Assembly: GCA_903924985.1 (NCBI GenBank)
Contig: CAIYDT010000171.1
Coordinates: 1 to 64,000, forward strand
Direction: 5' to 3'
DNA from: an uncultured Acetobacteraceae bacterium
Lineage (GTDB): Bacteria; Pseudomonadota; Alphaproteobacteria; Acetobacterales; Acetobacteraceae
DNA: 64,000 bases
The position numbers and the translations under genes are program-made. The notes beneath the pieces were generated by a model. It was given only the letters and a program-made list of their open reading frames with translations. It had not been told where the DNA came from and did not search any database. Within the stretch, counting starts at the first letter, position 1. Every line of letters starts with the position of its first letter. Below, one piece after another: positions 1 through 64,000 of the stretch.

Positions 1-153
1 ATCCACCCCTTGCGCCTGCCAGATACGGTCTGAAACGCGGTCCAGCCAGCACGGCGGAGGCGCGTCCATTATGTTGCGTATGGTTAAATATTATGGTGCC
101 GTCTCATGACCCCGAAACGCGATGAATAAGATGGGCTAAAGGTCTGGACATAT

Positions 154-375
154 GAATTCGACGCAGCAATCGATGCCGCCCATCGCGAAATCGCCCTGAT
201 CCAAGAATTCCGCACGCGACTAATCGCCGATGTCGTCACCGGCAAGTTCGATGTCAGCGCCGCTGCGGCGAACCTGCCAGAAATCATCGAGAACGAGCCC
301 ATCGACGATCTGGTGCAGGGCGATGACCTCGACGAAGCAATCGACGCCCCCGAGAATGAGGAGGTCGCTGCCTGA
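154..375 (+). pseudogene. hsdS: 3' remnant of type I restriction specificity subunit
   Basis: The frame ending at the TGA at 373-375 reads through a stretch typical of HsdS C-termini (FRTRLIADVVTGKFDV, then AAANLPE), the end of the central or terminal conserved helix region. The same frame has stops at 85-87 and 127-129 and no start codon before the homology, and neither other frame upstream continues an HsdS-like sequence. About the last 75 codons therefore survive; the target-recognition domains are missing from the window. Positions 1-153 show no recognisable gene. The remnant ends 2 bases before darT, so the locus looks like a former hsdM-hsdS-darT-darG-hsdR array. A sequencing error cannot be excluded, but no frameshifted continuation is visible. 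Confidence 0.6.
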
Positions 376-377
376 CC

Positions 378-1019
378 ATGCCAGCTCCGGCCCGCCCGAA
401 AATCTACCACATCGTCCACGTCGACAACCTCGCATCGATCGTCGCGGACGGTTGCCTATGGTCGGACGCGGTGATGGTTCAGCGGCAGGGCGGCACGGTC
501 ATCGGCATGGGCAGCATCAAGCAGCGCCGGCTTGGCCTCCCCGTCTCCTGCCACAACGGGCTGCGCGTCGGAGATTGCGTGCCGTTCTATTTTTGTACGC
601 GATCGATCATGCTGTATGTCATCCACTGCGCGAACCATTCCGAGCTTGCCTATCGTGGCGGCCAGCAGCCGATCGTCCATCTGGAGGCCGATCTGCACCG
701 GGTCGCGCAATGGGCGGTCGAGAACGGGCAGCGTTGGGCGTTCGCGCTGTCGAACGCGGGTGCCTACTATACCCAGTTCCGTTCGGAGTTAGCTCAGTTG
801 AACGAGATCAACTGGGATGCCGTCGCGGCGACCGACTTCCGCCCGGCGGATGTCAAGGAGTCCAAGCAGGCCGAGTTTCTGGTCGAGGACTCGTTCCCGT
901 GGCATCTTGTCGAGCGCATCGGTGTGCATTCCCAGGGATTCGCGCCTAGGGTGGCATCCGCCATGCAAGGGGCTTCGCACCGGCCACGAGTCGAAATCAG
1001 GCGAGAATGGTACTACTGA
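378..1019 (+). CDS. darT: DarT-like DNA ADP-ribosyltransferase toxin (DUF4433)
   Basis: 213-residue protein matching the DarT family in length and layout. DarT enzymes transfer ADP-ribose from NAD+ to thymidine, or guanosine in DarT2-like or related members, in single-stranded DNA and block replication. Visible family features are the N-terminal IYHIVHVDNLASIVADG motif, the NAD-binding loop region near residues 36-70 (MGSIKQRRLGLPV) and the QAEFLVED segment near residue 166, which carries the family's catalytic glutamate, followed by FPW. The ATG at 378 follows the hsdS remnant by two bases. The macrodomain antitoxin gene follows directly, the standard toxin-antitoxin order. The catalytic residues appear intact, so the toxin is likely active unless neutralised by DarG. 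Confidence 0.9.
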   Translation: MPAPARPKIYHIVHVDNLASIVADGCLWSDAVMVQRQGGTVIGMGSIKQRRLGLPVSCHNGLRVGDCVPFYFCTRSIMLYVIHCANHSELAYRGGQQPIVHLEADLHRVAQWAVENGQRWAFALSNAGAYYTQFRSELAQLNEINWDAVAATDFRPADVKESKQAEFLVEDSFPWHLVERIGVHSQGFAPRVASAMQGASHRPRVEIRREWYY

Positions 1020-1032
1020 GGGGGAGATGGCG

Positions 1033-2067
1033 ATGATCGAATTCACGACCGGCGACATCCTCAGGGCGAACGCGGAGGCGCTCGTCAACACCGTCAACTG
1101 CGTCGGCATCATGGGCCGTGGCATCGCGTTGCAGTTCAAGAATGCCTTCCCGGCGAACTTCAAAGCCTACCAGGCCGCCTGCGCGCGGGAGGACGTCCGG
1201 CCCGGCAAGATGTTTGTGTTCGAGACCGGCACCTTGGGCAACCCGAAGTTCATCGTCAATTTCCCGACCAAACGCCACTGGAAGGGCAAGAGCCGGATGG
1301 AGGATATCGAATCCGGCCTGAAGGCGCTGACCGAAGAGATCCGTGCCCGTGGCATCCGTTCCATCGCCATCCCACCTCTCGGCAGCGGTCTCGGTGGCCT
1401 GAACTGGGCCGACGTGCGCCCGCGCATCGAACACGCGCTGCGCGGCATCAACGACCTCGACGTCATCATCTTCGAACCGAACAGCGAACCGGTGCCGACG
1501 AAGTCCCGCGACGTGCCGAACATGACCGCCGGACGCGCCGCGCTTGTCGTGCTCATGCACCGCTATCTGGGCGGTCTGATGGACCCGTTCGTGACGCTGA
1601 TCGAAGTGCAGAAGCTCATGTATTTCATGCAGGAAGCGGGAGAGAACCTGCGCCTGCAATACGTCAAGCATCATTACGGTCCCTACGCGGATAATCTGCG
1701 CCACGTCCTGACGAAGATCGAAGGACATTTGGTCTCAGGCTATCACGACGGGGGCGACGCACCGAACAAGCAACTCGAACTGGTTCCGGGGGCCGTGAAA
1801 GAGGCGGAAGCCTTCCTCGCGGACGACAGCCAGACGCGGAGCCGGTTCGATCGCGTCGGCAAGCTGGTCGAAGGATTCGAGACGCCGTTCGGCCTCGAAC
1901 TGCTCGCGACCGTTCATTGGGTCGCGAGCCGAGAAAATGCGGCAAGCGCCGACGACGCGGTGACAAAGGTTTATGCCTGGAACGATCGCAAGAGGCGTTT
2001 CACGCCACGCCAGATCGGCATAGCGTTCGACACCCTTCGCGAGAACGGGTGGCTGTCGGCGGCATGA
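1033..2067 (+). CDS. darG: DarG-like macrodomain antitoxin
   Basis: The N-terminal macrodomain (about residues 1-155) has the ADP-ribose-binding signatures ALVNTVNCVGIMGRGIA and PPLGSGLGGLNW. DarG macrodomains remove ADP-ribose from DNA, and the C-terminal domain (about residues 165-345 here) binds and inhibits DarT. The open frame extends upstream to 817, inside darT. The chosen ATG at 1033 has GAGGGGAG about 7 bases upstream; the ATG at 1027 is too close to that site. The stop codon overlaps the hsdR start as ATGA at 2064-2067, so the two are probably translationally coupled. Length is normal for the family. Confidence 0.88.
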   Translation: MIEFTTGDILRANAEALVNTVNCVGIMGRGIALQFKNAFPANFKAYQAACAREDVRPGKMFVFETGTLGNPKFIVNFPTKRHWKGKSRMEDIESGLKALTEEIRARGIRSIAIPPLGSGLGGLNWADVRPRIEHALRGINDLDVIIFEPNSEPVPTKSRDVPNMTAGRAALVVLMHRYLGGLMDPFVTLIEVQKLMYFMQEAGENLRLQYVKHHYGPYADNLRHVLTKIEGHLVSGYHDGGDAPNKQLELVPGAVKEAEAFLADDSQTRSRFDRVGKLVEGFETPFGLELLATVHWVASRENAASADDAVTKVYAWNDRKRRFTPRQIGIAFDTLRENGWLSAA

Positions 2068-5066
2068 CAACCGACACCTCGGAAAAGGGCCTGGAGGCTC
2101 TCATCGTCGCGGATATGACGGGGCATGCTTCTGTTCCAGCCAGCGGTCATCCGTCCGATGAACCCTCCACCCACCAGTCCAATTGGCTCCGGGGCGAACC
2201 GAGAGATTACGACCGGGCCTGGACCGTCGATCTCGTCCAGTTCCGGGCCTTCGTCTCCGCGACCCAGCTTCCCCTGGTGGCGGCGCTCGATCTCGAAAGC
2301 GACAGCCCGACCCGCCAGAAGTTTCTGGCCCGACTGCAAGGCGAGATCGGCAAACGCGGCATCATCGATGTGCTTCGGCATGGGATCAGGCACGGCCAGT
2401 ACGACGTGGACCTTTTCTACGGCACGCCGTCGCAGGGTAATCCGAAGGCTGCCGAGCGCTTCGGACTGAACCGTTTCTCCGTCACCCGCCAGCCTCGCTA
2501 CAGCCGGGATGACACGGCCCATGCCCTGGACCTCGCGCTGTTCATCAATGGCCTGCCGGTCGCGACGTTCGAACTCAAGAACAGCCTGACCAAGCAGACT
2601 GTCGAGGACGCCGTCGAGCAATACAAGCGCGACCGCGATCCGCGCGAGAGGCTGTTCGAGTTCGGCCGCTGCATGGTCCACTTCGCGGTGGACGACACGC
2701 AGGTGATGTTCTGCACCCAGCTTAAGGGCAAAGCGTCGTGGTTCCTGCCGTTCAATAAAGGTTGGAACGACGGCGCCGGCAATCCGCCCAACCCCGGCGG
2801 CCTAAAGACGGATTATCTTTGGAAGGAGATCCTCACGCCCCTGGGCCTGACGGACATCATTGAGAACTACGCCCAGATCGTCGGACGGCGCGACCCGAAG
2901 ACCGGCCGGGTGAAGCGGGATCAATTGTTTCCGCGGTTCCACCAGCTCGACGTCGTCCGGAAGTTGCTGGCGGACGCTCGGGCGAAGGGCGCGGGACGAC
3001 GGGTGCTGATCCAGCACTCGGCGGGGTCGGGCAAGTCGAACTCAATCGCGTGGCTGGCGCATCAATTGGTGCGTCTCGCCAATGATGCCGGTCAGGTCTT
3101 CGACTCGGTGATCGTGGTGACCGACCGGCGGATTCTCGATCAACAAATTCGGGATACGATCAAGCAGTTCGCGCAGGTTGGCGCGACCGTGGGCCACGCG
3201 GAACATTCCGGCGACCTTCGCCGCTTCATCGCGGACGGCAAGAAAATCATTATCACGACGGTCCAAAAGTTTCCGTTCATACTCGATGATATCGGCTCGC
3301 AGCACCGGGATCGCCACTTCGCGATCGTGATCGACGAGGCGCATTCGAGCCAGGGCGGCAAGGCCGCCGCCGCGCTGAACGCCGCGCTGACCGGCGCGGA
3401 TGACGGAGAGGAAGACGAGACCGTCGAGGACAAGATCAACGCGATCATGGAGAGCCGGAAGATGCTCCCGAACGCGAGCTATTTCGCCTTTACCGCGACC
3501 CCAAAGAACAAGACCCTGGAGGTCTTCGGCGAGCCTTTCCCTGAAGGCGACAAAGTCAAGCATCGTCCGTTCCACAGCTACACGATGAAACAGGCGATTC
3601 AGGAGGGTTTCATCCTGGATGTGCTTCGCTATTACACGCCGGTCAACAGCTATTACCGGCTGGTCAAGACCGTTGAGGCCGACCCGGAATTCGACACCAG
3701 ACGAGCAACCAAAAAGCTCCGCCACTACGTCGAGAGCAATGACCACGCGATCCGCCTCAAGGCCGAGATCATGGTCGATCATTTTCACGAACAGGTGCTG
3801 GCCCTGAACAAGATAGGCGGACAGGCACGCGCGATGGTGGTGACATCTGGGATCGAGCGGGCCATCCAGTATTTCAAGGCCGTGAGCGCCTATCTCATCG
3901 AACGCAAGAGCCCATACCGCGCGATCGTCGCCTTCTCCGGCGAACATGAATTCGACGGTGTCAAAGTGACCGAGGCCACCCTGAACGGGTTCCCGTCGAA
4001 GGATATCGCCGATCAGATCGAGAGTGATCCGTATCGATTCCTGATCTGCGCGGACAAGTTTCAGACCGGCTATGACCAACCTCTGTTGCACACGATGTAC
4101 GTTGACAAGACACTCTCCGGCATCAAAGCGGTACAGACGTTATCACGACTCAACCGGGCGCACCCACGGAAGCACGACACGTTCGTGCTAGATTTCATGA
4201 ACGATACAGAAACGATCCGAGCGTCGTTCGAGACATTCTACCGCACAACCATCCTCAGCGACGAAACCGACCCGAACCGATTACACGACTTGAAGGCGGC
4301 GCTGGATGGCTATCAGGTCTATCAGCAGAGCCAGGTCGAGCAACTGGTCGAGGTCTACCTGGCGGGAGCAGACCGCGATCGGTTAGATCCCGTTCTGGAC
4401 GCCTGTGTGGCGTCATATAATTCCGATCTCGACGAAGATGGGCAGGTTGATTTCAAGGGCAAAGCGAAAGCCTTCACTCGGACGTATGCCTTCATCTCGT
4501 CAATTTTGCCCTTCACAAATGCTGATTGGGAGAAACTTTCAATTTTCCTGAACTTTCTTGTGCCAAAGCTGCCTGCGCCGCGCGAGGAGGACCTTTCCAA
4601 AGGCATCCTGGAAGCGATCGACATGGATAGTTACCGTGTCGAGAAGCAGGCCGCGCAGCGGGTCCTGCTGGCGGATCAGGATGCCGAAATCGAACCTGTT
4701 CCGACCGAGGGCGGCGGGCACAAGGCAGAGCCTGAGTTGGACCGGCTTTCAAACATTATCCGAGGATTCAACGATCTGTTCGGCAACATCACATGGGAGG
4801 ACGGAGACCGCATCCGGCAATTGATCACCACCGAGATACCGAACAAGGTAGCCGCCAATGCGGCATATCAGAATGCGATGCAAAATTCCGACAAACAGAA
4901 CGCGCGCATCGAGCACGACAAGGCGCTGGGGAGCGTCATTATCGGATTGATGAAGGACGATACAGAGTTGTTCAAACAGTTCAGCGACAACCCTGAATTC
5001 AAGCGATGGCTGGCGGACGCGGTTTTTTCGGCGACATACGACCAACCAGCCAACCACGCTTCCTGA
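2064..5066 (+). CDS. hsdR: Type I restriction endonuclease subunit R
   Basis: 1000-residue HsdR, the ATP-dependent translocase and nuclease subunit of type I restriction enzymes. The N-terminal PD-(D/E)XK nuclease is visible as LPVATFELKN near residues 164-173. The helicase motor has Walker A AGSGKS near 320 and a DEAH box (VIDEAHSS) near 424, then FTATPKNK (motif III). The frame is open from 1917, but the ATG at 2064 overlaps the darG stop, gives a usual family length and removes a leader without homology. No hsdM is visible in the window and hsdS is only a remnant, so this subunit is an orphan here unless a second S and M act in trans or hsdM lies to the left. It ends convergently with the phage tail genes. 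Confidence 0.9.
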   Translation: MTTDTSEKGLEALIVADMTGHASVPASGHPSDEPSTHQSNWLRGEPRDYDRAWTVDLVQFRAFVSATQLPLVAALDLESDSPTRQKFLARLQGEIGKRGIIDVLRHGIRHGQYDVDLFYGTPSQGNPKAAERFGLNRFSVTRQPRYSRDDTAHALDLALFINGLPVATFELKNSLTKQTVEDAVEQYKRDRDPRERLFEFGRCMVHFAVDDTQVMFCTQLKGKASWFLPFNKGWNDGAGNPPNPGGLKTDYLWKEILTPLGLTDIIENYAQIVGRRDPKTGRVKRDQLFPRFHQLDVVRKLLADARAKGAGRRVLIQHSAGSGKSNSIAWLAHQLVRLANDAGQVFDSVIVVTDRRILDQQIRDTIKQFAQVGATVGHAEHSGDLRRFIADGKKIIITTVQKFPFILDDIGSQHRDRHFAIVIDEAHSSQGGKAAAALNAALTGADDGEEDETVEDKINAIMESRKMLPNASYFAFTATPKNKTLEVFGEPFPEGDKVKHRPFHSYTMKQAIQEGFILDVLRYYTPVNSYYRLVKTVEADPEFDTRRATKKLRHYVESNDHAIRLKAEIMVDHFHEQVLALNKIGGQARAMVVTSGIERAIQYFKAVSAYLIERKSPYRAIVAFSGEHEFDGVKVTEATLNGFPSKDIADQIESDPYRFLICADKFQTGYDQPLLHTMYVDKTLSGIKAVQTLSRLNRAHPRKHDTFVLDFMNDTETIRASFETFYRTTILSDETDPNRLHDLKAALDGYQVYQQSQVEQLVEVYLAGADRDRLDPVLDACVASYNSDLDEDGQVDFKGKAKAFTRTYAFISSILPFTNADWEKLSIFLNFLVPKLPAPREEDLSKGILEAIDMDSYRVEKQAAQRVLLADQDAEIEPVPTEGGGHKAEPELDRLSNIIRGFNDLFGNITWEDGDRIRQLITTEIPNKVAANAAYQNAMQNSDKQNARIEHDKALGSVIIGLMKDDTELFKQFSDNPEFKRWLADAVFSATYDQPANHAS

Positions 5067-5086
5067 GCATGGACCAGATCGAGACG

Positions 5087-5467
5087 TTACGGCCAAACGG
5101 CCGCGGCACCGAAACCCCCGGCTAATACCGCCTGAGGTTGATCCGTTATCAGAACGGGATCGATCCGCATCTTAAACACATAATCGCTGACCTTCCCGTC
5201 CGATCGCGTCGCGGTCAGCAGCAAGGTGTAGCAGCGCGTCGGCTGTCCCGCGGCGAGCGTGAAGCTCACAATCCCGGAGGCAAACCCCAGAGCGGAGATC
5301 GTAAGCTCGCCGGTGCCCGAAGGTGCAGCCGCGAGCGACAACGAACTCAGCACCTGCGCATCGAGCGGGTCGATTTCGTGGCGATATCCCTTGACCGCAG
5401 TTGGGAATTTCGGCGCAAGCCAGATTGGCTCTCGACCGACCGGAACGCCGCGAAGCGAGCCATTCAT
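5087..5467 (-). CDS. Small phage virion-associated protein, distal tail end
   Basis: 126 residues with no motif I can assign with certainty. The sequence is rich in beta-strand-forming residues and ends near a region resembling phage fibre-tail adaptor proteins of Acetobacteraceae prophages (a TLLLTATRSDGKVSDYVFKM stretch). It is the last gene of the tail cluster, one base after the fibre gene at 5469. A structural or adaptor role is inferred from position only. It ends about 20 bases from the convergent hsdR gene. Confidence 0.55.
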   Translation of the reverse strand: MNGSLRGVPVGREPIWLAPKFPTAVKGYRHEIDPLDAQVLSSLSLAAAPSGTGELTISALGFASGIVSFTLAAGQPTRCYTLLLTATRSDGKVSDYVFKMRIDPVLITDQPQAVLAGGFGAAAVWP

Positions 5468-5468
5468 G

Positions 5469-6338
5469 TTACCACCTCACGATAATCAAGCCGGCCGCGC
5501 CCGCCGCACCGTTGTATGGCGTCGTGCCCGAGGTGCCGCTTCCGGCTCCGGACGCTCCGCCGCCCGGAAACCGCCCCGCGTTGCCGGTGGTGCCTGAGTT
5601 CACGATGCCGCCAGACAACGGACCGTCGCCGCCATAACCGCCGAGGTTGCCGACATAGCCGCTCTGATTCGCCATGCCCGAGCCGCCGTCGCCGCCATAC
5701 AGGTTCAAATCACCGCCGGAACCGACGCCCGCGAGGTTGCCAAGCCCGGGCGAGGTGGGTGAGTTGAGCGGATTGATCACACCGCCAGTCGCGCTGACGG
5801 TGGTGAACCCGCTCCCGGCAAAACTCGAAGCCGCGCCATTGGTCGGCGCTGCCCCGCCCGTGGTCCCGGCCGTGCCACCCGCCCCGATCGTGACCGTGAT
5901 CGATGCCCCCGGCGTCAGACCGGTCAGCCGCTTCCGCGCGTAACCGCCGCCCGAACCGCCGCCGCCGGCGATGCCGCTGACCGAGGCCCAGGAACCCGAG
6001 CCGCCTGCCCAGACCTCGACCTCCAACGAGGTCACCCCGCTCGGCACCGTCCACGTCCCCGAGCTGGTGATGTTTTGTACGCCGTGCGGAACCGCGCCGA
6101 TCAACGCCTTGATCGCCAACAGGACCTGATTGAACACGGTCCCGGTCGTGTCAGCGGTAATGCTCGCCGCCGACAGGATCGACATCAGTTCTTCCTGGAT
6201 CATGTTGACGAACCAGTAGCGGACGCGCGTTGCAGGCGAGATGCCCGGCACCGCTGGCCCGAAATACCCGGTCGTTCCGGTCAACGCCGGAGGCGACGGC
6301 AGCGTGGCAACCGCCGTCGGGTCAATGATTCTTTGCAT
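5469..6338 (-). CDS. Phage tail fibre protein with glycine-rich tip
   Basis: 289 residues. The N-terminal half contains a short linker and helical region. From about residue 100 the pattern GTWTVPSGVTSLEVEVW followed by long Gly/Ser/Thr-rich runs is typical of glycine-rich receptor-binding tips of tail fibres, in which polyglycine strands form the adhesive surface. It lies directly downstream of the gp48-like baseplate gene, where Mu-like phages encode fibres. Expected role: host-receptor contact at the tail tip. The receptor cannot be read from the sequence. Confidence 0.75.
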   Translation of the reverse strand: MQRIIDPTAVATLPSPPALTGTTGYFGPAVPGISPATRVRYWFVNMIQEELMSILSAASITADTTGTVFNQVLLAIKALIGAVPHGVQNITSSGTWTVPSGVTSLEVEVWAGGSGSWASVSGIAGGGGSGGGYARKRLTGLTPGASITVTIGAGGTAGTTGGAAPTNGAASSFAGSGFTTVSATGGVINPLNSPTSPGLGNLAGVGSGGDLNLYGGDGGSGMANQSGYVGNLGGYGGDGPLSGGIVNSGTTGNAGRFPGGGASGAGSGTSGTTPYNGAAGAAGLIIVRW

Positions 6339-6350
6339 GAAGTGTCCCGA

Positions 6351-6947
6351 TCAGGAGAAAACGAAAAGGACCAACGTCCCGGCCGGCGCGTCTTGGGTGA
6401 TGCGGCATACCAGCTCGCCGGCGTCATAGGTTTCCAGCGGATCGTCCACGCTGGACTCTTCGACTGAGAAATAGAAAGTCGTGATCTGCGGCGCGCTCAC
6501 CTGCCAGATGAACGCCCACTCCGGTTCGAGCAGGGGTTCGTCGCAAGGCATGTCCACGGTGTACGGCGAGAACTCGGTAATGGTGATCGTGAATCCGAGC
6601 GCCGCCGCCAGGGTAATGAAATACGCAGCGGTCAACGCACCCCGCGCGCCGAACTTGGCCTGAACCGCGGCCTGGCGCTGCTGGATCGAGGGGTTCGGTG
6701 CTGTGCACGGATCAGGCAGGCCGAGCGAGTTCTCCCACTCCACCAGCAGGTTTTGCGTCGTTGCCGGGCTGGCGTCGATCAGCACCTGTGCCGCCGCCGC
6801 CGTGTTGCGCGTCCAGGACGGCGCCAGCGCGCCAGCCAGCGCCGAAAGGTTCGATCCGGGATCGTTGCGCCAGACCCGGCCTCGCGGCATGAGGCGCAAC
6901 AGCGCGGCCTGGAAGTCCGCATCGCTCAAAGCGGGAGGCGTGGCCAT
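6351..6947 (-). CDS. Mu gp48-like tail protein (DUF2313/YmfQ family)
   Basis: 198 residues starting MATPPALSDADFQ, with the family's N-terminal LLRLMPRGRVWR signature and LGFTITITEF near the middle. YmfQ/gp48 proteins form part of the baseplate wedge in Mu-like contractile tails. The open frame runs on to 7790, but the ATG at 6945-6947 overlaps the stop of the upstream baseplate J gene by one base (TGATG), and everything upstream is shadow of that gene. Confidence 0.85.
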   Translation of the reverse strand: MATPPALSDADFQAALLRLMPRGRVWRNDPGSNLSALAGALAPSWTRNTAAAAQVLIDASPATTQNLLVEWENSLGLPDPCTAPNPSIQQRQAAVQAKFGARGALTAAYFITLAAALGFTITITEFSPYTVDMPCDEPLLEPEWAFIWQVSAPQITTFYFSVEESSVDDPLETYDAGELVCRITQDAPAGTLVLFVFS

Positions 6948-8074
6948 CAGGTGTACGTCACCGTTCCGAGGGTGAACAAATATCCAACCGTCGAGACGAT
7001 CGGCCACGACGAGGGCGAGGTCACCGCGAAGGACGGCAACCCGCCGATCGCCGTCACGGCCGCCGCAACGTCGCTTTGCTCGATCGAAACGGTCGCGAGC
7101 GGCGAGTCCTTTTGCAGGAACAGCGTTGTCAGCGCGGCCGAGACCTGGGCCTGTTGGGGCGTCGAAATGCCGGTCAGACCTTGCAGCGTGAACGATTGCG
7201 CCGTCGCGATCGGCGCCACCGCGTAGACGATCGGCGTCACCGGCCGGAGCGGGTATATGTAGTTCGCCACCGCGAGCTGATCGCCGCTCGCCGCGATATC
7301 GCGGGTCTCCAGCGAGGCGACGCCGTTCGAGCCTTGCGGAAAACCGCCGTGCGCGGCCTCGGACACGTCCATCATGAAGAACACGGTGACCGCGCCGGGG
7401 ATCAGCGGCACCGGGGGCACCCAGGCGCGTGTGACGCCCGGAACCTCCAAGGCCCAGGTCACATAATCGGCCTGGTTGCCGCCGTGGGGCGGCGCACCGT
7501 AGCTCTCCAGCATCCGCGCGTTCAGCGATCCATCGAGTTCCAGGTCGGTGCCTCCGGTGATCGGCCCGCTGGCCGCGCCGTTGGAGCCGATGCCCTCGAT
7601 CACGGACGCGAACGCCAGCGGCGTGCCGCTGTCCGTGTTGCCGTTCGATCCTGCCACCAGCGCCGTCACCGTCACCGTGACCGTGCCGCCAATTCCGACC
7701 GTCGCGGCGGCGCCGGTGATGTACTGGACGCCGTCGTTGCGATTGCAGACAGTGCTGGCCGGAAGGGGCGAATTGACCACCCCAGACCACGTCGCCGGTC
7801 CCGAGGCATAGGTCGGGGCCTCACGCAGCACCGGAGTCGGCGCCAGCGCAGCCCAGCCTTCCAGGTATTCGCCTGTCGCGGTGAATGGCGTCGATTGAAG
7901 GGAAATCCAGTCAAGATAGCCGTCGTGCAGATAGGCCATGCCCGCGACGACCCAGGCCAGGACGCGCAGCACCGCGCGCCGCAGAAACCCGTCCGCGTTC
8001 GGCAGGTCCGAGGCCGTGATGTCCTGCATCGCCAGCGCACGCAGTTGCGTGAGCGTGTTCCGTGGATAAGGCAC
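6947..8074 (-). CDS. Baseplate J/gp47 family protein
   Basis: 375 residues of the Baseplate_J family (Mu gp47, P2 gpJ), the main baseplate wedge component of contractile tails. Family hallmarks are the helical N-terminus, a central ATVGIGGTVTVTVTALVAGS beta segment and the C-terminal region containing PLRPVTP. It sits between gp46- and gp48-like genes, the Mu order. Starts 3 bases after the gp46 stop and overlaps the downstream start by one base. Confidence 0.9.
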   Translation of the reverse strand: MPYPRNTLTQLRALAMQDITASDLPNADGFLRRAVLRVLAWVVAGMAYLHDGYLDWISLQSTPFTATGEYLEGWAALAPTPVLREAPTYASGPATWSGVVNSPLPASTVCNRNDGVQYITGAAATVGIGGTVTVTVTALVAGSNGNTDSGTPLAFASVIEGIGSNGAASGPITGGTDLELDGSLNARMLESYGAPPHGGNQADYVTWALEVPGVTRAWVPPVPLIPGAVTVFFMMDVSEAAHGGFPQGSNGVASLETRDIAASGDQLAVANYIYPLRPVTPIVYAVAPIATAQSFTLQGLTGISTPQQAQVSAALTTLFLQKDSPLATVSIEQSDVAAAVTAIGGLPSFAVTSPSSWPIVSTVGYLFTLGTVTYT

Positions 8075-8077
8075 CGA

Positions 8078-8545
8078 TCAGGACCCCCGTGCCCAGACGT
8101 AGGAAAAGACGTTGGCCTGACCGTTTGCGATAATCGTGACCGTCGCACCGATCCCCCCTGGGCCGGTAAAGAATGTGGTGGCCCCCACGGCCGAGGCCAC
8201 GCCATCGGTAATCATCCAGCCATGGCAGCGAATGATTTCATCGCGTAACCAGTTCAGGGTCTCTTGCGTGCGCGGGCGCGCGAACGCCTGGTAGAGCTTC
8301 GAGCCGATCCGATCCTTGGCGATCGCCGGCAGCGCCGGGTCCTCCAGCGCCGAATAGGTGTCGAACCAGACACCCGCCGGATCGGTGCCGTAGACCACGC
8401 CGCCAGGGTCCGCCTGGGCGTCGGTAAACATGCTGATCAGCGAGGCCGTTTCCAGGTCGTGCCCGGTTTCCAACGCGCCGGACGGCAGCATGTTGAGGTC
8501 GCCGGTCCCCGTCGTCGGGTCCCAGACGATACGGACGTCGCCCAT
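8078..8545 (-). CDS. Mu gp46-like baseplate protein
   Basis: 155 residues matching the phage GP46 family, a gpW/gp25-like baseplate wedge component. The protein begins MGDVRIVWDPTTGTGDL and carries the SLISMFTDAQAD segment typical of the family. It lies between the spike protein (gp45) and gp47 genes, one base from the former, as in Mu. Confidence 0.85.
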   Translation of the reverse strand: MGDVRIVWDPTTGTGDLNMLPSGALETGHDLETASLISMFTDAQADPGGVVYGTDPAGVWFDTYSALEDPALPAIAKDRIGSKLYQAFARPRTQETLNWLRDEIIRCHGWMITDGVASAVGATTFFTGPGGIGATVTIIANGQANVFSYVWARGS

Positions 8546-8546
8546 C

Positions 8547-9098
8547 TCAGGTTCCCCCAGTCGGCGGCGTGTTGTTCGCCGGGTGCCTATGGCCTTGCAG
8601 GGTCACCGAATCCCCGCTGCCCGCGCCGGCCGTCACCGATCCGGTCACCGAGAGATTGCCGTTGAGCGTGAAGTTCCCGGTGTGAGCGACGTTGCCGCTC
8701 ACCAGAATCCCGCCCGCCGTCAGGTGGATCGTCTGCCCCTGCGCATACAACCCGGCATCGCCCGGCGCCGCGCCGGTCATGCGATAGGACTGGTGATTGC
8801 TCGCGACGACGACGGCCTTCGACCGGTCGCCGTCGAGGAACGCCACATGCAGGTCCGCGCCAATCGGCGGCGCGCTGAAAAACCCGTGATGATAAAGGAT
8901 CGGAATGTTGTCGCGGATCGAAAGCGCGTCGAGTTGCGCCTGCACCGTCTGCACCGCGCCGCTGTCGTTGACGTTCAGCGTGGACCGCCCGAGCGCGAAA
9001 TGCGTGCCCTTCCGCTGCATCAGCCCCGCAATCTGCCGTTGCTGATGCGCACAGATGCGTTCAAGCTGGGCGACTCTGGCTTCAAGTGCCGCCGTCAT
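8547..9098 (-). CDS. Mu gp45-like baseplate spike protein V
   Basis: 183 residues. An N-terminal coiled coil (about 1-30, LEARVAQLERICAHQQ) is followed by an OB-fold region and a C-terminal beta-helical part with repeating TG/NG turns (HTGNFTLNGNLSVTGSV) ending in QGHRHPANN. This is the membrane-piercing spike of Mu-like contractile tails, and the His-X-His near the end may bind a metal ion at the apex. The gp44-like hub expected next is instead about 2.3 kb away, because the caspase gene is inserted in opposite orientation. Confidence 0.88.
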   Translation of the reverse strand: MTAALEARVAQLERICAHQQRQIAGLMQRKGTHFALGRSTLNVNDSGAVQTVQAQLDALSIRDNIPILYHHGFFSAPPIGADLHVAFLDGDRSKAVVVASNHQSYRMTGAAPGDAGLYAQGQTIHLTAGGILVSGNVAHTGNFTLNGNLSVTGSVTAGAGSGDSVTLQGHRHPANNTPPTGGT

Positions 9099-9311
9099 CG
9101 AATGAAGCCTCCAACCAGAATTTCAGCACATGGGTTTGACAGGTCGCCGACGATCGTTATCTCGGCTACCCAAGCCTGATCCCGATTAGCTCGGGCCTCC
9201 TCGGAGGGACGGCTTTGGGTGATTTTGCGACTGTCTCTTTCGAGGCGCAAAATACAACCGCGCCGGTGGCAGGTCGTCACGACGTCGCCGGCAAGGGGAG
9301 TCTTCAGCATC

Positions 9312-11012
9312 ATGAGTGGACGACATGCGCTGGTGATTGGCGCGAGCGCCTATCCCGGCAAGGAACTGGACAACGCGGTCGCCGATGCGAACCGTGTGGC
9401 GGACGTGCTACGCGCGCGGGGCTTCTGCGTTTCGGTTGTCCTCAATCCTGACCTGGCGGCAATCGATAACGCCCTCGCGGCATTCAAGCCGGCGGCGCGA
9501 ACCGCGGAATTGGCGCTGATCTACCTCGCCGGGCATGCCGTCGAACGCCATGGCAGCGGCTACTTCCTCCCGGTCGACTTCAGCTTCCCGCCGACCGCTG
9601 CGGGCCTGCGCTACACCGCCGCAGCCCTGAACGCCTTCGTCGAGGCCACCGGCGGCGCCGTGTCCCGCATCGTCGTGCTCGACGCCTGCCGGAACTGGCC
9701 GCACGATCCGGACGAGGCTAGGCGCACGTCGAACGATCTCGAAGAGCTCGTCGCGGACGAACGGGACTGGCCGAACCTTCTGCTTGCTTATGCGACGAGC
9801 GCCACAACCGCTGCCGGCGACGGTGCTAAGGGCGCGGGCAGCGCGTTCTCCAACTCTCTCTGCCGCCATCTTCTCGATCACAGCCTCACGGTGGACGAGT
9901 GCTTCCGCCGCGTGTCGCAGGACGTTGTCGCTCAACGCAGCGAGCAGCAGCCCTGGACCTATTCCAGCCTTGCCAGCACGCTGTCCTTCACAGACCTGCC
10001 GCGCTTCGCGGCAATCCAGCGTCATGCCGTGCCGAACCCCGAGCATCTCGGGGTCGGTGCGTGGACGACGACCGACGCCCGGCGTCGTTCCGTAATCATC
10101 GGAGTTGGCGATGCGATGGCGTGGAGCGTGGGTGTCGGCGGCTTCAAGCAGGTCCGTTACCCCGGTGAGGACCGCCTCATGGGCGCCGCCGATTGCGGCA
10201 AGCTACTACTCCTCGCAGGCTCTGACGGAGCGCTGTATGTCGCGGGCGCCTGCCGCGAACCCGTGCTCGACCTAAGCGTGCCGCACTCCTTCGGATTGCA
10301 AGCGTCGCCGGCCGCGAACGGCTTCATCCACTATGGCGCCGGCACCGTCAGCTGCCTGAAGGTCGACGCCAAAAAGATCGAGGAAGTCGCGCGCCACGAC
10401 GTGGGCTTCGACGTCTACTGCTGCACCTACATGCCCGAAGGTCTCATCTGGGTCGCTGGTGGCCAGGGCAGGATCTGCGAGATTGATCCACAAGACCCCG
10501 ACGCGCCGTGCCGCGAGATCGCCAATGTCAGGCGCCACGTCAACGCAATGGCGGTCGCCCCGGCCGGCGATCGGGTCTTCGTCGTCGGCCAGTCCGGCCT
10601 CTCTGTGGAGCTGAACCGGTCGGGGCAAGAGATTGCGGAACTCCTTTTGGACCGCACGTTCATGACTGCGGCAGGAATCCGCGCACAGCTAGTTAACGTT
10701 GCGGACGACGAGCTTATCCGCCAGTTCATCTTTGAGCGGTCGAAGGTCTCGAAGCGCATGCACCAGGAGCTGGCCGAACAGCTGGGAGTTCCAGATTACT
10801 ATGCCTGCGCCCTCGCCCCGACCCTGCCAATCCTTGCAGTCGCGACGCAAGAAAGCAGCGTGGTTCTCCTCGACACGCGCGACCGCCAGGTGATCCAGGA
10901 ACTCGACGTCGGCTCCGGCAATTCGGCAATCGTGTCGGGTGTGCACTTCCTCTCCGATCACGAACTCGCCGTGGTCGGCGGACGCGGCGACGTTACCTTC
11001 TTCGCAGCCTGA
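9312..11012 (+). CDS. Caspase-like (peptidase C14) protein with propeller-like C-terminus
   Basis: 566 residues. Residues 1-250 are a caspase/metacaspase fold: HALVIGASAY start, catalytic His in YLAGHAVERHG (about residue 75) and catalytic Cys in VVLDACRN (about residue 126). Residues 255-566 contain repeated short hydrophobic strands with Gly/Asp turns (ADCGKLLLLAGSDGALYVAG, AVAPAGDRVFVVGQSG, AVVGGRGDVTFFA), suggesting a WD40-like beta-propeller. No signal peptide or membrane segment is seen, so it is probably cytoplasmic. The ATG at 9312 has AGGGGAG about 11 bases upstream. A weak promoter-like TTGACA lies at 9136-9141. The gene is on the plus strand inside the otherwise minus-strand baseplate cluster, between gp45 and gp44 homologues, so it can be expressed independently of late genes. 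A cargo role such as infection sensing is inferred. No gasdermin-like partner is adjacent. Confidence 0.85.
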   Translation: MSGRHALVIGASAYPGKELDNAVADANRVADVLRARGFCVSVVLNPDLAAIDNALAAFKPAARTAELALIYLAGHAVERHGSGYFLPVDFSFPPTAAGLRYTAAALNAFVEATGGAVSRIVVLDACRNWPHDPDEARRTSNDLEELVADERDWPNLLLAYATSATTAAGDGAKGAGSAFSNSLCRHLLDHSLTVDECFRRVSQDVVAQRSEQQPWTYSSLASTLSFTDLPRFAAIQRHAVPNPEHLGVGAWTTTDARRRSVIIGVGDAMAWSVGVGGFKQVRYPGEDRLMGAADCGKLLLLAGSDGALYVAGACREPVLDLSVPHSFGLQASPAANGFIHYGAGTVSCLKVDAKKIEEVARHDVGFDVYCCTYMPEGLIWVAGGQGRICEIDPQDPDAPCREIANVRRHVNAMAVAPAGDRVFVVGQSGLSVELNRSGQEIAELLLDRTFMTAAGIRAQLVNVADDELIRQFIFERSKVSKRMHQELAEQLGVPDYYACALAPTLPILAVATQESSVVLLDTRDRQVIQELDVGSGNSAIVSGVHFLSDHELAVVGGRGDVTFFAA

Positions 11013-11402
11013 CCAAGCCACGCCGGATCCGGACCGTTCCGAATGTGGTCCTACTCGAATTCGGGTGATTTTGGCGATCATCTGTCCCGAGAACAGCCGC
11101 CGGAGTTGAGACGCTGAAGGACCGCGTCCTCCGCCCGAGAGCTGATAGGTCGGAAAGTGTCCAAGCCTGTAAACCTTCCGGTCACACGGGTATGCTCCCG
11201 GGTTGAAGGTATGCCAGCTTACTATATCCATGGCTCGGTCGTTGAGCGGCAAAGACGCGGCGCGAAACCGTCGGAAGAGCACACCTACGAACGTCCGCTC
11301 TTGGAACTGCCGGGAACGGTCGCTGGCGTCGCGGTTGGGTCGAATGCAGCCCGGCCGCCAAGCTGTCAAACCCTCCGTGTAGCTGTATGAGGTTCCGGAC
11401 AG
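11013..11402. other. 390-base stretch without a supported gene behind the caspase gene
   Basis: A plus-strand frame at 11157-11390 has a GTG start, no clear ribosome site and no recognisable motif. The stretch contains GGGTGATTTT at 11063-11072, which also occurs at 9217-9226 on the other side of the caspase gene; the bases that follow are partly similar. It may mark the boundaries of the inserted cargo. No strong terminator hairpin is seen. Confidence 0.4.
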
Positions 11403-12587
11403 CTATGGAGAATTGGCCGTCGTCGGCGGTGCCGGCGACTGCGACACCTGTGGGGAACGCATTACCTCCGCGTCGAACAGGTTAAGCGGGTTGGGGTCGG
11501 GCTGGAACGCTTCGGGCGGCATCAGTATCAGGTCCGCATGCGTCCCCGACATGTCCTTACGATAGGTTACCGAACCGATGATCCATTGCGCTCCGGTGAT
11601 GTCGGCGGCCGGCGCGTCGATCGGCGCCAACATGTTCGGCGTCCAGAGCGTGCCCGCGATGTCCCGCCAGGAGTCGCATGTCAGCGACGCCGCCTGACTG
11701 CGCCCATAGCGCCGGGCAAACTCCCAGTTCGCGCGTTGCGTGGCGATGGCATCGTTCGCCACCGCCTGCTGCGCCGCGTTCGGCGACGGCGCGGTCTGTT
11801 CGGAGACGATGATTTTCAGGCGGTATTCGCCAAGCGTCGTGTCCTGTTTGCTGGCCCGCCGGTTGGTCAGGCTGCCGAGGTCCGCGAGCTGGTCGACGCC
11901 ATACCAGACGATCAGATAATCCGAGTGCCGCTGATCGACGGACCGCTCCGCGTTGATCGATTCGATATTTCCAGGCAACGAAAAACCGGAGGCATGCACC
12001 TTGGTCCCAACCCGATCCAACACCAACGCGCCGTTCTGATCCTCGTAGACGAGGAGGCCCGCGTACCGCGCCATGCTCTCGATGATCTGATACGGCGTCT
12101 CGCCGAGCATGACCTGGAAGGCCGGGATCGCCGGGCCGAGATCGGACACCGCCGACCGCGCCGTGACGCCATAGGCTCTGGTCAGGATTTGCGCGACGCC
12201 GAGCGTATTGGTGCCATTGATCATCCCGCCTTTCAGCGCGGGATCGTTGACAAGATCGGCCGAGCAATCGACCAGGTTGCGCGTGATCCCGCGCCCGGAC
12301 AGCGTGACCTGGTGGTTGCGCGCATCGATCGGGATCGCGCGCCGGTCGATCCAGCCGGTGATGACCAGATCGGACCCGATATAGATGTTGCACGACTGGC
12401 CCGGCCGCGTGGCCGCGAGCGCATCGCCTTGAAGAAACTGCGCGCTCGCCGTCACCGCCCAGTTGTTGGGCATGGATTCACAGGATTTGGCGATGTTGAC
12501 GGTCTGCCAGCCGGAAAGCTGATGCGTCCCGACGACGATCGTGACCTCATCGGGGCTGGACGCCAGAAAATTGCCCGTCCCGGCCAT
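11403..12587 (-). CDS. Mu gp44-like baseplate hub / tail protein D
   Basis: 394 residues beginning MAGTGNF. Family traits are an early SGWQTVNIAKSCESMPNNW segment (first hub domain), ITGWIDRRAIPIDARNH and the TPYQIIESMARYAGLLVYED segment characteristic of gp44/GPD hubs, which form the centre of the baseplate where the spike attaches. The open frame reaches 12623, but the ATG at 12585-12587 overlaps the stop of the preceding gene (TGATG). The gp45-like partner lies across the caspase insertion. Confidence 0.88.
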   Translation of the reverse strand: MAGTGNFLASSPDEVTIVVGTHQLSGWQTVNIAKSCESMPNNWAVTASAQFLQGDALAATRPGQSCNIYIGSDLVITGWIDRRAIPIDARNHQVTLSGRGITRNLVDCSADLVNDPALKGGMINGTNTLGVAQILTRAYGVTARSAVSDLGPAIPAFQVMLGETPYQIIESMARYAGLLVYEDQNGALVLDRVGTKVHASGFSLPGNIESINAERSVDQRHSDYLIVWYGVDQLADLGSLTNRRASKQDTTLGEYRLKIIVSEQTAPSPNAAQQAVANDAIATQRANWEFARRYGRSQAASLTCDSWRDIAGTLWTPNMLAPIDAPAADITGAQWIIGSVTYRKDMSGTHADLILMPPEAFQPDPNPLNLFDAEVMRSPQVSQSPAPPTTANSP

Positions 12588-15500
12588 CAGGTCACCGTGA
12601 TCGCGGCGGAAACCAGGGCGCAACTGCCGTCGCTGTCATACGCCCAGAAGTAATATGTGCCAGCAGTGGCGGGCACCGCGTAGTACCCAGCCCAATTGTA
12701 GGTGGTCCCGTAATACGACTGGCTCACACCCTGTGCGGCGGTTGGAACAATCGTGTTCGACGTTGTCGCCGCGAAATAGACCCCGCTGGACGGGTTCGGT
12801 GAGATCACCGCGTTCATCCCGGCGTTCGAGACGCCATTGATGTTCCCCGAACCATGGGTAAACGTCGACCCGGGCGCGCCGCTGATGCCCCACGCGACTG
12901 TGCGGGAATACGTGCTCTTCGTCGTGCTGGCGGACCAGGCGGATGGTGACTCAGCCGAGGCGTTGGTTGCCTGCACCTGGACGTTGTAGGAGGTGCCCGC
13001 CGTCAACCCGGTCAGGGTCCCCGATGTGCCGGACCCGGACGGCCCGGCGGTCCACGATCCCGCGCCAACGGCCTGATACTGCACGTTGTAGCCCGTCGCC
13101 GCCGCGTGCGTGCTTTCCGTCGCCGGCGCCGTCCAGGTCACCGCCAGCTTCGTCGTGGTGCCGTCGTTGACCGGCACGACTGTTGGCGCCGATGGCGCGT
13201 TTGGCGGCGCCACCCCCGTTGTGATCGTCGATCCCGTCGCGACCGTCCCTCCGGTTCCGCCGACGTTGCTCGCCACGATCTGGAAATAATACGCTGTCGA
13301 GAAGGCCAGCCCGGTCACGACAGCCGTCGTGCCCGAGGTCCAGGCGCCGCCCGCCGCCGTCCAGGTCGTGCCGTTTGTGCTGTAGCTGACCGCATAGGAC
13401 GTGGCCGCGTCGTGCGTGCCGTCCGTCGCCGGAGCGGTCCAGGACAGGTTGACGGCTGAATAAGCCGGTGATCCCGCCGAGGCCGTCAAACTCGTCGCCG
13501 CGTTCGGCGCCGCCGCCGCGGTCGCCGCGCTCACGCTCGACGATGTCGCCGAGCCACCGCTGTTGATCGCGATGACCTGGAAGCTATAGGCCGTCGCGTG
13601 CGCCAACCCGGTGACATTGACCGACGTGCCCGTGATTGGCGAGCCGAAGTTGGCCCAGGTCCCGCCCGACGCCAACTCGTATTGCGGCTGATAGGTCGCC
13701 GCCGCGCCATGCGTCCCGTCCACCGCCGAAGCGGTCCAGGACAGCGTCACGACGCTGTAGGCGGGCGAGCCGGCGGAAGCCGCGAGACCGGTTGGCGCGT
13801 TCGGCGCCGGCGACGTGGTGCTCAGTCCAACCGTCGCGGACGCCGCGGCACCGCTCGCGTTGATCGCGAGAACCTGGAAGGTGAAGATGGTTCCCGGCGT
13901 CAGCCCCGTGATCGTTGCCGAGGTCCCGGGGATCGGCGATCCAAAGTTCGTCCATGCCCCGCCATAGGGCAGATATTGCGGTTGATAAGACGCCGCCGCG
14001 GCATGATACGTGTCCACGGCCGAGGCGGTCCACGACAGCAGCGCCACGCTGGACGAGGGCGACCCCGCCGACACCGCGACGCCGGTCGCCGTGTTCGGCG
14101 GATTGACCATGGTCGTGCCCGTGGCCAGGGCCGAGGGCGGACTCTGGCCATCCACGTTCACCGCGATCACCTGGAAATCGTATGCCGTAGAGGCCGTCAG
14201 ACCGCTCACCAGCCCCGATGTGGAAGACCCGGAGACCGTCGCGCCGGTTGTCCAGGCTCCAAGGCCGGTCGGGCTGACCTGGACGATATAGCTGGAAGGC
14301 GTTCCGCCGGTCGCGGGCGCGCTCCAGGACAGGTCGATGGTGCTGTTCGTGGCGGTCAGGATGTCGAGGCCGGTCGGCCCGGCGGGGGGTGGCAGATGGT
14401 AAACGCCGCCTGGCTGTGCGGGCGCGATCAGCGGGCGGGTTGGCCCGTCCTGGGTTAACGAAGGGAGCGTCATGGTGACGTTCGGCCCCATGCCCGAGTT
14501 CAACGCCTGAAACGACACCGGAATGAACGCCGGATGCACCGCGCCGGATTCGGCGATGATCTCGTCCGACCGGCTCGCGTCGGTGTACAGCATCTGCGCC
14601 ACCGCCAGCGCGGGGAGCGCCAGCGCCAGGTTCACCGTAACCACGCTTGGCAGATTGGCCCCGCGCACCGTCAGATCGCGCACCACGGCCGAGCGCAGGG
14701 CTTTCAGCGCGCCATAGCTGGCATCCGCTCCCGCGTCGCCCGCGATCGTGATCTCGGCATCGAGCGCCGCCGCCAGGGATTCCCGCAGCCCCGCCGCGTC
14801 CTGATAGCTGCGCGGTTGATAGGATGCCGAGGCCCGCGCCAGACTGATCAGCGTCGCCCTCCGGCACGCCGCCGCCATGGCGTTCCGAATGGTCGCCATC
14901 GCCGCTCCGACGCCGACCGAGCCGCCGGCACTGTCGGCATAGTTGAACCCGGCCAGACCGAGCAGCACGCGCACCTGGTTGGCCGGGTCCGTGATCCCCG
15001 CGCGCATCGCTTCGACCAGCGCCGCCAGCGCGTCCATCATCTCGGTGCTGGCGGAATATGCTTCGGCCGCCGCGCTTGCGCCGGACGCCGCCATCGCCAG
15101 CGCGGAACGCTGATTGGCGAGCTGCGCCTGCAAGCTGGCGACGGTCGTGCCATCCGGCAGCAGCGTGGACGCGGAGCCTGCGCCATACCGGCCATAGGAC
15201 GTGTTGGAATCGGGCGGCGGCAGCGCCGCGGCCATCCCGACGATCGCCGTGGGGTTGGCCCCGCCGGTCGTCGCCTGCGCCGCGAAAGCGCCCACCACGT
15301 TCGCGCCCTCGCCGGTCACCGCGGGTCCAACCGCAGCGGCGGGGATCGCCGTGCGTGCCAGATCGTTGTTCGTGGCTGTCAACGCGCTGTCCGCCGCCGC
15401 CAGCACCGAAACCACGGTCGCGATGATGGCCAGCGGAAACAGGCTGTCGCCCGCCTCGACGAACTCGAACGCGACCTCGATCACGCGCATCTTGTCGCGA

Positions 15501-15856
15501 TGCACGGCGGTCGAGGACGAAACGAGTCCGACCTGGAGCGCGCCGATCGTCGGGTGGATCAGTAGACCCGGCCCCTCGGTTTCGATCGCCACGTCCAGCA
15601 GGTTCTGCATGACCGGGGCGAGGTCGCCGATCAGGTAGCCAGAGAACGAATAGGTCCGCAGCGCGCGGCCCATATCCTCGGGCCAGCCGCCATCCACATA
15701 GGGATACTCGTGGATGGCCCAGCGGCGTCCCTTCTTCACCTGGGCCGAGACGACCTTGAACGGCACACCGCGGAACGACGCGGTCTGCAATAGGCCCATG
15801 AAGCCGGAAATGCTGGTCGGCGGCGCGAAGCCGGTGACGTTGGTGAAGCCGCTCAA
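12587..15856 (-). CDS. DNA-circularisation N protein fused to five fibronectin-III domains
   Basis: 1089 residues. Residues 22-150 are a DNA_circ_N domain (TASFRGVPFKVVSAQV, RWAIHEYPY), the Mu gp43 family, a structural tail component next to the tape measure. After an Ala-rich helical middle part come five fibronectin type III repeats (about 491-583, 586-685, 687-788, 784-885, 885-980), each with an LSW-A and TAYDFQV-type core, and a C-terminal module (about 983-1089) ending SAAITVT. Mu gp43 homologues are about half this size. The start is a TTG at 15854-15856; an ATG at 15799 is an alternative, and neither has a strong ribosome site. The C-terminal module resembles that of the fibre at 22569-24461. 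Surface display on the virion is inferred. Confidence 0.85.
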   Translation of the reverse strand: MSGFTNVTGFAPPTSISGFMGLLQTASFRGVPFKVVSAQVKKGRRWAIHEYPYVDGGWPEDMGRALRTYSFSGYLIGDLAPVMQNLLDVAIETEGPGLLIHPTIGALQVGLVSSSTAVHRDKMRVIEVAFEFVEAGDSLFPLAIIATVVSVLAAADSALTATNNDLARTAIPAAAVGPAVTGEGANVVGAFAAQATTGGANPTAIVGMAAALPPPDSNTSYGRYGAGSASTLLPDGTTVASLQAQLANQRSALAMAASGASAAAEAYSASTEMMDALAALVEAMRAGITDPANQVRVLLGLAGFNYADSAGGSVGVGAAMATIRNAMAAACRRATLISLARASASYQPRSYQDAAGLRESLAAALDAEITIAGDAGADASYGALKALRSAVVRDLTVRGANLPSVVTVNLALALPALAVAQMLYTDASRSDEIIAESGAVHPAFIPVSFQALNSGMGPNVTMTLPSLTQDGPTRPLIAPAQPGGVYHLPPPAGPTGLDILTATNSTIDLSWSAPATGGTPSSYIVQVSPTGLGAWTTGATVSGSSTSGLVSGLTASTAYDFQVIAVNVDGQSPPSALATGTTMVNPPNTATGVAVSAGSPSSSVALLSWTASAVDTYHAAAASYQPQYLPYGGAWTNFGSPIPGTSATITGLTPGTIFTFQVLAINASGAAASATVGLSTTSPAPNAPTGLAASAGSPAYSVVTLSWTASAVDGTHGAAATYQPQYELASGGTWANFGSPITGTSVNVTGLAHATAYSFQVIAINSGGSATSSSVSAATAAAAPNAATSLTASAGSPAYSAVNLSWTAPATDGTHDAATSYAVSYSTNGTTWTAAGGAWTSGTTAVVTGLAFSTAYYFQIVASNVGGTGGTVATGSTITTGVAPPNAPSAPTVVPVNDGTTTKLAVTWTAPATESTHAAATGYNVQYQAVGAGSWTAGPSGSGTSGTLTGLTAGTSYNVQVQATNASAESPSAWSASTTKSTYSRTVAWGISGAPGSTFTHGSGNINGVSNAGMNAVISPNPSSGVYFAATTSNTIVPTAAQGVSQSYYGTTYNWAGYYAVPATAGTYYFWAYDSDGSCALVSAAITVT

Positions 15857-15896
15857 GTTCGACCCGCTTTCGACCCGTTTTCGACCCGGTTCCGGG

Positions 15897-17702
15897 TCAA
15901 TGCGCCAGCGGCATGCTGGTCTGAATGTTCGGCGGCGAGACCACCGCCACGCCGGTACCGACGGCGGTCGCGTTCGTCCCTGGCGGCGCGTTATGCAGAT
16001 GCACGTCCACCCGGACGGTGCCGTTTCCGGCGGTCGCGGGCGTCATGCCGTTGTCGCCCGCGGCCATCGCGGCCAGCCGCGAAGCGATGCCCCAGCGCCG
16101 CGATTCCTCGTCGGCGGTGTCCTTCGGCCGCTCGAAGAAGGTTGAGACCGCCGCCGCCTTCTCGCCGGGCGAATCACCGGCCTTGCGGATGTTGCTCCAC
16201 GCCCGGCCCTCGGACCCGCGCAGCTCATACATCGTGTAATCGAGCTGCTCATCGAGCGTGCCTTGCTCCGGCGCGTGCCCATAGCGGTTGACGTAATTGG
16301 TGTAGCGCCGGCCGCCGTCCTCTGAATCGCGCCACATGAACAGGCCGTGCGCCGCGCCGTTGTCGCCCGGCTGCGAGTGCGGATCGGCCCGGCTCTCCTG
16401 CACCGCGTTGCCCGCGAAACCCCAGGCCGTATTGCTGTCCATGCCGCGCGCCACCAGGCCGTCATGGACCAATTTCGCCCGCGCGACCGTCGGCGCATCC
16501 AGCGCGTTGCCCGCCGACGTGTTGGCGCGCGGCCCGGCCTGTGCCTTTCCTCCGGACGAACCGCCGCCCAACCACCACGGCATGGTCCGCATCCACCAGG
16601 AACCGATCGCCCCGTTCCGATCGAACAGGTTCGGATTGGTGACGGGATCGTAGGGAATCCGCGCCTCAGGATTCTGTGCCGTGTCGCCACTCAGCGCCAG
16701 CGGCGCGGCCAGGGCGGCAGCCGGCGAGGTCAGGCCGAGAGCGCGCAATATCCACGGCGCGACCCGCAGGCCCGTCAGCAAGCCCACGGCCGTAATGACC
16801 GCCGCTGCGTTCTCGGCATAGCTGTCCGCCAGCTTCTTGTTGTTCTCGATCCAGTGCGTTGTGGTGTCCAACACCTTCGTCGCAGTTCCGGACCAACTGG
16901 AAACGATGCGGTTGCCGACGCCTTCGATCGCCAGGCCCAGTTCGTTCCAGGATTTGTTCATTTTCGTGGCGTTCGCGGCCATCTCGGCCGTCATCACGCC
17001 GCCGGTCCGCTGCGCCGTCGCGAGGTACTCCTCCAGGCCCTTCCGGCCCTTCTGCAACAGCGGCAGGAGATCCTCGGAAATCCCGAGCTGCTGCAAAATG
17101 TGAATCTGGGCGTGCGGGTCTTTGTAGCGTGCCACCGCGTCGGCCACGTCGCCAAGCGCATCCGCGCCCGTGCGGGCCTCGCCAGCGACGCCCTGAAACC
17201 CGATATGCAGTTCATTCAGCAGCGGGACGATCGGCCCGCCTTTGTATTTCGCGGTCGCCAGCGTGTCCCCAAGCCCTTTCAGGCTCGCGTCCATCGCCTC
17301 GGCCGAGCCGCCCGCCAGCCGTGCGGCACCGCGCAGCGCGCTCAGCCGGGGAACGGGCGTGTTCAGCGCGTTGCCGGTGCGCGCGATCTGGTTGCCCGCC
17401 TCGGCCCATTTCCGGCTGAGTTCGACCATGCCGCCGAGGCTGACCGCCGACGTAAGCCCCGCCATCGGCCCGGCCAGCCGTTCGACCGACCGCGCCGCGC
17501 CGAGCGCCCGATCGCCAAGGGTCTGTATCCCCTCGGCCGCGCGATTGATCCCAGAGACCTCGCCGAATTTCGCGAGGCTCTTGTTGAACCGTTCTGCCGG
17601 AGCGGTCAGCCCGGCGATCCGCTTGTTGATCGCGTCGATGCCGGCGCTGGCATTGTCCTGGATGCCGAAGCCGATCGCGAAGCCGGACGATCTACCGGCC
17701 AT
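15897..17702 (-). CDS. Tail tape measure protein with C-terminal tail lysozyme domain
   Basis: 601 residues, short for a tape measure. The N-terminal 330 residues are helical with Ala/Gly repeats and a hydrophobic stretch (about 300-345, AAAVITAVGLLTGL and ALAAPLALSG). Residues about 420-560 match phage tail lysozyme domains: WGFAGNAVQESRADPHSQPG with the catalytic-type Glu, then GLFMWRDS. Such domains cleave peptidoglycan locally during DNA injection. It is the only peptidoglycan hydrolase recognised in the element. It lies between the tail-chaperone genes and the DNA-circularisation gene, as in Mu-like phages, and overlaps the frameshift extension at 17692-17702. Confidence 0.87.
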   Translation of the reverse strand: MAGRSSGFAIGFGIQDNASAGIDAINKRIAGLTAPAERFNKSLAKFGEVSGINRAAEGIQTLGDRALGAARSVERLAGPMAGLTSAVSLGGMVELSRKWAEAGNQIARTGNALNTPVPRLSALRGAARLAGGSAEAMDASLKGLGDTLATAKYKGGPIVPLLNELHIGFQGVAGEARTGADALGDVADAVARYKDPHAQIHILQQLGISEDLLPLLQKGRKGLEEYLATAQRTGGVMTAEMAANATKMNKSWNELGLAIEGVGNRIVSSWSGTATKVLDTTTHWIENNKKLADSYAENAAAVITAVGLLTGLRVAPWILRALGLTSPAAALAAPLALSGDTAQNPEARIPYDPVTNPNLFDRNGAIGSWWMRTMPWWLGGGSSGGKAQAGPRANTSAGNALDAPTVARAKLVHDGLVARGMDSNTAWGFAGNAVQESRADPHSQPGDNGAAHGLFMWRDSEDGGRRYTNYVNRYGHAPEQGTLDEQLDYTMYELRGSEGRAWSNIRKAGDSPGEKAAAVSTFFERPKDTADEESRRWGIASRLAAMAAGDNGMTPATAGNGTVRVDVHLHNAPPGTNATAVGTGVAVVSPPNIQTSMPLAH

Positions 17703-17849
17703 TTTCGTGTTCTTTCACCTTCGGGATAAGCCGCGCCCACCGGAACAGCTCCGGCAGTTTCAGGCGTAGTGCCCAGACCAGACCCTCGCCGTAGAACCGG
17801 CCGACCTTGGCGGCGGTGACCTCGATCGCGCCGGAACTGGCCAACGCGA
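17692..17849 (-). CDS. Tail-assembly chaperone extension reached by -1 frameshift
   Basis: The -1 frame relative to the gene at 17850-18287 stays open past that gene's stop and encodes a hydrophobic/helical tail (ALLIALASSGAIEVTAAK, then LVWALRLKLPELFRWARL). It has no start codon of its own in a sensible place and ends 11 bases inside the tape-measure gene. This is the arrangement of lambda G/GT and P2 E/E', where a minority of ribosomes shift to produce a long chaperone that contacts the tape measure. I could not find a canonical X-XXY-YYZ slippery heptamer in the overlap, so the slip site is unknown. Confidence 0.55.
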
Positions 17850-18287
17850 TCAGGAGGGCGGCGCCGTCCTCGCCGACAACTCGGCGGCGATCGCCAAAGC
17901 CTTGGCTTCCTCGGCCTTGGTGAAAGCCTCGGCTTCGGCCCGTGCCTTCAGTTCCGCCGCCATCGCTTCGCGGCGTTGACGCCGCCAGGTCTCCAAAGGG
18001 TCGGGGGCTGGCGCGCCGACGAACTCCTCCAGGTAATCGGAGACCTGCTGGTTGAACCAATGCGGTTGCTTTTTCAGAACGTCGTAGGGAACGTTCTCGG
18101 CCGACGCGCTCTCGACCATCCGCAGGGTCACGTCCAGTCCGGACGCGCCGGAAACGGATGTCGCCTTCAACACGTCCTCGGAGGTCGGCGCGCCGATGGT
18201 GAGTTTCGCGTAATGCACGCCATTGTGCATCATTGGCTTCGGCAGGGGCCATTCCTGCGGCTCGGGCACGGGGGTCCAGGGGATCAT
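17850..18287 (-). CDS. Mu-like tail assembly chaperone (gpE-type)
   Basis: 145 residues starting MIPWTPVPEPQEWPLPKP, with TIGAPTSEDVLKATSVSG near residue 30, a pattern of gpE-type tail assembly proteins. The Glu/Ala/Lys-rich C-terminus is helical. Its ATG at 18285-18287 overlaps the tail tube stop as ATGA. It is followed in the -1 frame by a second coding stretch that ends at the tape measure, consistent with programmed frameshifting. Function: chaperoning the tape measure before tube polymerisation. Confidence 0.75.
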   Translation of the reverse strand: MIPWTPVPEPQEWPLPKPMMHNGVHYAKLTIGAPTSEDVLKATSVSGASGLDVTLRMVESASAENVPYDVLKKQPHWFNQQVSDYLEEFVGAPAPDPLETWRRQRREAMAAELKARAEAEAFTKAEEAKALAIAAELSARTAPPS

Positions 18288-18688
18288 GATGAAGCGCCTA
18301 TTTCCATGATGGTTCCGGCCGTTCCCTCGAAGCGGAAGTCGAAGCCCGCGTCGGCTCCGTTCACGCCGGGACGGCCGACATACCAAAGATTGTGACCGAC
18401 GATTTGTTTCCCGTTCGCGAGCAGCACGACGACGGTCGCGTTGGTCAGACCGGTGAACGACGTGACGCTGTTCGCCCCGGTGTCGCGGAATTTGCCGGAT
18501 ATGTAGGGCGCGACCGGCTTCTGATCGAACCCGTCCACGCCCGACAGGCTGGTCATCGTCGAATTTTCGAAGACGGCGGGGTCCCAGGCGAACTCGATGA
18601 CGGAAATCGCGGTGCCGTTCACCGCGAACGCGGTCGTGCCTGCGAGCCGCCGGTTGGTTGGCGTGCTCGGCGCTAAAGTGCTGGACAT
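18284..18688 (-). CDS. Phage tail tube protein (Mu gpM family)
   Basis: 134 residues, the size of Mu-type tail tube monomers. The family segments RRLAGTTAFAVNG near the N-terminus and VVLLANGKQIVGHNLWYVG in the middle are visible. It lies directly after the sheath gene, as in all Mu-like contractile tails. It forms the inner tube through which DNA passes. Confidence 0.85.
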   Translation of the reverse strand: MSSTLAPSTPTNRRLAGTTAFAVNGTAISVIEFAWDPAVFENSTMTSLSGVDGFDQKPVAPYISGKFRDTGANSVTSFTGLTNATVVVLLANGKQIVGHNLWYVGRPGVNGADAGFDFRFEGTAGTIMEIGASS

Positions 18689-18698
18689 TTATCCGTCC

Positions 18699-20201
18699 TC
18701 ACGTGCTTTGCTGGAATTGAACAAGCAGGCCGATGTTGATGACCTGATCGCTGAAATCGATCGGCAGATACATCAGAACCTGGCCCTTGGTGCCCGTGGT
18801 GGCATAGGCGTTGGCCGCGAATTTCTGCACGTTCTGGACGATGTAGATGCTCGCCAGATATGCATAAATCCCGACCACCGAAGCCAGCATCGCGGCGGGT
18901 GTCGTCGCGGGCGATCCGGGCGGAATGATCGTTCCGTTCGTAACCAGAATTTTGCCCGGCACGATATACTGGCTGGTCATCTGCGCGGAGATGTAACGAG
19001 CCGCATACATCGCCTGGAACAACAGGTTCGTGTTCAGATACGAGTTGTCGGGCTGACCGCTCGCGTTTTGCTGATAGGTCGTGATCGAACGGTCGATCTG
19101 ACACTGGCCGGCGGGTGTGACGGTGAAGGTCGAAAGCCCGTCGAAAAGCAGCGTGTTCCGCTCGCCCGGCGTGTCCTGCGACGCGATCGGCGGCGGCAAC
19201 ATGTTCAGGGGTTGCGTGGACACGCCCTGCGCCGGATTGACCCTCAGACGAATCACATGCGCCGCGCACCAGTCCGAGGCCTCCAGCCATGCCGGTGTCG
19301 GGCTGTCGTAAAACCCGAGGATCGTCGCGTGCTGATCGTTGCGCGTCGTGCCGAACGTGGTCCTCGCGCTGAAGGTGCCGCGATAAGCCGAAAAGACATG
19401 CCCGAACAGTCCTTGTTCCGCCGACCAGCGTCCCGAAGCATCGGACAGGAACGCCTGCAAGGCATTGAGGCTCGCGGAGTCGGTGTAGGGGCAGTCGATA
19501 TAGTCGAACAACTGCACGCCGAGGTTCGACAGCAGCGTGGTCAGCGTCGGGTTGGTCGCCCCACCCGACATGGCGGTGATCGTGTAGCCGACGCCCGGAG
19601 GCACCACCTCGCCATTCTGCGCGCCGCGATAGGCGACGCGGATGTCGATGTCATTCTGCGCGAGGCCTTTGTGCATCGAGGTCAGGTCGACCTGATACGC
19701 ATGGGTGCCGTCCACTGCCGCTGTGCACGAGACGCCGATCGCACCCGAAATTGCGGCTGTGGCATTCGTGGCCATCGTAGTCGCGGAGTCTCCGAGATTG
19801 ACCGCGAACGGAATCGAGACCCCCATGACATACAGCGGAAAGGTGCCCGCGCCCGTCGCCGGGCCGGTGAAGCTGATGTTGCCGGTCGCCGCCGTGCCAG
19901 CGCCGTTATCGGCGAGCGGCCCAAGCCAGACCTCGCCAAACGGGTCCATCGCCCGATAGGCCGCGTACTTCAGCGCCAACATGGAATTGATGCCGCACAG
20001 CCCGTTGACCTGGGCCTGGCTATAGGCCTGGACGGCGATGTTCGGCGTCGCGGTCCCCGCGCTGGTGATCTGCCCAATCAGCAGCGCGCGCTGATTTTGT
20101 GTCGCGGTGTTGGCCTGGCTCGCGTCGAACTCGGCATTGACGCCGGACGGCCGCCAGAACTGCGACGGAAAGTATTTGAAGGCGAGAGCGGAGCCACTCA
20201 T
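18699..20201 (-). CDS. Contractile tail sheath protein (Mu gpL family)
   Basis: 500 residues, the usual sheath length. The N-terminal VNAEFDASQANTATQNQRA segment, the central VQLFDYIDCPYTD and the C-terminal beta-rich part ending FSDQVINIGLLVQFQQ follow the Mu sheath layout. Its presence makes the phage a myovirus. The stop is 10 bases from the tube gene start. Upstream it overlaps the DUF2635 gene by 4 bases. Confidence 0.9.
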   Translation of the reverse strand: MSGSALAFKYFPSQFWRPSGVNAEFDASQANTATQNQRALLIGQITSAGTATPNIAVQAYSQAQVNGLCGINSMLALKYAAYRAMDPFGEVWLGPLADNGAGTAATGNISFTGPATGAGTFPLYVMGVSIPFAVNLGDSATTMATNATAAISGAIGVSCTAAVDGTHAYQVDLTSMHKGLAQNDIDIRVAYRGAQNGEVVPPGVGYTITAMSGGATNPTLTTLLSNLGVQLFDYIDCPYTDSASLNALQAFLSDASGRWSAEQGLFGHVFSAYRGTFSARTTFGTTRNDQHATILGFYDSPTPAWLEASDWCAAHVIRLRVNPAQGVSTQPLNMLPPPIASQDTPGERNTLLFDGLSTFTVTPAGQCQIDRSITTYQQNASGQPDNSYLNTNLLFQAMYAARYISAQMTSQYIVPGKILVTNGTIIPPGSPATTPAAMLASVVGIYAYLASIYIVQNVQKFAANAYATTGTKGQVLMYLPIDFSDQVINIGLLVQFQQST

Positions 20202-20398
20202 GGCGCGGCTCCCTGGTCAGGCGCCGGAGCCGCCGAGGCATCTTCGGCCGCGACTACATCGCCATCGCGCAGCCGGCGGTTCCAGAATTGCGTGTCGGGC
20301 ACATTCTCGCCGATGGGCGACAAGACACGCCCGTTCGGCCCGCGTACGACGAGCTGACGGTCGCGGTCGTCCGGCCGCGGTCCGGGCTTTACAAACAT
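20198..20398 (-). CDS. DUF2635 small tail protein (Mu gp38-like)
   Basis: 66 residues with MFVKPGPRPDDRDRQL, NGRVLSPIGENVPDTQFWNR and RLRDGDV, the complete DUF2635 pattern. The gene always precedes the sheath gene in Mu-like tails; here it overlaps it as ATGA. Its biochemical role is not established. Confidence 0.85.
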   Translation of the reverse strand: MFVKPGPRPDDRDRQLVVRGPNGRVLSPIGENVPDTQFWNRRLRDGDVVAAEDASAAPAPDQGAAP

Positions 20399-20449
20399 TG
20401 CTACCTCGAAATGTGAGAGATGGTCCCCGATGAAATCGAGGGTTGGCCT

Positions 20450-22564
20450 TCAGGGCGTGGTGCTGACCGCGACCCCATACGTGGTTGCCGCGAGCGGAAG
20501 GTTCGCGGACCAGGAGGACCCGAGCTGGTTGCCGATGTCCCATCCCGCCGGCTGCACGATCGTCGAATAATTATCGCTGACCGCGTTCGTCGTCCCGACC
20601 AGCCCGCGCCCGATCGCGGTCGCGCCGCTGTTCGCGCCAAGGTTCATGCCGCCATAGGGATAGAACAGCAGCAGCGAACCCGCGGCGTGCGAGGGCGCGG
20701 AGGCGAAGGTCACCTTGACCTTGGTCGAACTGACATAAACGCACGACACCGCCGCGATCAGCGTCCCTGGGGACGCGACCGATCCGCCATCCATCAGCGA
20801 CCAGCCAAAGCCGTTCGCCGCCTGCTGCGGAATCACGAGGTCCGTACCCGCGTCATGTGTCACCGTGACGATGTAGACCGTGCCTGACTGTTGATAGACG
20901 TGACTGATGAAAGGCCCGCCGATCGCGGCAACGCCCGATGGGATCGCGGAAAAGACGTCGCCTCGCGATGACGCCAGGATCGCCTTCGCGGCCCCGATCG
21001 CCGCGCGCTGTCCGAACCTCAGATTGTCCGGGGCGGAACGATGGATGGCGTCGGTATTGGCGTCCGTCCACGTCCCGTCCGCGTTGCCCGTGGCGCTCCG
21101 CGAGATGCTGTCCGATGTCTGCGGCAGCACGATCCATGCGTTCTGGCCCGACGCCTGGGTTTGGTCGTAGCAGGATTCCCGGATCATCTGGTTGCCCGGC
21201 TCCGGCGTGAAATACTGAAACGGAATCGCATTCCAAAGCAGCCACGGCACCGCGCTCGCGGACTGCCCGACCCACCCGCGCATGAGCGCGATGTATCGTT
21301 GTTGCGCTGTGAAGAATGTCGCCTTTTCGCTATAGCTCTTGCCGCTGTCGCTTTCGGACCATGGCCAGAAAATCGCCGCCACGTCCGCCAGCTCAGCCGC
21401 GGCCTGCGAGGTCACGTACGATTGCGCGCCCGTGCCATCCGCGCCCAAAGCCCAGGTCGAAGGAGCGGATCCATTGTTCGGGTCCGCCAGAAACGAGCCG
21501 TTGAAGGGGTCGCCGGTCGCCTGATACAGGCCCTCGCCCCCAAGCAGCGTGGTACTCGGCGTGCCAACGACGTTGTAGGCCAGCGCGCCGACATACCAGG
21601 CCACGCCCAGAGCCATCAGGTGCCAGGCGCCGTCCTGGTAGCCCAGAACCGCGTTCGACTGGCCGTTGACCAGCATATTGATTCCGCGCCGCGCGCCCGT
21701 GATCCAGCGTGTCGCATAGGACAGCAGCGTCGTGATATTCGAGCCGGTCAGTGCCGAGGTCCACCACGCCGCCTCATGAAACCAGCATTGCGCGCCGCCG
21801 CCGGATGTCGTGTCGTGCAGAAACGTCGCCAGCCCGCCCGAGCCGGCCGCGTTGGTTGCCCCGGTCGCGACCTGGGTTCCATCCAGCCAGACGTTGACCC
21901 CGGAACCGGAGGCGTAGGTCAGCACCAGCGTATGCGTGTGCCGCCGCGTCAGCGTTACCCCGGATACGATCGTCTGGCTCGCGCCGGGAAACAGGATCAG
22001 CCGCCCGCTCCCGGCCGAGCTGTCCATCTGCACCACGGGCACGCCGCCAAAGGTCAGCAGCGTCACGGGGGCGGTCGAACCGCCCTGCCGCCAGTTCGGC
22101 CTCGACCACACCAGGAACCACGTCCAGGGCAGCGCGGCGCCGAAGGTCTGGACCGGGAGCCGAAGTCCCTGGTCGGGGTCCATGACCGGAAGCAACTGGC
22201 CGCTGGAGGGCAGTGCGCCCGGCGGAACCACCGTGCTCCGCCCGACGCCACCCAGAATGCCGTTCAACCGCGGAGTGGCCTGCGGCGCAATTCCGCTTCC
22301 CGCGCCGAAGAACGGGGCCAATGGCCGGTTGTTCCCCGACTTGTCGGCGACCCCGCCAACCGCGGTATTCCACCCGGCCGCCGTCGCGCCGCCCGATGTC
22401 AGAATCCCTGCGTAGCTGCTCGCATCCCACCATCCGGCGAGGCCGGGGATGCCGCTCAGAGTGGTGCTGCCCGGTCCCGAAGACGTTCCGGCGGGACGAT
22501 ACAGGAGGTTCTTGCCGCCCCCGATGCCAAGCGTTTTGCCCGGCGCGACCTGAAAGATCGTCAT
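20450..22564 (-). CDS. Tail-associated lectin-like and SGNH-type esterase protein
   Basis: 704 residues. The N-terminal part (about 35-290) looks like a concanavalin-like jelly roll (GIPGLAGWWDAS, TWFLVWSRP, GVNVWLDGTQV, LHDTTSGGGAQCWFHEAAWW). From about residue 295 the sequence INMLVNGQSNAVLGY carries the GQSN nucleophile motif of sialate O-acetylesterase-like SGNH hydrolases, with DANTDAIHRSAPDN supplying a candidate Asp-X-X-His pair. Such enzymes deacetylate surface glycans and serve phages as receptor-processing tail proteins. The gene lies between the fibre and the sheath genes, an unusual but tail-internal place. The substrate is unknown. Confidence 0.72.
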   Translation of the reverse strand: MTIFQVAPGKTLGIGGGKNLLYRPAGTSSGPGSTTLSGIPGLAGWWDASSYAGILTSGGATAAGWNTAVGGVADKSGNNRPLAPFFGAGSGIAPQATPRLNGILGGVGRSTVVPPGALPSSGQLLPVMDPDQGLRLPVQTFGAALPWTWFLVWSRPNWRQGGSTAPVTLLTFGGVPVVQMDSSAGSGRLILFPGASQTIVSGVTLTRRHTHTLVLTYASGSGVNVWLDGTQVATGATNAAGSGGLATFLHDTTSGGGAQCWFHEAAWWTSALTGSNITTLLSYATRWITGARRGINMLVNGQSNAVLGYQDGAWHLMALGVAWYVGALAYNVVGTPSTTLLGGEGLYQATGDPFNGSFLADPNNGSAPSTWALGADGTGAQSYVTSQAAAELADVAAIFWPWSESDSGKSYSEKATFFTAQQRYIALMRGWVGQSASAVPWLLWNAIPFQYFTPEPGNQMIRESCYDQTQASGQNAWIVLPQTSDSISRSATGNADGTWTDANTDAIHRSAPDNLRFGQRAAIGAAKAILASSRGDVFSAIPSGVAAIGGPFISHVYQQSGTVYIVTVTHDAGTDLVIPQQAANGFGWSLMDGGSVASPGTLIAAVSCVYVSSTKVKVTFASAPSHAAGSLLLFYPYGGMNLGANSGATAIGRGLVGTTNAVSDNYSTIVQPAGWDIGNQLGSSWSANLPLAATTYGVAVSTTP

Positions 22565-22568
22565 ACGC

Positions 22569-24461
22569 TCAGGTCACCGTGATCGCGTTGCCGACGATCG
22601 TGAACAGAACCGTGCCGCCCGAATTGTAGCCGATGCCCCATGCGTAATAAGTTCCCGCGCTCGCCGGCGCGTGCATGTAGGTGCCCCAATAGTTGCCGTT
22701 GAAATTACCGGCGGTCCCATCCGCCGTCGCGGGCATCGGACTGGGCGCGACCGACTGGCTCGTCGAAAACCCGATCGCCACCGTCGTGGGCGTCGTGCCC
22801 GAAACGATATAGAGGTTGTAGACAAGGCCGCTGGAACCATGCGCGATCGATGTCGGGTAGCCTGACGTGGTATTCCACGCCGCCACCGTACTCGCCGCCG
22901 CTGCCGTGGTGCCGTTCGTTGTCGCGGTGAAGGCGCTGGTGCCGCCGGTGTTCACCGCCTGAACCTGGAAGTCGTATTGCGTCGATGCGGTCAGCCCGCT
23001 GACCGTCGCGTTGGTCACGGTGATTCCGGTGACCTGAGTCCACGCGCCGCCGACGCTCGTCACCCGGTATTGCACCGTGTAGGTCGCGACCGCCCCGCCC
23101 GATCCGGGAGCCGTCCAGCTCAGCGGCGCCGTCGTTGCGGTCGTGGTGCCCACGGTCAGGCCCGTTGGCGTGCCGGGTGCCGCGATGCCCGACGCGGCCG
23201 TGGTGCCGTTCACCGTCGCCGAAAACGCGCTCAACCCGGCCGAATTTCCCGCCGCCACCTGCACATCGTATTCCGTGCTGGGGGTCAGGCCGGTCAGCGT
23301 CTCGCTGAGAATGGCCGTGCCCGGCGCGGCTGACCAGGAACTGCCGCCTGTCACCCGGTACTGCACCTGGTAATAGGTCGCCGTGCCGCCGCTCGATGGC
23401 GCGCTCCAGGTGAACGCGAGAGTGGTCGAAGTCGCCGAACCAAAGGCCAGCCCGGAGATGGAACCAGGGACGGACACACCGCTGCCCGATGCCGCCCCGA
23501 CGCTCGCCAGGACGACGTTTCCCGCGCTCGACGTGAACGCCATGAGTTTGGCGTAGGAGCTGACGGGCAGGCCGGACGCGCCGTTCGTCGCCGTCACGCC
23601 GCTGCCCCAGACCACGGTCCCCGAGCCGGACGTGACGACCTCGCATTCGAAGCCCGCGCCCATCAGCGTGTAATTCGGGGAAATGACCACTCCGGCGGCG
23701 GTCACGACCAGAATGTTGCCGTTGTAGGTGCCGTCGATCGTCGTGTTGCGGGTGATCTCCTGAACCGGAAGCTGGTAGCCGGGGAGGTGGGTTTTCAGCC
23801 AGGTCCATACCGCCGCCATCGTCTGGCGGGTCAGGACATTGGTGCCCTGTCCGGTCAGGAACGTGTCGGTGTCCGACGCCGCGCCGGCGGCCGAGAGAAG
23901 GTCGATCGTCTCCGCCGCCAGCAGGTTCGCCGTGGACACCGCGTTCGTGGTGCCGCTCTGGTCGATCGGCAAAAGGTCGTTCGGGCCGACCGAGGTAACG
24001 ACGGTCAGGTTCCCGATCGACAAGCCCGCGCCGGCGGCGGCGAGTGCCTCCTCGGCGACCGTCATCGCCGACGCGGCGTTCGTCAGAGCCGTCGCAGCCG
24101 TCGTGCCCGCCGAAGCCGCCGTCGCCGCCGCGCCCGCGGCGACCGTGCCCACGGATGCGATCGAGGCGTTCACGCCCGCGTTGAACGTGGTCAGCGTCAC
24201 GGCGACGTTGGTTCCGCCCTGGGAAACCGGAACGAGATTGGCGGGGCTGACCGAGGTCGCGAGCGGAAGACCCGAGATCACCAGCGCGTTGCCCGCGACG
24301 GAAAGGGCGTTCGCCGCCGTGGCCTCCGCCGAGACCGAGTTCGCCAGCGCCGTCGTGGAATTGGCCAGAGCTGTCGCGGCGGCGGCCTGCGCCGAGGTGG
24401 CGATGGTGTTGATCGCCAGGATGTCAGAGGCCTCGACCGTGTCGCCGTTCGCGATGGTCAT
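22569..24461 (-). CDS. Tail fibre with Ala-rich stem, two fibronectin-III domains and C-terminal display module
   Basis: 630 residues. Residues 1-200 are an Ala/Thr/Val-rich stem with repeated SAxAAxxA-type heptads, likely a trimeric coiled stalk. A beta-rich region follows (TWLKTHLPGYQLPVQEITRN about 225). Two fibronectin type III domains span about 335-430 and 435-525, with TAPLSWTAPGSGG and STQYDFQVQAVN cores. The last 100 residues end FTIVGNAITVT and resemble the end of the DNA-circularisation fusion protein (AGTYY-W pattern plus AITVT). It overlaps the upstream terminator-like gene by 4 bases. Role inferred: receptor or surface binding. Confidence 0.75.
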   Translation of the reverse strand: MTIANGDTVEASDILAINTIATSAQAAAATALANSTTALANSVSAEATAANALSVAGNALVISGLPLATSVSPANLVPVSQGGTNVAVTLTTFNAGVNASIASVGTVAAGAAATAASAGTTAATALTNAASAMTVAEEALAAAGAGLSIGNLTVVTSVGPNDLLPIDQSGTTNAVSTANLLAAETIDLLSAAGAASDTDTFLTGQGTNVLTRQTMAAVWTWLKTHLPGYQLPVQEITRNTTIDGTYNGNILVVTAAGVVISPNYTLMGAGFECEVVTSGSGTVVWGSGVTATNGASGLPVSSYAKLMAFTSSAGNVVLASVGAASGSGVSVPGSISGLAFGSATSTTLAFTWSAPSSGGTATYYQVQYRVTGGSSWSAAPGTAILSETLTGLTPSTEYDVQVAAGNSAGLSAFSATVNGTTAASGIAAPGTPTGLTVGTTTATTAPLSWTAPGSGGAVATYTVQYRVTSVGGAWTQVTGITVTNATVSGLTASTQYDFQVQAVNTGGTSAFTATTNGTTAAAASTVAAWNTTSGYPTSIAHGSSGLVYNLYIVSGTTPTTVAIGFSTSQSVAPSPMPATADGTAGNFNGNYWGTYMHAPASAGTYYAWGIGYNSGGTVLFTIVGNAITVT

Positions 24462-25078
24462 TCGTACTCGCTCCCGTCGCCCCAGACAGACGTGCCGTAG
24501 ACGGCGGGATCGGCGGGAGCCGCCTGCTCGGCCGTCATCGGCGGCGCGAGGTTTACCGGTGTGTCCGGCTGGATTGTTTCGGTGATGTTCACCAGCGGAT
24601 CACCGCCGGGCACGAACCCGTCCGCGTCGCTGATTGTGGCGTCGAAACTCATGCGATACATCCAGAAAAGGCGGGCGCGGTCGAAGGTCAGCAATTCGCC
24701 GCCCGCGTAATAAAGCCCGCGCGCGCCGCGATCCGGATCGATGTTCCAGTTCAGCAGTGCGCGGAAAATCTCGTATTTCATCGCCTCGACCTGGCTCACC
24801 GCAGCTTGGCCGCGCCGGTCTGCCGAGGCATCGAATTCGACGATGACGCCGATGGTCTCGATGACGGTCTGGATGTTGCCGTCCAGCAGCTCGTTGCTGC
24901 CTGGCTCATCCTCCAACGGGATAACCACGGCTGACGGGTAGGCGAGCTTTCCGGTCTTCGGGTCCGTGATCTGGATCACGGTTTCGACCCCGGTTTCGAA
25001 GTCGGCCGCGCCGCCGACACGCCCTTGCAGCGCCGGACAGAATTGCCGGAGCTGCTCAATCACCAGGGAAATGTCCAT
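24458..25078 (-). CDS. Probable phage tail terminator/completion protein (Mu gp37-like)
   Basis: 206 residues beginning MDISLVIEQLRQFCPAL with GNIQTVIETIGVIVEFDAS and the MKYEIFRALLNWN segment, features of the gp37-like minor tail proteins that cap contractile tails. It sits between the HK97-gp10-like genes and the tail genes, the normal place of a terminator. The C-terminal 50 residues are acidic, proline-rich and probably disordered. Assignment rests on weak motif recognition plus position. Confidence 0.65.
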   Translation of the reverse strand: MDISLVIEQLRQFCPALQGRVGGAADFETGVETVIQITDPKTGKLAYPSAVVIPLEDEPGSNELLDGNIQTVIETIGVIVEFDASADRRGQAAVSQVEAMKYEIFRALLNWNIDPDRGARGLYYAGGELLTFDRARLFWMYRMSFDATISDADGFVPGGDPLVNITETIQPDTPVNLAPPMTAEQAAPADPAVYGTSVWGDGSEYE

Positions 25079-25112
25079 CAGGCACCAGAACGTTCAACTG
25101 CCGATGCCGCGG

Positions 25113-25310
25113 TCACTTCTGCCCTCGCTGAAATTTAAGCCCGCTCATCAATGCCGTCTGCATCCGATCCGCGAGGCCGTCGGCGATCACGGCATCGAGC
25201 GCCGGACCGAGAAACGGCCTCGGCAGCAACACGCGCTTCTTCGACACAGCGCCGCGCTTCATCCGATGCACGATCACGGGCTGAAACCCGCCGCCCTTGC
25301 GCGCCGTCAT
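25113..25310 (-). CDS. C-terminal half of an HK97 gp10-like protein, separate ORF
   Basis: 65 residues starting MTARKGGGFQPVIVHRM and ending after a VLLPRPFLGPALDAVIADGL segment, which corresponds to the usual C-terminal part of HK97 gp10-family proteins. Its ATG overlaps the stop of the preceding ORF as ATGA in the -1 frame. The family domain is therefore spread over two coupled ORFs. This may be a split gene, a reinitiation arrangement or a frameshift mutation. Confidence 0.55.
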   Translation of the reverse strand: MTARKGGGFQPVIVHRMKRGAVSKKRVLLPRPFLGPALDAVIADGLADRMQTALMSGLKFQRGQK

Positions 25311-25660
25311 CGGCCGCGCCGCCTTGTGATGCGCTCCATCACAAGATTGCCCTTGTCGGCCGTGTTGCCGCCGCCGCCCTTCGCGCCAAGCGACAGGAAC
25401 AGCGCGTAGAACTCCGACGCGCGTACCGTGACGCCCTCGCCGTCCTTCCAGGCCCGCGCGCGGATCGACCGGGCCAGCTTGCCGGAGACGCTGTGCGGCG
25501 GCTCGCCGGGCTTCGACGGGCCATTGCGGCTGCCCGAGCGAATCATCGCCCGTGCCTTGGCCGCAACCTCGCCGCCGGCGGCCAGCATCACCGCGCGCAC
25601 CTGTTGCCTGCCGGCGACGACGGTCCATCCCGGGGGAACGTCGATGTGCAGAAGTGGCAT
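25307..25660 (-). CDS. HK97 gp10-like head-tail/tail completion protein, N-terminal part
   Basis: 117 residues beginning MPLLHIDVPPGW. The AAKARAMIRSG and SGKLARSIRARA segments and the ASEFYALFLSLGAKGGGG stretch match the HK97 gp10 family of tail completion proteins. The frame is open up to 25810, but that part is shadow of the head-closure gene. The ATG at 25660 overlaps that gene's stop. The family C-terminus is missing here and is found in the next ORF. Confidence 0.7.
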   Translation of the reverse strand: MPLLHIDVPPGWTVVAGRQQVRAVMLAAGGEVAAKARAMIRSGSRNGPSKPGEPPHSVSGKLARSIRARAWKDGEGVTVRASEFYALFLSLGAKGGGGNTADKGNLVMERITRRRGR

Positions 25661-26055
25661 TACGTGCGTTGCTCCAATTCGCAGTCCATCCGCAAAAACC
25701 TCTGACGTCCATCGATCGGCATCACGCGCCGCACGCGGAACCGCTCGACCATGTCGCTCCCGTCCGGGCGTTTCGTGACGCGAAAGACGACATGCGTCGT
25801 GTCCACCCAATCGAGCCAGCGGATTACGATCTTATGCGTCAGCGGCGTGTCCACCTGCTCGGCCGCGTAGAAGGTCATCGTGCCGATCGGTTGGATGTCC
25901 GCGCGGACGGTTTGCAGCTTCGCCAGCCGCTCCACGATCCCCGGGCTGTCCGGGTCCGGCTCTTGCTCCCGCGTGGCGATCGTAACCCGCCAGCGCAGCG
26001 ATCCGATCCTGACCGCGTTGGGGTCCGGACCGGGATCGGCAGGCGCGAATGCCAT
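25660..26055 (-). CDS. Phage head closure / head-tail adaptor protein
   Basis: 131 residues of the SPP1 gp16/HK97 gp7-like head closure family (H_T_adaptor). Visible are GSLRWRVTIATREQEPD at the start, a PIGTMTFYAAEQVDTPLTHK central beta strand pair and FRVRRVMPIDGRQRFLRMDC at the end. It plugs the connector after DNA packaging. Gene order capsid, connector, closure, completion is normal. Confidence 0.85.
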   Translation of the reverse strand: MAFAPADPGPDPNAVRIGSLRWRVTIATREQEPDPDSPGIVERLAKLQTVRADIQPIGTMTFYAAEQVDTPLTHKIVIRWLDWVDTTHVVFRVTKRPDGSDMVERFRVRRVMPIDGRQRFLRMDCELEQRT

Positions 26056-26058
26056 TGC

Positions 26059-26700
26059 TCAGCCCCCCAGGAATTGCAGCCGGTAGCGGTCGAGCAACCA
26101 CATCGCCGCATCCGGGATGGCGCCGCCGGCGTCGCCCCGGTGCTCGTAAAGAAACGCCGTCGTCATCATGATCGCCTGGACGATCGGCGCGGGAACGTCC
26201 GCTGCGGCGCCATACCCGGCAACCATGGCAACCTGAACCTGCCGCAACTGCGTCGCGTGCAACGCCGTGCCGCCGCTCAGCACTGTTGCCCGACCGATGA
26301 ACAGTGTCGCCGGTTCCAGCGCCAGGTCCGCCACGTAGCCGAGGATCGCGGCGGGCGGCGTCAGCGGCAGCGCCGCGGGCGAGATCGTTGTCGCATTGCC
26401 CCAGATGTCCAGCGTCGTCACCGAGGCGATCGACTGGACCGGCGCGCGCGGCAGCTCCAGCGTGCCATGCAGGCGGGCCTCCTCTGGGCGGAGCATCGAC
26501 GAGGGCCGCACGGTCCAGAGCAATGTCTGCGTCAGCAACGCCCGGCTAAGATACCCCTCGGCCATGATGCGGGCCGTTGTCAGGTAGCCCGCCAGCAAAT
26601 CGTCGTCCGCGTTGTTGTCGATCCGGCAATGCTGCTTGACCATTTCCACCGTCGCCGGCTCGCCCGCCGGTTGGGTTGTGACCGCCAGCGTGGTCCGCAT
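26059..26700 (-). CDS. Phage head-tail connector protein (gp6-like)
   Basis: 213 residues. The N-terminal EMVKQHCRIDNNADDDLLAG followed by TTARIMAEGYLSRALLTQT is the classic gp6-like/YqbG DNA-packaging connector signature; the C-terminal AIMMTTAFLYEHRGDAGG helix also fits. It forms a ring below the portal. Three bases separate it from the head-closure gene. The 131 bases upstream (26701-26831) show no gene. Confidence 0.87.
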   Translation of the reverse strand: MRTTLAVTTQPAGEPATVEMVKQHCRIDNNADDDLLAGYLTTARIMAEGYLSRALLTQTLLWTVRPSSMLRPEEARLHGTLELPRAPVQSIASVTTLDIWGNATTISPAALPLTPPAAILGYVADLALEPATLFIGRATVLSGGTALHATQLRQVQVAMVAGYGAAADVPAPIVQAIMMTTAFLYEHRGDAGGAIPDAAMWLLDRYRLQFLGG

Positions 26701-26831
26701 TCGATGGCCCTTCGTTCTTGCGCGCGGGCGCCGCCATCTCGCGGGTCAGATACCCGTCGCGTCTTGCGGTAAACACGTTACGTTATCCAATCGTGCAAAA
26801 TGGCCAAAGCATCCGCGGACGGAGTCTCGCG

Positions 26832-27197
26832 TCAGAGCATTTCCGAGCGGGTCACCAGATTGATCGTCGCGCCAGCAGTCTGCGTCACCGGCGAACCCGC
26901 CGTCCCGCTCCGAACCTGCACCATGTTGATCCCCCGCCAGAGGTAGGACGGATCGGCCAGCGGAATGACGAATTGTCCCGCCGCCGCCTGGACGGTGATT
27001 TCGTTCCCCGCGCCGTCGTACAACTCCTGCCAGGTAGTTCCACCATCCGGGCTCACCTGGAAGGTCAGCGCGGCTGTCTGCCACGTCGCGGGCATGGAAA
27101 TGCCCACCAGGGTCAGCGCCCCCAGGGCGCACGGCCCCGAGAGCGAAGCGCCTGCCGCGATGACCGCGGGGTTGAGGGTAATGCCGACCTGAAACAT
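26832..27197 (-). CDS. Phage hypothetical structural protein
   Basis: 121 residues with a predicted all-beta composition (ALTFQVSPDGGTTWQELYDG, FVIPLADPSYLWRGINMV). No family assigned. The pattern SPDGGTTW-L is frequent in phage decoration or adaptor-like beta proteins near the capsid gene. Position between capsid and connector genes suggests a head or neck component. Confidence 0.6.
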   Translation of the reverse strand: MFQVGITLNPAVIAAGASLSGPCALGALTLVGISMPATWQTAALTFQVSPDGGTTWQELYDGAGNEITVQAAAGQFVIPLADPSYLWRGINMVQVRSGTAGSPVTQTAGATINLVTRSEML

Positions 27198-27200
27198 GGA

Positions 27201-27956
27201 TTACACCCGATCGGAAGCGGCCTGGATGACGTCGATCTGCATCGTTCCGATACCGGTTCCCGAGGCCTTGTAGACGGACGAATAGGGTTGCAACACCGCA
27301 TTGGCCCCGGTCGCGGCGAACTGGAACTGCCCGGTCGTGGACACCTCGACGCCGTCGATGAAGAACCGGATGTTCGTGGTGCTCGCGCAATCGATGCGGA
27401 ACACATGGAACGCGCCGGCGGCCAGTGTTATGCCGGTCGAGCCCGTCGTCGCCGTGGTGCCGTCGAAGGTCTGCATGTTGATCAGACCGCTCGCCGAAGC
27501 CTGGAACCGCACATACTCAGCCGCGTTGTCCGGGCCGTCGATCCAGGCGGCTTGCAGCCCGAACACCATTTCCACCAGCGTCGTTGGCAGCACGCTGAAC
27601 GCCAGCCGCGTCTCGAACGACACGTTCTTGGTGACGTCCCAATTCCGCTGATCGTTGGCGTAGAGCGTCGCTTCCTGTTTTTCCGAAGTCGCATCGAGCG
27701 CGAGCGCCACGATGCCCGCCGCGCTGTTCGCGATCACGGCAACGGTCGGCGAGCCTCCGGTTTTGACCGTCTTCTGCACCCAGGGGTAGCCGGTCGCCGG
27801 CGAGCCGGCGGCGGGGATCGAAGAATGCCCGGCGCCGATGAAATCTTCGTCCACGATGCACGGCTGAAACCGCGCGACCGTTTCCCAGGTGTTCTGGTCG
27901 TAAAAGGCGCGCGGATGCCCGCTCGCGTCGTTCAGAGATTTAATAACCGTTGGCAT
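27201..27956 (-). CDS. Phage jelly-roll-like structural protein
   Basis: 251 residues. Strand patterns FETRLAFSVLPTTLVEMVFG, FHVFRIDCASTTNIRFFIDG and VEVSTTGQFQF are reminiscent of LamG/concanavalin-like jelly rolls (the F-IDG turn). No catalytic motif is seen. It is placed just downstream of the capsid region, so a head fibre or decoration protein is possible. Three bases separate it from the next gene. Confidence 0.6.
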   Translation of the reverse strand: MPTVIKSLNDASGHPRAFYDQNTWETVARFQPCIVDEDFIGAGHSSIPAAGSPATGYPWVQKTVKTGGSPTVAVIANSAAGIVALALDATSEKQEATLYANDQRNWDVTKNVSFETRLAFSVLPTTLVEMVFGLQAAWIDGPDNAAEYVRFQASASGLINMQTFDGTTATTGSTGITLAAGAFHVFRIDCASTTNIRFFIDGVEVSTTGQFQFAATGANAVLQPYSSVYKASGTGIGTMQIDVIQAASDRV

Positions 27957-27979
27957 GGTCTCGCCCTTCTCCGCTCAGA

Positions 27980-28462
27980 TCAAACGTAGGACGAAGGATC
28001 GGACGCGCCCTGATAAGACCCGAGGATGAACAGTTCCGCCGCCGTGATATTGGCCGCGTTCGACGCGCTCGTTTGCACGGCGATCGTGTGGAACCCGTTG
28101 ACCAGGTCCAGGCACATCTCCGGCGTGATCTCGAACACGACGATCTTGTCCGCGACGGCCGCGGAAGTCTGGAACGTCGCGGCGGGGGTCTGCACCGCCA
28201 GCGCATCGCTCGTTGCGGTCGCCGCCGTCAGCCAGATCGGCATGACGCCCACCGCCTTCGCATTCGTGCCGTTCACGTCCTGGGCTTGCAGGATCGACAG
28301 GGTAACCTGTGCCGCGTTGCCCTGATTGATATGCACCACGACATACGCCTTCATGGCGTTCAACAGGTCGCGATACGAGCTGGTGCGCCCGCCCGCGTCC
28401 GCCGCCGGAGGCAGCAGGCTGACCGGCGGAATTTGATAAGGCATCGAAAATTGCCGAGCCAT
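27980..28462 (-). CDS. Phage hypothetical protein next to the capsid gene
   Basis: 160 residues starting MARQFSMPYQIPP at the ATG 28460-28462; the upstream open frame is GC-rich shadow. The sequence RDLLNAMKAYVVVHINQGN and IVVFEITPEMCLDLVNGFHT suggests an alternating beta structure. I do not recognise a family. Located directly after the major capsid gene; may decorate the capsid. Confidence 0.6.
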   Translation of the reverse strand: MARQFSMPYQIPPVSLLPPAADAGGRTSSYRDLLNAMKAYVVVHINQGNAAQVTLSILQAQDVNGTNAKAVGVMPIWLTAATATSDALAVQTPAATFQTSAAVADKIVVFEITPEMCLDLVNGFHTIAVQTSASNAANITAAELFILGSYQGASDPSSYV

Positions 28463-28508
28463 CGTCTTAAGTCTCCTGACCGCCCCCCCAAAGCGGCGAA
28501 AACACAAC

Positions 28509-28543
28509 GCCCCGGCCGGAGCCGGAGGCGCGCAAGGCGGGGC
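28509..28543 (-). terminator. Possible terminator or attenuator hairpin after the capsid gene
   Basis: GCCCCG at 28509-28514 pairs with CGGGGC at 28538-28543. The loop contains further GC-rich self-complementary bases (CCGG-CT-CCGG on the minus strand). A short T-rich run (TGTTTT) follows on the minus strand. It lies 36-70 bases downstream of the capsid stop, where abundant capsid messages often end. Confidence 0.3.
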
Positions 28544-28578
28544 ACCTTGCGGATTTGCGTCGAAACGAAAGCCGAGGC

Positions 28579-29943
28579 TCAGCGGGTCGCCAGCGCGACG
28601 AACGGGCTCTTGGTGTTGGTGCCTTTGAACGGGGTCAGCGGCACGGACCACATCGGCTTGCCGTCAACCCGGTAGGTGATGCGGAACACCATCTCGTCAG
28701 TCAGGAACGCGACATGCATGGAAGTCGCCGCCTGAACCCCGTTCTTGTCGACCAGCATGTACTGACTCAGGTCCGCGAGCAGGATGTCGCCCGTAGTTCC
28801 AAGCGTGGCGTTGTATTCCGTCCACACCACCTCCCGGCCATACAGCGTCGAGTAAGGCGTCGCCGACAGCCCGCCGGGCGGCAGGTAGACGACCTGGCCA
28901 CCGGTGCCGACGGACTGGTTCATCGCCATGAGCTGCGGCAGCGTGTCCTGGTTGATGAACCACACCGCGTTCTTCATCGAGCGCGCCCAACAGCGGGACC
29001 ACATGTTGTCGATATTCTCTTTGACGACGGTCTGCGCGGCCTGACCGTTTTGCTTGGGAACCGTGATCAGCGACGGGCTTTTCATGATCCCAAGCGGCAT
29101 GCCGGCGCCCGCCCCCTCGAAGATCGCGTCCTCGGTCATGAACATGACTTCTTCCGAGAAGGCTTGCGAGGCGATCGAGGTCAGCGCGGTCGAATCCTGT
29201 AGCAACTCGTCGGTCGTGTACATCACCGACATCAGCTTTTTCAGGTCGAACTCAATGGTGCGGAACTTCGGCTTGGACGGGGTAACCGACGTGCCCTCGC
29301 CAACCCAGTTGGACGAGACACCACCCCACCGGCTCCCGGTCGCGCGGCTGGTTTCATCCACGCCCGGAATTTTGATCCCGTTCGCGTTGGCGCTGATCGG
29401 CAGCTTGCTCACCCGGCTCAGGATTTCGCCCATGTCGTGCGCGAGCATGAAGATCGCGGCGGCGAAGTCGATCTGCACCAGGAAGCCGCCGCCGGTCGGG
29501 TCCACTTCGCCCGCGCCGGTCGGGGCGCGCACCAGACGCGGGTCGGTCTCGCTGCCCTTGGAGGCGTAATGTTTGAAGATCGATTGGAGTTGCTCGCCAA
29601 ACGACCGGTATTGCGACGCGGCTCGCGGTGTGAAGTCGAGACCCTTCCGGGCGAGGCCGAGGTAATCGTCGAAGCCCTTCAGCTTACCCGGACGCGGGTC
29701 CATCGCGCGGATTTGCGAGATGGTGCGTTGCGAGGGGTTGATCTCCGACACGTCCAGGTCGCCGCCACCGATGGGACGAGCCAGCTTCGCGGCGCGCTGT
29801 TCGGCGCGTTCCAGTTCGCCGATGGTGCGTTCCAGGTCCTCGACCTCGCGTTCCTTGGCGGTGAACGCCGCGGTGCCGGCGAGGGACGGCAGTTGATCCA
29901 CCGCCTCGCCCAGGGCGCGGCGGAGCGACAGAATTGTGCTCAT
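28579..29943 (-). CDS. HK97-family major capsid protein with N-terminal delta domain
   Basis: 454 residues. Residues 1-110 are a helical delta/scaffold-like region (TAKEREVEDLERTIGELERA) removed by the prohead protease in this family. From about 115 the HK97 fold follows: GAGEVDPTGGGFLVQIDF, GSRWGGVSSNWVGEGTSV, FRTIEFDLKKLMSVMYTTDE and EDAIFEGAGAGMPLGIM. The start is the ATG at 29941-29943 with AGGAGACC 7 bases upstream; the open frame begins 7 codons earlier. Confidence 0.92.
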   Translation of the reverse strand: MSTILSLRRALGEAVDQLPSLAGTAAFTAKEREVEDLERTIGELERAEQRAAKLARPIGGGDLDVSEINPSQRTISQIRAMDPRPGKLKGFDDYLGLARKGLDFTPRAASQYRSFGEQLQSIFKHYASKGSETDPRLVRAPTGAGEVDPTGGGFLVQIDFAAAIFMLAHDMGEILSRVSKLPISANANGIKIPGVDETSRATGSRWGGVSSNWVGEGTSVTPSKPKFRTIEFDLKKLMSVMYTTDELLQDSTALTSIASQAFSEEVMFMTEDAIFEGAGAGMPLGIMKSPSLITVPKQNGQAAQTVVKENIDNMWSRCWARSMKNAVWFINQDTLPQLMAMNQSVGTGGQVVYLPPGGLSATPYSTLYGREVVWTEYNATLGTTGDILLADLSQYMLVDKNGVQAATSMHVAFLTDEMVFRITYRVDGKPMWSVPLTPFKGTNTKSPFVALATR

Positions 29944-29967
29944 GGAATTTGGTCTCCTATGCAATGA

Positions 29968-31125
29968 TCAGGCTGGTTTGTGTTTCGCCCGTAACTCGGC
30001 CGCGCGGCGCAACTGAGCCGCTTTTTCCGGGTCAGGATCGGGATTGTCAGGCGGGTCTGAGGCCGGATCGGCGTCCAGCGCGTCCATGACGCCGTCAAGC
30101 AGGCTCAGCGCTTTGGCGTGATGGGTCATGCCTTCGGTCATGAAGGCTTTCGCCGTCGTCAGGGATTTGTGCGCGAGGCGGATCGCATCCTCGTGGGCCA
30201 CTGGCGGGTCATCGTCCCCGGGATCGCCAGCATCCTTTTTGCGCCCAACCAGACGACGCAGTGCCGCCAGCAGCTTTTGGTCCGTGTCGGGCGGGTCCGC
30301 CTTGCCGCCGTGGATCGAGCATTCCGACGGATCGGTCATGCCGCATTCGTCATCCGGGCCACGGCCGCACGTGCCGAGGCTCGCGCCCTCGGCGGGCGGA
30401 TCGTCGTCATCGGCGCCATCGGCTCGGGGTGTCGCGGAAGCATGCCCCGAACGAGCGCGGGGAGATCGTGCCATGTTTGGTTCCTTTGCAGCTTTTCGCA
30501 GGCGTTCCAGTTCGAGGCGCGGCAAAATCACCTTGCCGCCGCTGTCGAGCGTTCGTTCCGCCCAGTCCATCAACGGACGCGTATCGATCCCTTTCCGCCG
30601 CGCCTCGGCCAGTGCGTTGGGGTTCGCGGGTACTGGGCAGACGCTGATTTCCAGGAGGGTTTGTTCGAGGAAGTCGATGCCGTGGCCGCGCTCCGGATCG
30701 TTATCCGCGAAACTGTATTTGGTCGGCATGAAGCCGACGCTCACCGCGCGGATGAATTTTCCCAGCACCAGACGATAGATCGTGTCCGCGAACAGATAGG
30801 TCTCGGGCGGGGCGAAGGTGATGTCACCAGCGAGGCGGGTGCCTTCGACCGCGACGTTGCTGGCGCCCCCGATCGGAGGCGCGGAACTGTCGTGCGCCCA
30901 AAGCGCCACCGGGTTGCGTTCGAAGTCGGAAAGGTCCCAGCCGGCGGCATCGATCGTGTCGCCCATGCGATCGACCGAGTTGTCGGAGAAGATGAACCGG
31001 AGCGTCCGGTCCGCGCCTTCGACAAACACTGGCGGTTCGGTGTTGACACGGAACACGCCGCCGGACGGCTTGCGTTTCGCCTTCAGGTCTTTTCGAAATT
31101 GATCCGCGCTTATCAGCGTGGTCAT
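29968..31125 (-). CDS. HK97-family prohead protease with long C-terminal scaffold-like extension
   Basis: 385 residues. The protease domain covers about 1-190, with TLRFIFSDNSVDRMGDTID, the catalytic His in NPVALWAHDSS and the catalytic Ser in LLEISVCPVPANPNAL. The rest (about 215-385) is acidic, Asp/Pro/Lys-rich and ends in a helical KAAQLRRAAELRAKHKPA tail, longer than typical. The extension may act as a scaffold. The gene lies between terminase and capsid genes in the usual order. Confidence 0.9.
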   Translation of the reverse strand: MTTLISADQFRKDLKAKRKPSGGVFRVNTEPPVFVEGADRTLRFIFSDNSVDRMGDTIDAAGWDLSDFERNPVALWAHDSSAPPIGGASNVAVEGTRLAGDITFAPPETYLFADTIYRLVLGKFIRAVSVGFMPTKYSFADNDPERGHGIDFLEQTLLEISVCPVPANPNALAEARRKGIDTRPLMDWAERTLDSGGKVILPRLELERLRKAAKEPNMARSPRARSGHASATPRADGADDDDPPAEGASLGTCGRGPDDECGMTDPSECSIHGGKADPPDTDQKLLAALRRLVGRKKDAGDPGDDDPPVAHEDAIRLAHKSLTTAKAFMTEGMTHHAKALSLLDGVMDALDADPASDPPDNPDPDPEKAAQLRRAAELRAKHKPA

Positions 31126-31131
31126 GAAGTT

Positions 31132-32856
31132 TCAGCCTCCAACAATGAGCAGGCCTCTCCCGTCGGCGTAGATGCCGGGTGCTTCAGCCATGGACCGGCC
31201 AACCGCCATGATCAGCGCGACGATCGGGTCAATGCGTTCGATGGACCGTTCCTTGTCCGGCTTTTGGTTGCCCGCCGGATCGGTGCGCACGGTGACGTTC
31301 GAGGCACACCAGTCGGAAACCGGATCGCCGCCGTGCTGGAGTTCGCACGCCAACAGCCTGCGGATGAATTCGGCCGAGGCGGGTCCCATGCTCAAAAATC
31401 CCTGGCCGAATTCGATCAATGTCATGCCCTCATCGGCGAGGTTTCTGACGATCTCTCCGGCAAACGTGCGGTCGAACGCCAGTTCCTGGATGTCGTAAAC
31501 AGCCGCGAGCCGCAGGATTTCCGCCTCGACGAACTTGAAATCAGTCGTGTTGCCTTCGGTCGCGATCAGATGTCCTTGATCCCGCCAGACCGTGTACGGC
31601 GCACGGTCGCGGCGCGAGCGTTCCTCAATGTCGTCCTCGGGGCACCAATGCCGCCAGAGGACCTTCCAACGTTCGCCGTCGGATACCGGTGGAAACAGCA
31701 GCGCCAGCGAGGACAGATCATTCACCCTGGCCAGATCGAGCGCCGCGATGCAGCGCCGACCCTTCAACGAGTCCGCATCGATCTCATCCGCGCCCTTGGC
31801 CCAGACCTCCATCGGGATCCAGCGAACGAGTTGCTGCGTCCATTGATTGAGCCGCAGCCGCCTTATCGCGTTCTGGCGCGACGGCATGGACTGCGCGAGC
31901 GCCACCTCGGCCCGGAGGTCCTCGATTTTCAGTACCGAGCCGAGCGAAGGATTCGCCTTGCGCCAGGCCAGTTCGTCCTGCCAGTCGTCCTTTTCGTCGA
32001 TCGTGGCCACGTAGGCGAACCACCGATCAGCGACGATTTCGGGAATGACGCCCTCAAGTACCTTTGTCGAGAAATCCCAGTGCTGGTAGCAAACCGATTG
32101 CCGGTTCACGCCCGCCGTCGTCGTTTCGTACATCAACGGCTGCAACCGCGCACCCATGCCGGTGTCGAGCTTTTCAATCACGCCGGCGTCGGGATGCTCG
32201 TGCAACTCGTCCACCAGCGCGACGAACACGTTCAGCCCGTCCATCCGCGAGGAGTCGGACGATAATGGCCGGAACCAGGACGCCGTCGAAAGCACCGCCA
32301 GGTTGTTGGTCGACTTGTAGATACGCCGCCGCAACGCCGGCGATCCGGCCCGCATCCGCTCCGCTTCCGAGAAAACGATGCGCGCCTGTTCCTTCGTCGT
32401 CGCGGCGGAATAAATCTCCGCGCCGGGCTCGTTTTCGTCGATCAGGGCTTTCAGACCGATCCCTGCCTCGATCGTCGATTTGCCGTTCTTCCGCGCCGTC
32501 GAGACGAAGGCGGTGCGGAAGCGCCGGATTTCGATGCCCACACTATCGAGCCTGATCTTCCAACCGAAGATCGAGCCGACGACAAATTCTTCCCAGTCCA
32601 GCAGTTCGAACGGCTGGCCCGCAAGCTGGCCCTTGGAATGCCGCAGCACCGCCGGGAAGAAATCCAATGCACGCTGTGCGGCCGCGCGGTCCCAGCGGAG
32701 GCCTCGGTCCGGACCCTCCACCAGGTCGCGCAGATGCCGCTCGCAGGCGAGTCGGACCAACCGCCCGGTGACGAGCCTGTTTTCCACGACAGCGGTTGCA
32801 TAGGCTTCGACCGGGTCGGATGGTGGCTTCCGAGTGCCCTGCTTACGTCCGGCCAC
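31132..32856 (-). CDS. Phage terminase large subunit
   Basis: 574 residues. ATPase part: RTAFVSTARKNGKSTIEAGI (Walker A-like) and LNVFVALVDELHEHPDA (Walker B). Nuclease part: CIAALDLARVNDLSSLALLF with the metal-binding Asp, ELAFDRTFAGEIVRNLADEG and PDKERSIERIDPIVALIMA. This motor packages DNA through the portal and cuts it. The start overlaps the small subunit's end by 14 bases. The portal gene is not next to it but about 10 kb away. Confidence 0.93.
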   Translation of the reverse strand: MAGRKQGTRKPPSDPVEAYATAVVENRLVTGRLVRLACERHLRDLVEGPDRGLRWDRAAAQRALDFFPAVLRHSKGQLAGQPFELLDWEEFVVGSIFGWKIRLDSVGIEIRRFRTAFVSTARKNGKSTIEAGIGLKALIDENEPGAEIYSAATTKEQARIVFSEAERMRAGSPALRRRIYKSTNNLAVLSTASWFRPLSSDSSRMDGLNVFVALVDELHEHPDAGVIEKLDTGMGARLQPLMYETTTAGVNRQSVCYQHWDFSTKVLEGVIPEIVADRWFAYVATIDEKDDWQDELAWRKANPSLGSVLKIEDLRAEVALAQSMPSRQNAIRRLRLNQWTQQLVRWIPMEVWAKGADEIDADSLKGRRCIAALDLARVNDLSSLALLFPPVSDGERWKVLWRHWCPEDDIEERSRRDRAPYTVWRDQGHLIATEGNTTDFKFVEAEILRLAAVYDIQELAFDRTFAGEIVRNLADEGMTLIEFGQGFLSMGPASAEFIRRLLACELQHGGDPVSDWCASNVTVRTDPAGNQKPDKERSIERIDPIVALIMAVGRSMAEAPGIYADGRGLLIVGG

Positions 32857-33313
32857 TCAGGAAATCTTCGGCGGGATCGTAATTGCTCGCGGCGTCCCCG
32901 GCCCTGATCCGCGACCGCGACGAACCCGACAGGCCGAGTTGTTCCGACATCTGCCGCACCTGATCCAGTGCCTTGTTCGACGCCGCGAGATAGGGCGAAT
33001 ACATCGGATAGCCGTTCGGCGACTTGACGATGAGGCCCGTCACCTTGAGCTGCCGCTCGCATTCCAGCCAGCGCGACCAGGCCATGCAATAACCGGCGAC
33101 TACCGCGCGATCGAGGTTCGTGATGAGTCCGACATCCGCAAGCAACGGCGTCACGCGCCGCCATTCGGCCAGAGCGTGCTCATCCCGTTCCAGCAGGTCC
33201 GGCGGCTCCGGGATGGCAACCTCCGGCTTTGCCTCCTGCTTGTTGAGCGGGCGCCGTCCCGGGTTGCCGGTCACCAGTTTCAGGACCGTCGCCTTCGGCT
33301 TAGCGCCCTTCAT
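32843..33313 (-). CDS. Phage terminase small subunit, P27 family
   Basis: 156 residues beginning MKGAKPKATVLKLVTGNPG, the P27-family start, then EWRRVTPLLADVGLITNLDRA. It recognises packaging sites and regulates the large subunit. It overlaps the ParB-like gene's end by 14 bases and the large subunit's start by 14 bases, so all three are probably coupled. Confidence 0.9.
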   Translation of the reverse strand: MKGAKPKATVLKLVTGNPGRRPLNKQEAKPEVAIPEPPDLLERDEHALAEWRRVTPLLADVGLITNLDRAVVAGYCMAWSRWLECERQLKVTGLIVKSPNGYPMYSPYLAASNKALDQVRQMSEQLGLSGSSRSRIRAGDAASNYDPAEDFLSGRT

Positions 33314-34067
33314 GTTCGCTCTCCGCTTGTTCGGCTTCCTTCGCGGCCAGCGCCCCGCCCGCCATCTCGGCCATCAGCCGCAGCGCGACGGCTGTATTGT
33401 GCACGCCGGTCGTGTGTTTCACCGCCAGCAGCGTGTCGAAGAACAAAGCGAAACCGGCATAATCGCCGACCAGCCGCGCACCGGCTGCTTTCGATTTCGC
33501 GATCTTGTCCAGCCAGCCGTTGAACACCGCGGCATCGCCGGGCAGGAACGAAATGGTCAGTTCCTCGTAGAACGGCGCCTCGACCCTCAATACCGACGTG
33601 TCCAGGTCCTCGACCTTGAACGCATCGTCGGTCAGGCCCGAATATTCCTTCCAGCCGAAGTCCAGCTCATCGTAGAGCGATTTCAGGATGTTCGGATCGT
33701 CTTTTCCGACGATCGCGTTATGGCTCAGTTGCAGCGCCACGAATTGCTCGCGCGAAAGCGACGTCGTGACCTCGATCGCATCGCCCTCGGTCAGCCCCGC
33801 TTTCATCGCCGCCTGGATGCGATGGTTTCCCGAAACGACCTGCAATTCCCCATCCACGCGATGCACCAACGGAAAACTGGTCAGGCATCCGTCGCGTTTG
33901 ATGTTGGCGACCAGAAGGTTGAACTGCGGTCCCGACATATAGCGCGCGTTGCGTTCAAGCAGCTTTAGCTCGCCGAACTTTACCCTGACCACCCGTGTTT
34001 CCAGCGAAGCGGGCGTACCACTCCCGATAGATTTCGCCTGGGTTTTGTTCTCGGATTTTGCTGGCAT
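33300..34067 (-). CDS. ParB/sulfiredoxin-like nuclease domain protein
   Basis: 255 residues. The ParB N-terminal-like fold is visible as LKLLERNARYMSGPQFNLLV, LTSFPLVHRVDGELQVVSGN and HRIQAAMKAGL (the GNHR box of ParB-like enzymes). It overlaps the upstream gene by 113 bases; the ATG at 34067 has CAGGAAAA before it and a GTG at 33992 is an alternative. In phages such proteins accompany DNA-modification enzymes; their activity is probably ATPase/nuclease-like, not partitioning. Coupled with the terminase small subunit downstream and a Mom/methyltransferase-like gene upstream. Confidence 0.8.
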   Translation of the reverse strand: MPAKSENKTQAKSIGSGTPASLETRVVRVKFGELKLLERNARYMSGPQFNLLVANIKRDGCLTSFPLVHRVDGELQVVSGNHRIQAAMKAGLTEGDAIEVTTSLSREQFVALQLSHNAIVGKDDPNILKSLYDELDFGWKEYSGLTDDAFKVEDLDTSVLRVEAPFYEELTISFLPGDAAVFNGWLDKIAKSKAAGARLVGDYAGFALFFDTLLAVKHTTGVHNTAVALRLMAEMAGGALAAKEAEQAESEHEGR

Positions 34068-35283
34068 AACTCAGTTTTCCTGGGCTTCGGCCGACGAGGT
34101 CGAAAATCCCGCGATATTTCATCGAGACCGGCTTGCCGGTGAAGGCGGTTGTCGTCACCAGGGCGATCCGCCGCACCAGCTTGACCTCCAACCGGCGAAT
34201 GACGGTCGCCGATGTTGCGAGCATCGCGATCAGTTTCGACACCCGGCTTTTCGGCGACAGCGCGAAGTCCGACAGGAGGTAGATTTGCTCCCCGCCAAAT
34301 TTGTCGCGCGCGTAGATGAAACCTCCCGCCAGACACCCGTCGATCAGCACCAGGAAATTCGCGAGACCGGAAACGTGCGCGATGCCCTTGGCGAGATAGA
34401 TGTCCTTCAGAAAATTCATCATCCCCGAGTTGGCCGCGATGATCTCGACCTTGGACTCAGCGGTCAGCGCCGCCGGATTGAGCGGCGCGTAACGAAATTC
34501 CTCCGCGCGGTGCGTCGCGCGCCGAACCGAGCCGACCGCCCGATCGGCGAAGGTATAGACCGGCTTGTTCGACTGGCTTCGGTAGACGGTGACAGGCTCG
34601 TGATGGTCCAGGACGTGATCGGTCAGCACGCAATAGCGCACGCCCATGGCGTCCAGTTCGTCGATCCAGTCTTCGATCTTCGCCGGGTCCCAGAGGTCGT
34701 AGGAAGGCCGCTCCCACTCGGTGCTGTCGTCCACGAACCTGTAGAGCCGCTCGTAGCCGTTCTTGTAGGTCGGCGGGAATGCCGCCACGCCGCCGCCGGT
34801 CTCGGCCGCGCGCCGTGCTTGCTCGCGGAAGTCGCCGGCATGGAAGGCCGCGATCCGGAGTCCGCTCAGAAACCCGTCCAGCCGCGTCATCACCGGCCCA
34901 TGGAAGTCCGCGAACCGCTCCTGATAGTGCGCGAAATGCGCCTGGGCGAAGGCGTTGGAGCCTTTGTATTTCGCCATTTCCAGGGCGACCTCGACGGCGC
35001 CGACGCGAGCTTTGAAGGACTGTCCGCGCATCAGATCCTCGACGAAAGCGAGCCGCCCTTTGAAGGCCAGCGGGAACTCGGTTCCGGTCGCCAGCGCGCC
35101 CAGCGAACAGGTCAGCAGCGACACGTCGTTGGAATGCACGCGGACCGAGGGATGCACATCGCGCACCGCCCGGTCGAAGCGAAACGACCCCGAGCAGCCG
35201 ACAAAGACGTTACGCCATTCGCTAAACGGCACCGCCCGCGTGATCTGTTCCACCGCGGGCATCGGGACCGCGCCGACGAACAC
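33955..35283 (-). CDS. Putative DNA-modification protein (methyltransferase-like N-terminus, Mom/GNAT-like C-terminus)
   Basis: 442 residues. VFVGCSGSFRFDRAV near residue 27 and VRVHSNDVSLLTCSLGAL near 48 resemble the SAM-binding motifs of phage antirestriction adenine methyltransferases. No DPPY/NPPY catalytic motif is evident. Residues 300-430 (GGFIYARDKFGGEQIYLLSD, SRVSKLIAMLATS, FTGKPVSMKYRGIFDL) have the layout of a GNAT fold and recall Mu Mom-like acyltransferases. The GTG at 35281-35283 with GGGAG 7 bases upstream is the likely start. A neighbouring ParB-like gene is the known company of Mom-type systems. A base hypermodification that protects phage DNA from restriction is inferred, not demonstrated. 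Confidence 0.55.
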   Translation of the reverse strand: MFVGAVPMPAVEQITRAVPFSEWRNVFVGCSGSFRFDRAVRDVHPSVRVHSNDVSLLTCSLGALATGTEFPLAFKGRLAFVEDLMRGQSFKARVGAVEVALEMAKYKGSNAFAQAHFAHYQERFADFHGPVMTRLDGFLSGLRIAAFHAGDFREQARRAAETGGGVAAFPPTYKNGYERLYRFVDDSTEWERPSYDLWDPAKIEDWIDELDAMGVRYCVLTDHVLDHHEPVTVYRSQSNKPVYTFADRAVGSVRRATHRAEEFRYAPLNPAALTAESKVEIIAANSGMMNFLKDIYLAKGIAHVSGLANFLVLIDGCLAGGFIYARDKFGGEQIYLLSDFALSPKSRVSKLIAMLATSATVIRRLEVKLVRRIALVTTTAFTGKPVSMKYRGIFDLVGRSPGKLSYASKIREQNPGEIYREWYARFAGNTGGQGKVRRAKAA

Positions 35284-35434
35284 CGGTCAGCTCCCGGGAT
35301 GAACCGCGAAGGCCGCACGGTTTCCCGTACGGCCCGGCGCGGCCCAAAGGGTGCGCATGTTTCCTACCACAGAAACGCCGTTATAATAAACGCGCAGCAG
35401 TGCCATGTAAAGGGCGCGATGTCGGACGCTATTT

Positions 35435-35495
35435 TGTAGCATTCGAAAGTCCTTCGATATATACTAGCAAGTTGCTACATCCTACCATTGAGGAG
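35435..35495 (+). promoter_or_regulatory. Inverted repeats and CCTACCA leader before the DUF488 gene
   Basis: TGTAGCA at 35435-35441 is matched by TGCTACA at 35473-35479, and a tighter dyad TAGCAAGTTGCTA lies at 35465-35477. CCTACCATTGAGGAG follows at 35481-35495, a variant of the leader seen before the DUF932 and ParB genes. The dyads may be an operator overlapping the promoter of the plus-strand block. Confidence 0.4.
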
Positions 35496-35531
35496 CGTCC
35501 GCGAGCGCGCCGCATAGATTACGGAGACCAC

Positions 35532-36119
35532 ATGAAAACCGCGTCCTGGTTCACAACCCTGCCCGACGATCACGTCAGGATTGGCATTTCCCGCGGTGCG
35601 CCGCGGCGAATGGCGGCGGGCTACAAGCTTTACAAGACCCTGGCTCCCGGGCCGTGGTTCAACAGCGTCGGGATCGACGAGTATTATTCCCGTTATCGTA
35701 CCGAAATCCTCGGCCCGCTCGACCCTCGCAAGGTCCGCGACGATCTCGACCGGCTCTCCGCCGGGCGCACGCCTGTCCTGCTCTGCTACGAGCGGCCGGG
35801 CGGCGCCGACTGGTGTCACCGGGCCATGACCGCCGAGTGGCTGGCCGAGGCTCTGGGCGTCGCCGTCCCCGAGTTCGGATACGAGACCCGAGCCCAGGGC
35901 GAACACCCGCTCATGCCCCCTCAGCTTCGTCGCGAGATCGTCCTTTCCGGCGTCCCCGATGTCACACCCTATGTCGGCCGGACCGCGATCATTGACGGCG
36001 AGCTCCACACCGTTGCCAGCGCTGACCCTCAAAGGCCCGGCATGGCGATAGTCACCACCGGCGGGAGCTCGTTCTCGACCACGATCGACACAATCCGGCG
36101 TCACTTCAACCAGGCCTGA
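35532..36119 (+). CDS. DUF488-family protein
   Basis: 195 residues from the ATG at 35532, which has GGAG 6 bases upstream; the frame is open from 35400 but the leader part carries regulatory repeats. TASWFTTLPDDHVRIGIS, FNSVGIDEYYSRYRTEIL and VLLCYERPGGADWCHRAMTA with the Cys-X-His-type site are DUF488 features. The family's activity is unknown. The C-terminal 60 residues look like a small beta domain (VGRTAIIDGELHTVASA). It is first in the plus-strand block divergent from the packaging genes. Confidence 0.75.
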   Translation: MKTASWFTTLPDDHVRIGISRGAPRRMAAGYKLYKTLAPGPWFNSVGIDEYYSRYRTEILGPLDPRKVRDDLDRLSAGRTPVLLCYERPGGADWCHRAMTAEWLAEALGVAVPEFGYETRAQGEHPLMPPQLRREIVLSGVPDVTPYVGRTAIIDGELHTVASADPQRPGMAIVTTGGSSFSTTIDTIRRHFNQA

Positions 36120-36285
36120 CCGCGACCGCCGGCAGCACCGCGAAGCGAAGCCTCGCACGTCCGGCGCGTTCCGCGACGGAGCGGTTACGGGAACTGCACC
36201 CGCCCGGCGAGAGGACCTCGCCGATGAACTGATTCTCACCGCATGTCGAAGTAAATACAGAGCGTGACTTGCGCTTTTCTGTTGT

Positions 36286-36335
36286 TGCGTAAGTGTAATC
36301 GTAGTATAAAGTCCTTGCTATCCCTACCACAGGAG
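36286..36335 (+). promoter_or_regulatory. Repeated promoter-like element and CCCTACCACAGGAG leader (copy 1)
   Basis: TGCGTAAGTGTAAT at 36286-36299 followed by GTAGTATA at 36301-36308, then CCCTACCACAGGAG at 36322-36335, 6 bases before the ATG of the DUF932 gene. A near-identical arrangement stands before the gene at 37413. TATA-like bases sit where a -10 box would be, so this is probably a phage early promoter; the AGGAG is the ribosome site. Confidence 0.6.
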
Positions 36336-36341
36336 CAAACC

Positions 36342-37220
36342 ATGAATCAGATCACGCGCATCCGGCCCGCGCACAGTTTCCGCGCGTCCGCCCGGCCGGG
36401 CACCTTCCTCACCGACGACGATATCCAACGGGCCGCACCCTCGGTCTTCGCGGTCGCGGCCCATGAATCCCGCTCCGCGGGGTTCCAGCCAATCCCGACC
36501 TCGCAAATCCTCACCGGCCTCCGCAAGGAGGGTTTCGACGTGGTTCAGGCCTCGCAATCGCGCTCGCGCGATCCGGGCCGTCTCGACTTCACCAAGCACA
36601 TGATCCGGCTGCGGCACGCGAGCCAGACCAGAGGCACATCCCGCGCGATCGGTGACGTGTTCCCCGAGGTCGTGCTGGTGAACGCCAACGACGGGTCCAG
36701 CAGCTACGTCATGAGCGCCGGCCTTTTCCGGCTCGTTTGCCTGAACGGCATGACCGTGTCGGAGAAGGAATTCCAGACCGTCCGCGTCACCCATTGGGGC
36801 GACGTGCAGGGCAAAGTGATCGAGGGGTCCTTCACCGTGTTGGAGGAGTCGACGAAAGCCCTGGAACATGCCGAGGCCTGGTCGGCAATCGATCTTTCCC
36901 CGCCCGAGCAGCACGCATTGGCGGAGTCGGCCCGCGTCCTCCGCTTCGGCAACAGCGACGGCAACGTTACGACTCCGATCACGGCGGATCAGCTTCTCCG
37001 GGCCAACCGCCAGGCGGACGCGGGACCGTCGCTATGGCACACCTTCAACAGGCTCCAGGAGAACGTGATCAAGGGCGGGGTCTCCGCTCTCGATCGCAAT
37101 TCCACCGGACGGCCGCGCCGCGTCACTAGTCGCGCCGTCAACGGCATCGATCAGGATCAACGCCTCAATCGGGCGCTCTGGCTCCTGGCCGAGACCATGG
37201 CCGATCACAAGGCCCACTGA
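36342..37220 (+). CDS. DUF932 domain protein
   Basis: 292 residues starting MNQITRIRPAHSF. RPGTFLTDDDIQRAAPSVFA, LDFTKHMIRLRHASQ, VLVNANDGSSSYVMSAGLFR and RLVCLNGM are typical DUF932 segments. The family is common on plasmids, phages and integrative elements, is of unknown function, and is often near replication or ParB-like genes. Start supported by a strong AGGAG leader. It has its own copy of the repeated promoter-like element. Confidence 0.85.
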   Translation: MNQITRIRPAHSFRASARPGTFLTDDDIQRAAPSVFAVAAHESRSAGFQPIPTSQILTGLRKEGFDVVQASQSRSRDPGRLDFTKHMIRLRHASQTRGTSRAIGDVFPEVVLVNANDGSSSYVMSAGLFRLVCLNGMTVSEKEFQTVRVTHWGDVQGKVIEGSFTVLEESTKALEHAEAWSAIDLSPPEQHALAESARVLRFGNSDGNVTTPITADQLLRANRQADAGPSLWHTFNRLQENVIKGGVSALDRNSTGRPRRVTSRAVNGIDQDQRLNRALWLLAETMADHKAH

Positions 37221-37350
37221 CCAGTAGAGGCGGCGCGGCCAATGGTTGGCGCCGCCTTTGGCTGTCGCCGTCAAATCAGACGATCCCTGTCATTGCAGTT
37301 GTCGAAGTATAGGCGGGGCCTTTATTGTTACGAGTTCGCTTTTTAGTTGG

Positions 37351-37397
37351 TGCGTAAGTGTAATGGTGGTATATGAATACTTACCAATCTCTACCAC
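37351..37397 (+). promoter_or_regulatory. Repeated promoter-like element and CTACCAC leader (copy 2)
   Basis: TGCGTAAGTGTAAT at 37351-37364 followed by GTGGTATA, then CTACCAC at 37391-37397, 15 bases before the ATG at 37413. The 14-base core is identical to copy 1, and the distance from core to CTACCAC (40 versus 39 bases) is nearly the same. The purine part of the leader is weaker here (GGA). Confidence 0.6.
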
Positions 37398-37412
37398 GGA
37401 ACACCCCATCAC

Positions 37413-37886
37413 ATGACAACCCGGACCAAAGCAGCCCCCGTGAAATCCAAGGGCCGCGCCCGCAAGTCCTACGAGGACCGCACCGGCATGACCAAACGGG
37501 CCAGCAAGATCCTGGTCAGCGCGATCTTCGTGAAGATCGAGTTTTCCGAGGACGAAAGCGGCAACAAAATCCGCGCCTGGAAGTCGTCCGAAATGTCCTC
37601 CTATTCCAACAGCGACATCGCTTCCTGCCTCATCAACCGGGTCGCCATCGAGCCGAACGAAATGCTCGGCACTGTGCCTCCCTCCGCGATCAAATACGCG
37701 GTCACCAAGGGCTGGTTGGTCCCGAACGCTTGCAAGACCCTCTACCGCGTCACGCTCAAGGGCGCGATCGACCTCGACCTCCCGCTGCGGTTCAAGGGCG
37801 GCGACCACCACGGCCGCAAAATCCCGTTCCTCTCGACACATGCCCTTGGGCCCTCGTCCCGAGGGACGGCGGCGGGTGCGAAATGA
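37413..37886 (+). CDS. Hypothetical phage protein
   Basis: 157 residues, basic N-terminus (KSKGRARKSYEDRTGMTKRA). No family recognised. The ILVSAIFVKIEFSEDESGN and VPPSAIKYAVTKGWLVPNAC segments suggest a small alpha/beta domain. Basic charge would allow nucleic-acid binding. Its stop overlaps the next start as ATGA. Confidence 0.65.
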   Translation: MTTRTKAAPVKSKGRARKSYEDRTGMTKRASKILVSAIFVKIEFSEDESGNKIRAWKSSEMSSYSNSDIASCLINRVAIEPNEMLGTVPPSAIKYAVTKGWLVPNACKTLYRVTLKGAIDLDLPLRFKGGDHHGRKIPFLSTHALGPSSRGTAAGAK

Positions 37887-38125
37887 TCACCAAGACCCAA
37901 CGCCTGATCCGCTTCATGGAAGCGGGCGACTGGCCCAAAGCTCTCAGTCTGGCGAACACGTTCCGCCGGCTTGGACCGTACCGCGACACCATCCGCCTCG
38001 CGCATGAGTGCCGCGTCCACCCTCGGTTCTATCGCGGCCTCGGCCGCGATCCCGAAGCCGCGACCGAAGAAGGCATCGTGGCGCTGAAACTTCTGTATCC
38101 CTGTCGAGGCGACGAAATCGACTGA
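37883..38125 (+). CDS. Small hypothetical protein coupled to the preceding gene
   Basis: 80 residues starting MITKTQRLIRFMEAGDWPKA; helical, with LSLANTFRRLGPYRDTIRLA. The ATG at 37883 overlaps the preceding stop (ATGA). I do not recognise the family. Similar small proteins occur in alphaproteobacterial prophages beside DUF932 genes, by position only. Confidence 0.6.
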   Translation: MITKTQRLIRFMEAGDWPKALSLANTFRRLGPYRDTIRLAHECRVHPRFYRGLGRDPEAATEEGIVALKLLYPCRGDEID

Positions 38126-38213
38126 CACGGAAACAAAACGCGGGCGGCATAAAATAACGTTCGTGGATAGCCATCGGAAATCGATCCCTGTCCCCGTTAC
38201 CGGAGAATATGTC

Positions 38214-38435
38214 ATGGCCAGCGTAACCAAAGCCGCCCGCGCGGCTAAATATCGAACCTTCACCCTCGCTCAAATCCAGGAGGCAGACGCCATGGAATGC
38301 GGCCTCTGCCTTGCGTGTGGCGCCCTCCGGGACTGCTGCGAGCCCGACGCGCGGAGATACCGCTGTGAAGAGTGCAACGAAAACCAGGTCTATGGCGCCA
38401 ACGAAATCATGATGATGGGCCTCTGCACTGACTGA
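38214..38435 (+). CDS. Small cysteine-rich (zinc-ribbon-like) protein
   Basis: 73 residues. MECGLCLACGALRDCCE and RYRCEECNE give two CxxC pairs and extra cysteines, a likely zinc-binding ribbon. GGAG stands about 10 bases before the ATG at 38214. A longer open frame to 38163 lacks a good ribosome site. Role unknown; such proteins often bind nucleic acid or act as adaptors. Confidence 0.6.
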   Translation: MASVTKAARAAKYRTFTLAQIQEADAMECGLCLACGALRDCCEPDARRYRCEECNENQVYGANEIMMMGLCTD

Positions 38436-38445
38436 GCGCGTCCTT

Positions 38446-38459
38446 CCCTACCACAGGAG
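38446..38459 (+). promoter_or_regulatory. CCCTACCACAGGAG leader before the methyltransferase-ParB gene
   Basis: Exact 14-base copy of the leader at 36322-36335, here 6 bases before the ATG at 38466. The upstream TGCGTAAGTGTAAT core is absent, so this copy may act at translation rather than as a promoter. Confidence 0.55.
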
Positions 38460-38465
38460 AAACTT

Positions 38466-40172
38466 ATGTCCTTAGTCAAAACGAAAATCCCCGACGACAT
38501 CCGCCCGATCCTCGCGCGATCGACGATCGCCGGAAATGTTCTCACCCTCCCCGGGCAACTCGACCGCGAAACCTACCTCCGCGTGGACAAGGTGCTGAAA
38601 GCCACGCGCGGCAAATGGGACCGCAAGGCCAAGGGTCATGTGTTCCCCTTCGACCCGCGTGAGCTGATCGGCGAAGCCGTCGAGACCGGCGAGGCCGTCG
38701 ATGCCAAAAAGACCCTCCAGTTCTTCGAGACGCCCGACGATCTCGCCCGCCGCATGGTCGAACTGGCCCGGCTGAAACCCGGCGATACGGCCCTGGAACC
38801 GTCCGCCGGTCTCGGCCGAATCGTTCGCCACCTGATCGCCGCTGGCGCCGAGGTTCGTGCCATTGAAATCGACGGCACCAACGCCGCCGCACTGCGCGCA
38901 CTCGACGGCAATCCTTTGGTCCAGCACATGGACTTCGAGGACTGGCACGCGGCCAGTCCCTCGGCCCCCGGCTTGTTCCATGCCGTGGTGATGAACCCGC
39001 CTTTCTCAGACAATCAGGACATCCGACACATCCGCGCCGCCTGGGAGCATGTCCTGCCCGGCGGCCGGCTGGTCGCCATCTGCTCCGAAGGCCCGTTCTT
39101 CCGCCAGGACATGGCGGCACGGATGTTCCGCGACTGGCTGGACAGCATCGGCGCCGAGACCGAAAAACTTCCGCCCGAGACCTTCCGCGAGAGCGGTAGC
39201 GGCGTGAACACAAGGCTGATCACCGCGACCAACGCCGCGCCCGCCGTTCCCTTCTACCTCCCCGGCGGCACGGCTGAGCCGATCGTCCCGCTCGCCTCCG
39301 AAGCGGCTGTCCAGGACATTCCGGTCCAGCAGATCGCCGCCGATCCCGGCCAACCTCGAAAAACGTTCGATCACCGGGAGCTTGGCGAACTCGCCGCCTC
39401 CATCCGGGCAAATGGGCTGTTGCAGCCGATCACCGTCCGCGTCGGCGGGGAGAAGGGCTTTCTCATTGTCGCCGGCGAGCGCCGCTACCGCGCACACCGG
39501 ATCAACGGCGCGGCGACCATCCGTGCGATCGTGATCGAGGCCCCGGACGAAGCGGACATCCGCATCAAGCAGATCATCGAGAACGATCAGCGGGCCGACG
39601 TGCCCCCGCTGGAACAGGCGAAGTCCTATCAGGCGTTGATGGACCAGATGGGTTGGACGCCCGCGGAACTCGGCCAGCGGATCGGCAAGGCCGCGCACCG
39701 CATCACCGAGCGGACCGACCTCCTGCGCCTCCAGCCGGAGTACCAAGGGCTTCTGGCGGGCGGCAACCTCAAACCCTCCGAGGCGACCGAACTCGCCAGG
39801 CTCGCCCCCAGGGGTCAGATGGTTCTGTTCAAGGCGATCCAGACCGGCGCTTGCAAAACCTACGCCGACCTCCGCGCCACCGCGAACGCCCTGGTCCATG
39901 CCGAGGCTCAGGTGTCGTTCGCCCTTGAGACCCAACCTGGCCCGACGGAGGAAGACCAACGTCTCGCCACCGGCTTCGAGGCACAGGTCGAACGCATCGC
40001 CCTGATGCTGCGGACGGGCATCCGCGACAACCAGGTGGTCGCCGTGCGCAAGGTCAGTCCGCACCGGGCGGGGGTTCTCGCCGACCAATTCGGCGCCATG
40101 CAGAAGGATTTGCGGCGGATCGAGGTGGCGTTGCGCACGGCGGCGATCCAGGAGAGCTTCCTGGCCGGCTGA
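38466..40172 (+). CDS. Methyltransferase-ParB fusion protein
   Basis: 568 residues. N-terminal class I methyltransferase: TALEPSAGLGRIV (motif I, about 109-121) and VVMNPPFSDN (motif IV, NPPF at 177-180), typical of N6-adenine DNA enzymes. From about 283 a ParB-like domain follows (IRANGLLQPITVRV, VAGERRYRAHR at 335-345, then helix-turn-helix-like WTPAELGQRIGKAA near 395). It ends in a helical region. ParB-methyltransferase fusions occur on mobile elements; they may methylate and organise element DNA. Start supported by AGGAG at 38455. Confidence 0.85.
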   Translation: MSLVKTKIPDDIRPILARSTIAGNVLTLPGQLDRETYLRVDKVLKATRGKWDRKAKGHVFPFDPRELIGEAVETGEAVDAKKTLQFFETPDDLARRMVELARLKPGDTALEPSAGLGRIVRHLIAAGAEVRAIEIDGTNAAALRALDGNPLVQHMDFEDWHAASPSAPGLFHAVVMNPPFSDNQDIRHIRAAWEHVLPGGRLVAICSEGPFFRQDMAARMFRDWLDSIGAETEKLPPETFRESGSGVNTRLITATNAAPAVPFYLPGGTAEPIVPLASEAAVQDIPVQQIAADPGQPRKTFDHRELGELAASIRANGLLQPITVRVGGEKGFLIVAGERRYRAHRINGAATIRAIVIEAPDEADIRIKQIIENDQRADVPPLEQAKSYQALMDQMGWTPAELGQRIGKAAHRITERTDLLRLQPEYQGLLAGGNLKPSEATELARLAPRGQMVLFKAIQTGACKTYADLRATANALVHAEAQVSFALETQPGPTEEDQRLATGFEAQVERIALMLRTGIRDNQVVAVRKVSPHRAGVLADQFGAMQKDLRRIEVALRTAAIQESFLAG

Positions 40173-40487
40173 CGGCCGCCGCTTCGGCAGTCGGTTTATG
40201 GTGCTGATTCAACGTCGAAAAGCGGGTCAGAATCGGGGCCAAAACGGCCCCTTTGGCGTGGTCTCTCGGGAACATAGTGAGCAAAATCAATGCAAAAGGC
40301 GGACTGACCGGCTGCTGCTACCCCCCCCACCCAATTCCGCGCCTGATCGCGTTTCACCCATGCACGGTCCCGACAGGCGCGAGTGAGCGGATCGAAACCC
40401 CCATCCCCTAGAGGCAAGGGTGCCGGCCGAGGCGGGCCACGGCCGCAGTAAGTCGCCGGGGTTCAAACTATCCTGGAGTAACCAACG
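40173..40487. other. 315-base convergent intergenic stretch
   Basis: Lies between the ends of two convergent genes. It contains a hairpin at 40235-40254 and a run of eight C at 40321-40328. No ORF with a credible start and no RNA gene was recognised. Confidence 0.5.
40235..40254 (+). terminator. Rho-independent-type terminator of the plus-strand block
   Basis: GGGGCC (40235-40240), loop AAAAC, GGCCCC (40246-40251), then TTT. A perfect 6-base GC stem with a short T run, 63 bases after the methyltransferase-ParB stop. The short T run makes it moderate in strength. Confidence 0.55.
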
Positions 40488-42569
40488 TTAGGGCGCCGCC
40501 ACACCGTCCGTTCGGCGGCGGCGTGCACCCGTGCTCTTACCGGTCCTACTTGCGCGTGAGGCACTTGCGTGCTCACCGAAGCCTGCCGGTTCCTCGGCAG
40601 CGGCGACGAGGACCCCCTCAAGATATTTGCCATAGGTGGTCCTGAGATGCTCGAGCGCGCCCTCGCGCGTAATGCGCAAGTCCAGGGAATCCTGAAAGAA
40701 CTTCAGACGTGCGCGGTTCTCCTTGAACAGAGAGGCCCAGGTTCGTACCCAAATGACAATATTGCCGCTCTCTACGACCACTCCGTCAGGCGCGTGCTTA
40801 ATCTGCCGGAGGCCGCAGTAGTCATCGTCGATCTTGCGCGAGAGAGCCCAGAAGACCCAACGAGTCGTAGCCTTGTCGAACCGCGAATCTGCGGCCACGG
40901 CCTGCGCATAATTCTCGACTTGCGTCAGTTCCTTCTGACGGATCGGGACTTTCGGCGCCTTCAATTCGACAATAAGATGTTCGATGTCTGCCGACCCGTG
41001 TGGACGGCGCTGTTTGCCGAACATCAGGTCAACGATGCCCCTCTTCTTCTCGGGGTGGAGGACCGGATCGCTTCCCAGCACCTGCACGCCCCTGGCCTTG
41101 GCGTGCTCGGCAAGGCACCGCGTCAGGCCTTCGTCGTCAGCCATGAGTTGGAACTCATCGCCGAAGAGCCAAGTGTTTTCGGCAACCAGGCGATGGAGCT
41201 GTGTCCGCTCGCGCAGCGTCTTTCGGTAATCATCCTCGAAGACCAACGCCTCTAAGCCCGTCAGCACCTTCAATCGGTTTGAAATTACTCGGGCGCCCCC
41301 AATGAGCGCGGACAAAGAAGTCTCGCGAAGGAGCGCGACGAGGTCGGCCAATTCCTTCTTCTGGAGATTCAACACCTCCTGCAGGACAGTTTGGATTTCC
41401 TCGTCGCCCTGCTCGACCGCAGCCCGAAGGGTCCGGAGTTGGAGGCGGCGGGCCTTCTGAGATGTTTTGTCGAAGTCCTCAATATGACGGGCGGCCGTGA
41501 CCGCAACGATGTCGAAGACATCTCGCTTCGCCTGTTCCAAAGGGTTAGATGCTGAATCCTTGTACGGATAGACATCCTCCCGTTTCCATGCTTCCACGAC
41601 GTTCTGCGAATCGGCAGCTGCCCGTCGGCGAAGGTGGTCGCGAATGGCTTGACGTGCCTCCACCAGGACTTCTTGCAAGGGGACGTTGAGGCCGCCCAGA
41701 CCTAATTCGTTCTTGTCGTGAAGCGCCTGAATGAAAGACGACCGGAGATACGCGCAATAGCCGCGGTCGGCTGGTGGGAGGCGTTCCTCAAGGGTCAGCA
41801 GGGGAAATCCCCGTTCGCCGCACAGGTAGAGGCACCGCTCTCCAGCTCGCTTCCATTCGATCACTTCCAGCGTGACCGAGTGAGTGGTCCCTTCTTCTTC
41901 GACGGGTTTGAGCGAATACGCCTTCCGGTGAGCGATGCCCTCCTCCGGATCAAGCAGAAGTCCGTTCACCGACACCCGAACCTCAGGGTAGCTGAGGAGG
42001 TATGGGGCTAGAATTTCTGTAAGGCTCTGACGGCCATCCTCTCCTGAAAGACTGCGGAAGTCCCGAAGAAGTTCGGTGATTACCAGTTCCACACCCGTGC
42101 CCGTGGCCGTGTCCACGCAATCGGTCGCCTCGGTGATGCGGCCCTTGTCGAGGCTGGTCCCCAATACGGTTATCTTGAAGACCTTCAGGGCCTTGCCGTC
42201 TCGGAACGTGACCGACCAGTCCGCCACCCTTCCGAGAGCAAATGCCTTAAATCGGCCCCGGCCTTCGCGCCCATGAAGGAACCGCCCGCGGCCCTTCGTT
42301 TTCGCCGCGAGGCTTTTCCAGCTTCCACCGAGTCCCGCGAACAAGCCTGGAGCCTCGTCGCGGTTCATACCCGTCCCGTCGTCGCGAACGACGATGCGTT
42401 CAAGTCCGCCAAGAGGCCCGTCCTGGAACTCGATTTCCACGCGCATCGCATCCGCGTCGACGGCATTCCAGACACACTCCGCCAACGCCATTAGCGGGGG
42501 CGCGCTCGCCTGACGAGCGAGGTGGTCCGACTTCGCGGTAACCTGAAAAAATGTGTCGCTGCCGTCCAC
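40488..42569 (-). CDS. GHKL-type ATPase fused to Shedu-like PD-(D/E)XK nuclease
   Basis: 693 residues from a GTG at 42567-42569 with GGGGGAG 6 bases upstream; the frame reaches 42641 without better support. N-terminal GHKL fold: ALAECVWNAVDADA (N box, Asn near 35), VVRDDGTGM (G1, near 63) and GRGRFLHGREGRGRF (G2). Helices with a coiled coil run from about 365 to 450. The C-terminus has LHRLVAENTWLFGDEFQL (about 458-475), RGIVDLMFG (about 511) and LIVELKAPK (about 533), a PD-(D/E)XK site arranged as in Shedu/DUF4263 nucleases. Predicted: ATP-dependent clamp sensing DNA and cutting it. It lies behind the portal gene on the same strand, a cargo position; an anti-phage role is inferred. Confidence 0.85.
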   Translation of the reverse strand: MDGSDTFFQVTAKSDHLARQASAPPLMALAECVWNAVDADAMRVEIEFQDGPLGGLERIVVRDDGTGMNRDEAPGLFAGLGGSWKSLAAKTKGRGRFLHGREGRGRFKAFALGRVADWSVTFRDGKALKVFKITVLGTSLDKGRITEATDCVDTATGTGVELVITELLRDFRSLSGEDGRQSLTEILAPYLLSYPEVRVSVNGLLLDPEEGIAHRKAYSLKPVEEEGTTHSVTLEVIEWKRAGERCLYLCGERGFPLLTLEERLPPADRGYCAYLRSSFIQALHDKNELGLGGLNVPLQEVLVEARQAIRDHLRRRAAADSQNVVEAWKREDVYPYKDSASNPLEQAKRDVFDIVAVTAARHIEDFDKTSQKARRLQLRTLRAAVEQGDEEIQTVLQEVLNLQKKELADLVALLRETSLSALIGGARVISNRLKVLTGLEALVFEDDYRKTLRERTQLHRLVAENTWLFGDEFQLMADDEGLTRCLAEHAKARGVQVLGSDPVLHPEKKRGIVDLMFGKQRRPHGSADIEHLIVELKAPKVPIRQKELTQVENYAQAVAADSRFDKATTRWVFWALSRKIDDDYCGLRQIKHAPDGVVVESGNIVIWVRTWASLFKENRARLKFFQDSLDLRITREGALEHLRTTYGKYLEGVLVAAAEEPAGFGEHASASRASRTGKSTGARRRRTDGVAAP

Positions 42570-42662
42570 GGCGATCTCCCCCGCTGGGCAGGCATCGTAC
42601 CACCGAGAGGCGCATCGCTCCAGGGCGCGCAGTCCAGCCACATACCCTTGGCGGCGTTCGGG

Positions 42663-43997
42663 CTATGCGCCCGGCGCCGGATCGTCCGCCGGATTGCGGT
42701 TCGGATCGCCATTACCGCCCTCGCCAGGAACCCCGGTCTGGTTGCTCCCCTGATCGCCAACGCCTCCCGCCGCCGCCGGCACCCACCCAAGCGGCGCCAT
42801 GTTCACCGCCTGCTGCACCGTCTCGCCATGTTCGACATTTGGCATGCCCTCGCCACGCCGCGCCTCATTCACCGCCATCCAAGGACCACCGACCGCCTGG
42901 CGATAGGCCGTGAACCGCGACAGCAGATCGGCTTTGACGAACGCGCCATAGTCCCAATCGAGAAACACATCGTCGCCGTCCAGGTCGAAGAACTTCTCCC
43001 CGCGCGCCTTCCACCGCTCGCAATACCCGCTGATTGGCCCGTTCAGATATTCCTGACCCATCTGCACCATCGCCGGCCCCTCGGTCTCGCCCTCGATCGC
43101 CAGCTTATACGGCGGCACGTCGAACGCGCGCGCGATATCCCGCAGTTGAAAATTCCGGCTCTCGATGAACTGGCTGTCCACCATGGTCAGCCCGAGCGGC
43201 TGCCATTTCAGCCCCTGCTCCAGGATCGCCGTCGCGCCGGAATTACGCGGGCCGGACTGTAACCGTTGCCACTCGTCGCGGAGTTGCTCGCGGACCTCCT
43301 TGCTCGCGAACTTCTGATCCGTCGAAAGCACGCCGCCGGTGCGGGCGCCCTGGCCCACGAACCGCGCCTGATGTTCCTCCAGCCCCATCGAGAGGCCAAT
43401 CGACTGCCGCACCATGCTCAGCCGCGACGAACCGAGGAGAGAATTCCACATTGGCAGCCAGCGCAGATGGAACATGTCGCGGGATGGGATCAGCAGCGGC
43501 TGCTCGCGCAGCATCGCCATCTCATGCAGCCCGTTCCGCGTTACCGCGTAGAAGTATTCCCCGGACGGGGCCTCGAACAATCCGACCCGGTCAGGGTGGA
43601 TCGGCACCATATACAGTGGCACGCCGCGCTGGTTCCGCACCGCGACGGCGTAGCCGTTGCCGCGCAACACCAGCGAAGCCTGCAACATCTCCTTGAACTC
43701 GAACCCGTCCTGCCAGTTGTTTGGGTTTCGCAACAGGCGATTGAGGAAATGGTCTTTCAGCCCCTCTTTGCCGCCATTCGGTAGGCGGCGGAAAACGCCG
43801 AGCGGAATTTTCGCCACATCCCCGGCGAGGATCGAGACGCACGCCATCACCGCGACATGGCGCATCGCCGTCGTCGTGCTGACCGGCATGCCCGAGGCCG
43901 ACTGGCCCGTATCACCCCACTCGCCCCAGAGGCGGCCATCGTCGGTTTCGCCGGAGCGGCGGCGCGCGAAATCGGCGACCCGCGACCAGAAGCCCAT
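42663..43997 (-). CDS. HK97-family phage portal protein
   Basis: 444 residues. GMPVSTTTAMRHVAVMACVS, LAGDVAKIPLGVFRR, LLRNPNNWQDGFEFKEMLQA and GNGYAVAVRNQRGVP are the HK97 portal hallmarks; a Pro/Gly/Asn-rich disordered tail ends the protein. It forms the dodecameric DNA gate. Usually it lies between terminase and protease; here it is separated from the large terminase by the GHKL gene and the entire plus-strand block. Confidence 0.92.
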   Translation of the reverse strand: MGFWSRVADFARRRSGETDDGRLWGEWGDTGQSASGMPVSTTTAMRHVAVMACVSILAGDVAKIPLGVFRRLPNGGKEGLKDHFLNRLLRNPNNWQDGFEFKEMLQASLVLRGNGYAVAVRNQRGVPLYMVPIHPDRVGLFEAPSGEYFYAVTRNGLHEMAMLREQPLLIPSRDMFHLRWLPMWNSLLGSSRLSMVRQSIGLSMGLEEHQARFVGQGARTGGVLSTDQKFASKEVREQLRDEWQRLQSGPRNSGATAILEQGLKWQPLGLTMVDSQFIESRNFQLRDIARAFDVPPYKLAIEGETEGPAMVQMGQEYLNGPISGYCERWKARGEKFFDLDGDDVFLDWDYGAFVKADLLSRFTAYRQAVGGPWMAVNEARRGEGMPNVEHGETVQQAVNMAPLGWVPAAAGGVGDQGSNQTGVPGEGGNGDPNRNPADDPAPGA

Positions 43998-44025
43998 CGT
44001 ATTTCAGACTCCGGTCATGGCGGGA

Positions 44026-44370
44026 TCATCGGCGCGCGCCGCGCATGCCGCGGTGGCCTTCGGCGACCTGGCGCGCCGTGTGCGCGTCGTGGCACGGCTT
44101 GCACCCGGACCGAAGATTGCTCCAAACCAGCCGCAGGTCGGGCCGTTCGGAAATCGGCACGATATGATCGACCGTGTTCGCCGCGGTCAGCCGCCCCAGG
44201 CTCTGGCACCACCAGCACAGCGGATCGGCCTTGAGCTTGGCGGCGCGCAGCCTTCGCCACGCACTGTCGTATCCGCGCGACGCCGCCGAGCCACGCCAGC
44301 GATCATGCGCCTGCCGCTTGGCGGCGGCGCCACCATGGGCGGGCTGATGGACGGGCGGTCGGAACGGCAT
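44026..44370 (-). CDS. HNH endonuclease, phage packaging-associated
   Basis: 114 residues from the ATG at 44368-44370. SRGYDSAWRRLRAAKLKADP, LCWWCQSLG (CxxC), NTVDHIVPI (the HNH histidine pair) and NLRSGCKPCHDAHT (second CxxC) give a complete zinc-bound HNH site. Such enzymes lie beside portal/terminase genes in HK97-like phages and cooperate in DNA packaging. The upstream open frame to 44727 is shadow of the DUF6456-like gene. Confidence 0.87.
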   Translation of the reverse strand: MPFRPPVHQPAHGGAAAKRQAHDRWRGSAASRGYDSAWRRLRAAKLKADPLCWWCQSLGRLTAANTVDHIVPISERPDLRLVWSNLRSGCKPCHDAHTARQVAEGHRGMRGARR

Positions 44371-44504
44371 TGTCGGCGGTGTCCACTTGCCGCCCTGGCT
44401 GGACCTGATCGGGGCGAGGCGACCGACCCTCAAACGACAACGGCGCCAGTCCCTTGCAGGGCGGCGCCGCGCTCCGGTCGCAGTTATGCAACTTAGAGCC
44501 TCTA

Positions 44505-45119
44505 CTACTTGACAGCCGCCCCGACGGTCAAGCGCGAATTCTCCCGTGGGGTCAATCCGTAGTGGCACGCCAGCCGGTCCAGCCCAACCAGTAGGATCGC
44601 GCGGCCGGTGTGGCGGCGGGTCCGTCGGGCAGCGTCGAGCGACTCCAGCGTTGCCAGACCAAGCACGACAAGCCGTACCACGTCGGCGACCTCGGCCTCG
44701 TTCTGTGGCCCACGAATGGCCAACCATGCCCGTTGCACTCGGCCCTGCGCGTCGATCATCGTTTGCGTCGGGCCGTCACCCGAAGTGCCGCCGGAGATGC
44801 CGAGACGCTCATTCTCGCCTCGCACGCCATCGGCCAGGGCGGTATCGAGACGAAACTGCTCGGCCGCCAGGAACTGTACCCGGCCCGGCCCGTCTCGCCG
44901 CGGTTCCAAGATGGCCATGAGCGGGTCCCTCCGCCGTGCCACGCGCACCGTAACGCGCTTATCCGGCCGATCGATGTCTGGCACGTCCGCCAGTTCGATC
45001 CCGGCGGCGGCGCCGTCCCAGGCGGCCCGCAGGCGGCCGTCGCGATCCCTCATCATGGCCGGTCCATAGTCGGCGGCAGGTGCAACCTCGAAAATGCGGC
45101 GCTTCTTGTGCTTTGCCAT
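44505..45119 (-). CDS. DUF6456-like phage protein
   Basis: 204 residues. The basic N-terminus MAKHKKRRIFEVAPAADYGP and the C-terminal EVADVVRLVVLGLATLESLD...LVGLDRLACHYG pattern resemble the DUF6456 C-terminal helical domain of alphaproteobacteria. No catalytic motif. The position between the HNH/portal module and the VapE gene suggests a regulatory or DNA-binding role. Its promoter region contains the left arm of a large inverted repeat (45239-45263). Confidence 0.55.
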   Translation of the reverse strand: MAKHKKRRIFEVAPAADYGPAMMRDRDGRLRAAWDGAAAGIELADVPDIDRPDKRVTVRVARRRDPLMAILEPRRDGPGRVQFLAAEQFRLDTALADGVRGENERLGISGGTSGDGPTQTMIDAQGRVQRAWLAIRGPQNEAEVADVVRLVVLGLATLESLDAARRTRRHTGRAILLVGLDRLACHYGLTPRENSRLTVGAAVK

Positions 45120-45238
45120 TCACACAGTCCTTCGCGACAGGCGCAATTCGCCGCCGTCGGACGGCGCGATTCCATTTGCTTGTGATCGGAACAATTGGTT
45201 CCCGTTCGGCGCACCGAAATCGGAACGATACGCTCGGA

Positions 45239-45365
45239 ATGACGCATGACGCACATGACGCATTTCGTGTACAAGCGCCCTACGCACCAAGTACGTCTCT
45301 GCTCGTAACATTCTCAACTTGTCAGCCCCTCGTAAGGCAAGTGCGTCATATGCGTCATGCGTCAT
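45239..45365. repeat. Large inverted repeat built from TGACGCA iterons
   Basis: The arms 45239-45263 and 45341-45365 are 25 bases long, and 23 of 25 bases pair. Each contains three copies of TGACGCA (left) or TGCGTCA (right). The 77-base centre has no gene. The right arm overlaps the stop of the VapE-type gene; the left arm lies 120 bases before the next gene's start. Iterons beside a primase/helicase gene suggest a replication origin or a regulator-binding array. Confidence 0.6.
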
Positions 45366-47358
45366 GGCGCCGAACCCATGGGCGACCGTTCATCGTCCGC
45401 TCGCCGCGCATCCATCCCAGCTGCTCCAGCACGGCCGAAATCCGCCGCTGATCCGCGGTCCCGATCTTGGGCGTCTCGATGAACAGGGCTTGGCGAGCCA
45501 CGGTCAGGATCGTCAGCGGTGGGCGCTGCGGGTCACGATTCCAGTTCTCCAGCCATTCCGAAATCGCCTGCTCCCACGCATCACCTTCGTAACGGGCATC
45601 CTGTTGCGGTTGGATGTGTTCGACCTCGAAAGCCCGATCTGGCCACCACGGGCGCCGTTGTCGGTAGAGATGCACAGCCTCGGCAAAAAGCTGATCCCGA
45701 TCTCGCGTCAGCGCGTTGGTGTCGATCGTTCCCACCTTGACCGGCCAAAAGCGCCGGCCGCCGGTTTCGTCGCGCAAGTAAGCATGCTTGTTCGTGGTGC
45801 CAATGAACACGCATTGCCGAGGCTCGATTACTTCCTTGCGTCCATAGCTCGGCCGATAGCGTTCTTCGGCGCGGGTTATGAATGCCTTGAGTGCCGCGGC
45901 CTCCGCCTTGTCCAGTGCCGACAGTTCAGCCACCTCAATCAGCCACTTGCCGTTGAGGTGCTGTGACACGTCTTTGCCGACTCGAATGTCGGGCAAATTA
46001 TCCGAAAACCACAGACCGCCAAGGATTCTGCATGCGGTTGACTTTAGAGCGCCCTGCGGGCCTTCCAGCACCAGCATATAGTCGCCCTTGCAACCCGGCT
46101 TGAATATCCGTGCTACCATCGCAATGAGGAACAACGGCCCGATGCCCTGCGCGTAGGCGTCCTGTTTCGCTCCCAGATAGATATGCAACCACGTGGCGAG
46201 ACGCGGTTTTCTGTCCCAACTCAGTGCGGTCAGATAGTCGCGGACTGGATGAAACGCGCACTCGCGGGAACGCAGATCGACAGCCTGATGCACCGTGTCC
46301 TTCGAGACGTTCGTCAGGCCAGCTCGCTGCAACCATTCCTGTACTGCGGTCACGTCTTCGTCTCGGACCGGCCGCGGCGTGAAGGTCTCGCCAGAGAGCA
46401 ACCGCGTCAGAATCGGTACGCGCTGCATGTCGTCATACGCGAACATTCCGCCCAATGCTGGAGCTTCCCGCAATGCCACCAGCACGTTGACGAGGTTGGA
46501 TCGCAGGTTGCCTTTATCGTTGCATTGACAATGTGCGAGCCACGCGCAATCGGCAGCCTTTTCCCAAATACGCCGCAGTTCCCGGCCGTCGTTTGCGTCA
46601 CCCTTATCGCGGCACCAGTCCGCCGTTTCGGGATCGACACGCAAGGCGTCGACCATCTGGTCGTACGTCCGGCCGCCCGATCGCAGGGAAATCCCTTTGC
46701 GGAACGCAACGGAGCTACGCGACGAGTCTGCGCCGCGTGACGCTTTTGGTGTGAGGCTTTTCCCAACGAAGGCAGGGCCGGCTTCGCGGATCAGCCAGGT
46801 CAGCACCTCGGACGTGACGGCGCGCAGTTCGTTCGGACTGCCAGGCAAGGGTTGACCGGTCAGCGCGAAATACCTGCCGTCGAGATACAACTCGATGCTC
46901 GGCGGGTGGTCTCCCTTGCCCCGCGCCCATTTCCGCCCAGAACCTTCCCCGGGCTTCTTACCCATGATGGCGCGCAATGACGCCAGCTCCGCCGCGGAGA
47001 AGATGAAGAACACCTTTGCACCGGTGCCGGATGGCGAAACTTCCGCGTAGGAGCCGATCCTGGCCACAACCTCGACAGCCCAGGGTTCCAGGGTTCCGTC
47101 CGCGGCACGGCAGGTGTCGAGATCGATTCCCCCGATCGCCAGGTCGTCGCCCAGAAGCCCAAGCTGGAGGCCAATGCCGCCACCGCTGCCGTTGACCAGA
47201 CGGGCCACGGCGGCTTCGGCCTCGGTGCGGGTCCCCCAGGTGGTAGGATCGTCCGCCTTGGCCCTGCGGTCATTGCGCGGCGAGTAGGGGACTTTGGTTT
47301 GCTTGCCGTTGCGTAGCTCGTTCCGCCAGGTCACCCAGCGAACACGCTCTGCCAGCAT
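45355..47358 (-). CDS. VapE-family primase/helicase-like replication protein
   Basis: 667 residues from the ATG at 47356-47358. The N-terminal prim-pol-like region contains GIGLQLGLLGDDLAIGGIDL and YAEVSPSGTGAKVFF. A linker follows, then the VapE P-loop ATPase from about residue 355, with MLVLEGPQGALKSTACRILG (Walker A), GKWLIEVAELSALDKAE (Walker B-like) and PRQCVFIGTTN. This is the usual replication initiator/helicase of alphaproteobacterial prophages. The frame is open to 47484 but with an ATT there; other GTG/TTG starts upstream are possible. Ribosome sites are weak. Confidence 0.85.
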   Translation of the reverse strand: MLAERVRWVTWRNELRNGKQTKVPYSPRNDRRAKADDPTTWGTRTEAEAAVARLVNGSGGGIGLQLGLLGDDLAIGGIDLDTCRAADGTLEPWAVEVVARIGSYAEVSPSGTGAKVFFIFSAAELASLRAIMGKKPGEGSGRKWARGKGDHPPSIELYLDGRYFALTGQPLPGSPNELRAVTSEVLTWLIREAGPAFVGKSLTPKASRGADSSRSSVAFRKGISLRSGGRTYDQMVDALRVDPETADWCRDKGDANDGRELRRIWEKAADCAWLAHCQCNDKGNLRSNLVNVLVALREAPALGGMFAYDDMQRVPILTRLLSGETFTPRPVRDEDVTAVQEWLQRAGLTNVSKDTVHQAVDLRSRECAFHPVRDYLTALSWDRKPRLATWLHIYLGAKQDAYAQGIGPLFLIAMVARIFKPGCKGDYMLVLEGPQGALKSTACRILGGLWFSDNLPDIRVGKDVSQHLNGKWLIEVAELSALDKAEAAALKAFITRAEERYRPSYGRKEVIEPRQCVFIGTTNKHAYLRDETGGRRFWPVKVGTIDTNALTRDRDQLFAEAVHLYRQRRPWWPDRAFEVEHIQPQQDARYEGDAWEQAISEWLENWNRDPQRPPLTILTVARQALFIETPKIGTADQRRISAVLEQLGWMRGERTMNGRPWVRRHDA

Positions 47359-47683
47359 GGACAGGGCCAAGCCCTGACCGGCATCGTCTTTCTCGGTGGG
47401 CCGCTGCTCAACCAAGACCGCAGGCCAACCGCAGCCACCCGGCGAACGCGAGAAGCAGCAGCAGTTCGGCCAGTGAGGGATCAATGCGCCTCACGGCCCC
47501 ACCTTCCTCGGCGCGCGGCGTGCTTCCGGTGCGACTCGGAGTTCCCGCCGGCACCACGATGGGCGGCGCAGGTTGACGCAGTGGGCCGACGACATCCGGC
47601 CTGCACACGCGTTCGGCCGAAACGTCAGTCGTCCCCGATCCCGGTCTAAGGCGGTCTCAATATCAGCCATGAGCCCAGCGCCT
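47359..47683. other. 325-base stretch between the excisionase-like and VapE genes
   Basis: A minus-strand frame at 47408-47608 starts with GTG and ends in a hydrophobic stretch (AELLLLLAFAGWLRLACGLG), but I see no ribosome site or homology, and it overlaps possible upstream starts of the VapE gene. No RNA gene or repeat was recognised. Confidence 0.35.
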
Positions 47684-47923
47684 TCAGCCTACGAATCGCG
47701 CTTGTGCTGCGCTACGGACTCTCGGCCTCTCGGCAATCCAGGACTGAAGATCGTCCAGGAAATAGAACACCCGCCCGCGTTTCACGAACCGTGGGCCGTT
47801 TCCGACTGATCGCATGATGGCCAGGGTCTTGGGGCTTAGCCCAAGGAAGCGTGCGGCATTGTCGGTATCCAGCCGGCCGTCCGGGTAAATCACTACCTTT
47901 ACCCTCTCCATCTCGATCTGCAT
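47684..47923 (-). CDS. Excisionase/AlpA-like helix-turn-helix protein
   Basis: 79 residues. RLDTDNAARFLGLSPKTLAIMR and VKRGRVFYFLDDLQSWIAE match the HTH_17 (AlpA/Xis) layout: a helix-turn-helix then a wing and helix. The ATG at 47921-47923 has GGAG 6 bases before it. The gene is divergent from the RHH gene and close to the integrase, so an excision or early-gene activation role is likely. Confidence 0.75.
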   Translation of the reverse strand: MQIEMERVKVVIYPDGRLDTDNAARFLGLSPKTLAIMRSVGNGPRFVKRGRVFYFLDDLQSWIAERPRVRSAAQARFVG

Positions 47924-48046
47924 GCGCGACTCCAGCAAGAACAGGATGGAAACAGTAGGATATAAACTTTCCCGTATTGCAATCGCCTACACGTATGCTA
48001 GATGGCTATGCGTAGTTCCTGGAACTTATGACACGGGGATTTTCGG

Positions 48047-48610
48047 ATGAAGCGAGATCGCGCTGAAGGGGCTGGGAAGAAGTCGGAGGTCGTCACCGTC
48101 CGCCTTGATCCCAAGCTGAAGTATCTGGCTGAGCTGGCGGCGCGGAAGCACCGCCGCCCGCTGAGCAGCTACATCGAATGGGCGGTCGAACAGAGCCTGT
48201 CCCGGGTTTGGCTCGAAGAGCCGTTTAACGACGAGGGCGTATCCGTCGCTGATGCGGAGCGGGCGCGACACCTTTGGGACCTCGATGAACCTGATCGCGT
48301 GGTCCGGCTCGCGTTAAACTACCCTGATCTGCTTACCCACGAGGAGCAATTGGTGTGGAAGCTGGTGCGCGAAAATGGCGTCGTATGGAAGGGACGCTTT
48401 TCCGGTGCACCGGCGGAATGGACCTGGGAAATAAAGGAAGGGTCCATGATTTGGGACCGGCTTCGTGAACATTGGCCGGTTTTCAAGGCCGTCGCCAACG
48501 GGAGCCAGTCCACGACCGCCCTCCCTAGGTGGCAAAGGGCGGCTCGGCCTCCGCCGAAGACGGAGGCCGGGGTATCCGGAGGCGATCTCGACGATGAAAT
48601 TCCGTTCTGA
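48047..48610 (+). CDS. Ribbon-helix-helix-type protein, probable regulator
   Basis: 187 residues. EVVTVRLDPKLKYLAELAAR then RRPLSSYIEWAVEQSL look like a ribbon-helix-helix DNA-binding domain at residues 13-50. The C-terminal 130 residues have no assigned family (WDLDEPDRVVRLALNYPDLL) and end in acidic DDEIPF. Divergent from the excisionase gene across 123 bases with A/T-rich promoter-like DNA (GTAGGATATAAAC about 47957). It may be the element's repressor, as no cI-type gene is present. It precedes the integrase by 15 bases. Confidence 0.6.
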   Translation: MKRDRAEGAGKKSEVVTVRLDPKLKYLAELAARKHRRPLSSYIEWAVEQSLSRVWLEEPFNDEGVSVADAERARHLWDLDEPDRVVRLALNYPDLLTHEEQLVWKLVRENGVVWKGRFSGAPAEWTWEIKEGSMIWDRLREHWPVFKAVANGSQSTTALPRWQRAARPPPKTEAGVSGGDLDDEIPF

Positions 48611-48625
48611 CCGGTCGAGGGGCAA

Positions 48626-49828
48626 ATGACCCGAACCTTTAGCAAGCTCACCCGCACAAAGACACGCGCCCTACAACCAGGCGAAAGCCTGAGTGAACAG
48701 GGAATTACGTTCGAACGACTGGGCAACGGCGACGGCCTGTTCTCGGTCAACGTCATGGTGGATGGGCAGCGTATCCATCGAAATCTCGGCCGTGAATCGG
48801 ATGGCGTCACCAGAACCACGGCGGAAGAATTCATCTCCAAGGTCCGGCACGAAGCGCGGGAAGGTCGATTGAACCTGCCGAAGCGCAGGAAGGTGCCGTT
48901 GACGCTCGCTGCGGCGGCACCGCTTTATCTCGACCGCCTTCGCGAGGAAGGGGGAAGGGAAATTGACCGCAAGCGCCAACGCCTTGAGCAGTGTCTCATC
49001 CCATTCCTGGGGGAACTTCAGATCGGCCAGATTACCGGTTCCGATATCGAACGTTACAAGAAGCATCGCCTCAGTCAGCCTGTCCAGACCCGCAAGAAAC
49101 CTGTGGCGGGGCAACCACCGCAAACGAACAAACCGGCCACCGTCAACCGGGAGTTGGCGACTCTGTCGCACCTGCTCAACAAGGCGGTCGAATGGGACTG
49201 GACCGAGCGGCAGCCGGCAAAAATACGGAAGCTGAAAGAGGACAACGGTCGTATCGTCTACCTGTCCCCGGTCCAGGCGACGGCCCTGTTGGAGGGCGCC
49301 AGGTCGGACCAAAATCGGCAGATTTATCCATTCATACTGATTGGACTGCGGACCGGGATGCGCAAGTCGGAAATCCTTGCCATTCGCCGTGAGCACGTGA
49401 ACCTTGACGCGAGGTCAATTTATATCCCCGCGGCGAAAGCGGGTGCCCGCACGCAGCCGATTTCGGCTGATCTGGCTTCGTTCCTGACCGAATACATCGA
49501 CACTTTGCCGAAGGGCACGCCCTGGCTGTTTCCGTCGGTGGGAGCCGAGCAGGGGCATACGGTCGATGTCCGCAAGGCGTTTGTGCGCGCGGTCACCGCC
49601 GCGGGTCTCGACCCAAAACAGGTCGTCCGCCACACCCTCCGTCATACCGCCATCACGCACCTGGTTCAGGCGGGGGTCGATCTGCCAACCGTCAAGCGCA
49701 TCAGCGGCCATAAGACCATGGCGATGGTCGAGCGGTACGCCCACCAGTCCGGCTCCCATATCGCGGAAGCGATGGATAAGCTCGACGATCGCTATCGACC
49801 GAAAAAGAGATCGGCACGCGCTTCCTGA
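48626..49828 (+). CDS. int: Tyrosine-family site-specific integrase
   Basis: 400 residues. Arm-binding and core-binding region 1-205; catalytic domain with Arg in GLRTGMRKSEI (about 246), HTLRHTAITHL (His 336, Arg 339), SGHKTMAMVERYAH (His 362) and the nucleophile Tyr (371). It integrates and excises the element. Its stop lies 98 bases from the 3' end of tRNA-Phe, the usual target arrangement. Confidence 0.93.
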   Translation: MTRTFSKLTRTKTRALQPGESLSEQGITFERLGNGDGLFSVNVMVDGQRIHRNLGRESDGVTRTTAEEFISKVRHEAREGRLNLPKRRKVPLTLAAAAPLYLDRLREEGGREIDRKRQRLEQCLIPFLGELQIGQITGSDIERYKKHRLSQPVQTRKKPVAGQPPQTNKPATVNRELATLSHLLNKAVEWDWTERQPAKIRKLKEDNGRIVYLSPVQATALLEGARSDQNRQIYPFILIGLRTGMRKSEILAIRREHVNLDARSIYIPAAKAGARTQPISADLASFLTEYIDTLPKGTPWLFPSVGAEQGHTVDVRKAFVRAVTAAGLDPKQVVRHTLRHTAITHLVQAGVDLPTVKRISGHKTMAMVERYAHQSGSHIAEAMDKLDDRYRPKKRSARAS

Positions 49829-49926
49829 TGTCCCGCTTACACAGGAATTACACAGAGGCCGATCTGGCCAAGTTGGCGATGAGCTTCAAAATACCCAAAA
49901 TATGCTGATATATCCGGGGGTTATAA

Positions 49927-50002
49927 TGGTGCCCAGGGGCGGAATCGAACCACCGACACTGCGATTTTCAGTCGCATGCTCTACCAACTGAGCTACCTGG
50001 GC
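49927..50002 (-). tRNA. tRNA-Phe (GAA)
   Basis: 76 bases including encoded CCA, read on the minus strand. The acceptor stem GCCCAGG/CCTGGGC pairs fully; D arm AGCTCAGTTGGTAGAGC; anticodon stem TGCGA/TCGCA with loop CTGAAAA (anticodon GAA); T arm with GTTCGATTC loop. The 3' half (49927 to about 49975) is the likely attachment site core. Only one copy is visible in the window. Confidence 0.95.
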
Positions 50003-50065
50003 CTCTGACCGCCAAGGGGAGGCCCACGGCGGAGGCAGGGTGATTACCCCAGCCGTGCCGGGGGA

Positions 50066-50242
50066 TCAACCCTCATCCGGTGAAGCGGGCGGGTCTTCGT
50101 CCAGCGCCTCCGGCGGGCCGGGAATCACGTATTGGCCGGTGAGCCAGCGGCCCAAATCCACGTCGGCGCAGCGCTTGCCACAGAACGGCCGGTTGGCCGG
50201 GGTCGCGGGTTTGTTGCAAATCGGGCAACGCGGGTCAGCCAT
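50066..50242 (-). CDS. yacG: DNA gyrase inhibitor YacG
   Basis: 58 residues, missed by length cut-offs. RCPICNKPA and RPFCGKRCADVDLGRWL show the four-cysteine zinc finger and the YacG signature; the C-terminus is acidic. YacG binds GyrB and inhibits gyrase. It overlaps the RNase E/G-like gene by 8 bases, and this gene order is common in alphaproteobacteria. Confidence 0.92.
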   Translation of the reverse strand: MADPRCPICNKPATPANRPFCGKRCADVDLGRWLTGQYVIPGPPEALDEDPPASPDEG

Positions 50243-51311
50243 GCTCTTGCTCTAGCCTCCAGTCGGTTCCGGTCAAAGACGGGTCCGATCGTAGCGTCAA
50301 GCTTTTCCCAGTGCGACGGGCGAGGTCGGGAAGCGCGACGGGATCGCGCTGTAGGGCTTCGACGACCGCGGGGGCGGCGCGGAGAGCTGGTTGGCGGCGC
50401 GGGTCGGGGTCAAGGTTGCGCACGATGCGACGCAGCGCGGCCAAGCCGGCGGCGTGCGGCCCGGCCAGCAGCTCGTGCAGCGGCGGGTGGATGCGGGTGC
50501 GCAGAATCTCCGCCAACCCGAGGGCGGTGAAGCCGAGGAAGCGGGGTTTCAGCGGGTCGTCGGCCAGCGCGGCGGCGATGGCGGGGCCGAGGGCGGTGCG
50601 CTTGCGAATCGCCAGGCCGGCGAGGTCCACGACGATGGCGCCCGATAGGTTCCGCAGGCGGATTTCGCGGGCGACGGCAGGGGCGACGGATCGGTTGACC
50701 GCCCCGTGGGAGTCCTGCCGCCCACCGCTGTCGGTGTCGATCGCGACCAGGGCCGGGGTGGGGTGGATCGACAGGCTGGCGCCGCCTTGGAGGGTGACGA
50801 TGGAGTCGGACAGGGCCTCGACCTGGGATTCGATACCGTCGTCGAAGGCTTGGGGTACGACGGAGCAGCGACCCAGGAATAGCGCCGCGATGGCTGGATC
50901 GTCGATCAGCACGGGGGCATCGGGATACGCGGCCGCGAACCGTTCGACCGCGCCGGGGCCCCGTTCGATCAGGCCTACCGGCCCTGGCGGTACAAGGCGG
51001 GTCAAACGCGCACTCAACCGCGGTCCTTTCCCGCCCAACGCCGCTCGCGTTACCCGCACGGGGAGGATGGTGCCCTCGGTCAGGCCTTTTGCTCCCTCGC
51101 TATCCGGCAGAAATCCGTCCCCATCCGCCAGCGCGACAAACGCGCCGCCCATTGAGGGCATGATCGCGCTCACGCGCCCCCGGTGGATGTCTCCGACCCC
51201 GTCCGGCAGGCCGGGGCGCCAGAGCGCGTAATCCAGCAGAGTGCTCCCCCGCACCACGGCAACGCGTATTTCGCCGGGGCTGCACGCCGCCAGGATGCGC
51301 TCGCCGCTCAC
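50235..51311 (-). CDS. Ribonuclease E/G-family protein
   Basis: 358 residues from the GTG at 51309-51311, which overlaps the maf stop (GTGA). The N-terminal S1-like region contains DIHRGRVSAIMPSMGGAFVA. The catalytic-type region SGAIVVDLAGLAIRKR and LGFTALGLAEILRTRIHP follows RNase E/G, though it lacks the zinc-link CxxC. Shorter than RNase G and without the usual C-terminus. Predicted to process RNA. In a coupled operon with maf and yacG. Confidence 0.8.
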   Translation of the reverse strand: MSGERILAACSPGEIRVAVVRGSTLLDYALWRPGLPDGVGDIHRGRVSAIMPSMGGAFVALADGDGFLPDSEGAKGLTEGTILPVRVTRAALGGKGPRLSARLTRLVPPGPVGLIERGPGAVERFAAAYPDAPVLIDDPAIAALFLGRCSVVPQAFDDGIESQVEALSDSIVTLQGGASLSIHPTPALVAIDTDSGGRQDSHGAVNRSVAPAVAREIRLRNLSGAIVVDLAGLAIRKRTALGPAIAAALADDPLKPRFLGFTALGLAEILRTRIHPPLHELLAGPHAAGLAALRRIVRNLDPDPRRQPALRAAPAVVEALQRDPVALPDLARRTGKSLTLRSDPSLTGTDWRLEQEHG

Positions 51312-51883
51312 GGCACCGACCAGCCGAACCCCCGCAGCAACTGCGCGGTTTCGAACAGCGGCAGCCCGACCACGCCGGAGTAGCTGCCGGACAGGAAGCG
51401 CACGAAGCTGGCGGCCAGGCCGTTGATGGCGTAGCCGCCGGCCTTTCCCTGCCACTCGCCGCTGGCGATGTAGGCATCGGCCTGGGCATCGGTGACGCGG
51501 TTGAAGGTGACGATGCTCTCCGACAGGCGTTCCAGGGTGCGGCCATCCGGTGCGGTCAAAGCGATGGCGGTCAGCACACGATGCCGGCGGCCGGACAGCA
51601 ATTTCAGGCAGGCGCGTGCCTCGGCCTCGGTTTCCGCCTTGGGGAGGATGCGGCGCCCGACCGCGACCACGGTGTCGCCGGCCAGCACCAAGACACCGTC
51701 GTGCGTCACGGCCGCCGCCTTCGCGCGCGCCATACGCTGCGCGTACAGGCGTGGCTGCTCGTCGCGCAGCGGAGTCTCATCGATGTCGGGGGAGATGACG
51801 CGGGCGGGCGTAATGCCCAGCTGCGCCAGGAGCATAAGACGCCGCGGGCTGGACGACGCCAGCACCAGCGGTGGGTGCGACAC
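51308..51883 (-). CDS. maf: Maf-like nucleotide pyrophosphatase
   Basis: 191 residues. VLASSSPRRLMLLAQLGI (the S-S-PRR signature), SPDIDETPLRDEQP, ARAKA and VLAGDTVVAVGRRIL match Maf proteins, which hydrolyse non-canonical nucleotides (house-cleaning). The stop overlaps the RNase E/G start. It follows infA with no gap, as in other alphaproteobacteria. Confidence 0.92.
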   Translation of the reverse strand: MSHPPLVLASSSPRRLMLLAQLGITPARVISPDIDETPLRDEQPRLYAQRMARAKAAAVTHDGVLVLAGDTVVAVGRRILPKAETEAEARACLKLLSGRRHRVLTAIALTAPDGRTLERLSESIVTFNRVTDAQADAYIASGEWQGKAGGYAINGLAASFVRFLSGSYSGVVGLPLFETAQLLRGFGWSVP

Positions 51884-52102
51884 CTATTTGAACCGGAAGG
51901 TGATGCGTCCCTTGCTCAGGTCGTAGGGCGTCATCTCGACGTTCACCCGGTCACCCGCCAGCACGCGGATGCGGTTCTTGCGCATCTTGCCGCTGGTGTG
52001 CGCCAGGATGCTGTGTTCGTTGTCGAGCTTCACGCGGAACATGGCGTTGGGCAGCAGCTCCATCACCGTGCCGCTGAATTCGATCATGTCTTCTTTGGAC
52101 AT
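51884..52102 (-). CDS. infA: Translation initiation factor IF-1
   Basis: 72 residues, the exact family length. [39 protein letters not shown] and [19 protein letters not shown] are IF-1 hallmarks of an S1-type OB fold that binds the ribosomal A site. Starts 56 bases downstream of hisD. Confidence 0.97.
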
Positions 52103-52158
52103 CAGGCCTCATCATCTGGTTGATTTCGCGCGGAACATGATGATGCGCGCCGGAAAGG

Positions 52159-53448
52159 TCAAGTTTTCCCTTGGAGCCTGACGGAAATGCTGCGGGCGTG
52201 CGCCTGCAAACCTTCCGCCTCCGCCAGCGCCACGGCGGCGGGGCCGATCTGGTCGAGTGCCGCCCGATCCGCCGCGATCCATGTCGTGCGCTTGAGAAAA
52301 TCGAATACCGACAGGCCGGAGGCGAAGCGCGCGGTGCGTCCCGTGGGCAGCACATGGTTGGGGCCGGCCACATAATCCCCCACCGCTTCCGGGCAGAAAG
52401 CACCCAGGAAGGCGGCACCGGCGTGCTTGATCCGAGCGAACAGCGCCTCCGCGTCCGGCAGCATGATCTGGAGGTGCTCGGGGGCGAGGCGGTCGACCAG
52501 GGTGATCGCTTCGTCCCAATTCCGCACCAGGACGATGGCGCCGTGTGCGTCCCAGCTTGCCCCGGCGATGGCGGCGCGGGGCAGGGTCGGGATTTCCGCC
52601 AGCACCGCCGCGGCCACCGCGTCAGCGAAAGCGGCGCTGTCAGTGATCAGGATGGATTGCGCGGCCTCATCGTGTTCGGCCTGCGCCATGAGGTCGATGG
52701 CGACCCGGCGCGGGTCGTTGTTGGCGTCCGCGAGGACCACCACTTCCGAGGGGCCGGCGATGTTGTCGATACCTACGCGGCCGAACACCTGGCGCTTGGC
52801 CTCGGCGACGTAGGCGTTGCCGGGGCCGACGATGCGGTCCACCGGGGCGATGGTCGTTGTCCCGTACGCGAGAGCGGCGACGGCCTGCGCGCCCCCGACC
52901 CGGTATATCTCGGACACCCCGGCGCGGCGGGCGGCGGCGAGGACCAGTGGGTTCAGAATGCCGTCCGGCGTCGGCACGCACATGGCAATCCGGGAAACCC
53001 CAGCCGCGCGGGCCGGGATCGCGTTCATCAGGACCGACGACGGATAGGCCGCCTTGCCGCCGGGCACGTAGATGCCGACCGAATCCAGCGCGCCCCAGCG
53101 CATGCCGAGGGTCAGGCCGGCCGAGTCCGTCATTTTCAGATCGGCGGGGAGTTGGGCTTTGTGGAAGGCCTCGATCCGGGTGGCGGCGAGGTCCAGCGCT
53201 TGCTGGAGTTCGGCGGGGATGCCGGCGGTGGCGGCGTCGATCTGTCTTTCGGTGATGCGCAGGGTTGTCGCGGTGAAACGGTCGAAGCGGGCGGTGTAAT
53301 CGAAGAGCGCCGCGTCGCCGCGGGCGCGTACGTCGGCGATGATGGCGGTGACAGCCTGGTCGACGGTCTCGGTCGTCTCCCGCGCCTGACCGAGCAGAGC
53401 GGTGAAGGCGGGTTCGAAGCCGGGGGAGGCGGTGGAGAGGCGGATCAT
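52159..53448 (-). CDS. hisD: Histidinol dehydrogenase
   Basis: 429 residues from the ATG at 53448 (MIRLSTASPGFEPAF). The upstream part of the open frame is basic and has no homology. YVPGGKAAYPSSVLMNAIPA, VGPGNAYVAEAKRQVFG, GPSEVVVLAD, AQAEHDE and HVLPTGRTARFASGL are the canonical motifs, including zinc and substrate ligands. Final enzyme of histidine synthesis, oxidising histidinol to histidine with two NAD+. The family length is normal. Confidence 0.97.
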   Translation of the reverse strand: MIRLSTASPGFEPAFTALLGQARETTETVDQAVTAIIADVRARGDAALFDYTARFDRFTATTLRITERQIDAATAGIPAELQQALDLAATRIEAFHKAQLPADLKMTDSAGLTLGMRWGALDSVGIYVPGGKAAYPSSVLMNAIPARAAGVSRIAMCVPTPDGILNPLVLAAARRAGVSEIYRVGGAQAVAALAYGTTTIAPVDRIVGPGNAYVAEAKRQVFGRVGIDNIAGPSEVVVLADANNDPRRVAIDLMAQAEHDEAAQSILITDSAAFADAVAAAVLAEIPTLPRAAIAGASWDAHGAIVLVRNWDEAITLVDRLAPEHLQIMLPDAEALFARIKHAGAAFLGAFCPEAVGDYVAGPNHVLPTGRTARFASGLSVFDFLKRTTWIAADRAALDQIGPAAVALAEAEGLQAHARSISVRLQGKT

Positions 53449-53809
53449 GCGGCGGCGTTTAGCCGATCCGGTGCGGCGCGTCATGGGGTGAGGTCTGCTT
53501 TTTCCGCGTTATGGCTGTCGAGGAAAGGTTGTCGGCAAACGCGTACTGTAAGGGATTGAAGGCCTCCAGAGCAATGCTCAGAGAATCCCGTCTTCTTCGA
53601 GGACAAACAGCTCATGACCGCTCATCGCGGATTCACCGGAAATCGCCACGGCGACAGCCGGCACCCGCATACTGGATAAATTGTAGGCATCTCCGGGAAT
53701 CTCCCGCTTCTGATGAAATGACGACGCGACGCCATAACGCATTGATCGGGATCAATGCGGGCGCCGCCAATAGCGCCCAGGATAGCGGAAAGAAAGCCAG
53801 GAGTTCGCT
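53449..53809. other. 361-base divergent intergenic region
   Basis: Between hisD (minus) and the HPF-cold-shock gene (plus). It contains the FNR-type palindrome at 53742-53755, 54 bases before the plus-strand start. The rest shows no gene; a frame at 53511-53831 lacks any ribosome site or homology. Confidence 0.5.
53742..53755. promoter_or_regulatory. FNR/FixK-type box before the HPF-cold-shock operon
   Basis: TTGATCGGGATCAA is a perfect TTGAT-N4-ATCAA dyad, the FNR/FixK consensus. It lies 54 bases upstream of the ATG at 53810, compatible with activation centred near -41 of a promoter. It points to induction at low oxygen. Confidence 0.8.
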
Positions 53810-54355
53810 ATGCAGGAGCCCCTCAGAATAGCCTTCCGTGGTATGGAGCCGCCGATCGGCGTCGAAGATGCCGTTCGAGCGCATGTTGCTGATCTTGAGC
53901 AATATTTCGATCGGATCACTGCCTGTAGTGTGGTGGTGGAGGCGCATCACCGTCATCAGCGCCACGGCCGACTTTTTCACGTCCGCGTCGATCTGGTGGT
54001 GCCCGGGCGGGAAATTGTGGTGCGGCGCGATCCGCCGGAGCATCAGGCGCACGAAGATTTGCCCCTCGCCGTCCGCGATGCTTTCAATGCGGTCCGCCGA
54101 CAGCTGCAGGACTACGTCCGAAGCATGCGAGGCGATGTAAAGGCGCACGCTGAGCCCACGGTGGGGCGCATTGTCCGTCTGTTTCCGGACTATGGTTTCC
54201 TTGTCACCGACACTGGCGATGAGGTCTACCTGCATCGGAATGCCGTCGTTGGAGCGGAATTCGAGAAACTGACCGTCGGGGACAGGGTGCGCTACACCAT
54301 TCACGATGGCGAAGGCGAGCACGGTCCGCAAGCAAGCACCGTCATTCCTCTATGA
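53810..54355 (+). CDS. HPF/RaiA ribosome-hibernation domain fused to a cold-shock domain
   Basis: 181 residues. Residues 1-105 are an HPF/RaiA-like fold (IAFRGMEPPIGVEDAVRAHV, VVVEAHHRHQRHG, FHVRVDLVVPG). Residues 115-181 are a cold-shock domain (TVGRIVRLFPDYGFLVTDTG, DEVYLHRNAV, VGDRVRYTIHDGEG). Such fusions occur in alphaproteobacteria and probably stabilise idle ribosomes while binding RNA. First gene of a plus-strand operon with its own FNR-type box. Confidence 0.87.
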   Translation: MQEPLRIAFRGMEPPIGVEDAVRAHVADLEQYFDRITACSVVVEAHHRHQRHGRLFHVRVDLVVPGREIVVRRDPPEHQAHEDLPLAVRDAFNAVRRQLQDYVRSMRGDVKAHAEPTVGRIVRLFPDYGFLVTDTGDEVYLHRNAVVGAEFEKLTVGDRVRYTIHDGEGEHGPQASTVIPL

Positions 54356-54389
54356 CCGTTTCTTAGAAATACGATGATCGGAGGACATT

Positions 54390-54716
54390 ATGGCTGGCAC
54401 GGACAAAGATCATGATCGGCTCATCCGAGAACGAGCAAAAAGGATGTGGCGCGCCGACGGTTCCCCGAAGGGCCGCATGGACGAGTATCTTGAACGTGCT
54501 CGGGAATTGCAAGGAATCGAGGATAACCCGACCGCCGGACAACTGCCGAATCCGATGACACAACATCATGGAGACATAGTCGCGATCGAGCCGGTCGAAG
54601 AGGCGGAGATCATGGAAAATCTCGGCGAATTCCCGGGACAATTGACCGATCAGGGCGATCGTCTCGCGACGCCCGTAACCAGAGACAAGGCGCGCAAATT
54701 GCTACGCGGCATCTGA
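54390..54716 (+). CDS. DUF2934 protein
   Basis: 108 residues. DRLIRERAKRMWRADGSPKG followed by RMDEYLERARELQG is the DUF2934 signature. The C-terminal part is acidic (DIVAIEPVEEAEIMENLGE). The family is frequent in stress islands of alphaproteobacteria, with unknown function. GGAGG stands 7 bases before the ATG. Confidence 0.8.
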   Translation: MAGTDKDHDRLIRERAKRMWRADGSPKGRMDEYLERARELQGIEDNPTAGQLPNPMTQHHGDIVAIEPVEEAEIMENLGEFPGQLTDQGDRLATPVTRDKARKLLRGI

Positions 54717-54748
54717 ACCGGAATTCACGCGAAACAGGAGCTGTCATC

Positions 54749-55414
54749 ATGTCGAATGACCAAGCACTGCAATCCCTGGTGATCGACGAATTGGCCTGGG
54801 ACCCGAAATTCGATGCGGCGCACATCGGTGTCGTCGCAAAGGATGGAGTCGTGACGCTCACCGGCTTCGTCGAGAGTTTCGCCGCGAAAAGAGACGCCGA
54901 GCAGGCGGCGGGCCGCGTGCGCGGTGTCAAAGCAATCGCCGAGGAAATCGAAGTCCGGTTACCGAACGATCGCCGGCGCTCCGACGATGAGATCGCGGGT
55001 CGGGCCGTCGACATCCTGACATGGGATACCCAAATTCCGCATGAGAAACTGCGGGTCAAGGTGGAGCATGGGGTGGTGACCCTCACCGGCGACGTCGGTT
55101 TCCAGTACCAGAAGGCCGAGGCTGAAACCGACGTCCGGCGACTCAACGGCGTGCGGGGTGTCGTGAACCTGATCCGTGTCCTTCCAATGCCGGGGACATC
55201 CGCGAAACCGGACGTGGTTCAGGGTAAGATCGAACAAGCATTGCGTCGTAACGCCGAGGTTGAGGCATCCCATATTCGCGTCGACGTACAAAACGGCAAG
55301 GTCACATTGCGAGGCCATGTCCAAGGTTGGCAGGAGCGGCATGTCGCCGAAAACGCTGCCTGGGCTGCCCCAGGGGTCGTGGAGGTGGTGGACGAACTCA
55401 GGATCGAGCCCTGA
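54749..55414 (+). CDS. Three-BON-domain protein, cytoplasmic type
   Basis: 221 residues without signal peptide. Three BON repeats of about 70 residues, each with the V-T-L-G-V core: GVVTLTGFVESFAAKRDAE (about 30-48), GVVTLTGDVGFQYQKAEAE (about 108-126) and GKVTLRGHVQGWQERHVAE (about 180-198). BON domains bind phospholipids or other ligands. Almost the same length and layout as the convergent gene at 55457-56122. Confidence 0.88.
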   Translation: MSNDQALQSLVIDELAWDPKFDAAHIGVVAKDGVVTLTGFVESFAAKRDAEQAAGRVRGVKAIAEEIEVRLPNDRRRSDDEIAGRAVDILTWDTQIPHEKLRVKVEHGVVTLTGDVGFQYQKAEAETDVRRLNGVRGVVNLIRVLPMPGTSAKPDVVQGKIEQALRRNAEVEASHIRVDVQNGKVTLRGHVQGWQERHVAENAAWAAPGVVEVVDELRIEP

Positions 55415-55456
55415 CGGGCGCCCGTCCGCCGCGGACAATCAGCGCTCGTCGATGGT

Positions 55457-56122
55457 TCAATCCCCGACGATGAGTTGATTGTCGACCTCGGTCACGCCCG
55501 GCGACGACCAGGCAGCGTTCTCGGCGATGCTCCGCTCCCACCAGGTCTTCACCTTGCCCCGCAGTGTGACCAGGCTGCCTTGCACCGCGACAGCAATGTG
55601 CGTCGCTTCCAGCGCGACGGTACGCTGGAGAGCATTTTGGATCTTCACATGCACGGTGTCGGGATCGATGACCTGATTGGCGGTCGGTTGGATGTCGATC
55701 TTATTGACGACCTCCGTCACACCGCCCAGTTTTCCGACGTCGCGCTCAACCGCTTGTTTTTGATATTGATACATAACGGTACCGGTGAGCGTTACGATGC
55801 CGTGCTCCACCGCCACCTGGATCCGTTCATCCGGTACCTCCAGATCCCAGTTAAGTATCTTTAACGCCCGGTCGGCGATTTCCGCGTCCATATGCCGATG
55901 GGTCGAGCCGGAGTCGACGGCAATTTCCTGCGCGACCGCTTGCACACCTCTCACCCGGCGGGCGGCGCGTTCGGCCGCGACCTTTTCAACCAGGCTGTTG
56001 ACGGTACCGCTTAGTGTCACCACACCATTGCGCGCCGAAACACCGATATGCGCGGCATTGACGTTCGGTACCCAGGTGAGTTCATCCATCACCATCGCCT
56101 GCAAGGTCATATCGTCGGGCAT
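55457..56122 (-). CDS. Three-BON-domain protein, paralogue of the neighbour
   Basis: 221 residues with three BON repeats: GVVTLSGTVNSLVEKVAAE, GIVTLTGTVMYQYQKQAVE and GSLVTLRGKVKTWWERSIAE. It begins MPDDMTLQAMVMDELTWVPN, matching the start of the neighbouring protein, so the pair arose by duplication. Strong ribosome site AGGAGGT 6 bases upstream. Convergent to the plus-strand BON gene with a 42-base gap. No FNR-type box precedes it. Confidence 0.88.
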   Translation of the reverse strand: MPDDMTLQAMVMDELTWVPNVNAAHIGVSARNGVVTLSGTVNSLVEKVAAERAARRVRGVQAVAQEIAVDSGSTHRHMDAEIADRALKILNWDLEVPDERIQVAVEHGIVTLTGTVMYQYQKQAVERDVGKLGGVTEVVNKIDIQPTANQVIDPDTVHVKIQNALQRTVALEATHIAVAVQGSLVTLRGKVKTWWERSIAENAAWSSPGVTEVDNQLIVGD

Positions 56123-56196
56123 CGGTTACCTCCTGTTAGAGCAGATCGCAGAAGCGCGTATGCGCGGACGCGTGAATCTGCGACACAAATCAATCC

Positions 56197-56234
56197 CTAG
56201 AGCGCGCTGACCGTTTACGGTCAGCGCGCTCTAG
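56197..56234 (-). terminator. Perfect 17-base stem hairpin at the end of the HhH gene
   Basis: CTAGAGCGCGCTGACCG (56197-56213), loop TTTA, CGGTCAGCGCGCTCTAG (56218-56234). The downstream arm includes the stop codon of the HhH protein gene. No T run follows, so it may act as an RNA 3' stabiliser, or be a mobile palindromic repeat, rather than a classical terminator. Confidence 0.6.
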
Positions 56235-57133
56235 GTGCTGGGAAAAGAAACCACGAGGCATTCCGCCTCTCGCCCGCGCACAACGCGGCACCCGCGGGCC
56301 GGGCCTTGTGTCTCGGTTACGATGGTTCTCCGGCCGTCCTGCCAGGCATCGCGATGAAAATAGACGACCACCCAGTCGGCGGTCCGTCCAAGCTGATGCG
56401 CCCGCGCCGTGTTGGAATAGAGTGCGGTGAAGTGCCACGGGCCGCGCTCGGTATGCAGCACCGGCAGCCAGGCATCCTTATTCGGATTGAAGCGTTTTGG
56501 CGCGATCTTCCGCAGGCTGCCCGCGGCGGCCTTGTCCCGGTACTCACGATCCACATCGAGCAATATCGCAACGTCCGGCTCATCGGCGATGCGTCGGGCA
56601 GGGGGGCGGATTCGGCCGAGTAAATCGGTGAGCGTGCTGCGGACCATGGCCGCCCGTCGCGCACCAAACCCCGGGACCTGCCTTAGCCGGCCGTCATGGG
56701 CGGCGGCTTCCAGCGCTTCCAGCGAGTCGAGGTGCAGGGTCTCCTGAATGTCGCGCGCCAGCGCCGGTCCGATGCCGGGAACGGAGCAGAACAGCGCTTC
56801 CGGATCGGAGGCCCCTTTCAAGCGCTCGAGAAACCCCCAGCGACCCGTCGCCAGCATTTCCGCGACGGCGCCGGCTATCGAGGGCCCAATGCCTGGAGTG
56901 GCTACAAGTGCGGTGTGTCCGTCGATCTCCAACAGGTCAGCCGAAAGCTGTTCGATCGCGTCGGCCGCCCGCCGATACGCGGAAATACGAAATGGATTGG
57001 CGCCCTGCGCCGCCAGGAGGGTCGCCGCCTGACGAAGCCGTTCGGCAATCCAACCGTTGGTTCGCGGTGTATCGCGTCCGGTATGCGTGTCCGGACGAGC
57101 GGGTTCCAGCACATTTTGGGTCTCAGTCGACAT
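56231..57133 (-). CDS. PolX-like helix-hairpin-helix protein without polymerase palm
   Basis: 300 residues. Residues 27-190 resemble the DNA polymerase X N-terminal region: an 8-kDa-like helical domain (ANPFRISAYRRAADAIEQLS) and helix-hairpin-helix motifs (VATPGIGPSIAGAVAE, VPGIGPALARDIQ, VPGFGARRAAMV). The palm with the catalytic aspartates and the PHP nuclease are absent. The C-terminal 100 residues form a separate unassigned domain (DVAILLDVDREYRDKAAAGS, WHFTALYSNTARAHQLG, WVVVYFHRD). Probably a DNA-binding repair accessory. Overlaps the DUF3775 gene by 11 bases. Confidence 0.75.
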   Translation of the reverse strand: MSTETQNVLEPARPDTHTGRDTPRTNGWIAERLRQAATLLAAQGANPFRISAYRRAADAIEQLSADLLEIDGHTALVATPGIGPSIAGAVAEMLATGRWGFLERLKGASDPEALFCSVPGIGPALARDIQETLHLDSLEALEAAAHDGRLRQVPGFGARRAAMVRSTLTDLLGRIRPPARRIADEPDVAILLDVDREYRDKAAAGSLRKIAPKRFNPNKDAWLPVLHTERGPWHFTALYSNTARAHQLGRTADWVVVYFHRDAWQDGRRTIVTETQGPARGCRVVRGREAECLVVSFPST

Positions 57134-57557
57134 CGCTCAGCGTTTTCGACACACCCAGCATGTAGAGGCCCTTTTGCAGGCTATCGTGCAGATCGGGCTC
57201 CCCCAGCATAAATGCCAGAAGGTCGTGATCCGGCAGTGCCGCGGCCTCGAGGACAGTGCCATCCCAATCCAGGATCGCACGTTGTCCGCCGCCTATCTGC
57301 GTCACCACCCAAAGCTTGTCCCGTATGTCGCGAGGCAGCCCGGCGATCGCCTCACGCAGCGTGACAAACGCTGGGTTATTGTCCAGCGCACTGTCCAGCA
57401 CGACATTGCGGGAGGGGTTGTGCTCCCCGCGCACCGGCACGGGCTCACCGAGGTCGTCGTCTTTGACTTTCTCCAATAGTCGATCACGGACCTCGCGGGC
57501 TTCCAACGCCAGTTCGGCGATCCGTCGTGCCTCCAGGATGTCCAGCTCATATAACAT
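57123..57557 (-). CDS. DUF3775 protein
   Basis: 144 residues from the ATG at 57555-57557, which has GTGAGG about 6 bases upstream; a GTG at 57569 overlapping the previous stop is an alternative. LREAIAGLPRDIRDKLWVVTQIG and ILEARRIAELALEAREV resemble DUF3775. No function is known. Lies between the DUF937 gene and the HhH gene in one operon. Confidence 0.7.
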   Translation of the reverse strand: MLYELDILEARRIAELALEAREVRDRLLEKVKDDDLGEPVPVRGEHNPSRNVVLDSALDNNPAFVTLREAIAGLPRDIRDKLWVVTQIGGGQRAILDWDGTVLEAAALPDHDLLAFMLGEPDLHDSLQKGLYMLGVSKTLSDVD

Positions 57558-57565
57558 GATATGCC

Positions 57566-57937
57566 TCACGACGTTCGGGAACTGGCCGCCGCGTCCAATG
57601 CGCCTTCCGGCGTCATGCGATGCACCGCTGAGGGCAACAGCCGAGCCAAGTGCACGGCAAAATCGTCTGATGACAGGCCGGCTAGTGTCGCGAGGTCGCC
57701 AATCCGTTCCTCACCGATGACGCGCCGGAGGTCCTTTGGGTCAATGGGCAGGTTCGGTCCGTTGGTGACCCACGACGCCATGATGTGCCCCAATCCAGCC
57801 TCGGTGAACCGGTCAGCCAAGTCGGGTAACGAGCCGCGTTCGCCACCAAGCAATTCTTCAAGAGCAGCACCGATCGGGCTGACTTGCACATCCGGCAAGC
57901 CCTTCAAATCCTCGACAACCTGATGGATCAGACGCAT
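57566..57937 (-). CDS. DUF937 (YidB-like) protein
   Basis: 123 residues. LEELLGGERGSLPDLADRFTEAGLG, then IMASWVTNGPNLPIDPKDL and FAVHLARLLPSAVHRMTPEG, are the DUF937/YidB pattern. Function unknown. First gene of the operon preceded by the FNR-type box at 57993-58006. Confidence 0.82.
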   Translation of the reverse strand: MRLIHQVVEDLKGLPDVQVSPIGAALEELLGGERGSLPDLADRFTEAGLGHIMASWVTNGPNLPIDPKDLRRVIGEERIGDLATLAGLSSDDFAVHLARLLPSAVHRMTPEGALDAAASSRTS

Positions 57938-57992
57938 AGCGTTGCCTTTCGCGCAGCGCCAGCATTGCTAGTACCGCGAGCGGGTGCGCGCA

Positions 57993-58006
57993 TTGACGTG
58001 GGTCAA
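57993..58006. promoter_or_regulatory. FNR/FixK-type box before the DUF937 operon
   Basis: TTGACGTGGGTCAA is a TTGAC-N4-GTCAA dyad, a common FNR/FixK variant. It lies 56 bases upstream of the DUF937 start and overlaps the 3' end of the Fpg gene, so it could also receive read-through. Confidence 0.7.
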
Positions 58007-58812
58007 TCATTCTTCGGCTGGCAGGCGGGACAGTAATAGGTCGTGCGGCCGCCGCGCTTATCCGCCTGAATAGGGGTGCGGCAGCGTGGGCACCGACCGC
58101 GCGAATGGCGCTCGGGCAGCAGGAAGCCTTTCGGTGTCTGGGTCGTGGAAACCTCCGCGCCAACACCGCGCTCGATCGCTGTCCGCAACACTGACCGCAT
58201 TGTCTGGAAAAGACATCGGATGGTAGCGGCATTGAGGGAACTCGCCCGAAGGTTGGGATGTACCTTTGCCTGGAACAGGATTTCATCCGCGAAGATGTTC
58301 CCGATCCCGGCGATCAGTGTTTGGTCCATCAGTACTGCTTTGACACTTTGAGCACGCTTACCGAGCAGGCCTGCCAACGCTTCCGCATCGAGCGACGGAT
58401 CCAGAGCATCGGGACCGAGACCATCCCGGTCAATGATCGCTTCGACGCTCCGCGCCAGCACAACGCGTCCAATGCGCCTTGGGTTGATGTAGGCCAGGTG
58501 GTCCCCGTCAGTGAAGTCCAGACGCAAGCGGGTGTAAGGTGGCTCCGATTGGTTGGGAACAACATATCGCAGCGATCCATTCGTGCCAAAATGCATGGCC
58601 AGAACGGCGGATCCATTGACTTCGATAAACAAGATTTTGCCATGACGACGACAGGCCATGAGACGGCTGCCCACCAGGCTGTGCTGTAACGCCGAGGGAG
58701 AGGTGTCCCGCAGTATCCCAGGGTCAAGGACGGTTGCCTTTGCTATGATACGGCCCCGGCAATGCCGCTCCACCAGCTGCCGGAATAATTCGATATCCGG
58801 CAGCTCAGGCAT
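58003..58812 (-). CDS. Formamidopyrimidine-DNA glycosylase (Fpg/MutM-Nei family)
   Basis: 269 residues starting MPELPDIELFRQLV, where Pro2 is the catalytic amine after Met removal and Glu3 assists. RHGKILFIE supplies the conserved Lys. IAGIGNIFADEILFQAKVHP is the helix-two-turn-helix. CPRCRTPIQ and YYCPACQP form the zinc finger. It removes oxidised bases. The frame begins 5 codons upstream, but that start would destroy the catalytic N-terminus. It overlaps the ATPase gene by 8 bases. Confidence 0.93.
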   Translation of the reverse strand: MPELPDIELFRQLVERHCRGRIIAKATVLDPGILRDTSPSALQHSLVGSRLMACRRHGKILFIEVNGSAVLAMHFGTNGSLRYVVPNQSEPPYTRLRLDFTDGDHLAYINPRRIGRVVLARSVEAIIDRDGLGPDALDPSLDAEALAGLLGKRAQSVKAVLMDQTLIAGIGNIFADEILFQAKVHPNLRASSLNAATIRCLFQTMRSVLRTAIERGVGAEVSTTQTPKGFLLPERHSRGRCPRCRTPIQADKRGGRTTYYCPACQPKND

Positions 58813-61603
58813 CGGCTTTTTCCGCATGATTGGGCAGCGAACGAGCGGTTCGTGCCCGAAGCAGTCGGCGTGTTAACCATTTGCGCGCTTCCTCTGCCAG
58901 CAGCATAGCGACGGCGAAGGGCAGCAAAAACAACCACAACACCAGCGGCACGGGCTCGGTGTCCAGCAACCTGTTGCCAAAAGCGCTGTAATCGAATGCC
59001 AGAACCAAGGCGACTTCCAGCGCGATCCCTGCCAGGATTACGGGATTATCGAATAACGGCATGCGGAAAACGGAGCGCACCGCGCTGCGGCAGATATACA
59101 CGTTCACGATCTGGGTCACGACAATTGCCGTGAGGCTGGCAGCAGTGGCGCTCCGATAATACGTGGCATCCGGTGCGGGGATGTCCCCATAGTGCCAACC
59201 ACCCAAATGTAAAACGAAAAAGAACGCCGACATTGCCGCGACTGCTTCCATCAACCCCAGAAACGCATAACTGCGCAACACCAACGGTAAATCCATAAGA
59301 CGGCGGCTTGGTGCGCGTGGCGGAATTCGCATCACATCCGGCCCCGCTCGTTCCACACCGAGTCCGAGCGCTGTGAGCGAGTCGGTGCCCATATCCACGC
59401 AGAGTGCCTGAATCGGTGTCAGTGGCAGTGGAATCGGGAACAACGCGAATGCGAGAAAGGGAACCAGTTCAGCGACGTTATGCACCAGAACGTATGTCAA
59501 GAATCGGCGAATATTTTGGAAGACCGCTCGGCCTTCCTCGATCGCACTGACAATACTCGCAAAATTGTCGTCGAGGAGAATCATATCCGCGGTCGATTTG
59601 GCAACGTCCGTGCCCGCGATACCCATCGCGATGCCGATATGCGCTGCCTTCAGTGCCGGCGCATCGTTGACGCCGTCCCCGGTGACCGCGACAACATGCC
59701 CCTTGTCGCGAAGCGCCCGCACGATACGCCGCTTTTGGTCCGGGGCGACACGCGCCACCACATCTATTGTATCCAACGCGATCCCGAGGTCCGCGTCCGA
59801 CATCTGCCGTAATCGATCGCCCGTCAGGACGACGGGTTTACCGAACGCTGCCACACCGATTTCCTGTGCGACGGCGGATGCAGTCCAGGGATGATCGCCT
59901 GTCAGGATGATAATTCTGATTCCAGCCGCGTGGCACCTGGCGATCGCGTCCGGCACTTCGGCTCGCGGTGGGTCCTCAAGTCCAGCCAGACCAAGGAAGA
60001 CGAGATCCTCTTCGGCATTGGGATCGTTCGGGCCGAGACGCCGGGACGCGAAGGCCAGGACCCGCAGGCCCCGCGCCGCCATGGCTTCCTGAGCGCGGAC
60101 GATGTGTTGCTGGATTTCGGGCGACAAGGGCACAGCCCCACGGTTTCCGGCAATGAGACGACATAGCGGCACGACGGTTTCCGGCGCGCCCTTGCAAACG
60201 AGCAGGAGACCGTCGGGCATCGCGTAAGTAACCGACTGGCGCATGCGGTCGGAATCGAAAGGTTGTTCCGATAAACGAAGTGCCACGGGCACCCGTCCTA
60301 TCGCCCGCTCCGCCATTTCCACGAGGGCGATTTCCATGGGGTCCCCCAGCCAAGGGCCAGTATCCTCGATCCGCCGTAATTCGTGGCAAAGCGCTGCCGC
60401 CCGAAAGAAATCAGCGTGCTCGCGGATCGGGTTGGCGGTGAGTTCCGGCACCGCGAAGATAGTGTCGGCGAGTAACACCTGCCTTACGCGCATGCGGTTT
60501 TCGGTCAGTGTGCCGGTCTTGTCGGTACAAATCACACTGGCCGATCCAAGCGTCTCCACGGATGTCAGATGGCGGATCAGAACGTTCCGTTTGGCCATAC
60601 GCTGTGCTGCCAAGGCCAGCGCCAACGTCAAGGTCGGGAGCAAGCCCTCCGGTACCATGGCGACGATAATCCCAATACAAAACATGAAATCCTGCCAAAC
60701 CGGCAACCCCGCCAGCAGACCGATGCCGAGGAACGCGATACCGATCGTGACCGCCATCGCGGCAATAAGACGGCTGGCACGCGCGAGTTGCTTGCGCAAC
60801 GGCGACACCGGCGCATCTTCCATCTGTGTGAGGCGGGCGATCCGGCCGAACTCGGTACGCGACCCGGTCGCGAATACCACAACCCTCAACCGCCCAGATA
60901 AAACAGCCGTTCCCGCCAGCGCGACATTCGGGCTGTCGACACGCGGCATGTCTGCCACCGGCGCTACGCTTGGCGTCCAGGGCGCGGATTCGCCCGTCAG
61001 TGCGGCTTTACTGACACGCGCGCCGACAGCTTCGATAACCCGAGCGTCCGCGGGGACGGTGTCACCGGCCTCCAGCAGGATGATATCGCCTGGCACGAGC
61101 AGATCGGTCTGTAACGCTCTGACTTCTCCATCCCGCAGCGTGCGAACCTGCCGGGGCAGCAGGTCCTTCAGGGCTTCGAGTGTGCGTTCCGCCCGATACT
61201 CCTGCCAAAAGGCGAAAACGCCACTGATCAGGATGACCGCGACAACCGCCGCGCCGACCCTGTCCATACCTTTGCCGGGATCGTACCGGTCAGCCACGAA
61301 AGCGAGTGCCGCGGCAACCCAAAGGATGAGAGAAAAGAACTGGATGAACTCACGGCACAATCGCAGCCACCATGGTGCCCGGGTGATTTGCTCGACGCGA
61401 TTGGCCCCATGCGTGCGGAGCCGTTCCAAGGCCTCGGCCGTGGACAAGCCCTGATGCCGGCTTCTGACATTCAGGAGGGCATCGTCAACCGAAAGGCGAT
61501 GAATGGCCTCGCCGGCGTCCCAACCGTTCCGACGATTTTCTGTATGATCGTCGAGTACGTTGTCCATATGAACACGGGACCGCGTCAACTCGAGTCGTGA
61601 CAT
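58805..61603 (-). CDS. P-type cation-transporting ATPase, Na+/K+- or Ca2+-ATPase-like (type II)
   Basis: 932 residues. LTGESAPW (about 202-209), MVPEGLLPTLTLALALAAQR (about 316-335) with the VPEGLLPT ion-binding motif of the Na+/K+-ATPase group, CTDKTGTLTENRM (phosphorylated Asp about 361) and TGDGVNDAPALK are all intact. About ten membrane segments are expected. The C-terminus contains LTPIQALCVDMGTDSLTALG. The start at 61603 overlaps the PRPP synthetase gene by 19 bases; an ATG at 61567 is an alternative. The cation is not determinable from sequence alone. Confidence 0.92.
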   Translation of the reverse strand: MSRLELTRSRVHMDNVLDDHTENRRNGWDAGEAIHRLSVDDALLNVRSRHQGLSTAEALERLRTHGANRVEQITRAPWWLRLCREFIQFFSLILWVAAALAFVADRYDPGKGMDRVGAAVVAVILISGVFAFWQEYRAERTLEALKDLLPRQVRTLRDGEVRALQTDLLVPGDIILLEAGDTVPADARVIEAVGARVSKAALTGESAPWTPSVAPVADMPRVDSPNVALAGTAVLSGRLRVVVFATGSRTEFGRIARLTQMEDAPVSPLRKQLARASRLIAAMAVTIGIAFLGIGLLAGLPVWQDFMFCIGIIVAMVPEGLLPTLTLALALAAQRMAKRNVLIRHLTSVETLGSASVICTDKTGTLTENRMRVRQVLLADTIFAVPELTANPIREHADFFRAAALCHELRRIEDTGPWLGDPMEIALVEMAERAIGRVPVALRLSEQPFDSDRMRQSVTYAMPDGLLLVCKGAPETVVPLCRLIAGNRGAVPLSPEIQQHIVRAQEAMAARGLRVLAFASRRLGPNDPNAEEDLVFLGLAGLEDPPRAEVPDAIARCHAAGIRIIILTGDHPWTASAVAQEIGVAAFGKPVVLTGDRLRQMSDADLGIALDTIDVVARVAPDQKRRIVRALRDKGHVVAVTGDGVNDAPALKAAHIGIAMGIAGTDVAKSTADMILLDDNFASIVSAIEEGRAVFQNIRRFLTYVLVHNVAELVPFLAFALFPIPLPLTPIQALCVDMGTDSLTALGLGVERAGPDVMRIPPRAPSRRLMDLPLVLRSYAFLGLMEAVAAMSAFFFVLHLGGWHYGDIPAPDATYYRSATAASLTAIVVTQIVNVYICRSAVRSVFRMPLFDNPVILAGIALEVALVLAFDYSAFGNRLLDTEPVPLVLWLFLLPFAVAMLLAEEARKWLTRRLLRARTARSLPNHAEKADA

Positions 61604-62547
61604 GCCGCGATCGCGCGTCCGATCGCCCCGCTTATGTCAAGGACGGTCAGGCGCGCCGCCGCCACCTCGGCGGGAACACGGAAGGGCGGTACCGTGTTGG
61701 TTACCACAATGCCATCAAGCGCTGGCGTGGCGAACAGATCGGGTGCCCCGCCAACGAATAACCCGTGCGTGGCGGCGGCAAACACCTTTGTCGCACCGGC
61801 CGCACGGCACGCTTGGGCAGCCCGCACCAGTGTGCCGCCCGTGCTAATCAGATCGTCGACGATTATCGCGATCTTGCCACGCACGTCGCCGGCCAGCAGT
61901 GCGCCGCTTACTACCCCGCCGCTGCGGAATTTCTCCATATAGGCGCTTCCGATCTCCTTGTGGGTCAACGCCTCCAGCGCCTGGCGGAGCTGTTCGGCGC
62001 GCTTGGCTCCGCCGGCATCGGGTGAAACAACAACCGCCTGCCCAGCTCGCACCAACGGTGCGAAATGCGCGGCCAGAAGGGGCGCACTTTCGATGTGCCA
62101 GGTTGGGCAGCGGAATGCGTTCTCAAATGCCGCCACGTTATGCACTTCCAACGTTATCACCCGGTCGACCCCGACAGCCTCGAACATTGCCGCCACGTAG
62201 CGGGTAATGATGGGGTCGTGCGGCTTGGTCCGGCGATCCTTGCGGGCGTAACACAAATACGGGGTGATCGCGGTCACGCGCTCCGTGCCGGCATCTTTCA
62301 GCGCTCCGCAAAAAAACAGCAGCCGGCAAAGCTTGTCGTTGCCGCTCTCGTGGTCGTCGCCGTTCAACGAATGCAGGACGAAGACGTCGTGTCCGCGTAT
62401 GGCTTGCAGCGGACGGCTTTTGTGCTCGCCGTCCTCGAACGCGCGCTCCTCATGCGGAGCGAGGACGATGTCCAACCGGTTCCCAACCAGTTCCGCGAGT
62501 TCGCGGCTCCCCTGCAAGCCGAAGACAGTCAACGGACCGCGGGTCAT
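61585..62547 (-). CDS. Ribose-phosphate pyrophosphokinase-like protein
   Basis: 320 residues. EERAFEDGEHKSRPLQAIRG, LCYARKDRRTKPHDPIITRY and AIIVDDLISTGGTLVRAA (the PRPP-binding loop) match PRPP synthetases. ARKDRRTKPH carries the substrate Arg/Lys residues and VVVSPDAGGAKRAE the conserved loop. It makes PRPP from ribose 5-phosphate and ATP. A main housekeeping copy is likely elsewhere; this one overlaps the phosphoribosyltransferase gene by 4 bases. Confidence 0.88.
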   Translation of the reverse strand: MTRGPLTVFGLQGSRELAELVGNRLDIVLAPHEERAFEDGEHKSRPLQAIRGHDVFVLHSLNGDDHESGNDKLCRLLFFCGALKDAGTERVTAITPYLCYARKDRRTKPHDPIITRYVAAMFEAVGVDRVITLEVHNVAAFENAFRCPTWHIESAPLLAAHFAPLVRAGQAVVVSPDAGGAKRAEQLRQALEALTHKEIGSAYMEKFRSGGVVSGALLAGDVRGKIAIIVDDLISTGGTLVRAAQACRAAGATKVFAAATHGLFVGGAPDLFATPALDGIVVTNTVPPFRVPAEVAAARLTVLDISGAIGRAIAACHDSS

Positions 62548-63215
62548 GGATGTCTCCCATCGCGTGGGTGTTGGGTATCGGCTCGATCGAGCAGAGCATT
62601 CACCTCCTCATCCCGTAATTGCGGGAATTGGCGATAAAATTGGCCAACCGCGGCAAAATCCGGGGGAATATCAAGGCAAACGACTTCGTCGGCTTCCTCC
62701 TTTAAGCGTCGGAGCGCGTGCGACGAAGCAACCGGTACCGCGAGCACCAGCCGCGCCGGATTGCGCCGTCGCGTCGCGCGCAGGGCGGCGAGGACTGTCG
62801 CGCCCGTGGCGATGCCGTCATCGACTATAATGACGGTCCGCCCCGCGACATCCACCGGTTTGCGATCGCCGAGATAGACTTGGCGACGGCGCGCGATCTC
62901 GTTCAGCGCGGCGGCTTTTGCTTCCTCCAGGTAGTCCTGTGAGACGCCCAGGCGTGCCAGGAGGTGCGGGTCGGTCACCAGTTCCGGTTCGTCGCCGTCG
63001 GCAACTGCGCCAATCGCGAGTTCCTCCTGGTAGGGTGCACCGATCTTGCGTACCAGCACGAGGCCCAGCGGCGCCGCCAGGGCCTGGGCGACTTCGAACG
63101 CGACCGGAACGCCGCCGCGGGGCAGTGCCAGGACAACAGGTTTGGTGTCCTTAAAGACCAGCAGCCGTTCTGCGAGGCGCAGTCCAGCCTCATGCCTGTC
63201 CCGGAAAATCATCAT
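62544..63215 (-). CDS. Phosphoribosyltransferase-family protein
   Basis: 223 residues from the ATG at 63213-63215 with GGAG 5 bases upstream. VVLALPRGGVPVAFEVAQAL and VIIVDDGIATGATVLAALRA (the PRPP loop with two Asp) define the type I phosphoribosyltransferase fold. The substrate is unknown; the family is widespread in stress islands. First gene of the operon that continues with PRPP synthetase. Confidence 0.87.
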   Translation of the reverse strand: MMIFRDRHEAGLRLAERLLVFKDTKPVVLALPRGGVPVAFEVAQALAAPLGLVLVRKIGAPYQEELAIGAVADGDEPELVTDPHLLARLGVSQDYLEEAKAAALNEIARRRQVYLGDRKPVDVAGRTVIIVDDGIATGATVLAALRATRRRNPARLVLAVPVASSHALRRLKEEADEVVCLDIPPDFAAVGQFYRQFPQLRDEEVNALLDRADTQHPRDGRHP

Positions 63216-63311
63216 CCTACTCCGCCTGTTCGGCGGCAAACGACCGCGGCCATACAACCCGCGCCGAAATCGTAGCTGACCAAAAGGGATGACAAATTCG
63301 CTGATGGCACA

Positions 63312-63325
63312 TTGATCGAGATCAA
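63312..63325. promoter_or_regulatory. FNR/FixK-type box before the phosphoribosyltransferase operon
   Basis: TTGATCGAGATCAA is a perfect TTGAT-N4-ATCAA dyad, 97 bases upstream of the ATG at 63215 and 8 bases after the end of the kinase-like gene. It has the same half-sites as the box at 53742. Confidence 0.8.
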
Positions 63326-63332
63326 CTCTGGG

Positions 63333-64000
63333 CTACTGAACAGGCGGTGCGTCTGTCCGTGAGGGAGGGGAGGAGAGCGACAAAGCGAGACTTGCGAGTG
63401 CCGATGCCCAATGGCCAGCCTCGACGATGTGCCAGTGCCGCGGTTCCAGGCCATCCGGCGGCGATCCGATCCACACGCCGGTGAACGGCACATCGTGCGT
63501 GGACGCCAGCTCGACAATTTCGCGCCGCTCGGCTTCCCCCGTGAAGGCACCTTCCACCAGCACCGAGCAGCCGGCGGTCAGCAGGACGGACACGTCGTTC
63601 CAGACGGAATCGGAGGCGGCCCGCAGGTGCAGCAATCGCGCGCCAGGGACGGGGTCGACCAAGGTTGCGAGCGGCACGGCGAGCTCGGCCCGTCCGTCAG
63701 CGGTGTCGCCACCGACCGCCATCAATGACGGCTCTGGTGATGTCAGGAACTCCAAGCCGGCATTGATGTGCTGCCGGGCCATTGCCAACAACAATGCCTT
63801 TTTATGCGGATTGCTTTGGCGACCGGCCTTTCCAGCCAAAGCGTAGCTTCTGGTCACCGCGCGCACGGTCATGAATAAGGGCAAGACCACCAAGCCGTCG
63901 CCTTCGGGCATCAGATCCAGGTAGGCGTTGAAGACCGCGTTGGCGTAATCGTTCCGGCTGCGAAGATGCAAATCCATCAGCAGGAACGCCAAGTCGAACA
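63333..64000 (-). CDS. COG2187-like phosphotransferase/ATP-binding protein, partial at the right edge
   Basis: The gene enters from beyond position 64000; about 222 C-terminal residues are visible, and the ATG at 63992 is internal. DLAFLLMDLHLRSRNDYANAV and MPEGDGLVVLPLFMTVRAVT match the aminoglycoside-phosphotransferase-like part of COG2187 proteins. Where the C-terminal kinase P-loop should read GGLSGSGKST, the sequence is GGDTADGRAEL, so the kinase half appears catalytically dead. It may be degenerate or a regulator. Confidence 0.65.
   Translation of the reverse strand, partial: FDLAFLLMDLHLRSRNDYANAVFNAYLDLMPEGDGLVVLPLFMTVRAVTRSYALAGKAGRQSNPHKKALLLAMARQHINAGLEFLTSPEPSLMAVGGDTADGRAELAVPLATLVDPVPGARLLHLRAASDSVWNDVSVLLTAGCSVLVEGAFTGEAERREIVELASTHDVPFTGVWIGSPPDGLEPRHWHIVEAGHWASALASLALSLSSPPSRTDAPPVQ

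Follow-up and report, generated by a model that had tools for sequence, protein, structure and literature searches.

The window, that is, the whole stretch of 64,000 nucleotides analysed here from an uncultured Acetobacteraceae bacterium, contains a prophage of about 43 kb. The element is a real prophage of a temperate contractile-tailed phage, and an intact gene for a GHKL ATPase joined to a nuclease lies within it. The main features of the element, read leftwards from the integrase, are the following:

48626..49828, plus strand: tyrosine integrase gene, at the prophage end near tRNA-Phe (PF00589, 8.6e-28; tRNA found)
45355..47484, minus strand: VapE-type primase/helicase gene (PF05272, 1.9e-76)
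44026..44727, minus strand: HNH endonuclease gene adjoining the displaced portal (PF01844; start position uncertain)
42663..43997, minus strand: HK97-type portal gene, not in its customary position after the large terminase (PF04860, 1.4e-79; synteny)
40173..42662, no strand: variable slot from the displaced portal to the convergent ParB-methyltransferase gene (comparison with related viral contigs)
40488..42569, minus strand: GHKL ATPase - PD-(D/E)XK nuclease gene, 693 codons, GTG start
38466..40172, plus strand: methyltransferase-like and ParB gene, convergent with the slot (PF02195, 4e-23; PF17762, 2e-12; MTS only 0.022)
32843..33313, minus strand: terminase small subunit gene (TerS; phrog_83, 8.3e-48)
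31132..32856, minus strand: terminase large subunit gene (TerL; phrog_9, 8.6e-158)
29968..31125, minus strand: head maturation protease gene, directly behind the large terminase (phrog_80, 1.1e-23)
28579..29964, minus strand: major head protein gene (phrog_10, 5.1e-38)
18699..20201, minus strand: tail sheath gene, indicating a contractile tail (phrog_165, 1.3e-127)
6351..7790, minus strand: Mu-gp48-like tail gene, towards the far prophage end (PF10076, 4.7e-30)

Beyond the major head protein, the order continues with head-tail adaptor, tail sheath, DNA-circularisation and Mu-gp48-like genes, the last near 6 kb. The terminase, protease, head and tail genes further left rule out the alternative that the element is a small satellite carrying a portal alone. 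No attachment sites were found within the window, where the tRNA-Phe end and the integrase flanks are unrepeated beyond words of 12-13 bases. Two conserved phage genes precede TerS (33300-35283, minus strand), one ParB-like and one resembling an amidoligase family (phrog_7405 and phrog_7858). Within the block of tail genes, and in the opposite orientation to them, lies a gene for a caspase-domain protein (9219-11012, plus strand; PF00656, 1.4e-28), possibly a second cargo gene. At the left window edge, beyond the tail genes, a macro-domain gene adjoins an HsdR-like type I restriction gene (817-2067 and 1917-5066, plus strand).

The portal gene of the window is located about 10 kb from the terminase and protease genes. 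The usual order can be observed in related contigs, as TerL-portal-protease in L134 and L142 (the latter the same contig as L198) and as TerL-portal in L138. In the window, L196, L197 and L199, the protease gene comes immediately after TerL; in the window, L128, L129 and L146, the portal adjoins an HNH gene and faces a ParB-methyltransferase gene. Pieces of a portal also face the ParB-methyltransferase gene at the contig end of L197, where no HNH gene was seen. Among 395 genomes of the order, only the source genome's own ParB-methyltransferase was returned at E<=1e-60.

From its first GTG, the GHKL-nuclease frame is open over 40488..42641 on the minus strand (717 aa). The GTG at 42569, which gives 693 aa, has GGGGGAG six bases upstream and lies near the position where the N-termini of homologues begin, and is thus the better start. 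The 693-residue protein of the preliminary description is borne out by both signs. Its place directly behind the portal gene is also confirmed: the portal gene carries the strong PF04860 match listed above, and 93 nt separate its end from the GHKL gene, which has the same orientation. With a G+C content of about 0.60, the gene is below its surroundings (0.64-0.69); this says little, since the VapE gene is equally low. No expression signals were found in 39800-42800, where promoter-like sites numbered 0 (0.4 in shuffles) and terminator-like sites 2 (2.5 in shuffles).

The 693-residue protein can be divided as follows:

42060..42569, minus strand: GHKL ATP-binding domain, residues 1-170, with E31, N35, D63, G67 and R106 (PF13589 and MutL/MORC/Hsp90 matches; limits approximate)
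41685..42059, minus strand: S5-fold-like transducer region, residues 171-295 (AlphaFold2 model and Foldseek matches to MutL/Hsp90; boundaries predicted and approximate)
41220..41684, minus strand: helical linker, residues 296-450 (secondary structure of the AlphaFold2 model)
40605..41219, minus strand: PD-(D/E)XK nuclease domain, residues 451-655, with E454, D514, E535-x-K537 and Q550 (alignment, model, Foldseek, profile-profile comparison)

The combination of a GHKL ATPase and a C-terminal nuclease in one chain, noticed in the preliminary description, is far beyond chance. Pfam HATPase_c_3 (PF13589) matches the protein at 2.1e-12 (47.7 bits, cut-off 25), and the N-terminus contains the GHKL motifs E..N, DxGxG and GxxGxGR. 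The C-terminus contains the E-D-ExK of the restriction-enzyme (RE) fold (E454, D514, E535-K537) within GIVDLMFGKQ...EHLIVELKAPK, followed by the Q; its nuclease-type Pfam match, HSDR_N_2, is below the cut-off (0.0083 for the whole protein, 0.0023 for the nuclease domain alone). These residues were followed in alignment A5, composed of the window protein and 87 relatives (88 rows, 20-65% identity to the window protein), all taken from loci where the frame is uninterrupted. E31, N35, D63, G67, R106, D514, E535, K537 and Q550 are identical in 88/88 rows and E454 in 87/88. Broken copies, such as those of L034 and L174, are absent from A5 because the rows were picked for a clean open frame. The key residues, whose loss in most homologues was given in the preliminary description as a result that would refute its reading, are kept in all aligned sequences. 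Asn35 had been named correctly as a GHKL key residue; the earlier "Lys536-region" points to the right part of the nuclease, in which the conserved lysine itself is K537.

The AlphaFold2 model based on A5 has a mean pLDDT of 88.0 and a pTM of 0.64 for the whole protein, and the nuclease domain modelled alone (residues 425-655, 62 sequences) reaches a pLDDT of 92.6. In Foldseek, the top matches of the whole-protein model are TRAP1/Hsp90, MutL and MORC, with similarity to MutL, Hsp90 and MORC extending beyond the GHKL part. Profile searches of PDB sequences likewise return MutL, MORC and Hsp90. The nuclease domain gives weak matches, none at E<=0.001, in which restriction-enzyme folds come first (EndoMS at 1.5e-3, MspJI, McrC), followed further down by Cap4 and, lower, HamA. 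The solved Shedu structures 8ti8, 8ti9 and 8tia are absent among the 50 of 424 Foldseek matches listed for this domain.

The domain had been called Shedu-like, which holds only remotely. The SduA_C/DUF4263 family model (PF14082) has no match at E<=1 in the window protein or in the nine relatives scanned. Profile-profile comparison gives a different picture: with hhalign, the nuclease-domain alignment A6 (62 sequences) matches a set of nine SduA_C-positive proteins of the genus Vibrio at a probability of 84.2% (E 7.3e-6, 83 columns), and in this match the NTWxFG, D, ExK and Q positions line up. The nine proteins were taken from 12 found (L207, L209 and L212 omitted), with L210 and L211 being near-copies. 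The control comparison of A6 with two HsdR N-termini, a weak control of two sequences, gave 0.5%. Judged by these alignments, the window nuclease and SduA_C probably share a remote common ancestry, as distinct from membership by the Pfam family model.

Relatives of the protein were found on several kinds of replicon. They are present in 49 of 72,556 plasmid records, 33 of them with a query coverage of at least 80%, and in 2 of 50,697 phage records, the Pasteurella phages Pmp3 and Pmp14, at 33% identity. Among 507 candidate stretches of genome contigs, 460 contain relatives, and the best 80 of these 460, which were kept, come by title from many phyla. A viral scan with the alignment as query gave 31 loci; the same scan with the window protein alone gave none. 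In the host family of the source, 5 of 200 genomes contain a strong match, the source genome included and one of the five C-terminal only; 90 matches were counted there in all, and most of the others are weak and cover about 50 N-terminal residues, the kind expected from MutL.

In a quick tree built from A5, the 24 virus rows and 64 cell rows call for 12 changes of label, at least 9 of them forced by supported branches. The labels are also clustered, since shuffling them gives a mean of 21.2 changes against the 12 observed. The tree indicates that phages would have acquired such GHKL-nuclease genes more than once.

The patchy spread is relevant to the view that the protein is a nuclease for DNA repair or quality control, in which a MutL ATPase is fused to a nuclease of the EndoMS type. 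The resemblance of the N-terminus to MutL and the EndoMS match, the best of the nuclease domain, would agree with such a role. A strong match in only 5 of 200 host-family genomes (the source and the C-terminal copy counted) does not, and VcSduA, an architectural twin, is described as anti-phage (PMC12137116). We regard a repair function as improbable.

The genes around the relatives were examined in 73 upstream neighbours from 80 genome loci, as raw counts with 25 of 101 families listed; the neighbour genes were called by a simple script that left out L020, L067, L108, L117 and L125. Among the families listed are phage integrase in 4/73, HSDR_N in 3/73, GmrSD_N in 2/73 and DndB in 2/73, and the first 25 families of a second list include MADS mad2 in 3/73 and type I restriction enzyme in 2/73. 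Thirteen named records were inspected for gene context, two of them without annotation. The relative adjoins a type ISP enzyme in one, and lies close to genes for a helicase and for abortive infection in another, near Drt2, a cytosine methyltransferase and a LlaMI nuclease in a third, and near a DNA methyltransferase in a fourth; in further records it is found among integrase, toxin-antitoxin or conjugation genes. The neighbours of phage-borne members were also varied (Psu-like 5/130, anti-repressors 3-4/130, tail and tape-measure families 2-3/130), and in Pasteurella phages Pmp3 and Pmp14 the gene lies among tail genes. No constant partner gene was seen among the neighbours examined. Beside the Salmonella plasmid copy, a 1258-aa protein (L005, 3020-6796) has a C-terminus that appears nuclease-like by eye.

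Occurrence on plasmids, genomes and phages, in differing places and with no constant partner among these neighbours, suggests an exchangeable mobile cargo gene rather than a packaging part. HNH proteins can assist terminases, and the gene lies on the portal strand, 93 nt behind it, in an HNH-portal cluster, so that a role in phage DNA processing or packaging, together with the portal and the HNH gene, had to be weighed. We consider this the least probable of the explanations, and a most unlikely one. L128, L129 and L146 share the HNH-portal cluster without a GHKL-nuclease gene in the stretch examined. Among 111 loci with homologues, 80 genomic and 31 viral, only L100 and L103 contain a window-like portal; the test used the window portal as query and misses distant portals, such as the one annotated in Pasteurella phage Pmp14 at a distance of about 7 kb. 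A portal partnership was rejected in view of this rarity and of the HNH-portal phages lacking the gene. The diverse neighbours and the tail-gene location in the Pasteurella phages are at odds with a fixed role in packaging, and homologues restricted to packaging components, which the preliminary description named as a result that would refute its reading, are not what was found.

The region between the portal and the ParB-methyltransferase gene is a variable slot. Nine instances were compared, some bounded by one flank where the contig ends early; both flanks, with differing contents between them, are seen in the window, L128, L129, L146 and L197. The window slot contains the GHKL-nuclease gene, and that of L197 contains Helicase (PADLOC, 3.4e-125) and DUF2290 (3.1e-15). 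L199, a near-copy labelled by its likeness to L197, ends within the helicase. L131 contains PDC-M32A (4.6e-130) 66 nt behind the portal, with one flank seen. PADLOC found nothing in the 1192-aa Hint-domain frame of L128 or in the 612-aa intein/glycosyltransferase-like frame of L127, the latter with one flank seen. L129 and L146 contain smaller frames only (one frame each scanned with Pfam, neither matched), and in L196, whose portal flank is missing, Pfam identifies a pentapeptide protein and part of a transposase. Defence-labelled genes are thus present in four of the nine instances, two of which are the near-copies L197 and L199; no recognised defence gene was found in the other five, two of them scanned with PADLOC.

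Helicase+DUF2290 is described as inhibiting phage T7 and as occurring in prophage hotspots (PMC9122126). The slot resembles the antiviral hotspots of P2, P4 and other prophages described there, in which a variable locus receives unrelated defence genes, Helicase+DUF2290 included; unlike in the P2 and P4 hotspots of that report, the flanks here are a portal and a ParB-methyltransferase gene (PMC9122126). The contents are suggestive of a prophage defence hotspot and are not proof of one. More specifically, the slot could be a dedicated defence-cargo hotspot of a contractile-tailed phage lineage, presumably of Alphaproteobacteria, in which cargo behind the HNH-portal genes may be co-expressed with them and may guard the host both as prophage and during the phage's own lytic growth; we hold this possibility to be rather doubtful. 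The slot marks a place in a phage lineage to look for further defence genes.

The adjoining ParB-methyltransferase gene raises the question of a restriction-modification pair, in which the GHKL protein would be a restriction enzyme of the BbrUII/HgiDII kind and the neighbour would protect self DNA. The GHKL N-terminus is common to those enzymes, whose NCBIfam model (NF050001) matches the N-terminal part of the window protein at 5.8e-17; the score of 61.5 bits falls short of the 550-bit cut-off. The relatives mentioned above near a type ISP enzyme, a cytosine methyltransferase with LlaMI or a DNA methyltransferase are in line with such a pair. The ParB-methyltransferase gene, however, is kept in phages whose slot contains other genes (L128, L146, L197 and L199), which means that it does not serve the GHKL gene as a dedicated partner; only a weak methyltransferase match (0.022) was obtained for it, and N6_Mtase appears in 2/73 upstream neighbours among the 25 of 101 families listed. 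A restriction-modification role is unlikely, if somewhat less so than a repair or packaging role.

The combination of domains had been thought to be uncharacterised, a claim that falls in view of two earlier reports. The paraMORC3 proteins of Iyer, Abhiman and Aravind (2008) are described as combining GHKL and S5 domains with an RE-fold nuclease at the C-terminus that carries E-D-ExK; some of them are stand-alone genes in proteobacteria and bacteroidetes (PMC2292703). Likened by that description, the window protein, with its predicted S5-like part, appears to have the same layout, and no difference is seen at this level. A 2025 study describes VcSduA of West African-South American V. cholerae as a GHKL ATPase and PD-(D/E)xK nuclease in one chain, which alone protects against Drexlerviridae in E. 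coli and against vibriophage X29; E27A (ATPase) or K557A (nuclease) abolished the anti-phage activity, and the authors put the protein in Shedu type I-D, after Gu et al. 2025 (PMC12137116). The window protein is a further member of this known kind of single-chain GHKL-PD-(D/E)XK protein. It also matches phrog_6203, a family without assigned function, at 1.5e-70, the best stretch covering residues 295-656 of the 717-aa frame, with a second matching stretch.

By described architecture, VcSduA and the window protein are alike: each is encoded by a single gene on a mobile carrier, a mobile island for VcSduA (PMC12137116) and a prophage for the window copy, and joins a GHKL ATPase at its N-terminus to a PD-(D/E)XK nuclease at its C-terminus. 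The spacing from E27 to K557 in VcSduA is 530, against 506 in the window protein; it exceeds the range across A5 (499-528, median 505). VcSduA is assigned DUF4263 by its authors (PMC12137116), and the Pfam DUF4263 model does not match the window protein. Among 148 genomes of Vibrio, the genus of L050, no VcSduA-like SduA_C protein of about 680 aa was found, the longest frame among the 12 SduA_C matches being 542 aa. A search of these genomes with A5 at 1e-15 gave 13 matches, of which eight extend over most of the alignment; seven of the eight were aligned, and the exact E27/K557 positions are in none of them.

We consider it likely that the window protein is a stand-alone, single-gene anti-phage nuclease, acting in superinfection exclusion and carried as exchangeable cargo of a temperate contractile-tailed phage. 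This defence reading draws on the VcSduA layout, the active-site residues kept in A5, the MutL/MORC/Hsp90-like N-terminus, the SduA_C profile match, the mobile spread, the label changes on the tree, the integrase and defence genes among the upstream neighbours and the slot contents. Weighing against it are the missing Pfam SduA_C match, the lack of a Foldseek match at E<=0.001 for the nuclease domain, a PADLOC result confined to a partial type II restriction match (1.8e-6), the wider E27-K557 spacing of VcSduA, neighbour counts as small as 2-4 of 73 per family, and the five slots with no recognised defence gene. A single-gene defence cargo carried by a prophage had been proposed from the outset; by analogy with VcSduA, and with the mobile distribution, it is supported as the most likely role, and a defence activity in the source host may be inferred.

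When ATP binds, GHKL/S5 proteins form dimers that clamp DNA or protein. The window protein would likewise act as a GHKL dimer, whose N-terminal GHKL/S5 clamps would close around invading DNA on ATP binding. Closure might then position or activate the C-terminal PD-(D/E)XK nuclease, which would cut the DNA of the invading phage, and some trigger would presumably separate foreign from self. The locus shows a GHKL-nuclease built like VcSduA as part of a prophage, and the divergent relatives of this protein provide a set for asking how GHKL ATPases switch nucleases.

The nearest relative is that of the viral contig L096, at 65% identity. In Siccirubricoccus, L034 and L174, apparently one genome under two handles, keep only about residues 331-654. 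The GHKL gene is thus reduced there (7956-9056 in L034), and the upstream gene of L096 (5294-6250) has no match in either. The reduced Siccirubricoccus copy is probably a deletion in a related prophage.
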